Shown one piece after another: positions 1-32,251 of a stretch of 32,251 nucleotides of DNA. This DNA comes from a virus. The stretch's first letter is position 1; every line of letters starts with the position of its first letter. The stretch is taken from positions 1-32,251 of IMG/VR virus record IMGVR_UViG_3300030002_000075; one strand, written 5' to 3'. The position numbers and the translations under genes were made by a program. Below the pieces are notes generated by a model. That model was not told the DNA's origin. It saw nothing but the letters and a program-made list of their open reading frames with translations, and did no database searches.

Positions 1-486
1 AATACCTAACTCGCCGCGCACGATAGTACGGCGTTCAAAGTTGGTATTCCACGATGCCAGAGGGATGTTGGTGTAGTCGCCGTATTCCTGCACAGTGGCT
101 GAACTTTCGACGATACCCTGAACTACTTCTTGATCTTCCCAAGAACCGACAGTGTTAACGCCGATGATCTTATCGATCTTACGGGCCGAAGTGATGATTT
201 TTACAAAACCCGGCAGCCAATACTGCAGGAATTGAAGCGGGGTTGGGATGGATGAAGCAGTAGCCTGCGGGGTAAACGCGGCGTCCATTGCCAAACTATT
301 GTTACCGTTGCCATTGCCGCCTCGGTACAGCCCCGCGACTTGGTCACGCACGAATTGTGGGTCGATGAAAATGCCCAACTGATTCAGCTTGCGTACTGCA
401 GCGTCGCCGATGTGTTTTTTCTCCAGCTCCAGCGCCCGAATGGAACGTGGGGGCAAAGCTGAATGCGTTTTACTTACATTCGCCAT
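1..486 (-). CDS. Major capsid protein, DUF2184-like (N-terminal part, cut by window edge)
   Basis: The first 162 codons are present and the frame runs off the left edge. The start ATG at 486 follows an AGGAG Shine-Dalgarno. After a basic, Ala/Leu-rich N-terminus (residues 1-40) comes a Gly/Asn-rich stretch (56-64), then a segment resembling the DUF2184 major-capsid family. Its markers are TVGSWEDQEVVQ (about 112-123) and YGDYTNIPLASWNTNFERR (about 136-154). It lies directly downstream of the cement and DUF2213 genes, the usual order in phages of this head type. It would form the icosahedral shell. Family assignment is from recognition of these motifs; the C-terminal two-thirds cannot be judged. 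Confidence 0.85.
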   Translation of the reverse strand, partial: MANVSKTHSALPPRSIRALELEKKHIGDAAVRKLNQLGIFIDPQFVRDQVAGLYRGGNGNGNNSLAMDAAFTPQATASSIPTPLQFLQYWLPGFVKIITSARKIDKIIGVNTVGSWEDQEVVQGIVESSATVQEYGDYTNIPLASWNTNFERRTIVRGELGI

Positions 487-499
487 TATAAATCTCCTG

Positions 500-1162
500 T
501 TAACGGGTCAGTTGAGCACGGACGGTAACATTACCCGCGTCGAGGTTGTCGGTGCCATTCGGAGTTACTGATGCTACTCCCGTGACCACCGTTGTTACAA
601 TGCCGCCCGGTACTGGCAGCCATTTAGTTGAGGACGGTGTTTTGTTGGAGGCATCAGTAAACACGTACAGTCGGCCAACATCGCTGGCTGACGTAGCTGC
701 GTAGCCTGATGCTGCAGCACCCGCTGCGATGCAGTAGTAAAGCTGGGCACTGTACACAACATCTTGTGTAGTATCATTGCCGTTAGCCACAGACAAAGTG
801 ACGATGCCCATATCCAGCAGTTCTGCCCCCAAACCGGCAGGGAGATCGACAGTGGGGGACAAAGGGCCGTTACTTCCGCCAAATAGAGCATAGCTTTTAG
901 GGATGCCCAAGATACCGTAGTAGTTAGCACCGCCCACAATCACAGCCGCGCCGACAGCCGGTGTTACTGAGTTGACCGGAGGGGTGCCGCCCATAGCTGG
1001 AAGGTCGGTTGACCAGCCGAACGCACGACCGATACGGTTGACGTTGGTGGAAAGAGCAGGCGCAGTCAAGGTGCCCGGTTTAACACGTACAGGGCCATCA
1101 GCGGCGATCTCGCCTACGAAGCCCTGAACATACTGGCGATATACGCTTTTCTGAAAGCCCAT
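500..1162 (-). CDS. Head decoration/cement protein
   Basis: This 220-residue protein is rich in Gly, Ala, Val and Thr and has no charged clusters, as expected of an all-beta capsid decoration protein. It starts MGFQKSVYRQYVQGFVGEIA, which resembles the 'structural cement protein gp24' family found beside DUF2184 capsids (for example in Bordetella phage BPP-1-type heads). It sits 13 bases upstream of the capsid gene and 2 bases after the DUF2213 gene, so the three are almost certainly co-transcribed from the promoter at 2569-2597. It probably binds at capsomer interfaces to stabilise the expanded shell. The family call rests on N-terminal pattern and position, so another minor head protein is possible. 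Confidence 0.7.
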   Translation of the reverse strand: MGFQKSVYRQYVQGFVGEIAADGPVRVKPGTLTAPALSTNVNRIGRAFGWSTDLPAMGGTPPVNSVTPAVGAAVIVGGANYYGILGIPKSYALFGGSNGPLSPTVDLPAGLGAELLDMGIVTLSVANGNDTTQDVVYSAQLYYCIAAGAAASGYAATSASDVGRLYVFTDASNKTPSSTKWLPVPGGIVTTVVTGVASVTPNGTDNLDAGNVTVRAQLTR

Positions 1163-1164
1163 GA

Positions 1165-2535
1165 TCAGTTACCTTTCAAATAGTTATCGATAGGGTCAAA
1201 CGAACCGAATGCGGCGTCGCCTGCATGAGTAACCGGTTTAGCAGCTACTTTACTGCGTTCTGCACCGGACAAGAAACTGTCAAGCGCAATGCTGGCAGAT
1301 CCCTTAGGTACATTGATTTTCAGCTTTTTAGCTGCATATGCGGCCATATCTTCGCAAGTCATAAGCGAATGGTCGAATGCGCCGATAACCGGCTTGACGC
1401 GGTTATATAATTTTTGCTTGCTGGCCATGTCTTTGTAGATAGACTTACGGATAGCAGCATCGCCAGTAGCATGGATGCCTGACGCCGGACCGGGTGAAGC
1501 TTTGCCGTTGTTGTCGCAGTCACTAGCAACAGCTGGTTTTTCTTCGCCCTCTTCACCTTCATCGTTGCCGATGGCATGCTCGCCGCCTTCTTGCAGCCCT
1601 TCTGTGGCATCCTGGATCATCTCTTCGTCGGTTGCGGTGCCCATAGTTTTAAGCAAAGCAACAATTTGAGATAGGATGGCCGCAGGGTCAGTTCCTTCCG
1701 GTGCTTCAGCGGATTCTACATTTTCAGTAGCCTCACCGCCCTCAGGAACTTCTTCGCCTTCGTCACCCTCGGTGGCTCCGCCGACACCGCCTTCAGCTCC
1801 TGCGGATTCATTAACCGGCTCTTCGCCGTCTTGGTGCGCCGGTTCGGATGCTTCTTCGGACAAATACTGTTCGAGCGCTGGGATCAGTGATTTAAGCTGC
1901 TCTACTGCATTGTCCATCGCAACCGATTTACGTTTTGGTTTCATATCGATTCCTTTGGTCGGGTTGATTTTATTGAAAGAAAGACAGTCATAAATCAATG
2001 TCTTGCTATCCAGCACTTTAGCACCGGGGACACGACCAGCATCCACCAGAGCCAAATGATTGCCGCGCATGTTGATTTGTACAACTTCGTACGGTTTGCC
2101 CCGGAAGACACCTTTTTGAAAGATGAAGTCGCATGCATAACCTGCACTAAGGTCGCACTTGCCGCTATCAATAGCGCGGCGCATACGGCGGGAGAATACT
2201 TTAACATCAGCGATCAACCAAGGGGCTGTATAGGAGACATTGGTCATCACACCATCAACGCCCTTTTCCTCGGGGGACATGATATCATCATCTTCTTCAA
2301 AGCCTGACAAAAGATCGTGGTCATCAATCACCGGAAGGGTTTGAAATGACTTGATAGTGTCGGGATCAGTTAATGATGACTCAGGACGATATACGTTGAC
2401 GATGCGGTCAGGATCGCCGGGTAGCCCTACTTGGGCGGCGCTGTATTCAAAGATGCCGTAGCTGGACACAGGTGTTGACCGAACATTCAAAAACCCGTTT
2501 TGGTCTATCGAGCGATGGCTTGCCGTGTCCGTCAT
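1165..2535 (-). CDS. DUF2213 prohead protease/scaffold-type protein
   Basis: The 456-residue product has an N-terminal DUF2213 domain (about 10-190), with NGFLNVRSTPVSSYGIFEY, VYRPESSLTDPDTIKSFQ and LPVIDDHDLL as recognisable family blocks. A long acidic, Glu/Gly/Pro-rich low-complexity segment follows (about 230-350), then a basic C-terminus. DUF2213 proteins occupy the prohead-protease position in many phages, and the acidic tail fits an internal scaffold. I prefer ATG 2535 over an in-frame GTG at 2562, because the -10 box lies at 2569-2574 and transcription would begin almost on that GTG. A weak GGGG Shine-Dalgarno lies 5 bases before 2535. Protease activity is inferred from the family. 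Confidence 0.8.
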   Translation of the reverse strand: MTDTASHRSIDQNGFLNVRSTPVSSYGIFEYSAAQVGLPGDPDRIVNVYRPESSLTDPDTIKSFQTLPVIDDHDLLSGFEEDDDIMSPEEKGVDGVMTNVSYTAPWLIADVKVFSRRMRRAIDSGKCDLSAGYACDFIFQKGVFRGKPYEVVQINMRGNHLALVDAGRVPGAKVLDSKTLIYDCLSFNKINPTKGIDMKPKRKSVAMDNAVEQLKSLIPALEQYLSEEASEPAHQDGEEPVNESAGAEGGVGGATEGDEGEEVPEGGEATENVESAEAPEGTDPAAILSQIVALLKTMGTATDEEMIQDATEGLQEGGEHAIGNDEGEEGEEKPAVASDCDNNGKASPGPASGIHATGDAAIRKSIYKDMASKQKLYNRVKPVIGAFDHSLMTCEDMAAYAAKKLKINVPKGSASIALDSFLSGAERSKVAAKPVTHAGDAAFGSFDPIDNYLKGN

Positions 2536-2568
2536 TGTTGCCCCAGCTTTGGTTAACTCCACATTTGT

Positions 2569-2597
2569 ATTTTATCATAAAGAAAAATCCGCGTCAA
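2569..2597 (-). promoter_or_regulatory. Sigma-70 promoter for the capsid operon
   Basis: On the minus strand TTGACG (2592-2597) and TAAAAT (2569-2574) are separated by 17 bases, with TGA immediately before the -10 as an extended -10. It drives the DUF2213, cement and major capsid genes. Confidence 0.85.
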
Positions 2598-2631
2598 GTA
2601 CCGGCGCTAGTTTTTCTTGACAGGAGTCTTT

Positions 2632-2832
2632 CTATTCAGTTATATTCAACATCTTTTTCAGCTTGGATATAAGATCTTTGTCAGATATGGTAACGCCGGA
2701 ATCTTTACTCGCCGATCGTTTTTGTTGGTATGCCGCTGCTACCGCTTGTTTCTCCGGGTAGCCCGCATTGATCATCTCAGATACATTCTTTTCAAATGTT
2801 TTATCACTTTTCCCTTTAGCTAATGGCATCAT
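2632..2832 (-). CDS. Small basic phage protein of the head module
   Basis: This 66-residue protein has the pattern PLAKGKSDKTFEKNVSEMI followed by AGYPEKQAVAAAYQQKR. Many tailed phages carry short proteins of this shape near head genes, and their function is not established. The second half is Ser/Lys-rich and predicted helical. GAGG lies 5-8 bases before two overlapping ATGs (2832 and 2829), so the start is ambiguous by one codon. It sits 6 bases after the gpF-like gene and just before the capsid promoter, so it is the last gene of the portal transcript. It is clearly coding, but I do not assign a role. Confidence 0.75.
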   Translation of the reverse strand: MMPLAKGKSDKTFEKNVSEMINAGYPEKQAVAAAYQQKRSASKDSGVTISDKDLISKLKKMLNITE

Positions 2833-2838
2833 GACACC

Positions 2839-3717
2839 TCAATCGTCAGATATGTTAATTACTGGTATCGCCCGGCATCTACACCCTATAGCATGGCCCG
2901 GCTTACCGTCATCTTTTTTAGGTAGGTCTACTCTAGTACCGTCCGGGTAGTACAATTCGCTGCCCGGACCTTTAGTCGAGAATGTTTTCCCGTCCAAATC
3001 CATGTGGGTATGTCTCGGCGTTTTGCCTGCCGAACTATGTGCCCACTCAAACTCATCCACCCCATTTTGGTTCATGCGAGCGTTATTTAATTCGCAAAAT
3101 ATCTTTTTGGTCTGGTCCATTGCTATAAAATCAGCACGCTCTTTCGACGCACCAAGGGTATCCTTTAGATAAGCGCTTAGACCATATGCCCCCTGTTCGG
3201 TTCCTTGTGGAGACGTCAAAGAATTCCACACCGATTTCTCTATCTTGTCGTGGAATTCTTGGCCTACGCTTTTTATCAACGCCACGTTTTGCTGGACGGC
3301 CAGCTCCATGGAGCTTTCCCACTCTGGTTTGGGAATGTTTTTAGGCTGTTTTATGCCTAGCGACTTAAGAGATGACCCAACAGAAGAAAATGAATGTTTA
3401 TCCACCTGCATGGCAAATGACTCAGGGACTTTCCCGGTCAATTTAGCTATTTTTGACTGCCACCGCTTCGCTAGTTTCATAAAAGCGGCTTTAAATCTAT
3501 TTATAGGCAGCTTTGCATCGGCAGCATAATGCTCTTTGGTCCCCTCTAAGGACATTAAGGCCATTATCTCAGATTTGTAATCGGCGGCCATGCTGTCCAG
3601 CATTTCCTTAATTTGGTTGGCATACCATTCCTCTATGGCTACCGATGGGATCAGAGGCTTACCCCTGATCACTTTGTCCATTTTACGCCCGCGTTTTTTG
3701 GATGCTTTAAACACCAT
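2839..3717 (-). CDS. Phage Mu gpF-like head morphogenesis protein
   Basis: The 292-residue product carries the C-terminal minor-head signature of the Mu gpF/SPP1 gp7 family. A Trp-containing segment (EFEWAHSSAGKTPRHTHMDL, about 222-241) is followed by LDGKTF and then PGHAIGCRCRAIPV (about 273-286), with the invariant CRC. The N-terminal 200 residues are helical and Lys-rich. The family is needed for head assembly, and a few copies may sit near the portal. ATG 3717 overlaps the previous stop as TAATG, which suggests translational coupling; a GTG two codons earlier is less likely. The histidine/CRC arrangement may bind metal, but that is inference. Confidence 0.85.
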   Translation of the reverse strand: MVFKASKKRGRKMDKVIRGKPLIPSVAIEEWYANQIKEMLDSMAADYKSEIMALMSLEGTKEHYAADAKLPINRFKAAFMKLAKRWQSKIAKLTGKVPESFAMQVDKHSFSSVGSSLKSLGIKQPKNIPKPEWESSMELAVQQNVALIKSVGQEFHDKIEKSVWNSLTSPQGTEQGAYGLSAYLKDTLGASKERADFIAMDQTKKIFCELNNARMNQNGVDEFEWAHSSAGKTPRHTHMDLDGKTFSTKGPGSELYYPDGTRVDLPKKDDGKPGHAIGCRCRAIPVINISDD

Positions 3718-4049
3718 TACCACTGCCCAGCTGTTGCTTTCTGTTTATGGCCTTTTGCCTTGGTCTCTAAATTAGCAGCCTTTTTCAAGTCCCCGCTTCG
3801 TCTAGCTACAGATGCTTGTTTGGTTAAATGAGATGCCATAATCGCGTGCTCGCTTTTTGTCCTAGGTCCGTTTTTAATAATACTTTGGAGGCGCACTGCT
3901 TGATTGCTGGTATTTGCTGGCATTTTAGCAGCGGTTGCCCCCCCGCCACCTGATGAAAATTTGCCGCTGTTGTCCCGTTTTACTTCGTCCATAGCAACAC
4001 TCAGCGCCGTTATAGTATCAGCAATTTTTTTACCCATTTCTTTGTTCAT
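3717..4049 (-). CDS. Small hypothetical protein between portal and gpF genes
   Basis: I do not recognise this 110-residue protein beyond its position. It starts with a helical segment (1-27), then a short linker with VKRDNSGKFSSGGGG, the kind of flexible segment often seen in small phage head-module proteins. The C-terminal half (60-110) is strongly basic and Ala/Lys-rich. Its start overlaps the portal stop as ATGA and its stop overlaps the gpF start as TAATG, so portal, this gene and gpF are translationally coupled. An AAGGAA Shine-Dalgarno precedes ATG 4049. A chaperone or small scaffold role would fit the location but is not shown. Confidence 0.7.
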   Translation of the reverse strand: MNKEMGKKIADTITALSVAMDEVKRDNSGKFSSGGGGATAAKMPANTSNQAVRLQSIIKNGPRTKSEHAIMASHLTKQASVARRSGDLKKAANLETKAKGHKQKATAGQW

Positions 4050-6325
4050 TGTGCAGTTCCTTCATTGGTGGCCTCTGTTCTCCAGCCCATAGTATAAGGT
4101 TTCGTGTGGTCGCCGTTACCCATCCATTCTTTAAATCCCGGAACCGTGGCTACTTGTATATCGCCGAAACCATTCCAACCAGAGCCATATGCAGCATGGT
4201 ACGCGTTTTCGGCGTCGCCCACGCTATTGAACCCGATAAACGCTTTATGCTCATCAAAGGCACCCGTATCGGGGTCATTTTGGTTTACTATGTACACATT
4301 AGGGGCGTCAGGCATACGTCCCATAAACACATCCATGCCGTCACCATCAGCACCTAGTGTGTTCATTAAGTACCCATAATCATACTGCATTCGGGTAGAC
4401 CATTTTGTATCGCCCAGTTGGCCCCTTCGGTAGGTCCCAGCTGGGTTTTCAATAGCGACTTGGTAGCCGTTCCACGCCACTTTAGGCATGTCTTTTTCTG
4501 ACATGGAAGGCATGTCTCCCTTTAACGCCGACTCTATCTCAGGAATTACACTAGCTTGGACAGATGCATTGACACTAGGGAGGGTTATTCTTTTTGCCGG
4601 AGCTGACTTTTTGAGAAACGGCATCAACTGGTCTATAAGCCCGGCCAGTTCCGACATTTTCTCGTTTTCGTCGGTTTCTCCTTCATCTTCGGCACTGTCT
4701 CCCTCGCCCGGACCCTTTGTTTCTTCCTGTGGTTTTTCTGGCGCTCCCTCCAATGCTGCCTCGCCTTTTTCCGCATTGCCCGGATGGTCTAATTCCCCCG
4801 GCTCCAGCACTTCTTCCTCTGCATCATCTTCCTCATCCTTGATGTTGGAATACCCGGAGAATTTGTCGGCTCTCACACGTTTTCTTTCTTCATCAGGGCT
4901 GATAACCCCTGCGTTAATCAATCGCTCACCAGTGGCTGATTTCTTATCATTGATATCTGCTTGGGTCTCTGCTGTTTTGGCGTCCGTAGGGTTCCAAGCC
5001 ACTGTTACCTTGAAGTCCCACCCATTCGATTTAACCATAAGCTCATAGTGCCTACTCAGAAGAGGATCACATTCATCTGACTGGACGGTCTCTAGCTTCT
5101 CATGGTAACTCTTTTCTTCGAACTCGCCTGTAGCGTTAAATCCTTTAGGGGACGTGCCCAATAGTTTAGTAGCGGGTGTCTCTGCGATAGCTGCCACTAA
5201 TTGGTATTGACTCATTATGAGAGAGTCGAAGTCAGCCAGCGATGTGTCCGACTCTTCCATAGCTTCTTCCATCCCCAGCACTTTAATGGCGTGGTTATCC
5301 CGATAAGCTATCCACTGTTCTAGTCTCCCCTCAAATCCTTTTTGATCCGCTGCTACCTTTTTCAAGTCGACATGTAGTGCAGTTGTTCGTTTGGACATCG
5401 CCAGTAAAGGCGCTTCATTGGCGACGCGCTCTGCTGCATAGACACGTTCATATATGCGCTGGACCAAAGAGAGGCCGCCGTAGTATATGGTGGGTTTTAA
5501 GATATCGGCCACTTCAGGCCCTAGCGCCACATGCAAATGGGTCCAGTGGTACTTTTTCCCGCCGACTACCCACCAAGTGGGCTTGTAAAATCGCATCGAG
5601 GCCGGGTCGGTGGCCGCTTTGGTGTCTAGAAGGGGAGAACACCAATACGGGTCAATCTGGCGTATCCCTTTATATGACCCCTTACGGACCGCGTCGATAT
5701 TGAATGGCATTTCTAAAGCGTCGGCGTCTTCGTAGTCGACATCAAAAATTACTATACGAATGCCAAAGATATTTGTGAATTTTACCATATTGGAGAGATG
5801 GTTTTTAACCCCGTACTCCACATCAATTTGGTTTATTTCTTCCAACACCACAGGGTCGATATCAGTACCATCAGCGATATTTAAGTCCCACCCGTGGCGG
5901 ACCGCATCTAGGCCAGATTGTTCACATGCCTTATTTATCAGCCATTGTTGCGCCATAATAGCACATGTTTGCCATCCGATAAACCCTTGGCTCATATACC
6001 ATGATGTGATACCCTCGGGGACCCCATACATACCCATCGAGCCACCCTTAAGAGTGGACGCCCCGGTAGAATCATCACCCACAAATCCTTTGTGGACCAC
6101 AGCAGAGTCCATGGCGATGCCTTTCGCGGATTCTTTCTCCTCGGGGGCGATATCATCCAAAGCAGATCGGAGAGCGGGAGTTTGACCGTCTTCCAAAGAG
6201 TCGTTTCGTCTGATGCGCGCAAATGGGCTTAGGGGATCTAACCGTTCGGGGTAGGGGTCCTGCGTAGGCGGCTTTTGTTCGCCTCGCAGGATGATCTTGA
6301 TCGCAAGAGCAATTCTGTTAAACAT
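4046..6325 (-). CDS. Portal protein (DUF1073-type) fused to a pyrophosphatase-like domain
   Basis: This 759-residue protein has three parts. Residues about 90-480 match the DUF1073/phage_portal_3 type, with features such as SYKGIRQIDPYWCSPLL and ATKLLGTSPKGFNATGE followed by an acidic-aromatic helix. The expected role is the dodecameric portal through which DNA is packaged. Residues about 485-560 form a very acidic Glu/Asp/Pro linker. Residues about 607-759 resemble the phage inorganic-pyrophosphatase-like domain seen in polyvalent proteins: YDYGYLMNTLGADGDGMDVF, then FDEHKAFIGF and a GW-G-F block. It lies between the large terminase and head assembly genes, as a portal should. Typical portals of this group are about 450 residues, so the extra C-terminal domain is a real addition. 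Its enzymatic activity is inferred. Confidence 0.85.
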   Translation of the reverse strand: MFNRIALAIKIILRGEQKPPTQDPYPERLDPLSPFARIRRNDSLEDGQTPALRSALDDIAPEEKESAKGIAMDSAVVHKGFVGDDSTGASTLKGGSMGMYGVPEGITSWYMSQGFIGWQTCAIMAQQWLINKACEQSGLDAVRHGWDLNIADGTDIDPVVLEEINQIDVEYGVKNHLSNMVKFTNIFGIRIVIFDVDYEDADALEMPFNIDAVRKGSYKGIRQIDPYWCSPLLDTKAATDPASMRFYKPTWWVVGGKKYHWTHLHVALGPEVADILKPTIYYGGLSLVQRIYERVYAAERVANEAPLLAMSKRTTALHVDLKKVAADQKGFEGRLEQWIAYRDNHAIKVLGMEEAMEESDTSLADFDSLIMSQYQLVAAIAETPATKLLGTSPKGFNATGEFEEKSYHEKLETVQSDECDPLLSRHYELMVKSNGWDFKVTVAWNPTDAKTAETQADINDKKSATGERLINAGVISPDEERKRVRADKFSGYSNIKDEEDDAEEEVLEPGELDHPGNAEKGEAALEGAPEKPQEETKGPGEGDSAEDEGETDENEKMSELAGLIDQLMPFLKKSAPAKRITLPSVNASVQASVIPEIESALKGDMPSMSEKDMPKVAWNGYQVAIENPAGTYRRGQLGDTKWSTRMQYDYGYLMNTLGADGDGMDVFMGRMPDAPNVYIVNQNDPDTGAFDEHKAFIGFNSVGDAENAYHAAYGSGWNGFGDIQVATVPGFKEWMGNGDHTKPYTMGWRTEATNEGTAQ

Positions 6326-6358
6326 CGGTCGCGCCGCCTGTGATGTGGTTTAGCCCAC

Positions 6359-6388
6359 ATTATATCATGACGACGCCCCCAAAGTCAA
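6359..6388 (-). promoter_or_regulatory. Sigma-70 promoter for the portal operon
   Basis: On the minus strand TTGACT (6383-6388) and TATAAT (6359-6364) have an 18-base spacer ending in TGA. The -35 box includes the TGA stop codon of the large terminase gene. It drives portal, the 110-residue protein, gpF and the small basic protein. Confidence 0.8.
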
Positions 6389-7818
6389 TAGAAGCCAAAC
6401 CCCGCCCCAAAACTCGGTGACGCGTCTTTTATCTCGTGGAATTTCTGGTCTTCCTCTGACCACTGCCAAGTAGCTAGGCTATCCGTGAAAGTAAAGAATG
6501 AATCTGGCTTTTGCGTAGATAGATGCTCCACTGCGTATCTTATCGCATCCCACAGATGGTCATTTCCCTTTTCAAATGTAGGTAATATTTTCCCCGTTCT
6601 AGCATCCACTTTCCAACGGTACTTTTTGGACTCGACTATTAGATTAGCGCATCTAGGGTGGATGTATATCCGATCGAAGTTGTTTATGAACATCAGTCCA
6701 TTCTCAACCGACCCTGCCGCCTTCTTAGCTGGCTCACAGTCTATCCCACATTCGTTCATCTTGTTTATAGCCAACGGCAAAGATGAATCAGCTCGAATTG
6801 TCGGCTGGGGCACCCCATGCATCTTAACAACTAATCCCGGCAATTCAGAAGAAAATAGGGGAGGTAGCTCGTCTAGACTATGATTATTTGTGTATAGCTC
6901 ATAGTCCACCCATAAACAAGCCTTCCCCCGCTCATTCAGTGCTATGAACAGACGTACGCCTGCTGTGGGATCAGCGCCGCCATTGCTCCAGTCAGCCCCG
7001 AACAGAAATTCCTGTTTACCCCAAGGAGGAGCCTCAAATTCTCTTTCTTCCGAACGTTTAATTACTGTATTACCTACGATGTGCTTAGTGTGGCCGAGCC
7101 ATATCCAGCAGTAGTCAGCAATAGCTTGGTTTTTGGCATCCTCTGTGGGGGCGTCAATTATTCTTTGAAGTGAGTTTAACCGGTCTGACTCCAGTGACTC
7201 AGTGAAGTACGGGTTGTCGTAATAGTTCACAACAACGGCTAATCTGTCCTCATACCCCGGCTGTCCTGCTTTAGCCACCAGTTCTTGGTACACAAAAGCA
7301 TCTTCATCCTCGGGGTTCATTGTGAACAGCAATCTGTTCCCGGTAGTACGTATCGATGGTAGCAGCTTTTCCATTGTCTCTTTAGAAATACCTTGAGCCT
7401 CTTCCCCCCAAAATACCTTTATTCCCGCCACAGATTTAAGGGAATCGATGTTGGACCTCAGACCCTTAAATATTGCTACCGATCCTGTCTTCTTTGATTT
7501 AATGTATTTCTGGGCGGTGTCGAACATATGGTCCCGACCCTGACGGGCTATAGCCAGCTCCAGCTCTGCTTTGGATGAGTCCGCTATGGATACTTGAAGC
7601 TCACGCCCGCACAGTACTTTCATCGGGGATGAGTGCATGTACCGAGTTACCGCATCAGCTACATTGTACGTTTTCCCTGACCCTCGACCACCTACAAAGG
7701 TTATGATGCGGTAATTTCGTATCTCCCCGTTCACTGGGTCAAGCACTACAAAAGGGTTCGGCCTTGCCTTGGCTTCTTCAGGATCAAATGGCTTTAGTTC
7801 CTTGTCGATATCAAACAC
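6385..7818 (-). CDS. Terminase large subunit
   Basis: This is the ATP-driven packaging motor and headful or site-specific nuclease; 477 residues is normal. The ATPase shows Walker A GGRGSGKT (43-50) and a Walker B-like IKVFWGEEA (133-141). The C-terminal RNase H-like nuclease has acidic residues in GADWSNGG (D276), IRADSS (D344) and NDHLWDAIRY (D420/D424). It belongs to the PBSX/Terminase_3-like group by these motifs. The start is GTG at 7818, supported by GGGAGG seven bases upstream, and it overlaps the small-subunit stop by one base (TAGTG). It shares the promoter at 8318-8346 with the small subunit. Confidence 0.93.
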   Translation of the reverse strand: MFDIDKELKPFDPEEAKARPNPFVVLDPVNGEIRNYRIITFVGGRGSGKTYNVADAVTRYMHSSPMKVLCGRELQVSIADSSKAELELAIARQGRDHMFDTAQKYIKSKKTGSVAIFKGLRSNIDSLKSVAGIKVFWGEEAQGISKETMEKLLPSIRTTGNRLLFTMNPEDEDAFVYQELVAKAGQPGYEDRLAVVVNYYDNPYFTESLESDRLNSLQRIIDAPTEDAKNQAIADYCWIWLGHTKHIVGNTVIKRSEEREFEAPPWGKQEFLFGADWSNGGADPTAGVRLFIALNERGKACLWVDYELYTNNHSLDELPPLFSSELPGLVVKMHGVPQPTIRADSSLPLAINKMNECGIDCEPAKKAAGSVENGLMFINNFDRIYIHPRCANLIVESKKYRWKVDARTGKILPTFEKGNDHLWDAIRYAVEHLSTQKPDSFFTFTDSLATWQWSEEDQKFHEIKDASPSFGAGFGFY

Positions 7819-8288
7819 TATCTAACCTCCCAAGGAGCTGGTGTTTTAGCCTCATCATCTGCGTTAGGATCATTGACATACTTTTCAGCCATTTCAAGCA
7901 ACCTAGCCGCAGATGTCAGATCTACCACCCTACGGTGATACACATTACCTTCTTTATCATATACGGGTCTTTCAATCTCACCTAACGCCATATCGAGCGC
8001 TCTGGATAGCCTTGCCTGAAGCCCCACACGAGTAAATGTGGTAACTTCTGAGTATTGCTGACCCACGTCCGCTATTGCCGCTTGTGTTAATGGATCAGAC
8101 AAGTACATGCTTACTTCTTGGTCGCTGATCCCCACATCAAGCATTTTGTGAGTAGAATACCCTGACCGTATGTACCAGCACACAAATAACTTTTTGTCGT
8201 TAGGTAGATTTATCCACTCTTCATCTTTGTGTTTCTCCACCAACGCTTTAAAGTCCATGGCGTCGGTCATTGTCGGAATTGCTGTCAT
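7818..8288 (-). CDS. Terminase small subunit
   Basis: The product of 156 residues precedes the large terminase gene and overlaps it. Its N-terminal half contains a predicted helix-turn-helix-like stretch (SGYSTHKMLDVGISDQEVSM), and a helical C-terminus (ARLLEMAEKYVND) would support ring assembly. This subunit recognises the packaging site and loads the large subunit. The ATG at 8288 has AGAGGA placed correctly upstream. An ATG at 8303 and a TTG at 8318 are in frame, but the -10 box occupies 8318-8323, so the TTG cannot be the start. The packaging site is often in or beside this gene, which makes the adjacent non-coding element of interest. Confidence 0.8.
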   Translation of the reverse strand: MTAIPTMTDAMDFKALVEKHKDEEWINLPNDKKLFVCWYIRSGYSTHKMLDVGISDQEVSMYLSDPLTQAAIADVGQQYSEVTTFTRVGLQARLSRALDMALGEIERPVYDKEGNVYHRRVVDLTSAARLLEMAEKYVNDPNADDEAKTPAPWEVR

Positions 8289-8317
8289 ATATTCCTCTGA
8301 CATGGGTGATTTTTTCA

Positions 8318-8346
8318 ATTATACCACAGAAAACTTGTGAAGTCAA
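8318..8346 (-). promoter_or_regulatory. Sigma-70 promoter for the terminase operon
   Basis: On the minus strand TTGACT (8341-8346) and TATAAT (8318-8323) are spaced 17 bases apart, with TGTGG before the -10. The leader to ATG 8288 is about 23 bases. Confidence 0.87.
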
Positions 8347-8698
8347 TGTGGGTTAGGGCATCCCTCCGAGGGTTAGATATAATGCCAACAAGTCCCAAGA
8401 AGCAAATTTAAAACTTAGAACCAAGAACACCGTCCGGCGCGGCCTCTTGGTTCCCTCTATTTCTTTTTATTTATTTTTAGGTTAGGGGTTAGGGTAGGAT
8501 AGGGGTCCGGAGATTGGAAGAAGACCATTATTCTCCGAGACAAAGCCGCTGGCTCTGGATCACCATGAACTATCTTGGTTCGAATATCCTCGGACCCCTA
8601 ACCTATATCTCTAAAAAGTCCAGACATGGCTGAGGCCGCGTCGGTAGCGGCCTCAGGTGGGTTAGATGTGATTATGGCCCAGCGGATAGGTATGTCTA
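8347..8698. other. Non-coding element, copy A (candidate origin/packaging site or structured RNA)
   Basis: No convincing gene lies here. The stretch shares an ordered set of blocks with copy B. A 30-base block at 8418-8447 has 26 of 30 matches. A T-rich tract runs about 8453-8478. An 11-base arm (8478-8488) is complementary to 8595-8605. A 20-base block at 8539-8558 has 19 of 20 matches. GGTTAG or its complement occurs at 8351, 8371, 8480, 8487, 8598 and 8660. A 9-base arm (8418-8426) can pair with either 8445-8453 or 8573-8581. It may act as DNA (origin, packaging site) or as RNA; no good promoter for it is visible. Confidence 0.75.
8630..8656. repeat. Perfect 10-bp GC-rich hairpin in copy A
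   Basis: CTGAGGCCGC (8630-8639) and GCGGCCTCAG (8647-8656) flank a 7-base loop. On the minus strand it lies 42 bases after the stop of the 8699 gene, but the nearest T run (T5) is 12 bases further on, so it is a poor intrinsic terminator. Copy B has a GC hairpin in the same relative place. Confidence 0.8.
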
Positions 8699-9394
8699 TC
8701 AGTGAACAGTTGGGTCAATAGACATCGGTTTTGTGGGCTGTGTGGCGGCCATATCATCCCTATCAAACATGATGGCCTGTCCTTCATTTTCCCCCACTGC
8801 TTTGCAAATGTCAATATACGCTGCCATATGTGCGCATATCATAACCCCTAACGATTGGCTGTTGTTCCACACTTCATCGCCATGAGTTTCAAAATATCGA
8901 CCTAATTTACGAGAATGCATGCTAACAGCGATAACCGACGACACACCTGCCGACGTCTCTTTATATTCCCCGGTAAAAGGGTCGTGGTCAGAATGCCCGT
9001 GCTTGATGGCCATCAACATCTCAAAACAAGATGGTCTCACCTTTCCTGACAAAGCTATCTCCGCTGATTTTGCTCTTAGGTCATCATATCTGCGGGCATA
9101 TTCTTCTTTAGAGGTGGCTTCAGATATGCCCAGATATTTGTTCATAGCAACCGCAAGCATCCCGGCAACTATGATACACCCATTTCTAACATCAGAAATA
9201 GCATAATCAGAAAAAGCTTGAGGCCCTTTCCGCGCTACTTCTGAAAGGATGATTCTCGCTTCAAGAGCCGAGGCAACTATGATGCCAACTCGGTCATCAA
9301 GGCGAATATCTTTATCAAGGTTTAAGCTGAGGGCTAGACCGGCCACCACATGATAGATCAGGTTTTCTTTAAAAGGTTCTATATTGAGCTTCAT
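8699..9394 (-). CDS. Hypothetical protein, 231 residues
   Basis: I do not recognise the family. The protein is mostly helical, with an Ala/Val/Leu-rich N-terminal half (residues 14-85) that is amphipathic rather than a clear membrane segment. The middle holds several His/Asp residues (KHGHSDHDPFTGEY, about 131-144), and a C-terminal helical stretch is rich in Met and Ala. The start ATG at 9394 has AGGAGAA upstream and overlaps the stop of the hexapeptide-repeat gene as ATGA. It is the last gene of the operon that begins at the 10097 promoter. The histidine cluster could bind metal, but this is only suggested by composition. Confidence 0.75.
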   Translation of the reverse strand: MKLNIEPFKENLIYHVVAGLALSLNLDKDIRLDDRVGIIVASALEARIILSEVARKGPQAFSDYAISDVRNGCIIVAGMLAVAMNKYLGISEATSKEEYARRYDDLRAKSAEIALSGKVRPSCFEMLMAIKHGHSDHDPFTGEYKETSAGVSSVIAVSMHSRKLGRYFETHGDEVWNNSQSLGVMICAHMAAYIDICKAVGENEGQAIMFDRDDMAATQPTKPMSIDPTVH

Positions 9395-9891
9395 TTGGTT
9401 CTCCTGTGTGATTCTTTTTCTCGACGAATTACATCTTGGTGCGGGTCAACCGCTAAGTCGGGTCGTCCTGACAAAAACATGGACCCGACCCCCACAATAA
9501 CTGGTCGCGTGAATGTGGGCCTATCACCGAACCAAGATTGGTCCCCGATGCGGATGTGGCTTCCCATAAACGAGCAACGATCCCCGAACGTACACTCACT
9601 GCCGAATGATGAGCCATTATTGAAGATAGCCCCTTTTAGGGTGTAGGTGTGGTGGCCGAAATAGCACCCTGCCCCGAACGATACGTCATTCTGGATTCTC
9701 GCCCGGTTCCCGATCACACAATGAGTGCCCACTAAAGAGTGGTGGCCGAACGACACACCATCCCCAAACCGGCATCTATTGCCGATGTGGCAGTGATGGC
9801 CTATCTCAGAATAGTTAGGGAAAATGGTGTCTTCACCCACCATCGTAAACGGCGGAACGATATACCCGCCACGAAGATTTTTGTCGAACAT
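9391..9891 (-). CDS. Hexapeptide-repeat left-handed beta-helix protein (short)
   Basis: Most of this 166-residue protein is a run of six-residue repeats of the form [FIV]-G-x-x-[CSAV]-x, for example IGNRCR-FGDGVS-FGHHSL, from about residue 24 to 130. This is the signature of a left-handed parallel beta-helix, as in LpxA-type acyltransferases. Phe at the repeat apex is unusually frequent. No acyltransferase catalytic context is evident, so a structural or binding role is equally possible. GAGGG precedes ATG 9891, one base after the upstream stop. A larger relative is encoded at 10484-11155. Confidence 0.85.
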   Translation of the reverse strand: MFDKNLRGGYIVPPFTMVGEDTIFPNYSEIGHHCHIGNRCRFGDGVSFGHHSLVGTHCVIGNRARIQNDVSFGAGCYFGHHTYTLKGAIFNNGSSFGSECTFGDRCSFMGSHIRIGDQSWFGDRPTFTRPVIVGVGSMFLSGRPDLAVDPHQDVIRREKESHRRTK

Positions 9892-10068
9892 CTATTTGCC
9901 CTCGGAAATGTTGCTAAGCATTTTATTTATGTCGATGCACATCGAGGCGTTTGCGGCTGCTTCTTCGTTGCTGTGGTCGCACATAAGCTGCAGAAGCAAC
10001 TCATTTTGGAAGCTGATCAGAGCCATTTTAACAGTCAGTATTTGGCTCGGCGTAAGGTCTAGTTTCAT
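9892..10068 (-). CDS. Small hypothetical protein, 58 residues
   Basis: This is the first gene of its operon. ATG 10068 has GGAGAG four bases upstream, while upstream in-frame ATGs (10098, 10125) overlap the promoter's core elements and cannot be used. The protein is helical, starting MKLDLTPSQILTVKMAL, with an amphipathic helix and an Asn/Ala-rich centre. Its length and the pairing of two helices would suit a small DNA-binding or partner protein, but no family is recognised. It is followed immediately by the short hexapeptide-repeat gene. Confidence 0.65.
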   Translation of the reverse strand: MKLDLTPSQILTVKMALISFQNELLLQLMCDHSNEEAAANASMCIDINKMLSNISEGK

Positions 10069-10096
10069 TATACTCTCCGGTGTGTTTGATGTAATC

Positions 10097-10125
10097 ATTA
10101 TACCACATTTTTGAAATGCTGTCAA
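10097..10125 (-). promoter_or_regulatory. Sigma-70 promoter
   Basis: On the minus strand TTGACA (10120-10125) and TATAAT (10097-10102) are 17 bases apart, with TGTGG before the -10. It drives the genes ending at 9892, 9391 and 8699. Confidence 0.9.
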
Positions 10126-10218
10126 TCATATATCGCATCAATGAGAGACACGGGAAGGCGTTTTGTATTTTTGAGGTATATCTGTGGGGATGTAGGTCAG
10201 AAAGACAAAGGGAGAAAG

Positions 10219-10245
10219 CCGGGGAAAGCTCGTTGGCCGCCCCGG
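10219..10245 (-). terminator. Possible terminator after the 10260 gene
   Basis: CCGGGG (10219-10224) pairs with CCCCGG (10240-10245) over a 15-base loop. On the minus strand it is followed by a T/C-rich run. The 134-base gap 10126-10259 holds no gene I can support. Weak call because the T run is interrupted. Confidence 0.4.
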
Positions 10246-10259
10246 AATAGTGCGCAGGT

Positions 10260-10487
10260 TTATTTGATTTGTGACGCCATGATCTCTTGGCGTTCGCTTT
10301 CTTTAAGGCCGAGCCACACTTTAGCTAACTGACGAGAACGCTCTTTGCTGTGGCCTTTCTCCATAAACAGTTTAATCAATGTCTTTTTACTGCGACCCTT
10401 ATAAAAACTGTTGGGACCCTTACGGGGCTGATGGCTATCGGCAGGCCACACCTCGGGCTTGTCTTGAACTATTTCATGCGGGATCAT
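10260..10487 (-). CDS. Small basic hypothetical protein, 75 residues
   Basis: This 75-residue, Lys/Arg-rich protein starts at ATG 10487, overlapping the TGA of the large hexapeptide-repeat gene (ATGA). The central part (RSKKTLIKLFMEKGHSKER) looks like a helix-turn-helix-sized helical pair followed by a third helix (LAKVWLGLKESERQEIM). A nucleic-acid-binding role is plausible from charge and size. No family is recognised. It ends the operon from the 12089 promoter and is followed by a possible terminator. Confidence 0.7.
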   Translation of the reverse strand: MIPHEIVQDKPEVWPADSHQPRKGPNSFYKGRSKKTLIKLFMEKGHSKERSRQLAKVWLGLKESERQEIMASQIK

Positions 10488-11155
10488 TCATCACCTCTGC
10501 TGCCAATGATGCATTTGCTCTGGACTACTGGATGTCTTCCCTTCCAGCCGTCCTCAATAGTGACACCTGTCTCCAAATGGACGGGGGCCTCAAACGTAGC
10601 TAAAACATCAACAACCGAGTCTTGGCCTATTCTGGCACTGCCGTGGAAACTGGAGTTAGCCCCGACATAACATCTGCTCCCCAAAACTCCCCCAAACCAG
10701 AAAGTAGCGCATTCTCCGATGACAGTGCGGCTCCCCACCACTATTGCATTGAATTTGGAATGGCCGCCGATATTGCAGCGTTGACCGATGGTAGTATGCC
10801 CGCGAAACAGACATGAACAACCGATAAACACATCATCAGCCACGACCACACCATTGAAACCGCAAAAGCCCCCAATAACGCTTCTGAACCCGATAGAACA
10901 ACCAATACCAAACGACGCGTAACTACCAATGCGGCATCTTGAACCAAATGAGCAATATGCTCCGAACGAACAATTAGTGCCGAAAACGACACCATCCATG
11001 AACGCGCAGTTGTCGCCGAATCTGGTGTCATCAGGAATGACGCTGCCTGCGGGTATTACTGTACAATCCGGGATTTCATACCCATAAACATTTTCGTTTT
11101 GTGCGTTAGAGCTTACTACGCGCTTAGGGAATCTTGTGACATCAAAATGACTCAT
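10484..11155 (-). CDS. Hexapeptide-repeat left-handed beta-helix protein (long)
   Basis: The 223-residue product contains roughly 25 hexapeptide turns from about residue 28 to 190, such as FGTNCS-FGAYCS-FGSRCR and IGQRCN-IGGHSK. It is longer than its neighbour at 9391-9891, and many repeats carry Cys or Ser at the fifth position. A left-handed beta-helix is expected. The C-terminal segment (about 190-223) departs from the repeat and may cap the helix. The N-terminus has a DVTRFPKRVVSSNAQ stretch of unknown role. ATG 11155 has TGGAGAG five bases upstream; an in-frame GTG at 11176 lies before this Shine-Dalgarno. Function is unknown. Confidence 0.85.
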   Translation of the reverse strand: MSHFDVTRFPKRVVSSNAQNENVYGYEIPDCTVIPAGSVIPDDTRFGDNCAFMDGVVFGTNCSFGAYCSFGSRCRIGSYASFGIGCSIGFRSVIGGFCGFNGVVVADDVFIGCSCLFRGHTTIGQRCNIGGHSKFNAIVVGSRTVIGECATFWFGGVLGSRCYVGANSSFHGSARIGQDSVVDVLATFEAPVHLETGVTIEDGWKGRHPVVQSKCIIGSRGDE

Positions 11156-11191
11156 TTTATCTCTCCAGACAACCACGTCCTTGTGGTCGCA

Positions 11192-11494
11192 TTACTTAAT
11201 TAAAGTATAGCCGCGTTCAAAAATATGGGCAGGGGAGTATGACACATAACCGTCATCATACGTTACTATGTAACCACCTACCTGCGGGTGATGCTTGTCC
11301 AGCCACCCCTGTTCCACATAGAAAGGAACATAACCTTCTTCAGCAGGAGTTACAACAGCACCATCAGAAAGACAGCCTACTGCGTTATTCACACGTTTAA
11401 ATTGCAGGGTGATGACTTTGATTTGCAATGCCGAAACTTCTTTGTGGCACTTATATTTGGGCATTGCAACGCGCCCGATCAGATTATCAGCCAT
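11192..11494 (-). CDS. Hypothetical phage protein with a small beta domain
   Basis: The 100-residue product starts at ATG 11494, overlapping the end of the upstream gene by 8 bases, with an AGGGGC Shine-Dalgarno. MPKYKCHKEVSALQIKVI (residues 11-28) followed near the end by GGYIVTYDDGYVSYSPAHIF (about 74-93) is an arrangement I have seen in many small phage proteins of unknown function. That C-terminal block probably folds as a small beta module. It is co-transcribed with 11487-11789. Confidence 0.75.
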   Translation of the reverse strand: MADNLIGRVAMPKYKCHKEVSALQIKVITLQFKRVNNAVGCLSDGAVVTPAEEGYVPFYVEQGWLDKHHPQVGGYIVTYDDGYVSYSPAHIFERGYTLIK

Positions 11495-11789
11495 TTTGCG
11501 CCCCTGATGCAATAAATTTGGCGAATTCGAGATGGAGATCGTCAAGATGCCACACAGCCATCCCGTCCAACATCCCACTCCTCCCGCTTTCAACTTCGCA
11601 GCCAAGCGCTTCAGCTGCTGCCTCTTTGGTGCTAAACAAAGGCAGGCTCCAAGCGCCGATGTCGCCGTTCTCTTCGACATACATCGTTTTAGCGAAGTCG
11701 ATAACGCCGCGTTTTTTGTTGACTTTGCCGATCACAAATTTAGGCAAATGATCGTAGTCAACATTTTCTACGTTGGTATTCTTTTCCAT
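11487..11789 (-). CDS. Hypothetical protein, 100 residues
   Basis: GAGGAG lies seven bases before ATG 11789, one base after the upstream stop. The protein is acidic in its N-terminal part (ENVDYDHLPKFVIGKV) and has a central mixed alpha/beta segment with TMYVEENGDIGAWSLPLF and FSTKEAAAEALG. A strand followed by an alanine-rich helix is typical of small phage accessory proteins. I do not recognise a family. Its gene overlaps the start of the next gene, which suggests coupled translation. Confidence 0.7.
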   Translation of the reverse strand: MEKNTNVENVDYDHLPKFVIGKVNKKRGVIDFAKTMYVEENGDIGAWSLPLFSTKEAAAEALGCEVESGRSGMLDGMAVWHLDDLHLEFAKFIASGAQNG

Positions 11790-12065
11790 TCAAAACTCCT
11801 CATATTTTACAAAAGGGTACTTGTTCATCGATGAGTGTTCACGTCCGCATTTGGGGCATTTGTGAATATAATAGTTAGGCATAGCCGCATCTCGCACATA
11901 AGGCATTGGTATTTGACACGGTTGGCAGATAATGCGGACCCTGACGGGATATACGTCCATCACATCTTCAGCGACGTTCACGCCTACTCGCGGTGCGCCG
12001 GGGATATACCGTTTGGTGGGGGATTTCAAAAAATCTTTTACCGCAGACACGATTTTATTGAGCAT
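11790..12065 (-). CDS. Small zinc-ribbon protein
   Basis: This 91-residue product has two CxxC knuckles, CQPC (47-50) and CPKC (70-73), 19 residues apart, which is a classical zinc ribbon. The N-terminal part is an amphipathic helix (1-18). ATG 12065 has GGAGG five bases upstream. An earlier in-frame ATG (12098) overlaps the spacer and -10 region of the promoter at 12089-12117 and is rejected. Zinc ribbons of this size often contact nucleic acid or a host RNA polymerase subunit, but which applies here is not visible. Confidence 0.75.
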   Translation of the reverse strand: MLNKIVSAVKDFLKSPTKRYIPGAPRVGVNVAEDVMDVYPVRVRIICQPCQIPMPYVRDAAMPNYYIHKCPKCGREHSSMNKYPFVKYEEF

Positions 12066-12088
12066 TTGAACCTCCAAGTTGAATTGAT

Positions 12089-12117
12089 ATTTTATCACAT
12101 CACGGCGTTTTTGTCAA
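12089..12117 (-). promoter_or_regulatory. Sigma-70 promoter overlapping a stop codon
   Basis: On the minus strand TTGACA (12112-12117) and TAAAAT (12089-12094) are 17 bases apart. The TGA stop of the 12095-12613 gene forms the TGn of the extended -10. It drives the genes from 12065 down to 10260. Confidence 0.85.
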
Positions 12118-12613
12118 TATCTGCATGGGACACAGGGACTAACTTAACCGCACGAGGAACGTTAGTGATATCCACAACTTTATGTAGGCTATATTCCCAA
12201 CAACCCATACCATAAAGCCCTGACGACACAGAAGACATTACGACACGGGAATCAGCTTCTTTGTTTTCTAGACGCCACACACCATTAAGGGTATTTCTTA
12301 CAGGCATCTCGCTAAATGACCTGACACAACCATTCTTATCCCAAGCCACGTAAGAATGGCTAAAGTGGACCATCTTTGCGATGCTATCAAGCGAGAATGG
12401 CGCACACTCAACTTCATTGCGCAGAACGGAGATGCCCTCAGTTGTGATATCCAGCGCCCCGGCGTATTTAGCTAGGGCGCTTACCGATAGGTCAAATGCT
12501 TCTTTATCCGACATAATGTTAATCGCCGCCATGCGCAGAAGGGAATTGATGTAATCTGTTACGCCATCTACTGTTGTCTCATCGAACATGGAATTACTTA
12601 TACTTATTGCCAT
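12095..12613 (-). CDS. Hypothetical protein, 172 residues
   Basis: ATG 12613 follows CGGAGAA at good spacing; an in-frame start further upstream would overlap the small membrane-protein gene and lacks a Shine-Dalgarno. The N-terminal half is helical (MFDETTVDGVTDYINSLL, then an Ala-rich helix). The C-terminal half contains alternating strand-like segments with conserved-looking Trp and Gly residues (YVAWDKNGCVRSF, GLYGMGCWEY). No family recognised. Two neighbouring genes (13870-14298 and 14494-14865) encode proteins of similar size and mixed composition, but I see no clear homology. Confidence 0.7.
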   Translation of the reverse strand: MAISISNSMFDETTVDGVTDYINSLLRMAAINIMSDKEAFDLSVSALAKYAGALDITTEGISVLRNEVECAPFSLDSIAKMVHFSHSYVAWDKNGCVRSFSEMPVRNTLNGVWRLENKEADSRVVMSSVSSGLYGMGCWEYSLHKVVDITNVPRAVKLVPVSHADIDKNAVM

Positions 12614-12626
12614 AGCTATTCTCCGA

Positions 12627-12725
12627 TCAATCTTCAGGTAGCAACAGGCCAAGAATGATAAGCGCCATCGCCACTACTAAACATGGAGGGACACCTAGAA
12701 GCGAACCTCTAATTGCCCAGTCCAT
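12627..12725 (-). CDS. 32-residue single-span membrane protein
   Basis: This short gene lies in the gap between two longer ones. ATG 12725 lies 4 bases after the upstream TGA stop (12730-12732), and the TGA stop is at 12627-12629. The sequence begins MDWAIRGSLLGVPPC and continues as one hydrophobic helix to an acidic end (LPED). The layout, short basic N-terminus then about 20 apolar residues, predicts one membrane span. There is no strong Shine-Dalgarno, so translation probably depends on coupling to the 12730-13023 gene. A holin-like or regulatory membrane peptide is possible; nothing here decides it. Confidence 0.55.
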   Translation of the reverse strand: MDWAIRGSLLGVPPCLVVAMALIILGLLLPED

Positions 12726-12729
12726 GATT

Positions 12730-13023
12730 TCAAACAGTTGGATTTTTGCTGTTGTGTTTAACCACTGCAGCGTGTTCTCTACATAGTCCATGCGGTTTTT
12801 TCCCCAGCGGAGTGAACCGCACTGTTATTCTAGACCCCTGCTCTACCGGAAGGTTGCAAACCTGCTTAATCACACCGATAGACAGCATCATTTTAACATC
12901 ACTATCAACAACAATAGAAACTTGCTCGGAGTTTTTGATGCCGCCCATCACGGCGTTGGCTTGACGGCGCACCTGAGAATCGATATAGCGCCAAATGGTC
13001 CACTGCCTACGAGTCATTTGCAT
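12730..13023 (-). CDS. Hypothetical basic protein, 97 residues
   Basis: First gene after the promoter at 13086-13114. The N-terminus is basic and aromatic (MTRRQWTIWRYIDSQVRRQ), followed by strand-helix segments (VSIVVDSDVKMMLSIG) and a Lys/His-rich tail. Two close ATGs (13023 and 13017) are possible; the Shine-Dalgarno is weak for both. The charge and short beta segment would suit a nucleic-acid contact. No family recognised. It is immediately followed by the 32-residue membrane gene. Confidence 0.65.
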   Translation of the reverse strand: MQMTRRQWTIWRYIDSQVRRQANAVMGGIKNSEQVSIVVDSDVKMMLSIGVIKQVCNLPVEQGSRITVRFTPLGKKPHGLCREHAAVVKHNSKNPTV

Positions 13024-13085
13024 CTTTGCATCTCAGGTGGTTACGGCCACCTGCCCGGCGATGGACAGCCCATTACGCAAAAAAC

Positions 13086-13114
13086 ATTATAACACAAAAG
13101 ACACCGCCGCGCAA
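13086..13114 (-). promoter_or_regulatory. Sigma-70 promoter with TTGCGC -35
   Basis: On the minus strand TTGCGC (13109-13114) and TATAAT (13086-13091) are 17 bases apart, with TGTGT before the -10. The -35 abuts the stop codon of the nuclease gene at 13115. The same -35 variant occurs at 30570. Confidence 0.8.
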
Positions 13115-13870
13115 TCACTTAAGCGCTAGACACATCTTTTGCACCAGAGCAAGGGAACCTTTTAGGCTCGTCTCTACGTCATCAATCCCTTGCCAAGAGT
13201 CCAAAGCTCCTGACTCAGCTATTTTGAGGACCCTCGAAAATTTTTCGGCGTTCCATTTATATGACGTAAGGTCAATTCCAGTAGCTTCTTTTATTTTTAC
13301 CAATGTATTAAGAGCGTCACACTGGCTTTCGCGCATTCTGTCGATTTGGCGCTTTAGGTTAGCGTCGATCATTGACCTCTCTTTATCAATGGCTTTGTTG
13401 ATGATCTCCATATTGGCCTTTTCATCGGCCTTGGCCGCAGAACGCAACAGAGATGCTACAAAGGGCTTGCCCATGGTTATTGATAGTGTTTTAGCTGCGG
13501 GCAGTACCGTTGTCAACCTGCCTTTTTCATCCACTTCCATCAACCCCCAAGTATCCGGGAGAGTGCCGGGGTTATCAACAAGGCCCGTAGGAGTGACCAG
13601 CCACCAGTAGTCGCAGTATTGAGCAACGCTTTCAGCTTTATCGGGACACGCCAGCTCTTTTTTCAAATCACCGCGAGACACTTTTATTTCAAAGCCATGG
13701 ACAGAAAGACCCCGGCTAGGGTACATATTCATCGCCAACCCATCTGCCCAACGGCGTTGAGCGGCACCTGTACCATCAGCCACTTCGAAGAAAAGCGCCC
13801 ATTCAGGCTGGACGTAGCGAGAACGAAGAGCAGCCCTTATCTGAGCTGCGTTAAGTTTTAATATAGCCAT
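13115..13870 (-). CDS. MmcB-like PD-(D/E)XK nuclease family protein
   Basis: The N-terminal domain (about 1-130) has a recognisable PD-(D/E)XK layout: E29, then RRWADGLAMNMYPS with D43, then VHGFEIKVSRGDLKKEL with the E61-x-K63 pair, followed by YCDYWWLVTP. This resembles the MmcB family of DNA-repair nuclease-like proteins. The C-terminal 120 residues are helical with many charged residues and no known domain. The start at 13870/13873 overlaps the upstream stop within ATGATGG; GGGGAA is the Shine-Dalgarno. It may process phage or host DNA, but cleavage activity is inferred from the motif only. Confidence 0.75.
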   Translation of the reverse strand: MAILKLNAAQIRAALRSRYVQPEWALFFEVADGTGAAQRRWADGLAMNMYPSRGLSVHGFEIKVSRGDLKKELACPDKAESVAQYCDYWWLVTPTGLVDNPGTLPDTWGLMEVDEKGRLTTVLPAAKTLSITMGKPFVASLLRSAAKADEKANMEIINKAIDKERSMIDANLKRQIDRMRESQCDALNTLVKIKEATGIDLTSYKWNAEKFSRVLKIAESGALDSWQGIDDVETSLKGSLALVQKMCLALK

Positions 13871-14298
13871 CATTTCCCCGATAAGTCGAAGTGTAATTTT
13901 TCGATGTTTTTGTTGATAGCGGCTACACTGCATAATAATGCAAGCCAAGTAGTAGCGTCGTTTTTAAGCCAATGTCCGGGGCCTATGCCATCTTCATCAA
14001 AGAAATGGAGATCGGAGGGTACTGCAAGATGTTTAACTACATGCATAGGGACGGCGATAGTGTTGATGCCATCATTGAAATAATGAAGAGCGTTATTAAC
14101 GGTTCGCGGTGAATATTCACCCGCAGTTTCGATACGACCCCGATACCCGCAGCAATTAGGCCCCCACATTTTGATATACTTATCATCAGACGCCGTATTC
14201 GCTACGCTGATGATAACATAATTGTAGGATAATTCTGTGGCTTTCTTTGCTATGTAAGAAGCGTCAATAATAATTTTAACCGTAGACTTACCCATCAT
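13870..14298 (-). CDS. Hypothetical protein, 142 residues
   Basis: The protein starts at 14298 (or 14295, a second ATG directly adjacent), overlapping the stop of the previous gene, after GGAGC. It has mixed strands and helices, with a CCGYRGRIETAGEYSPRTV block (about 50-68). The central part of that block, RxxTAGE[YF][ST]P, recurs at about residue 100 of the 19241-19684 protein, which suggests a shared short motif or distant relatedness. A helix with DATTWLALLCSVAAI lies near the C-terminus. No named family recognised. Confidence 0.7.
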   Translation of the reverse strand: MMGKSTVKIIIDASYIAKKATELSYNYVIISVANTASDDKYIKMWGPNCCGYRGRIETAGEYSPRTVNNALHYFNDGINTIAVPMHVVKHLAVPSDLHFFDEDGIGPGHWLKNDATTWLALLCSVAAINKNIEKLHFDLSGK

Positions 14299-14504
14299 TC
14301 GCTCCAGTGGGCATCATATGCCAGCTTTATAGCTTTTTCAAACGTATCGGCGTACTCAGACCACAATGTTTTACCATTGCAGGTGCTGCGGATAATATAC
14401 ACGCCAGTAGCGTCATCTTGGAACAGAGTTATTACGGTGTCGGTTCCGTTCTCAACATGTCCCATCAAATTCCGCAGCATGGCAATAGTAGTTTCAGTTC
14501 CCAT
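14295..14504 (-). CDS. Small hypothetical protein, 69 residues
   Basis: AGGAGAA is correctly placed before ATG 14504, and the gene overlaps both neighbours (14494-14504 and 14295-14298). The sequence predicts helix (TTIAMLRNLMGHVENG), then two or three strands (VITLFQDDATGVYIIRS), then a helix (YADTFEKAIKLAYDAHWSE). This compact alpha-beta-alpha plan is common in small phage modulators. No family recognised. Confidence 0.7.
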   Translation of the reverse strand: MGTETTIAMLRNLMGHVENGTDTVITLFQDDATGVYIIRSTCNGKTLWSEYADTFEKAIKLAYDAHWSE

Positions 14505-14865
14505 TATCTTCTCCTATCTGGCGGTCACATTCATCAATCAGAGAATTAAGCATATCATTGTAGGCGTTCAATCCGGGGATGATACGCATAACTTGGCAAG
14601 GCATAAAGCACATCGCGGCATAATGCTCTGCGGCCTCTTTCGATTGAAATACCGAAAAATTTGCTAGCGACGCCGGGACAACACTACATACCATGCCTGC
14701 GTCCCATGGGTGTGTCCCCTTAGCGACGCGCATCAGGGTGGAGTTGCCTACTATTACGTAGTTTTCGCCGTACAGGCTTTTGTTAGTAGCTTTCAGATTA
14801 AACACCGCATCGCGACTTGCTTGTGTGGCCGCGCGTACCGCCTGTAAAAACTCTTTATGATCCAT
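14494..14865 (-). CDS. Hypothetical protein, 123 residues
   Basis: First gene after the 14894-14922 promoter. ATG 14865 has AGAGG upstream; an in-frame ATG at 14922 lies inside the -35 box. The N-terminus is an alanine-rich helix (EFLQAVRAATQASRDAV), followed by strands (ENYVIVGNSTLMRV), and a helix near residues 80-90 (FQSKEAAEHYAAMCF). The combination of short strand and alanine helix resembles the 11487-11789 protein in style, not in clear sequence identity. Function unknown. Confidence 0.7.
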   Translation of the reverse strand: MDHKEFLQAVRAATQASRDAVFNLKATNKSLYGENYVIVGNSTLMRVAKGTHPWDAGMVCSVVPASLANFSVFQSKEAAEHYAAMCFMPCQVMRIIPGLNAYNDMLNSLIDECDRQIGEDNGN

Positions 14866-14893
14866 TTTAACCTCTACATTGAGCCAAAACACC

Positions 14894-14922
14894 ATTGTAC
14901 CACGCTTTGGCCCCCATGTCAA
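14894..14922 (-). promoter_or_regulatory. Sigma-70 promoter
   Basis: On the minus strand TTGACA (14917-14922) and TACAAT (14894-14899) are 17 bases apart, with CGTGG before the -10. It drives the genes from 14865 to 13115. Confidence 0.87.
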
Positions 14923-14926
14923 TTAT

Positions 14927-15166
14927 TTAAATAAACTCGCCGATGTTTGACCGGGTGCCATCTTCAGCAACGTTGAATTTATGCTTACAATGACGGCAGC
15001 GGAAAAGAACGGGCCATTGTACCCACCCCAGCAACTGCACTTGCTCGGTCCCACATTTGGGGCATAGCGGTTGAAGTTTCGATGCCGCGTCACGGCGCAT
15101 CACCAGCTCCATCAGAGCCATCCCCTCAGGGGTCATCACTATATTACCCATTACCAACTTTTTCAT
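14927..15166 (-). CDS. Small zinc-ribbon protein, 79 residues
   Basis: Two knuckles, CPKC (35-38) and CRHC (57-60), are separated by an 18-residue strand-rich hairpin, which makes a zinc ribbon. Preceding it is a helix rich in Met and Ala (MALMELVMRRDAA). GGAG precedes ATG 15166, which overlaps the stop of the DUF3850 gene as ATGA. It is the last gene of the 16462 transcript. It is unrelated in sequence to the zinc ribbon at 11790-12065 outside the knuckles. Nucleic-acid or protein binding is likely; the target is unknown. Confidence 0.75.
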   Translation of the reverse strand: MKKLVMGNIVMTPEGMALMELVMRRDAASKLQPLCPKCGTEQVQLLGWVQWPVLFRCRHCKHKFNVAEDGTRSNIGEFI

Positions 15167-15705
15167 ATATTGATCTCCACATATTTAATCGATTTAGCTG
15201 ATGCCATCGATGGGGATGCCGACATCAACCACCGCCAACCGTTCCCATTCACATAAGATACAGGCCAAAGATACAAGTAGCCATCTTGGTCGTCAGCCAC
15301 TTGATTTGTATACCCGTAAAGGTAATGGCCCAATCTTCCCGCCCATGACGCGTCAAACCCATGGCTATCAAAAACTAAATTATACAGCTTATCTAACTCG
15401 GGGCTTTCAATGGCTGGCGACTTGAATTTAACACCTTTAGGGCAGGGTGTCGTCTCTATTCTAGGGGTTAAGTACGGAACGACGCTCAACAGCACATACC
15501 CCTCAATGATGAAATCTACCGGGCAGATGTGCTCAATTCTTCGGATGACATGATGCCCGGTAGATTTCCCGTCGACATACTCTTCAAGAAATAGCAAGTC
15601 ATCCACACGGAAACCACGGTCATTTAGTCTCAGTTCTGCTGTCTTAAGACCCAACACAACGTCACGAAAATGCACTGGGGCAATCTTCAAATAGTGAGTT
15701 TTCAT
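15163..15705 (-). CDS. DUF3850 (ASCH/PUA-like) protein with an extra C-terminal domain
   Basis: Residues 3-77 match DUF3850, an ASCH/PUA-type RNA-binding fold: the block YLKIAPVHFRDVVLGLKTAE, then LRLNDRGFRVDDLLFLEEY, ending with IIEGYVLLSV. Such domains are thought to bind RNA or modified nucleotides. Residues about 80-180 form a second region with several Trp and Tyr residues (GYLYLWPVSYVNGNGWRWLM) and a stretch around DELDKLYNLVFDSHGF-type helices that I do not recognise. DUF3850 proteins are often only about 80-90 residues, so this is an enlarged version. GGAGG precedes ATG 15705 at 8 bases. Confidence 0.75.
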   Translation of the reverse strand: MKTHYLKIAPVHFRDVVLGLKTAELRLNDRGFRVDDLLFLEEYVDGKSTGHHVIRRIEHICPVDFIIEGYVLLSVVPYLTPRIETTPCPKGVKFKSPAIESPELDKLYNLVFDSHGFDASWAGRLGHYLYGYTNQVADDQDGYLYLWPVSYVNGNGWRWLMSASPSMASAKSIKYVEINI

Positions 15706-15708
15706 ACG

Positions 15709-16419
15709 TTAATCCTCCAACACGTTAGTTATGGCCACTTCATCACCAGCATCCATACCCGCCAGAGCAGCCGCTAATTCATCCTCTTTGAGACGCTTTT
15801 TGCCCTTGGACTTGCTGTATTCCACCGAGCCAAAATAGTCAGACACGGCGGATGTTTTTAAAACGATGAGAGAAGTCCCAGCGGCCACTGCATCAGCCGC
15901 CCGTTCTTTTGTCATGTCTCTCAACCTTGACAGCATGCGGCTTGACATGGCTTCTTTAAATGCAGTCCCCACGCGGGCGTTGTAGCGAGTGTATCCTTTG
16001 GATCGCATGTAGGCGCTAGTGCAGGTGTCCACCACAGAGCACAGGTATTCATACATCTGTTTTGCAATTTTGGTGTCTTCTTTGAAACCCTGCCACTTGA
16101 TGCGGTGGCCGTTATTCCCGCTGTCCCACTCGGAAACAGTTTGGCAGTCGTTAAAAACACCTACGCCAACTGACAGGCAGCTTTTCCACTGGGGCATGTA
16201 CTTGTAGACATCTTCGGAATCAGACTCGCCGAAATGATCTTCACCAAACATTTTACCATCGGTAGATGATGCAATGTCCATTTCATCGATTTGATATTTG
16301 TCCATCAATTTGCGGGCCATTAGCGCTGCGGATGACGCTTCGTGCTCATTGGTGTTGTTGGTGGCGCGAGCTAACATCTTTGCGATGCGCTCTTTGACTT
16401 TGCTGAGGTCGATTGACAT
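15709..16419 (-). CDS. DUF2786 domain protein
   Basis: The N-terminal 45 residues match DUF2786: KERIAKMLARATNNTNEHEA, then a helix with AALMARKLMDKYQID. The rest is mainly helical, with an acidic patch (about 54-72), a central region around YEYLCSVVDTCTSAYM, and a Lys-rich C-terminal segment. DUF2786 proteins are common in phages and plasmids and have no established biochemical role. GGAGC precedes ATG 16419. It is the first gene of its operon (promoter 16462-16490) and is followed by the DUF3850 and zinc-ribbon genes. Confidence 0.78.
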   Translation of the reverse strand: MSIDLSKVKERIAKMLARATNNTNEHEASSAALMARKLMDKYQIDEMDIASSTDGKMFGEDHFGESDSEDVYKYMPQWKSCLSVGVGVFNDCQTVSEWDSGNNGHRIKWQGFKEDTKIAKQMYEYLCSVVDTCTSAYMRSKGYTRYNARVGTAFKEAMSSRMLSRLRDMTKERAADAVAAGTSLIVLKTSAVSDYFGSVEYSKSKGKKRLKEDELAAALAGMDAGDEVAITNVLED

Positions 16420-16461
16420 TTCGTTGCTCCGGTGTGGTTGGGAACCGTTCCCTATGTACTT

Positions 16462-16490
16462 ATTGTACCACAGCCGGAGCTTGATGTCAA
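16462..16490 (-). promoter_or_regulatory. Sigma-70 promoter
   Basis: On the minus strand TTGACA (16485-16490) and TACAAT (16462-16467) are 17 bases apart, with TGTGG before the -10. It drives the genes from 16419 to 14927. Confidence 0.88.
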
Positions 16491-16494
16491 TTAT

Positions 16495-16902
16495 TTAGAA
16501 CCGACCAAAATAAGGAGCCTGCGAACATCGGCAGTTTGGGCTGTGCGCGGGGGACTTAAGCTCATCCAACTCCTTTCTGAGACGCACGATCTCATCGGTC
16601 TGAAGGGAAATCAAAGCGGCAGACGTCTCAGAGGCACTGCATGCCACCTGATAACGAGCTTTGTCCAACGCAGTGCCTCCCCCCGAGATTTTTTCGTTAC
16701 TGCAACGAGATGATCCTGAACTCCCATTCTCAGTACATCCGTGCATGCTCATTATTTGATTAGCTACGTGCTCAATGACAGCATCAGAGCAGCTAAGTGC
16801 CTCCACAGCGGCGATCATATCTTCGCTGGACATCATTTCAATCAATGACCAAGGATCGGCAATTGAAATGGTAACACCGTCAACTGACTTAATTTCTATC
16901 AT
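16495..16902 (-). CDS. Hypothetical protein, 135 residues
   Basis: AGGAGAA precedes ATG 16902 at good spacing. The N-terminus (MIEIKSVDGVTISIADPWSL) is strand-rich. A helical stretch follows, then a low-complexity Ser/Gly/Cys segment (MHGCTENGSSGSSRCS), then an Ala-rich helix and a leucine-containing coiled-coil-like stretch (TDEIVRLRKELDELKS). The C-terminus has CRC within HSPNCRCSQ. Such mosaic proteins are common in the accessory regions of enterobacterial phages. No single family recognised. Confidence 0.65.
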   Translation of the reverse strand: MIEIKSVDGVTISIADPWSLIEMMSSEDMIAAVEALSCSDAVIEHVANQIMSMHGCTENGSSGSSRCSNEKISGGGTALDKARYQVACSASETSAALISLQTDEIVRLRKELDELKSPAHSPNCRCSQAPYFGRF

Positions 16903-16916
16903 GGTAATTCTCCTGT

Positions 16917-17237
16917 TCAACGGGGTAGTGACGGTGGATACATAAAATGAGTAATGCAGTCGGGGTGGATGTCACCATAGCGAGAAAATGCTACCCATGG
17001 CTTTAAGGTAGCGCCTGCTTGACAATCACATATACCTACTGTGTTTCCATCAGTCACTATCACACTGATGGACTCAAACTTGGTCACAGTAGCTACGTCG
17101 ATAGGCATGCGGGTTTTAACGTCCACCCACTCCATTACATTTGAACCAAGAAGGGCGCGGGCCATTTCGACGCCCTCCTCGGCTGACTGGCGTACGCTGC
17201 CATACCCTATCTCTTCAAGACGCTTTTTGGTCAGCAT
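16917..17237 (-). CDS. DUF551-like protein
   Basis: The 106-residue product has the DUF551 pattern: an N-terminal helix (KKRLEEIGYGSVRQSAEEG), then EWVDVKTRMPIDV, a strand SVIVTDGNTVGICD, and near the end ITHFMYPPSLP. DUF551 domains occur in many enterobacterial phage accessory genes and have no known function. GAGGG precedes ATG 17237. The gene overlaps the 17215-17661 gene by 23 bases. The match is by the W-D-V-K-x-R-x-P and THF-M-x-x-P hallmarks. Confidence 0.75.
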   Translation of the reverse strand: MLTKKRLEEIGYGSVRQSAEEGVEMARALLGSNVMEWVDVKTRMPIDVATVTKFESISVIVTDGNTVGICDCQAGATLKPWVAFSRYGDIHPDCITHFMYPPSLPR

Positions 17238-17661
17238 CGTTTTCCCTCAAAGGTAGTATTTCTTCCAGATATTTAGCCAGCGCCCTACCCTCAGACCGGG
17301 CTAAACTCATGTTGTACTTATCCCCGCGGTTGTTTTGGTACAGTAGGTCATTTACCGCCGACCAAAATTTCTCATCGACGGGAAAGTCACCGTTTTGAAG
17401 GTGTTCTGCTTTGCTCAATTGCGCCGGGGCTGTTACATTTGAGCAAAGCAGCATGAAGTCTTTCCAGCGCTGCAGCCCATCAGCCCGGTCGCGCTGGATT
17501 TTAACGTTCTTCTCGTTCTCAACACTAGTATCGCGGCGGGAACGAAGCTCGATAAGCAGCATCAATAGTTCGATGTCGTCGGCAAGCCCCTCTGATATCG
17601 CTTCCATCGTTTCAATCCAGCCAGCAAGGCCACCATCCGGCTTACGTTCAAAATCATTCAT
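17215..17661 (-). CDS. Hypothetical coiled-coil protein, 148 residues
   Basis: The protein is helical and highly charged, with a likely coiled coil around DIELLMLLIELRSRRDTS and ENEKNVKIQRDRADGLQ (about 27-65). The C-terminus resembles a small alpha-helical domain (FWSAVNDLLYQNN). Its start overlaps the stop of the 17658-18332 gene as ATGA. It is part of a block of overlapping genes transcribed from the 18768 promoter. No family recognised. The style resembles mosaic Ea-type accessory proteins of lambdoid phages, but I cannot show homology. Confidence 0.65.
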   Translation of the reverse strand: MNDFERKPDGGLAGWIETMEAISEGLADDIELLMLLIELRSRRDTSVENEKNVKIQRDRADGLQRWKDFMLLCSNVTAPAQLSKAEHLQNGDFPVDEKFWSAVNDLLYQNNRGDKYNMSLARSEGRALAKYLEEILPLRENDADQKAS

Positions 17662-18332
17662 AGTAGGCTTACCTTTTTAGATGCGAACCCTTCGACCGTG
17701 CAACCAGCGGCCTCAATTCGCTTTACGACATAACTGCGACTCATTACAGCCGAAGAGTTCAAACGGACAACCGACTTTTGCGGGGCGGTGAATTTAGTAA
17801 CGATTCGGTGCAGAGAGTTGAAATTGATAAACGGCACAGCACGATGCCCTTTGTCATTACATTCATGCCACTCTATTGGCAGACCTCCTGACATTTCCGC
17901 CACAGCATCGCGTAATGCATCCATCGTAACCGGCACCTGATCGCCTTTCAGTGCTGCGATTTCCGCCACAAGCTGTTTTTGCAATTCTTGACCAGCAGCC
18001 AAGTCGCGGTATTGATTGCGGTTTGCACGCTCCGCATCGTCAGCCCGCTGGCATAGTTGGCGAGCACAATCCATCGGTGAATCACCGGTCTGGTCGCAGC
18101 GCTCTTTTGAGAAGCCGACGACCCCCGCCAATTCATCAAAGCTTGCGCGGATATCTTCAGCCTGCTGGCGTTCTGCTTCGAGCAGATTAAGTAAAGCAAA
18201 ATATTCTTCTGCTTTTACCATTTGACCGTTTATGGCCGGTGCCCATATTGCAAAATGCTCGCCGTCGTGTACCTCAATTTCAGCGCCAAACTGTGTAATG
18301 TCACGCAGCTTCTCTTCAACATTTTTGTTCAT
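17658..18332 (-). CDS. Hypothetical helical protein, 224 residues
   Basis: GGAG lies six bases before ATG 18332, which overlaps the TGA of the 18329-18739 gene (ATGA). The N-terminus (MNKNVEEKLRDITQFGAEIE) precedes a strand pair (HFAIWAPAING), then a long coiled-coil-like helix (about 40-130; LLNLLEAERQQAEDIRASF). A final segment contains SYVVKRIEAAGCTVEGFAS. The organisation suggests an elongated multimeric protein. It lies in the same transcript as the DUF551 gene. No family recognised. Confidence 0.65.
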   Translation of the reverse strand: MNKNVEEKLRDITQFGAEIEVHDGEHFAIWAPAINGQMVKAEEYFALLNLLEAERQQAEDIRASFDELAGVVGFSKERCDQTGDSPMDCARQLCQRADDAERANRNQYRDLAAGQELQKQLVAEIAALKGDQVPVTMDALRDAVAEMSGGLPIEWHECNDKGHRAVPFINFNSLHRIVTKFTAPQKSVVRLNSSAVMSRSYVVKRIEAAGCTVEGFASKKVSLL

Positions 18333-18739
18333 GGTTTTCTCCATTCTTTCCATTTCCCAACATCGCTGATAGTAAAGGGGCTTACACCGCCGAACTGCTT
18401 GACATATGCCGTCTCATCCTTGATATCAGACCGCACCATGCCTAGTTTTTCCTCAAGTTGAGCGATGCGTTGTGCGTCCATTTTAGTTTGCAATTCGGCT
18501 TGTTTGAGCATTTCTCTGAGCAACACTACCTCATCGATAACGCCTTTGCTGCGGATGATGCGTAACCGGGAAGATAATTCACCGAACATGAGCTGAGAGA
18601 TGCGGCTGTGTGCATAGAGATTAACGATGAACTCCTGCGCATTATCTTCGGTGATGTAGATCTCCGCCGCCCCATCTTTCTCGACAAGATCAAATTTAAT
18701 TAAGCCGTTTTTGGCCTGGATAAAAACTTCTTTGTACAT
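18329..18739 (-). CDS. Hypothetical protein, 136 residues
   Basis: First gene after the 18768-18796 promoter; ATG 18739 has CCGGAGA upstream. Residues 1-60 form an alternating strand/helix domain (EVFIQAKNGLIKFDLVEKDG, then AEIYITEDNAQEFIVNLYA). Residues about 60-105 form a helix with heptad-like Leu spacing (VLLREMLKQAELQTKM). The C-terminus holds KWKEWRKP. It is likely a dimer. It overlaps the next gene by ATGA, giving coupled translation. No family recognised. Confidence 0.65.
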   Translation of the reverse strand: MYKEVFIQAKNGLIKFDLVEKDGAAEIYITEDNAQEFIVNLYAHSRISQLMFGELSSRLRIIRSKGVIDEVVLLREMLKQAELQTKMDAQRIAQLEEKLGMVRSDIKDETAYVKQFGGVSPFTISDVGKWKEWRKP

Positions 18740-18767
18740 GATTTTTCTCCGGTTATTGAACCAAATA

Positions 18768-18796
18768 ATTATAGCACAGGCCGAAGCCTATGTCAA
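18768..18796 (-). promoter_or_regulatory. Sigma-70 promoter with a dyad in the spacer
   Basis: On the minus strand TTGACA (18791-18796) and TATAAT (18768-18773) are 17 bases apart, with TGTGC before the -10. The spacer holds a near-perfect inverted repeat around a TTCG centre (one mismatch), like the promoter at 20321-20349. It drives the genes from 18739 down to 16495. Confidence 0.88.
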
Positions 18797-18799
18797 GTA

Positions 18800-19024
18800 T
18801 TAATCCAGCTCCCGGTCAGGGTCCCATTTAGCGCGGCGCACTGTCAGCAGGTCGAGTTTCACACCCAACAATTTGGCGCAGCGACCGTGCTTCTCTTTGC
18901 TGAATCGGGTCCCTGAACAGTTAATCCAATACTTAGGCGTTTCTCGGAGCCACGCTTTAATCCGGATGGTGCTGTTATCAGTTCGAACTACCAAAATTCC
19001 CATGTGAGTGGGCTGTTTAGCCAT
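18800..19024 (-). CDS. Small protein, paralogue of the 19035 product
   Basis: The 74-residue product starts MAKQPTHMGILVV and has GGAGA upstream of ATG 19024. Together with the gene at 19035-19241 it forms a tandem pair: both begin MAKQPTH-x-G, continue with a strand (I/L-V-V/T), include a charged central segment (W-x-E-T-P/A), a central Cys and a C-terminal region ending in basic residues. It is rich in strands and basic residues. A small nucleic-acid-binding fold is plausible; no family recognised. Confidence 0.75.
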   Translation of the reverse strand: MAKQPTHMGILVVRTDNSTIRIKAWLRETPKYWINCSGTRFSKEKHGRCAKLLGVKLDLLTVRRAKWDPDRELD

Positions 19025-19034
19025 TTTAATCTCC

Positions 19035-19241
19035 CTACGCTTGGTATCGTTTAATGGTGTTTAGGTCAAGCCGGGCGGCATTAGTGTATGAGCAATGCCC
19101 AATGGCCTTGTTATAGCAAACGCCTTGCGCGGTCTCCCAATGGTCAACAAACTCATAAAGATGGACCTGTATACGACCAATATCGGTCCCGTGCCTATTT
19201 GTCACGATAAGCTCACCTGTGTGAGTGGGTTGTTTAGCCAT
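19035..19241 (-). CDS. Small protein, paralogue of the 18800 product
   Basis: The 68-residue product starts MAKQPTHTGELIV. Two overlapping ATGs (19244 and 19241) follow AGGAG. I chose 19241 because it gives the same N-terminus as the paralogue and better spacing. The centre contains VHLYEFVDHWETAQGVCYNK and the C-terminus has LDLNTIKRYQA, matching LDLLTVRRAKW in the neighbour. The two lie 10 bases apart, so this is a tandem duplication that has diverged. Confidence 0.75.
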   Translation of the reverse strand: MAKQPTHTGELIVTNRHGTDIGRIQVHLYEFVDHWETAQGVCYNKAIGHCSYTNAARLDLNTIKRYQA

Positions 19242-19684
19242 CATTTACTCCTGATGATATCGAATATAGCTACTAAATTTGAAGTGTACGACCCGAAATT
19301 CGATATATACTCGGACCTGCTTTCCGGGCCGCTATCATACAGAAAATCATCACTAAGGGGAGTGAATTCACCTGCAGTCCGATGCTGTTCTGACCGGAAG
19401 AATCCTAGTGTGTGCCTAAACTCCTCCAGCGTGTACTCATTTACTTCTTCATACATCCACGTGCTGGCGAATACGCGAATGACATCACCGGCCTTAGGCT
19501 TGTCCACACCATCCACGGCAATATTCAGCGCCGAAATCATCTTGCGGGCTTCTGGAACGGATAGCTGGATGACTTCATTAAAGTCGGTGCTGATTGAGAT
19601 GTTGCCGTGGTGGTTGTTAGTACCAAAAACAACATCGTCGCCACCGTACACATCTTTAAGCAACACAAAGTTATGCTTAGCCAT
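19241..19684 (-). CDS. Hypothetical protein, 147 residues
   Basis: GAGG precedes ATG 19684. The protein has many strand-like segments (NFVLLKDVYGGDDVVFG, then ISISTDFNEVIQLS). A motif HRTAGEFTP at about residue 98 resembles RIETAGEYSP in the 13870-14298 protein. The C-terminus is aromatic and basic (YISNFGSYTSNLVAIF). It overlaps the 19035 gene by one to four bases, depending on the start used. Function unknown. Confidence 0.68.
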   Translation of the reverse strand: MAKHNFVLLKDVYGGDDVVFGTNNHHGNISISTDFNEVIQLSVPEARKMISALNIAVDGVDKPKAGDVIRVFASTWMYEEVNEYTLEEFRHTLGFFRSEQHRTAGEFTPLSDDFLYDSGPESRSEYISNFGSYTSNLVAIFDIIRSK

Positions 19685-19713
19685 TATAACCTCATTTGGG
19701 GCCTAAGCCTCCG

Positions 19714-20286
19714 TTATTTAACCCTGAAAATGCGTGAACCGAACAGCTCGCCTCCCGGCGTGAACGGCGTAAAGAATGATAAAACGGCCTTGCCTGTGGC
19801 ATCAAAGTCAGTTACCTCTGATGTTTCATATTTGCACCAGTATTTGATGATGTCGTGCTCCGCCCAATGCTTGGGGAAGCGATCCAGAACGGCATTAAAC
19901 GCCAATGCTTCAGAATGCGCGGCTTCTAAACCGCAACTATCAATTACGCGTTGCAACACCTCAAGCGCCATTTTCAGGTTGGTTTCAAGCCACTCATCGC
20001 CTTGCCAAGTGTCCATGTTAGACTCTACATACGTTTCGATAGCGTGGTGCATATCGCGGAAGCCGTGCTTACGCACAGCATCATGGAAGCCGGGGTGCAT
20101 GACGCAACTTTCATTGAGGTAAGCATTTTTGATGCTATCAATAATCAGAACAGCCAGCGCATCCGCATTGCGCCATTTGCCTTCTTTGCGGAAATTTTTA
20201 TCGGTGATGAAGTGCGTAAGCGCGGCCACTGGGTATTTTGCGATGTGGGCTGCTTTGGTCAATGCGGCGATTGCTGACTTGCTCAT
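19714..20286 (-). CDS. Hypothetical helical protein, 190 residues
   Basis: The gene starts at ATG 20286 with GAGGAAAC upstream, downstream of the 20321-20349 promoter. An open frame further upstream to 20523 overlaps the promoter and the next gene, so it is rejected. The protein is mainly helical: KSAIAALTKAAHIAKYPVA, then FRKEGKWRNADALAVLIID, then a long Leu/Ala helix (LETNLKMALEVLQRVIDS). The C-terminus has strands (VLSFFTPFTPGGELFGSR). No family recognised. Confidence 0.7.
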   Translation of the reverse strand: MSKSAIAALTKAAHIAKYPVAALTHFITDKNFRKEGKWRNADALAVLIIDSIKNAYLNESCVMHPGFHDAVRKHGFRDMHHAIETYVESNMDTWQGDEWLETNLKMALEVLQRVIDSCGLEAAHSEALAFNAVLDRFPKHWAEHDIIKYWCKYETSEVTDFDATGKAVLSFFTPFTPGGELFGSRIFRVK

Positions 20287-20320
20287 TTGTGTTTCCTCGT
20301 GCGGTAAACTTGATAAAAAT

Positions 20321-20349
20321 ATTATACCACGGGCCGAAGCCCGTGTCAA
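20321..20349 (-). promoter_or_regulatory. Sigma-70 promoter with a perfect 7-bp dyad in the spacer
   Basis: On the minus strand TTGACA (20344-20349) and TATAAT (20321-20326) are 17 bases apart, with CGTGG before the -10. The spacer and part of the -35 contain CACGGGC, a TTCG loop and GCCCGTG (20328-20345). It drives the genes from 20286 to 18800. Confidence 0.9.
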
Positions 20350-20359
20350 GCATTGCACT

Positions 20360-20785
20360 TTAAAGAGCGACGATAACAGCGCCGGGAGTTTTAGCGGCCA
20401 GCTTTTCGGCCAAGTCTTTACGCCCGCAGTACCCCAGTAATAACCAATCATCGCCCCAATCGCCAAGGCCCATTTCGTTAACGTAAGCGAGTCTCGCAGC
20501 AATTTGCTGGCGAACAAACTCATCTTTGTCTGTTGACGCTGCGCGGAGGTATAATTCTTTTAGCTCTTCTGTTCTGAAAGGCGTGTTAGGGTCGCGACGC
20601 ACACAATCGGCATAGTGCGTGTGGTTACGTCCTTCCGTTTCTTCAGCAATCTTGCTTGTTGCCGCAATGCGCATTTCAGCAAGGTTAAGGCGGGTGAAAA
20701 CAACGTGAGTGTAAACGCGGGCGGTAGTACGGGTGTGCTCAACGCCATTCGGGTCTTTTGCGGTGTAAGTGGTTTTAGCTGACAT
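20360..20785 (-). CDS. Hypothetical protein, 141 residues
   Basis: AAGGAA precedes ATG 20785. The N-terminus has TYTAKDPNGVEHTRTTARVY followed by THVVF, a pattern recurring in other phage proteins of unknown function. The centre is helical and Arg-rich (EMRIAATSKIAEETEGR), and the C-terminus carries MGLGDWGDDWLLLGYCGRKD followed by an Ala/Lys helix. It is alone in its transcript between the 20836 and 20321 promoters. Its leader shares 22 identical bases with the leader of the 21811-21993 gene. Confidence 0.7.
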   Translation of the reverse strand: MSAKTTYTAKDPNGVEHTRTTARVYTHVVFTRLNLAEMRIAATSKIAEETEGRNHTHYADCVRRDPNTPFRTEELKELYLRAASTDKDEFVRQQIAARLAYVNEMGLGDWGDDWLLLGYCGRKDLAEKLAAKTPGAVIVAL

Positions 20786-20835
20786 TTTGTAATTCCTTGT
20801 GTTGTGGTGAGGGGCGACTGCCTCTCGATAAAACT

Positions 20836-20864
20836 ATTATACCACGACCCGACATCCATGTCAA
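20836..20864 (-). promoter_or_regulatory. Sigma-70 promoter
   Basis: On the minus strand TTGACA (20859-20864) and TATAAT (20836-20841) are 17 bases apart, with CGTGG before the -10. It drives the gene at 20360-20785. Confidence 0.9.
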
Positions 20865-20895
20865 GTATTACACACATAGAAATTGTAATAAAATG

Positions 20896-21786
20896 TTACT
20901 TGCCTGTCACACCAACGCCGGGGATATCGCCTGCCGCAATCGCGGCGTAGATCAAGTCTGCCGAATGGCCGTTACTTGCTGATGAGCGACACAGTTCTGC
21001 AATAGCATCTTTCGCTTTTTCCTCGGTGCTACGAAGCGCACGAAAACTTGAGGGGGTGGGGTTAGCCAATATAAAATCACTGTGGCTACCGCAAGTCGGG
21101 TGAAGCCACACACCGCTGTGGTGGTGAATTACTTCGACTTCCATCCATGCACCGGCACCGACCTGTACCTCGCACACGAAGCCAGCGGGGGGAAGCCCTT
21201 CGATTGGCTGGCGGATTGCCTCAGCGGGTTTGGGGACGATCCGGCGAGCCGCCTTTGTGTAATTGCCATGGCCATACATACCGTCCCACTTTTGGACAAC
21301 TTTGCTCCATGAGAGGTTGAGGTATTTTTTGCCCACCGGGTCTAGCCAGTAGCAGAATGACTTATCGGTCCAGATGCATTCAGTAGCCCAGTCAGGAGCA
21401 ACTGCAAAATCGTCGGCGCTGCCACTAATGATTTCAAACACCACCTCAACTGGCTCTTCAACGTCTGGGCGCTCGACCGTCCAATACTTTTTACTGCAAT
21501 GGAAATCATCGCCATTTCGTTTAACGCCCGTAAAAGCGTCCTGAGTTTCTACGAGCGAGTCAGCTACGAATGGTGGTTTGCCAAGGTTGTTTTTCTTAGG
21601 CGCAATAATGATCGCATCTTCAGGCAAGACGTCAATCGTCCACAGGCCAGCGTCGCAATCAAAGCTATCCCCGCTAGCTTCCTCCCCCCTCCATCCAGTC
21701 GGAGTAATTTCAACCGACCGGGCTGCAAACGTCTTGCAGGGGCTGGCCGACCAGTGGTTTGTCTTTGGTGTAAAAATTGCTTTCAT
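20896..21786 (-). CDS. Hypothetical protein, 296 residues, with a phage C-terminal module
   Basis: GGAGAC precedes ATG 21786. The N-terminal 120 residues contain many strands and repeats of W and D (GDSFDCDAGLWTIDVLPED, later GDDFHCSKKYWTVERPD). These two blocks look like an internal duplication: both have D-x-F-x-C followed by W-T-[IV]. Residues about 203-260 (LPPAGFVCEVQVGAGAW followed by EVEVIHHH and SFRALRSTEEKAKDAI) resemble a C-terminal module found in many phage accessory proteins. No enzymatic motif is evident. Confidence 0.72.
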   Translation of the reverse strand: MKAIFTPKTNHWSASPCKTFAARSVEITPTGWRGEEASGDSFDCDAGLWTIDVLPEDAIIIAPKKNNLGKPPFVADSLVETQDAFTGVKRNGDDFHCSKKYWTVERPDVEEPVEVVFEIISGSADDFAVAPDWATECIWTDKSFCYWLDPVGKKYLNLSWSKVVQKWDGMYGHGNYTKAARRIVPKPAEAIRQPIEGLPPAGFVCEVQVGAGAWMEVEVIHHHSGVWLHPTCGSHSDFILANPTPSSFRALRSTEEKAKDAIAELCRSSASNGHSADLIYAAIAAGDIPGVGVTGK

Positions 21787-21810
21787 ATGATGTCTCCGGG
21801 CCGGGAACGA

Positions 21811-21993
21811 CTATAGTGAAATAAGTTTCAAGTAGCGCTGGCAATTAGATAACTGTACGGGAGTGCAGCCGTTTGAATTTTTAATACTACGAACCGCACC
21901 TATGTCGCTACGGTAGTTTTTCACCACCCGAATACGACCCGCATAAACAACGTTTCCTGACTTGCGAATCGTAACTTTAGTTAATTTTGACAT
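21811..21993 (-). CDS. Small basic protein, 60 residues
   Basis: ATG 21993 is preceded by AAGGAA in a leader that matches that of the 20360-20785 gene over 22 bases. The protein is basic and strand-rich (KLTKVTIRKSGNVVYAGRIR), with a central Lys/Asn stretch and two Cys residues (NGCTPVQLSNCQRYL). A small nucleic-acid-binding role is suggested by charge. First gene of the 22029 transcript. No family recognised. Confidence 0.7.
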   Translation of the reverse strand: MSKLTKVTIRKSGNVVYAGRIRVVKNYRSDIGAVRSIKNSNGCTPVQLSNCQRYLKLISL

Positions 21994-22028
21994 TTTGTAA
22001 TTCCTTGTGTGATAAACCCAATAAAACT

Positions 22029-22057
22029 ATTGTATCACAACTCGACGTCCCTGTCAA
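22029..22057 (-). promoter_or_regulatory. Sigma-70 promoter
   Basis: On the minus strand TTGACA (22052-22057) and TACAAT (22029-22034) are 17 bases apart, with TGTGA before the -10. It drives the genes at 21811 and 20896. Confidence 0.88.
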
Positions 22058-22068
22058 GTGTTGCACAA

Positions 22069-22566
22069 CTACGCCGCAGCGCGTCCAGTCGCCTCTGCTT
22101 GGTCCCATGTAGCGCCGTCAAACAATGCTAACCGGCCCGCAGCACGACGCACTAGGCCGGGGAGAACTACACCGTTTTGCTTATTAAACTGAAGCAACTT
22201 AACACGTAGTGCAGGCACATCACCATCGCGAGCAGCGTCGTCAAAGTCACCTAAAACGCTATCCTTAGCGACCACTTGCTTCCCTACATTAAAGCATAAG
22301 TCGCAAATGGCATCAAACTGCGCCTGATTGAGGTTTTTACTGACATCAGCATCTGCGAACGCCACCGCTTTAGCCATATCGGCGTTGAGCAGAGTATAAG
22401 CCTCATCCAGACGAATATTTACTTTCGGAGGAGTGGTGCCGGTGTGACCAAAGCCCCAAGTATAAAGACCCTTTGCGCGTTCATCCGCAGTAGCAAAATA
22501 AGGTGCGCTGCGAAAGGTTTCAAAAGCCGCTGTAAATTTCAAACCGTTAGTACTGATGTTACGCAT
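22069..22566 (-). CDS. Endolysin, T4-lysozyme-type (GH24) muramidase
   Basis: The 165-residue length fits a one-domain lysozyme. E16 (FETFRSAPYF), D28 and T36 (LYTWGFGHT) occupy the positions expected of the GH24 Glu-Asp-Thr catalytic triad, and the WGFGHTGT block is the family hallmark. Two helical blocks follow (NLNQAQFDAICDLCFNVGKQ, then GLVRRAAGRLALFDG). It hydrolyses peptidoglycan after membrane disruption. No signal peptide is present, so it needs a holin, which I could not identify with confidence here. AGGAG precedes ATG 22566. The spanin genes lie on the other strand at 27571. Confidence 0.88.
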   Translation of the reverse strand: MRNISTNGLKFTAAFETFRSAPYFATADERAKGLYTWGFGHTGTTPPKVNIRLDEAYTLLNADMAKAVAFADADVSKNLNQAQFDAICDLCFNVGKQVVAKDSVLGDFDDAARDGDVPALRVKLLQFNKQNGVVLPGLVRRAAGRLALFDGATWDQAEATGRAAA

Positions 22567-22956
22567 TTACTTCTCCTGATTAGGGCTGGTTAGCCCGGAT
22601 AGACGCTCGGCGGTTAAGTTGGTAGTCAATTTAATAGATAATGCCCTTGAAAACAAAGGTCGACGCCATATATCCATCTTTTCTTTATGTGACACATAGT
22701 CGCCTACCTCGGCCACGCTGTTGCCCACCAACAAATGAGGATTTACAGATGATAAATAGATAAGGCGGTCAGCCAGATTGACGTAGCTGTGGCCATGAGG
22801 AACCCTATCAAATACATCATGCAGCAGTGAAGTGTAGTTAGTAACGACTTCAGCCGGGTCATACTTCAGCGAAGTAAGGTCAATAACAGCTTCAGCCACT
22901 ATTTTGGTCATCACTTCAACATTGAGTCGGTAAACAGCTCCGGTATCTTCTTTCAT
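22567..22956 (-). CDS. Hypothetical protein, tandem paralogue (129 residues)
   Basis: GGAGAG precedes ATG 22956. Residues about 21-75 match the 22977 product closely: LxSLKYDPAxxVxNYTSLLHD and then VFDxVPxGHxYVNLAxxLI. The leader is shared too. This copy has an additional 50 residues at the C-terminus (about 80-129), absent from the other. It ends one base before the endolysin start. Function unknown, though the co-transcription with the lysozyme is notable. Confidence 0.75.
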   Translation of the reverse strand: MKEDTGAVYRLNVEVMTKIVAEAVIDLTSLKYDPAEVVTNYTSLLHDVFDRVPHGHSYVNLADRLIYLSSVNPHLLVGNSVAEVGDYVSHKEKMDIWRRPLFSRALSIKLTTNLTAERLSGLTSPNQEK

Positions 22957-22980
22957 TTCTCTCTCCAGTTCAATGACTAC
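22949..22980. repeat. 32-base direct repeat, copy 1 (leader and start of the 22567 gene)
   Basis: The 32 bases at 22949-22980 are identical to 23248-23279. Each spans the Shine-Dalgarno and first codons of one of the two paralogous genes. This supports a recent tandem duplication. Confidence 0.9.
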
Positions 22981-23255
22981 AGCACCAACAAAACCACTTG
23001 GTGAGGTTCGCACATGGTACACCCATCGGCTCTGACGTAGGGGGCTGCGGAGGCCAAACAGATAAGCTTCTCGGCCAAATTAACATAATCATGGCCGTTG
23101 GGGACTTCGTCGAACACGTCGTGTAACAATGAGGTATAGTTAGCAACAATTTTTGCTGGGTCGTATTTCAGTGAATTCAAGTCGCCGATAGCTTTATTAA
23201 CTATCTCACCAACCAGCCCAGAATAAAATCGGTATGCTTGTTCTGCCTCTTTCAT
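22977..23255 (-). CDS. Hypothetical protein, tandem paralogue (92 residues, divergent end)
   Basis: First gene after the 23288 promoter; ATG 23255 has GGAGAG upstream. Residues about 23-68 are closely similar to the 22567-22956 product (LKYDPAKIVANYTSLLHDVF). After LICLASAAPY the similarity ends, and the last 20 residues (GCTMCEPHQVVLLVL) come from reading through the duplicated region between the copies. This suggests that the duplication joint truncated this copy. Confidence 0.72.
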   Translation of the reverse strand: MKEAEQAYRFYSGLVGEIVNKAIGDLNSLKYDPAKIVANYTSLLHDVFDEVPNGHDYVNLAEKLICLASAAPYVRADGCTMCEPHQVVLLVL

Positions 23256-23279
23256 TTCTCTCTCCAGTTCAATGACTAC
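23248..23279. repeat. 32-base direct repeat, copy 2 (leader and start of the 22977 gene)
   Basis: Identical to 22949-22980; see that entry. The repeats lie 299 bases apart. Confidence 0.9.
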
Positions 23280-23287
23280 GAATCCCC

Positions 23288-23316
23288 ATTATAGCACATC
23301 CGACCATCGATGTCAA
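23288..23316 (-). promoter_or_regulatory. Sigma-70 promoter for the endolysin transcript
   Basis: On the minus strand TTGACA (23311-23316) and TATAAT (23288-23293) are 17 bases apart, with TGTGC before the -10. It drives the tandem paralogues and the endolysin. It faces away from the plus-strand promoter at 23774. Confidence 0.9.
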
Positions 23317-23773
23317 TTACTCAATCACCGACACCAATTATTAACGATCGAGGAATGAACCAATAGCACGCTAATCATCTAGGATAGGGATCGGCTGACC
23401 TAACACATAGATCTAACCACTACCGTCCGAACCAAAAATACCGTCCGACGCGGCTTCTCCTCTTTTTTATTTTTTTAGGTTAGGGGGGTTAGGAGAAATA
23501 GGGGGTAGACGACATCGAAAGAGAAGCAGCCACAGCGGGACAAAGCCGGTGGCTCTGGCTCGTTCATCTTTCTTTCTGGACGACGCGGATAGATATACCC
23601 CTAACCTATCCTGATATATGCCGACAGCCCCACAGCCCGCGTCCTTCGGGGCTTGGTCTTCTGCGAATTATCTAACCCGTGGCTGCCCTCGAATACCCAG
23701 CCTAACCCGTTTTTGGTTCTCCGGTAAGTGTTCCCTTAACCCGTCATCTAACCTTCGGCGCTCGATGGAAGTA
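23317..23773. other. Non-coding element, copy B, in the divergent promoter region
   Basis: Between the divergent promoters there is no convincing gene. The blocks shared with copy A are a 30-base block at 23429-23458, a T-rich tract at about 23461-23476, and an 11-base arm (23476-23486) complementary to 23598-23608. A 20-base block at 23539-23558 and a GC hairpin around 23625-23655 complete the set. CTAACC or its complement occurs at 23413, 23478, 23487, 23601, 23672, 23702 and 23748. A 10-base arm (23429-23438) pairs with 23710-23719, closing the whole element. Position, iterons and AT-rich tract fit a replication origin; conserved pairing also fits a structured RNA. Confidence 0.75.
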
Positions 23774-23802
23774 TTGACAATGGTCTAACTGCGTGTTAAA
23801 AT
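23774..23802 (+). promoter_or_regulatory. Sigma-70 promoter, first of the plus-strand module
   Basis: TTGACA (23774-23779) and TAAAAT (23797-23802) are 17 bases apart, with CGTGT before the -10. Transcription begins near 23809. Confidence 0.87.
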
Positions 23803-23828
23803 GGTCTTTTTGCTCTAGAGGTTCGAAA

Positions 23829-23870
23829 ATGAACATTTATCGTGGGCGGGGGGTGCGGTGTGGTAACTAA
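23829..23870 (+). CDS. Possible leader peptide or frameshifted gene start
   Basis: AGAGG is seven bases upstream of ATG 23829, the best-placed start after the promoter. It opens a 13-codon frame (MNIYRGRGVRCGN, stop TAA at 23868-23870) containing a run of six G. Skipping one G would fuse it to the 23872-24231 frame. It may be a real leader peptide, a programmed shift, or an assembly error in the G run. Confidence 0.4.
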   Translation: MNIYRGRGVRCGN

Positions 23871-23871
23871 A

Positions 23872-24231
23872 GTGCAATTATTGCATGTCGGATGTCAGCC
23901 TATAAGGTACGTCATACGACGTCATCTGCGTGAAACACGTAGCATTTCGATGCGGTCCGATCTTACAGTGCGTATAGCAGTAGACGACCTGTTTAGGTCA
24001 GCGGGGTATGAAGGTGAGTCGGTCACACACGACGAGTTATTTGGGGTGCTTCATATTAAAACCAAGTTGGACCCTTTGATGATGGTCTACACGGTACGTC
24101 AAAAGGAGGCAATTAGGGCGCTAAAAGCGTGCGGGTATCCGGAGGATGTAATATCTGCGGTGGCCAAGATAAAAGAAGGGTTAAGCCCGGCTGCAGTTCT
24201 TGGTGCAATGGGCAGATATCTATTGACATAA
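23872..24231 (+). CDS. Hypothetical protein, about 119 residues (start uncertain)
   Basis: The frame is open from before 23842. The likely starts are GTG 23872, 1 base after the leader stop, or ATG 23950 (MRSDLTVRIAVDDL). The N-terminal 35 residues are strongly basic with an IRYVIRRHLRETRS stretch, whereas residues from SDLTV on are a compact helical domain (VDDLFRSAGYEG, then VRQKEAIRALKACGYPED). The C-terminal TTGACA of the next promoter lies in its last codons. A DNA-binding role would fit a first gene beside a possible origin, but no family is recognised. Confidence 0.6.
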   Translation: MQLLHVGCQPIRYVIRRHLRETRSISMRSDLTVRIAVDDLFRSAGYEGESVTHDELFGVLHIKTKLDPLMMVYTVRQKEAIRALKACGYPEDVISAVAKIKEGLSPAAVLGAMGRYLLT

Positions 24232-24252
24232 AGTTTTTGTGTGTGGTATAAT
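24223..24252 (+). promoter_or_regulatory. Sigma-70 promoter overlapping the end of the previous gene
   Basis: TTGACA (24223-24228) and TATAAT (24247-24252) have an 18-base spacer ending in TGTGG. The -35 box is coding sequence, and the TAA stop follows directly. Confidence 0.87.
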
Positions 24253-24302
24253 AGATCTACCTCGCGGTCTATCGTAATAGCGAGTTGTTCGCTCTCAGAG
24301 CT

Positions 24303-24330
24303 GTTCCAACCGGAACGTTCCTTCGGGAAC
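24303..24330 (+). promoter_or_regulatory. Two back-to-back leader hairpins before a start codon
   Basis: GTTCC-AACC-GGAAC (24303-24316) and GTTCC-TTCG-GGAAC (24317-24330) adjoin each other and end 2 bases before the GGAG Shine-Dalgarno. The arms are identical, so alternative pairings exist. They may stabilise the mRNA or tune translation. Confidence 0.65.
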
Positions 24331-24342
24331 TTGGAGTTATTA

Positions 24343-24723
24343 ATGTTTAGAACTAAAGACTTTACCTGCCCGAAATCCCCGCAATCAAGCAAAAATCCGA
24401 ATGTTGAAGTAGCGCTGGCCCACGCACGGCTGTTCAAAGGGTTGCCATCAAGCCTATTTGTGAAGCTCCATGTCCTTAATAAATCGTTGTGCTATATCAG
24501 AGGCGAATGTGACGACCGCAGGGTACGAATCCGATATATCATCGTAATGCTGGACTTCCCTAATGGCAATACGTACCCGTGCATCTCATACAGAGACGCT
24601 ATCAACGAATGTATCGCGGCTGATGACGCTGGTAATCTTTACGCCAGCGAGACACAGGTAATGCTGGAACGGGCGGCGTCGGCATGGATTGCAGAGCACG
24701 GAGCTAACGATGCACATCCTTAA
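24343..24723 (+). CDS. Hypothetical protein, 126 residues
   Basis: GGAG lies six bases before ATG 24343. The N-terminus is Pro/Ser/Lys-rich (PKSPQSSKNPNVEVALAHAR). Residues about 20-70 contain strands (SSLFVKLHVLNKSLCYI, then RVRIRYIIVMLDF). The C-terminus is an acidic, Ala-rich helix (QVMLERAASAWIAEHG). It overlaps the primase-helicase gene by 14 bases, so translation is probably coupled and the product may assist replication. No family recognised. Confidence 0.7.
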   Translation: MFRTKDFTCPKSPQSSKNPNVEVALAHARLFKGLPSSLFVKLHVLNKSLCYIRGECDDRRVRIRYIIVMLDFPNGNTYPCISYRDAINECIAADDAGNLYASETQVMLERAASAWIAEHGANDAHP

Positions 24724-27304
24724 TGAAGAGCAATATGATGAGCTATCAGATATAGCAGACCGATCGCAACAAGTATACCAAGCCGCAAGTAAGCTGGCAT
24801 CACTGGGGTTGAGACTGTTCCCATCAAAACCGTTCGATAAGGATAAACTGGAAACCGCTTTAAATGCCTACGCCGCCGACAAGGCACGTGCTAAGGCAGA
24901 AGGTCGTAAGCAGGAGATGAAGCAGAGAGATTACCAGATGTGGGGCGGTAAAGCGCCTGCGTTTAGTAATCAGTATGAAAAGGCGTCGTATGCGCAGGGT
25001 GAGATAGACGGGTGGTGGAATCCGGCCAGCGGGAAATACCGAGGCTGTAACATCTGTTTGGCCACTGGCGAAGGGTCTGGCGTAATAGTTTTGGACTTGG
25101 ACGTCAAGCTAGATAAAGACGGAAACGTAGCCGAGGACGGCTTCATTTGGTTCAATAAGGTGTCGGAGGGACATGAACCAATAGAGACGTTCAAAGTACG
25201 CACTGGCGGTGAGTCGGGTCAAGGCATGCACATCTATTTCAGATGGCGTGAGGACATCCCAGCCAAAAGCAACAAGAACAAATTCGCACCCGGCGTAGAC
25301 TTCCGCGCTGATAATGGTCACGTGATGGCACCGTTCTCGAAGTGCTACTCAATGTACGACGCTATTGAACTGAACGAAGTAGCTGATATGCCCGATTGGC
25401 TATTCGACGCTATTTTCAATGTGGGGGCCTCCGCACAACGTCCCGGAGCACAAAACGCACAGATGGGGGCTGACGTAGCCGACGCACCCGGTCCTGCGTT
25501 TTGTATTACGCCATTGGACCAGATATCCGACATGCTGGACTGCATTGACCCGTCTGAGCATGAGGACTGGTGGCAAGATATTTGTTTCGCCATAAAGTCG
25601 GAGCATGACACCGACGACGGGTTTGACGTCCTAGATCGATGGAGCGCCCGAGACCCGGAAGAGTACGACCATGCGATGAATTTAGACTTCTGGAATCGAG
25701 GTAGTTCCAAAAAGGCGGGCGGTGCGAATATATCAACGCTTTACTACTTTGCCGAGCAGTGCGGATGGATGAATCCGAAGCGAGGCGCGACCAAGCTTGA
25801 TATTTCAAAAGCAGTCAGAATGATGAACCGGTCATTCGCGGTAATTGACCCCGACCGCTGGATGGTTGACATGGTTAAACGAGGTAAAACTCCGGATAGG
25901 CGAACCCTACCCCCGGTATTTATCCCTGCAATGACTGTGTTCAAGACGAGATACGCACTAACCGATGAAGGCAAGATGAAGCACGGGTATGCCAAGGTAT
26001 CGGAAGTGTCCATCATGCAAATCAAGTTAATGGCAGCTGGGTATAAGGTCGAGATGCAACTGCAGAACGGGAAAATAGTCACTAAAGACTTGTTCGATGT
26101 GTGGCTGCAGAACCCGGCTCGTGTCTCATATGCATCGGCGGGCTTCTATATCGAGAACAGTCGATGTCCAAACGGCGTATTGAACCTGTTCCCCGGCTAC
26201 AAGGTGCGACCGATAGAGGGTGCGCCGACAATGTTTTTGCGCCACCTAAATGAAATAGTGTGCTCAGGAGACTCCGACCGCTCTTTTTGGGTCATGAACC
26301 GTCTGGCCTACATGGTGCAATTCGGTGACACGGTAGTACCTACTGCTTTAGCTATCACAGGGGACCAAGGGTCCGGTAAATCGATTTTGGCGGAATATGT
26401 TGGAAGTGCGCTAGGTGAGCTTAACTACAAATACCTGCACAATGATGACGCCTTGGCCTCACGATTCTCTGAAGAGCTGGTGGGGAAATTTATGATATGC
26501 GCGGATGAAGCGATTTTTACTGGCGATCCAAAACTACGCAACAAGCTGAAATCATTGATATCGGCCCAGACGATGCGTGATGAGGGGAAGGGGAAGGCAG
26601 CCAGAGACGCACAGAATGTAATGTTTTTGGTGGCGTTGTCAAATGAAAACGAACCGGTGGCAGTTGAACGAGGCGATAGGCGGTGGACAGTTATGAAAAC
26701 AGATAACAAATTCAGCAAGGAAAATAGGGACGCCAACAGAGAAGTAGACAAAGAAGCACGGCTATATTTCAAAGAATTGGCCACCGAGATGAAGGGCGAC
26801 GGCCCAGCTAAATTGCTGCATATGCTACTGAACTGGGAAGTGGACTTCGAAGCGGCCCGGACATCGCTGACCACCAAAGAGAAAGCTGAAATGGCCGACA
26901 CCCGTATGATGCGATGTGACTCGCTGGTGGCATATCTCTACTACAACATGGTGAAAGGATTTGATGTAGAAGAGCAAGACGACGGCAATGGGACTGGGGA
27001 GGGATGGGGAGGGCGCAGCAGGATGGGCGACTTCTACGAAGCGTACGTCGCATGGGTCCACAGCAACCGTCAACGCAATAGTGAATGGCGGGCCGAGCCT
27101 GTACAGACGTTTCGCGACCGTCTACTCAATGATTTCTCGTGTCAGTTGGTTAAGCCCAAGAATAAAAGCACCATCGTGTGGCCTACATGCGCTACGATGA
27201 GAGACTGCTTAAGAGCGTGGATCCCCGAGCTTATCGAGGAACTTGATGCAGAAGATAGGGACAAGTTTGCGGAGTATGACGCAGATAAAGAACAGGATTT
27301 TTAG
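24710..27304 (+). CDS. Primase-polymerase/PriCT-2/SF3-like helicase replication protein
   Basis: 864 residues with three domains. Residues about 30-240 form a primase-polymerase (Prim-Pol) domain: VLDLDVK (127-133) with the metal-binding Asp pair, a GESGQGMHIYF block (H174), and VDFRADNGHVMAPFS. Residues about 268-353 match PriCT-2 (DMLDCIDPSEHEDWWQDICF, ending with LYYFAEQCGW). Residues about 540-690 form a helicase: Walker A GDQGSGKS (551-558) and Walker B-like FMICADEA (594-601), then NENEPVAVERGDRRW. It would synthesise primers and unwind DNA at the fork. ATG 24710 has GGAG six bases upstream. Single proteins of this layout occur in many phages and plasmids. Confidence 0.9.
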   Translation: MHILNEEQYDELSDIADRSQQVYQAASKLASLGLRLFPSKPFDKDKLETALNAYAADKARAKAEGRKQEMKQRDYQMWGGKAPAFSNQYEKASYAQGEIDGWWNPASGKYRGCNICLATGEGSGVIVLDLDVKLDKDGNVAEDGFIWFNKVSEGHEPIETFKVRTGGESGQGMHIYFRWREDIPAKSNKNKFAPGVDFRADNGHVMAPFSKCYSMYDAIELNEVADMPDWLFDAIFNVGASAQRPGAQNAQMGADVADAPGPAFCITPLDQISDMLDCIDPSEHEDWWQDICFAIKSEHDTDDGFDVLDRWSARDPEEYDHAMNLDFWNRGSSKKAGGANISTLYYFAEQCGWMNPKRGATKLDISKAVRMMNRSFAVIDPDRWMVDMVKRGKTPDRRTLPPVFIPAMTVFKTRYALTDEGKMKHGYAKVSEVSIMQIKLMAAGYKVEMQLQNGKIVTKDLFDVWLQNPARVSYASAGFYIENSRCPNGVLNLFPGYKVRPIEGAPTMFLRHLNEIVCSGDSDRSFWVMNRLAYMVQFGDTVVPTALAITGDQGSGKSILAEYVGSALGELNYKYLHNDDALASRFSEELVGKFMICADEAIFTGDPKLRNKLKSLISAQTMRDEGKGKAARDAQNVMFLVALSNENEPVAVERGDRRWTVMKTDNKFSKENRDANREVDKEARLYFKELATEMKGDGPAKLLHMLLNWEVDFEAARTSLTTKEKAEMADTRMMRCDSLVAYLYYNMVKGFDVEEQDDGNGTGEGWGGRSRMGDFYEAYVAWVHSNRQRNSEWRAEPVQTFRDRLLNDFSCQLVKPKNKSTIVWPTCATMRDCLRAWIPELIEELDAEDRDKFAEYDADKEQDF

Positions 27305-27307
27305 TGG

Positions 27308-27336
27308 TTGACGTAAGCACAAGGACGTGCTAAAAT
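27308..27336 (+). promoter_or_regulatory. Sigma-70 promoter for the spanin transcript
   Basis: TTGACG (27308-27313) and TAAAAT (27331-27336) are 17 bases apart, with CGTGC before the -10. It starts 3 bases after the primase-helicase stop. Confidence 0.85.
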
Positions 27337-27373
27337 ATCGGTTTATTTCCATAGATGACAACAGAGGCAAATA

Positions 27374-27574
27374 ATGGCAATAGCGCCCAAAGTAGTGCCA
27401 AAAACAGTAGAGCAAACGGCGGTAGAGAATGTCGAACGCAACATGGTTATTACGCGAGGTATGATCGCTGCCAACAACGAGCATCCGAGTATTTCGGATA
27501 TCATCCACCTCGCAGCAGCTATTTCGGCAGAGAAGTATGTAGTCATATCAGCAGCGGGAGTGCCAATCAAATGA
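27374..27574 (+). CDS. Small hypothetical protein, 66 residues
   Basis: GAGG is correctly placed before ATG 27374. The N-terminus is Val/Pro/Thr-rich (APKVVPKTVEQTAVEN), the centre predicts a helix (VERNMVITRGMIAANNE), and the end is an Ala/Ile-rich segment (SDIIHLAAAISAEKYVVIS). It is not strongly hydrophobic over 20 residues, so it is not an obvious holin. It overlaps the Rz start as ATGA (27571-27574), so the lysis genes may be translated together with it. No family recognised. Confidence 0.7.
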   Translation: MAIAPKVVPKTVEQTAVENVERNMVITRGMIAANNEHPSISDIIHLAAAISAEKYVVISAAGVPIK

Positions 27575-27954
27575 CCGGATTATATAAAGGTTTGTTGATC
27601 GCAGCAGCGGCGTTGCTTTATAGCGCTGTGTTGTTCGGGTCTGGATGGGTGGCCTGCGGGTGGCACACAGATAGCAAGGAGCTTTCAAAAGTAAACAGTG
27701 ACGTGGTGAAAGTGCAGGAAGCGCAGTCCGACCTTTCAGGCGTGTATGAAAAACTGGGTGAGGCCAAGGCTAATATGACCACATCTAATCAAACCATCGA
27801 CAAAGAGATCGTAAAATATGTTAAAACTCCCGGTCGTGTTTATTGCCCTCCTGATGCTGAGCGGTTGCGCATCAGAACCGAAGCAGCCAATGCAGCTAAC
27901 AGTATCCAGCGACCTGATGGGGGAACCGTGTCTGGCGCAGCTCCCGTCAAGTGA
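27571..27954 (+). CDS. Rz: Rz-like inner-membrane spanin (i-spanin)
   Basis: The 127-residue protein has one N-terminal membrane span (about residues 7-28, GLLIAAAALLYSAVLFG followed by a Trp-rich end) and a periplasmic, charged coiled coil (about 38-90, ELSKVNSDVVKVQEAQSDLS). A Pro/Cys segment (RVYCPPDAERLRIRTEAANA) matches the usual Rz C-terminal block. Together with the nested Rz1 it bridges the inner and outer membranes and fuses them in the last step of lysis of a Gram-negative cell. Its start overlaps the previous stop. The nested Rz1 frame supports the call. Confidence 0.87.
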   Translation: MTGLYKGLLIAAAALLYSAVLFGSGWVACGWHTDSKELSKVNSDVVKVQEAQSDLSGVYEKLGEAKANMTTSNQTIDKEIVKYVKTPGRVYCPPDAERLRIRTEAANAANSIQRPDGGTVSGAAPVK

Positions 27955-28105
27955 TCCTGACGTCGACCTCACAATCGACAAAAGCAACATGGAATGTTTA
28001 GGGACGCTGAGATATATGGTGTTTGGGCTGCAAGAGTCAATTAAGCGCATGAACAATCTGATGAAAAACAGCCCGGTTGTTCAAAGTTTAGGTGTGTCGC
28101 ACTAA
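27818..28105 (+). CDS. Rz1: Rz1-like outer-membrane lipoprotein spanin (o-spanin)
   Basis: The 95-residue protein starts within the Rz gene in another reading frame and extends past its end. It has a hydrophobic signal (about 1-16) ending in the lipobox LMLSGC, with Cys17 as the predicted acylation site. The mature part is 79 residues with a Pro/Gln-rich start and a predicted helix near the end (LQESIKRMNNLMK). The overlap is partial rather than full nesting, which is a known arrangement. It needs host lipoprotein processing and would be anchored in the outer membrane. Confidence 0.85.
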   Translation: MLKLPVVFIALLMLSGCASEPKQPMQLTVSSDLMGEPCLAQLPSSDPDVDLTIDKSNMECLGTLRYMVFGLQESIKRMNNLMKNSPVVQSLGVSH

Positions 28106-28111
28106 CCACAA

Positions 28112-28135
28112 GGGAGCCTTAGGGTTCCCGTTTTA
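28112..28135 (+). terminator. Intrinsic terminator after the spanins
   Basis: GGGAGCC (28112-28118) and GGGTTCCC (28122-28129) can form a hairpin with one mismatch or bulge, followed by G and then TTTTA. It is the only terminator-like site between Rz1 and the helicase gene. Confidence 0.6.
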
Positions 28136-28153
28136 CTGACCCCGAGGGGAAAA

Positions 28154-29458
28154 ATGACAAGTTTAATCGCAGAAATCACCGTGGAACAAAAATTAGATGC
28201 TATGTTAGTGTCGGGCTACCCGTTAACGGCTGACCAAAAGGGTGGTATGCTGAAATTAGATGCGTGGCTCAAAACAGCTAAAGTGAAGTGTAAACAATAC
28301 ACCAACAAGCCACCAGTATTTAGGCTGTACGGGTTGGCTGGTACGGGTAAAACTACATGTAGTGTAGCAATAAGAAAACTAGGACTAAATCCCCTTTATG
28401 TGTCGTTCACCAACCGAGCAGTAAATGTGCTGGCGTCTAAGGGTTGCGTACCATGTGCCACAATACACAGCGTGTTGTATGACTGTGATGACAATGGTGC
28501 ATTGCTTAGTCCTGAGGGTCTGGCGATGCAAAAAGAGTATCTGGATGCCGTGGAAGCGGGCATCCCGCCATCAGAGCGGCCACCTCTACCGGTAGCCCGT
28601 AGTTCGGTGGGGTTCATCCGTCGAGAGTGGCGTGAGATACGGGAGAAGGTAGCGGAGTACGACTGCATTGTAGTTGATGAAGCATCGATGGTGGGCCAGA
28701 CCATGGGCGAAGATTTGGAATTCATCGGCTTGCCTATTATCGGAATCGGCGACCCCGGACAATTGCCCCCGGTAGGTGACTGGCCATTTTTCGACCCAAA
28801 ACGTCCGGATGTGCTGCTTAAGAAAGTGCTGCGTACTGACGGTGATATTTTGGAAATCGCGGCCCATGTACGCCTAGGCGGGAAGTTTAATGATAAGCCC
28901 AAAGGAATTGACTACGAGGTCAGGCGCAGAGCCGACCCGTCTTGGTTCAATTGCCAACAAGTGCTGTGCGGGATCCACGACAAAAGGCGCGAACTAAATA
29001 AGCATATGCGCAAGTTGTTGGGCTATTGGGGCTTCGTGCCGAATATCGGTGAAAAGATATGCTGCGTGTCCAACAGTAAGGAGTATGGTGTAACCAATGG
29101 TAGTTTATGGACAGTTGCTGCAGTAGAGGTAGAAGGTGATTACGCCATGTTAGACTTACTGGAATACTCACCATCAAAAGACCCAAAAGAGCTGGAGCTG
29201 GTGCCGGGTGTCCCAGTGCATATCACCTGTTTTGTTCAAGACATCAAAAACAGGGATGACTTGCCTATTAACGTCCGATGGGATTCAGTATTGGCCACGT
29301 GGGGCTACGCAATCACTGTACATAAAGCGCAGGGTTCTGAATGGGCGTCTGTGTTGCTGTTTGATGATAGTCACATATTCCGGGACGCGGCCCGACAATG
29401 GGCATATACCGGGGCGACGCGGGCCGCGAAGAAACTGTATGTCGTATCCCGCACTTAG
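28154..29458 (+). CDS. SF1B DNA helicase, Dda/RecD2-like
   Basis: 434 residues, similar in length to T4 Dda. Motifs in order: Walker A GLAGTGKT (60-67), motif Ia region with SFTNRAV, Walker B VVDEASM (173-179), motif III GDPGQLPPVG (199-208), and the 2A/UvrD_C_2 region with ATWGYAITVHKAQGSEW (about 381-397). Motif VI is YTGATRAAKKLYVV (about 418-431). These helicases load at ssDNA, move 5' to 3' and help replication or recombination. GAGGGG precedes ATG 28154. No dedicated promoter lies directly upstream, so it may rely on readthrough past the terminator or a weaker promoter. Confidence 0.9.
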   Translation: MTSLIAEITVEQKLDAMLVSGYPLTADQKGGMLKLDAWLKTAKVKCKQYTNKPPVFRLYGLAGTGKTTCSVAIRKLGLNPLYVSFTNRAVNVLASKGCVPCATIHSVLYDCDDNGALLSPEGLAMQKEYLDAVEAGIPPSERPPLPVARSSVGFIRREWREIREKVAEYDCIVVDEASMVGQTMGEDLEFIGLPIIGIGDPGQLPPVGDWPFFDPKRPDVLLKKVLRTDGDILEIAAHVRLGGKFNDKPKGIDYEVRRRADPSWFNCQQVLCGIHDKRRELNKHMRKLLGYWGFVPNIGEKICCVSNSKEYGVTNGSLWTVAAVEVEGDYAMLDLLEYSPSKDPKELELVPGVPVHITCFVQDIKNRDDLPINVRWDSVLATWGYAITVHKAQGSEWASVLLFDDSHIFRDAARQWAYTGATRAAKKLYVVSRT

Positions 29459-29470
29459 GTAACGAGACAC

Positions 29471-29499
29471 TTGACGTAAACCAGTGGCTGTGGTATAAT
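29471..29499 (+). promoter_or_regulatory. Sigma-70 promoter
   Basis: TTGACG (29471-29476) and TATAAT (29494-29499) are 17 bases apart, with TGTGG before the -10. It drives the Ala/Lys-rich protein gene. Confidence 0.9.
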
Positions 29500-29508
29500 T
29501 GTGTTACT

Positions 29509-29534
29509 GAGGGGGAACGGGAAGACCGCCCCTC
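29509..29534 (+). promoter_or_regulatory. Leader hairpin before the Ala/Lys-rich protein gene
   Basis: GAGGGG (29509-29514) pairs with CCCCTC (29529-29534), and an inner CGG/CCG pair (29518-29520 with 29526-29528) leaves a 5-base loop and a 3-base bulge. It lies between the promoter and an AGAGG Shine-Dalgarno. Confidence 0.6.
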
Positions 29535-29563
29535 GTTTCCCTTAACTTAGAGGATTTACCACA

Positions 29564-30337
29564 ATGGAAAACGTACTTACTGAGCAAGAACAACGCAAAG
29601 GCGCGCGCATCAGCCTGCCTATCGACAACATGACCCGTACCAAGTCAGCATCAGGCAGCGTGTCTTACCACTGCGGCGACCAAGTTGCCCGCGCATTGAC
29701 CGGCCTGAATCTGGATCACATCAAATCGTTGGCTGCTGATGCACTCGGTGTTGATGTCACTAAGTACGAGCACCTGAACCCCGGCCAACAGCGCATGACT
29801 CTCGGTAACGTTATTCGTAATGTACTGCGCCGTGATGAAACGCTGGGCGCTTCTTTCCAAGAAGTTCTGAATGGCGTCCGTGAAGTTGCTGCCGTTGATC
29901 GCGAAAATTACGCTCTGAGGGTAGAACGTGAGAAAGAAGAGCGCGAATCGGCCAAGGCCCACAAAAAGCAGGCCGCGATCGATGCTAAAGCAGAAGCTTT
30001 AAAAGCCAAAGCTGAGGCTAAAGCCTTGAAAGAACAGGCCGCAGCCGATAAAAAAGCAGAGCGCGAAGCTACCAAAGCAGCTAAGGCCCAAGCAGCCGCT
30101 GCGGAAAAAGAAGAAAAGAACAAGGCTAAAGCCGATGCCCGCGCCGCTAAGATCCAAAAAGAACTGGATGAAAAAGCCGCTAAAGCTGAAGCCAAAGCCC
30201 AAGAAAAAGCTGAAAAATTGCAGGCCGACGCCGATAAAAAAGCAGCCAAAGCCCAAGCAGCCGCTGCAGCAAAATTGCTGAAAGCCCAAGCCGCAGAAGC
30301 GCATAAAGAAAACGACGATCTGAAAACCGCTGAATAA
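29564..30337 (+). CDS. Protein with a shared N-terminal domain and a long Ala/Lys coiled-coil tail
   Basis: Residues 30-92 carry a domain shared with two downstream genes: LGVDVTKYEHLNPGQQRMTL (61-80) followed by GNVIRNVLRR. From about residue 115 to 250 the protein is almost only Ala, Lys, Glu, Gln and Asp (KAKAEAKALKEQAAADKK and the like), a highly charged helical rod comparable with the TolA central helix in composition. It may span or scaffold. Its codon use is repetitive and rich in AAA and GCC. Promoter and leader hairpin suggest high expression. No assigned function. Confidence 0.75.
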   Translation: MENVLTEQEQRKGARISLPIDNMTRTKSASGSVSYHCGDQVARALTGLNLDHIKSLAADALGVDVTKYEHLNPGQQRMTLGNVIRNVLRRDETLGASFQEVLNGVREVAAVDRENYALRVEREKEERESAKAHKKQAAIDAKAEALKAKAEAKALKEQAAADKKAEREATKAAKAQAAAAEKEEKNKAKADARAAKIQKELDEKAAKAEAKAQEKAEKLQADADKKAAKAQAAAAAKLLKAQAAEAHKENDDLKTAE

Positions 30338-30390
30338 CCCGATCTCTCCGGCCCAGCACGGGCAGTGCCAAGGGGGTGTGAAGCCCCCAA

Positions 30391-30465
30391 CTAAAAAGCG
30401 CCAAGTGTTTTGGCTGCCACATTGAAGATAATGCTGGACCAGTTAGAGCACTTGGCGCTTTTTAG
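30391..30465. repeat. 17-bp perfect inverted repeat with a 41-base loop
   Basis: Bases 30391-30407 are exactly complementary to 30449-30465. The outer ends are an A5 run on the left and a T5 run on the right, so the stem could act as a bidirectional intrinsic terminator with an unusually long loop, or as a structured RNA. It lies between the 29564 gene and the terminator at 30532. The 288-base gap 30338-30625 holds no other gene I can support. Confidence 0.8.
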
Positions 30466-30531
30466 AGACAACTCCCGAAAGCATGAAACCCAGGAGTAAA
30501 TTTTGTGAACGCATAAAACCTCTCCGAACCC

Positions 30532-30564
30532 ATAAGCCCTGACTCGCCCTCGGGGCTTATTTTT
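30532..30564 (+). terminator. Intrinsic terminator
   Basis: ATAAGCCC (30532-30539) pairs with GGGCTTAT (30553-30560), followed by TTTTA. It separates the Ala/Lys-rich gene from the next promoter, which begins at 30570. Confidence 0.75.
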
Positions 30565-30569
30565 ATGTA

Positions 30570-30598
30570 TTGCGCCAGCATCCGGCCTGTGTTATAAT
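30570..30598 (+). promoter_or_regulatory. Sigma-70 promoter with TTGCGC -35
   Basis: TTGCGC (30570-30575) and TATAAT (30593-30598) are 17 bases apart, with TGTGT before the -10. It resembles the promoter at 13086-13114 in both boxes. Confidence 0.82.
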
Positions 30599-30625
30599 CT
30601 ACTTTTGTGTTTACATAGGTGGGAT

Positions 30626-31132
30626 ATGAAAGAGCTTAAAGTAGTAATAGCGGACCTAGTAGCGGAAGAGAAAGTCAAAATTGCGTGTGATCTTCTCGGT
30701 AAAGACCCAAAGAAATATGCGCATCTGGACCGTGGGCGAAAAGCAATGACTGGGGGGAACCTCCTAAGGCTGGCTGTGGCCAAGAAACCGGAGCTTATCC
30801 TTGAAATCGAGAAAGCCGCTGCTACTATCATAGCATCAAGGCCGTCTGATTTCAACCGCGAAAGCCCGGAAAAGTCGGATGACCCACAGCATGACCCGGC
30901 GTCCGCCCCTTCTTCGTTTCCGGAATACACCCCCACCGAGGAGGATGTGGCAAGGTGGGAAAGACACGCAGAGGAGCGAGAAGCAGGGCCTAAACCGCTC
31001 CTTTGGGGCGTCATGACCAAAGAGTTTACGATGATGTACTATGGGCAGGCCCAGCCGGTGATGCATGTGATGCATGGTGATAAGGATCACAGTTCGATGC
31101 ATGGTGTCATCCAAAACAAACGAAATAATTGA
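30626..31132 (+). CDS. Second member of the shared-domain family
   Basis: The 168-residue product starts at ATG 30626 behind AGGTGG. Residues 20-52 (LLGKDPKKYAHLDRGRKAM then TGGNLLRLAVAKK) match the domain in its neighbours. The middle is acidic and Pro/Ser-rich (about 75-110). The C-terminus holds a Met/His-rich stretch (VMHVMHGDKDHSSMHGV), which could bind metal. Its TGA stop is part of the next promoter's -35 box. Function unknown; the domain arrangement argues for a role common to the three proteins. Confidence 0.72.
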   Translation: MKELKVVIADLVAEEKVKIACDLLGKDPKKYAHLDRGRKAMTGGNLLRLAVAKKPELILEIEKAAATIIASRPSDFNRESPEKSDDPQHDPASAPSSFPEYTPTEEDVARWERHAEEREAGPKPLLWGVMTKEFTMMYYGQAQPVMHVMHGDKDHSSMHGVIQNKRNN

Positions 31133-31157
31133 CACAAGCTTAAAGCTATGGTATAAT
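31129..31157 (+). promoter_or_regulatory. Sigma-70 promoter overlapping a stop codon
   Basis: TTGACA (31129-31134) and TATAAT (31152-31157) are 17 bases apart, with TATGG before the -10. The TGA stop of the 30626 gene lies inside the -35 box. Confidence 0.9.
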
Positions 31158-31165
31158 TGTTTTAT

Positions 31166-31197
31166 CGTTCAAGAGTGAACGGCGGGAACGGTTCCCG
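31166..31197 (+). promoter_or_regulatory. Two leader hairpins before the 31225 gene
   Basis: CGTTCA-AGAG-TGAACG (31166-31181) and CGGGAA-CGG-TTCCCG (31183-31197) lie between promoter and start codon, two bases apart at most. The second carries the same GGGAAC/GTTCCC theme as the leaders at 24303 and 29509. Confidence 0.65.
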
Positions 31198-31224
31198 ACC
31201 AACCGGAAATAGAGAGATAACAAA

Positions 31225-31692
31225 ATGAGCGCTAAAGGCCAAGGCACCAAAATCCACACTGAAACCGACTTCGCAGTTACCGCGTTGGTGATGGCGATCG
31301 ATGGCGAACTTCGCATGATGGTAGCATGCCAGCTGTTGAATAAGGACCCTGCCAATTACGCTCATCTTGATAAAGGCCGTCGCTCTATGACCGGTGCCAA
31401 TTTGCTGCGCGGAGCTGCCCGCCATGGTGTGATCACTGCCCAGCAAGTGCGTGATGCAGTAGATAGTATTGCGCTGATGGACCGCATAGAAATAGAAGAT
31501 GAGGCCAGCTACGTTAAGCAAATCCTTGACGAAGACGGTGAGAGCATGATGGAGGTCGAAATGGACACATCAGCAGCAGCCGCCAACAATCTGGTGTGGC
31601 CTAAATCAGCCCGGTTCAAATACGCACAGAAAATCGATGGTGAATTTAAATTTTACTACAACGCGCCTAAAGGCGATTATTTTTCACGCTAA
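31225..31692 (+). CDS. Third member of the shared-domain family
   Basis: The 155-residue product starts at ATG 31225 with AGAGAG upstream. Residues about 30-66 (LLNKDPANYAHLDKGRRSM, then TGANLLRGAARHG) give the clearest match to the 30626 product. The centre contains QQVRDAVDSIALMDRIEIED, and a C-terminal strand-rich block (KFYYNAPKGDY) is loosely similar to the 30626 C-terminus. Its promoter is among the strongest by consensus. Function unknown. Confidence 0.75.
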   Translation: MSAKGQGTKIHTETDFAVTALVMAIDGELRMMVACQLLNKDPANYAHLDKGRRSMTGANLLRGAARHGVITAQQVRDAVDSIALMDRIEIEDEASYVKQILDEDGESMMEVEMDTSAAAANNLVWPKSARFKYAQKIDGEFKFYYNAPKGDYFSR

Positions 31693-31698
31693 ATAAAA

Positions 31699-31714
31699 AG
31701 GCCCTTCGGGGCCT
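31699..31714 (-). terminator. TTCG hairpin that reads as a terminator on the minus strand
   Basis: AGGCCC-TTCG-GGGCCT (31699-31714) is preceded on the plus strand by AAAAA, so on the minus strand it is followed by TTTTTATTT, a canonical intrinsic terminator. On the plus strand it lacks a T run and sits just before a Shine-Dalgarno. Confidence 0.6.
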
Positions 31715-31727
31715 ATCGGAGAGTACA

Positions 31728-32006
31728 ATGTCAACATTAATCATCTGCTTAGTTTGTCTGGTTGTATGGGTAGCCCCTGCTCTTATCGCGGCCAAGCGTA
31801 AACACCAAAGCAAACTGGCGATCGCCATGGCTAACCTCATCAGTGTGGTGTCTCTGACCGGGTATGCACTTACCATAGCGTATATCGGCCACATGGATCA
31901 CGGTACGTCATTGGTGGCCGGGTTGGGGGTAGTAGTCATCTCGTTCATCTCGTTCATATTTTGGCTCATTGCGTTAATCTGGTCTTTGGCAGGCGTGAAG
32001 AAATGA
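31728..32006 (+). CDS. Superinfection-immunity-like membrane protein
   Basis: The 92-residue protein has three likely membrane spans (about 3-21, 32-54 and 62-87). It resembles the Imm_superinfect family (T4 Imm type): an N-terminal span, then APALIAAKRKHQSKLAIAMA, then a second span, and near the end FWLIALIWSLAG. T4 Imm blocks DNA entry of a superinfecting phage. GGAGAG precedes ATG 31728. It overlaps the next gene as ATGA. The match is by pattern only, so a holin-like protein remains an alternative. Confidence 0.68.
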   Translation: MSTLIICLVCLVVWVAPALIAAKRKHQSKLAIAMANLISVVSLTGYALTIAYIGHMDHGTSLVAGLGVVVISFISFIFWLIALIWSLAGVKK

Positions 32007-32242
32007 AACATATCAATAATATCCGGGATGCTTTAATTATCGCTGTTGTTATAATCGCTACTGTGAATGTGATCAGAGATACAAGTAGCACCCCGGAGAT
32101 GTACACCAAAATGGAGGATGGAACTACTGTGTTGGTCAAAAAATCGAACGGGGACTCGAAGGGCCGTTACGAAGTGACTGTGTGTCAAATGAGGGTTGCC
32201 GATCGGCGCTGCGAAGTTAAGGGTCTAATCCCCTCTGAATAA
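32003..32242 (+). CDS. Small membrane-anchored hypothetical protein
   Basis: The 79-residue product starts at ATG 32003, overlapping the stop of the immunity-like gene. One N-terminal span (about residues 9-24, LIIAVVIIATVNVI) is followed by a soluble domain with strands (GTTVLVKKSNGDSKGRYEVT) and two Cys residues (VCQMRVADRRCEVKG) that could form a disulfide in the periplasm. It is probably a partner of the preceding membrane protein. The gene is complete and ends 9 bases before the right edge. Confidence 0.72.
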   Translation: MKHINNIRDALIIAVVIIATVNVIRDTSSTPEMYTKMEDGTTVLVKKSNGDSKGRYEVTVCQMRVADRRCEVKGLIPSE

Positions 32243-32251
32243 CCCGGTAAA

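Follow-up and report, generated by a model that had tools for sequence, protein, structure and literature searches.

What is the function of a non-coding element that an uncultured tailed phage carries twice? The window analyzed here is the complete virus record IMGVR_UViG_3300030002_000075 (32,251 bases), in which the head and packaging genes (terminase, portal, head morphogenesis and protease) lie on the minus strand, followed by a long series of small minus-strand genes and then, from 23,842, by plus-strand replication genes. Among the plus-strand genes are a primase-polymerase/helicase gene (24689-27304; Prim-Pol, PriCT_2, DUF5906) and a Dda-like helicase gene (28154-29458). The first copy of the element, A, sits between the minus-strand gene 8699-9394 and the promoter of a putative small terminase gene (7818-8318, minus strand), which lies to its left and adjoins the large terminase gene. 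The second, B, occupies the divergent junction of the minus- and plus-strand gene arrays, ~1 kb from the primase-polymerase gene.

Several further features of the window were recorded. A near-consensus sigma-70 promoter (TTGACA-17-TATAAT) repeats as a module before many minus-strand genes (8318, 10086-10106, 14888-14927, 16462-16493, 18756-18805, 20309-20358, 20824-20873, 22017-22066 and 23288-23316). An exact 32-base direct repeat (22949-22980 and 23248-23279) lies over the beginnings of two neighboring genes with similar protein products, pointing to a recent tandem duplication beside copy B. The portal protein (4046-6325) has a C-terminal inorganic-pyrophosphatase-like domain (PF18823), two of the small genes (9391-9891 and 10484-11176) encode hexapeptide-repeat (left-handed beta-helix) proteins, and 29564-30337 encodes a Lys/Ala-rich low-complexity protein with imperfect repeats at a step of ~33 bases.

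A sequence-only reading of this DNA had described the two copies, which we place at 8418-8656 (A) and 23429-23720 (B), as a duplicated non-coding element whose blocks recur in the same order 15 kb apart, and our analysis bears this out: the alignment of A with B over their whole length scored 498, compared with 203 ± 20 (maximum 272) for dinucleotide shuffles. The element begins with a GC-rich block 1 (GAACCAAGAACACCGTCCGGCGCGGCCTCT; core CCAAGAACACCGTnnGrCGCGGCCTC) that matches at 26 of 30 positions between 8418-8447 and 23429-23458, as had been claimed; in B it includes a direct repeat CCGTCCG, 18 bp apart (block and repeat together 23423-23458). A T-tract follows (8460-8478 in A, 23460-23476 in B) and directly abuts AGGTTAGGGG within the predicted 11-base left arm, TAGGTTAGGGG (8478-8488 and 23476-23486), which is a candidate site for the initiator or primase-polymerase. 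G-rich direct repeats (GGTTAGGGGTTAGGGTAGGATAGGGG in A) extend over 8480-8505 and 23478-23505, and the G4Hunter maximum is 1.88-2.28 across the four elements of the window and of a relative described below. All of these features are given on the plus strand, as is the 20-base dyad block (CAnAGCCnnnGGCTnTG in A), which is identical at 19 of 20 positions between 8539-8558 and 23539-23558 and matches no other place in the window with three or fewer mismatches (0.01 expected). The right arm is TAGGTTAGGGG in inverted orientation, that is, the exact complement CCCCTAACCTA read on the plus strand (8595-8605 and 23598-23608). Exact TAGGTTAGGGG thus occurs four times in the window, as one inverted pair in each copy, and the spacings reported earlier are exact when counted start to start (61 and 63 bases from left arm to 20-base block, then 56 and 59 to the complement).

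One proposed part was not common to both copies. Only A forms the GC hairpin well, as a perfect 10-bp inverted repeat (CTGAGGCCGC/GCGGCCTCAG; 8630-8656; z -5.0) with arms identical to those in the relative and a changed loop; its counterpart in B (~23630-23656) is a different and weak hairpin (z -1.1; 0.1 in the relative). Other candidates were discarded. An intrinsic terminator was ruled out because no T-run follows the hairpin of A on either strand; a 9-bp hairpin in block 1 of A (GAACCAAGA/TCTTGGTTC) is missing in B and in the relative; and a coding element was rejected, the longest stop-free stretches being short and unlike between the copies.

The sequence-only reading had made its claim depend on a second copy and a conserved block order in related phages, and both were found. 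The same virus is present in IMGVR_UViG_3300030019_000047 (51.6 kb) and in short contigs, and a diverged relative, IMGVR_UViG_3300020045_009460 (63,736 bases), has a 121-base end overlap, so that its contig is circular at ~63.6 kb. Most matched proteins are 50-95% identical between relative and window, and the relative keeps A and B at syntenic places with the same order of blocks. Copy-specific letters are common to both genomes (GAGACAAAGCC...GATC in A, GGGACAAAG...GCTC in B), which shows that the duplication predates the split of the genomes and that each copy has been maintained. In the relative we also observed a counterpart of the small gene 3717-4049, which in the window lies between the portal and head-morphogenesis genes, beside copy B (59.0-59.26 kb of G002), so this gene has moved between the late and early regions.

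Between the two genomes, block 1, T-tract plus arm, and dyad block of A are 88-92% identical (block 1 at 22 of 25 positions, the dyad block at 26 of 29) and the left arm is conserved; the right-arm block is 79% identical, and the linkers only 36-39%. The earlier argument that drift between the blocks betrays selection therefore stands for A; B, the better conserved copy, is conserved over most of 23,340-23,680 in the alignment with the relative, both CCGTCCG repeats being kept and one half-site of the dyad block changing from C to A. Selection on the blocks of the element is supported by these comparisons. In all four elements the T-tract and the left arm are immediately adjacent. When viral contigs were scanned for the 20-base block or for T-tract plus arm, the element was recovered only in the window's virus and the relative, all other matches being chance hits, mostly in coding DNA and lacking a second arm; BLAST searches of A and B against phage records gave no relative, and genome contigs gave no further family member, at the sensitivities used. 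All comparative statements therefore concern two genomes and four sequences, an element family from one clade.

The arms and hairpins are able to pair, and the sequence-only reading had implied an RNA with pairing arms. Two paralogous copies of a structured non-coding RNA would also explain why A folds better than its shuffles (z -3.7 on the plus strand and -5.4 on the minus strand), as do three of the four elements on the plus strand (A and both copies of the relative). Against this, the window's B is no more stably folded than its shuffles (z 0.0). A direct count found no two-sided change in the 11-base arms, the RNAalifold covariation term is ~0, and structure-wide measures were not clearly above shuffles, four sequences making this a weak test; arm pairs break in single sequences, for example one pair in the relative's A. 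The search of the elements against Rfam returned no family match, the tRNA/tmRNA search returned nothing, and no promoter directed into A or B is conserved in the alignment with the relative. With copies of the motif described next extending outside the folded region, we regard the RNA explanation as improbable, and the implied RNA with pairing arms as unsupported.

This motif is GGTTAG, whose extra copies around both elements the earlier reader had missed. It occurs 22 times in the window, with 13 of these copies at the element (six at A, seven at B), and 25 times in the relative, where the two elements account for 12 (five and seven). AGGTTAGGGG, allowing up to one mismatch, has 12 matches in the 51.6-kb and 63.7-kb contigs, each of them inside one of the two elements or right beside it. 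Both orientations of the motif are represented, within as well as beyond the supposed pairing arms, and the outer copies shift position between genomes. To the left of A, GGGTTAG sites (8350-8377, plus strand) stand beside the -35 box of the promoter of the small terminase gene; to the right of B, CTAACC sites (23670-23753, at 23672, 23702 and 23748; minus strand) adjoin a plus-strand promoter, and CTAACC is found there in the relative as well. Such a pattern, judged from the letters alone, is what protein-binding sites usually show and would not be expected from an RNA helix, so that predicted protein-binding DNA sites fit this cluster better than an RNA does.

Which protein would bind, and for what purpose, is where the DNA-level explanations part. 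If a phage regulator acted on the GGTTAG sites, A and B could be transcription-control regions through which it co-regulates the packaging and head operon, by way of A, and both of the divergent early operons, by way of B. Strong sigma-70-type promoters do lie downstream of each copy (8346-8318 and 23316-23288 on the minus strand, 23774-23802 on the plus strand) and are kept in the relative, and GGTTAG/CTAACC sites adjoin their -35 regions at 8350 and 23748. However, many other minus-strand genes have near-identical promoters without the element, its core lies 70-110 bp upstream of the minus-strand promoters, and a T-tract and dyad held at fixed spacing over ~190 bp exceed the needs of a simple operator. 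Transcriptional control is therefore a rather unlikely alternative.

The position of A also invites a packaging explanation, in which the small terminase protein binds A as a pac region and has a second site in B. The putative small terminase gene begins 100-340 bp downstream of A, but its assignment is itself weak (25% identity, E 1.6e-5, to the gene preceding the large terminase gene of Burkholderia phage Bm1). The termini of Bm1 lie ~220 bp upstream of the corresponding gene (PMC12003559), yet the Bm1 terminus has nothing like A, and B, the better conserved copy, adjoins replication genes and not terminase genes. The contigs continue through both A and B. On balance we consider packaging a very improbable role for the pair, a shade less credible than the RNA explanation.

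The reading that we prefer, and hold with about even confidence, is that A and B are a pair of replication-origin-type DNA elements with a build like that of SPP1 oriL and oriR, each with primase-polymerase recognition sites in inverted orientation, one of which a T-tract immediately precedes. Paired phage origins of the SPP1 type come as two similar copies per genome and contain clustered short direct repeats, as A and B do with GGTTAG, and the location of B agrees with this. The cumulative GC-skew minimum of the relative falls at 57,709, inside its B (arms 57,581-57,710), and that of the window at 23,756, just beyond B. Gene direction also switches at B, which confounds GC skew, and no skew turn is seen at A; the position of the skew minimum thus agrees with an origin and does not prove one.

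In the origin model, a phage initiator, most simply the primase-polymerase with its SF3-like helicase (24689-27304), would recognize the GGTTAG sites and assemble on the two inverted TAGGTTAGGGG copies to either side of the dyad block; this enzyme is the predicted binder because of the position of its gene and the type of enzyme. It would then open the DNA and start strands outward. The T-tract lies exactly 5' of AGGTTAGGGG, and the inverted second site is ~115 bp away, so that the two starts would diverge: one on the T-tract immediately 5' of the left site, heading left, and the other at the inverted right site, heading right. We infer the binding protein, the opening, the priming and the direction of this scheme, in which B, the copy next to the primase-polymerase operon, would probably be the main origin. 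A, located in the late and packaging region, would be the second copy, acting as a late origin or as a fork-stalling or concatemer-switch site of the kind proposed for SPP1 oriR. Its role is the least certain of all: besides a second origin, A could be a block to the fork, a site of regulation or a portion of the packaging site.

The chemistry of the DNA may add a further aspect. The relative encodes PurZ and DpoZ, both above NCBI's curated cut-offs, and an HD-type nucleotidase that is a weak match (954-2036, 2989-4854 and 59-685 of L051, G002:40001-60000; all minus strand). On the strength of PurZ and DpoZ, its genome probably carries 2-aminoadenine in place of adenine. The window is without genes for PurZ, DpoZ or the nucleotidase and the 51.6-kb contig has no PurZ match, so that 2-aminoadenine in the window's own virus is something we infer; this phage, too, probably swaps adenine for another base. 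Since pairs of 2-aminoadenine (Z) with T melt between A:T and G:C (PMC8342488), the T-tract is a less obvious unwinding element: with 2-aminoadenine, if present, it would melt less easily than ordinary A/T DNA. Opening of an origin is all the more interesting in such DNA with its triple-bonded pairs, and our literature search found no account of an origin in phages that carry the PurZ/DpoZ gene set for 2-aminoadenine. A more specific version of the origin model, which we put forward as speculative and think unlikely to hold in full, is a two-origin replicator of a 2-aminoadenine phage in which the primase-polymerase/helicase itself binds the origins. No separate initiator would be needed: in each origin, two template-recognition sites of opposite orientation would each begin a leading strand that heads outward, and at one of the two the strand would begin on a T-tract, to be copied into 2-aminoadenine.

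Two separated regions with short repeats recognized by a primase/helicase protein are familiar from phage P4, with its ori1 and crr. The likeness to A and B is one of description, P4 having another repeat, another genome and another mode of packaging. By layout, Bacillus phage SPP1 resembles the window's virus in having two similar elements that both contain direct repeats and a T/A-rich stretch, the first tied to the initiator gene and the second in the late region (PMC6316719). SPP1 oriR and oriL lie 12-13 kb apart and have direct repeats and an AT-rich region in common, and oriR interrupts the late region (PMC6316719). The two systems differ in position, oriL being located within gene 38 and B between genes, and in machinery, which in SPP1 comprises an origin-binding protein, a loader and a DnaB-type helicase and in the window's phage a primase-polymerase with an SF3-like helicase.

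As for the enzyme, the only other phage found with this primase-polymerase is Bm1 (PP183292; 50% identity), distant portal relatives (42-46%) being without it. Bm1 has a single exact TAGGTTAGGGG (L012:13588-13598) at the start of a minus-strand gene, at a divergent junction upstream of its primase-polymerase gene, in a stretch where ~0.1 matches would be expected even at one mismatch; unlike the window, it has no paired element, motif cluster or copy A.

The closest mechanistic parallel is the NrS-1 primase-polymerase, which starts DNA de novo at the first base 5' of the template motif TTTGGTTA (PMC8718748), and for which recognition sites on opposite strands were proposed by its authors as an origin (PMC7102993). 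The helicase part of the 24689-27304 product belongs to the same family (DUF5906) and matches the NrS-1 primase structures PDB 6k9c and 6k9e with E 1e-11, while none of the Pfam models for the NrS-1 helix-bundle, head and tail matches this product. Exact TTTGGTTA is not in A or B, with two copies elsewhere in the window, and we found it once in the NrS-1 record compared with twice according to the paper. Together with the unmatched helix-bundle, these counts make NrS-1 a working analogy only. The core GGTTA is nevertheless common to both sites, and the NrS-1 start lies 5' of the motif, exactly where A and B have their T-tract. With its defined length of 190 bp and its named candidate initiator, the element would open this question to direct tests in vitro, and would also reveal if a primase-polymerase is able to specify an origin for itself, an idea so far only proposed for NrS-1.
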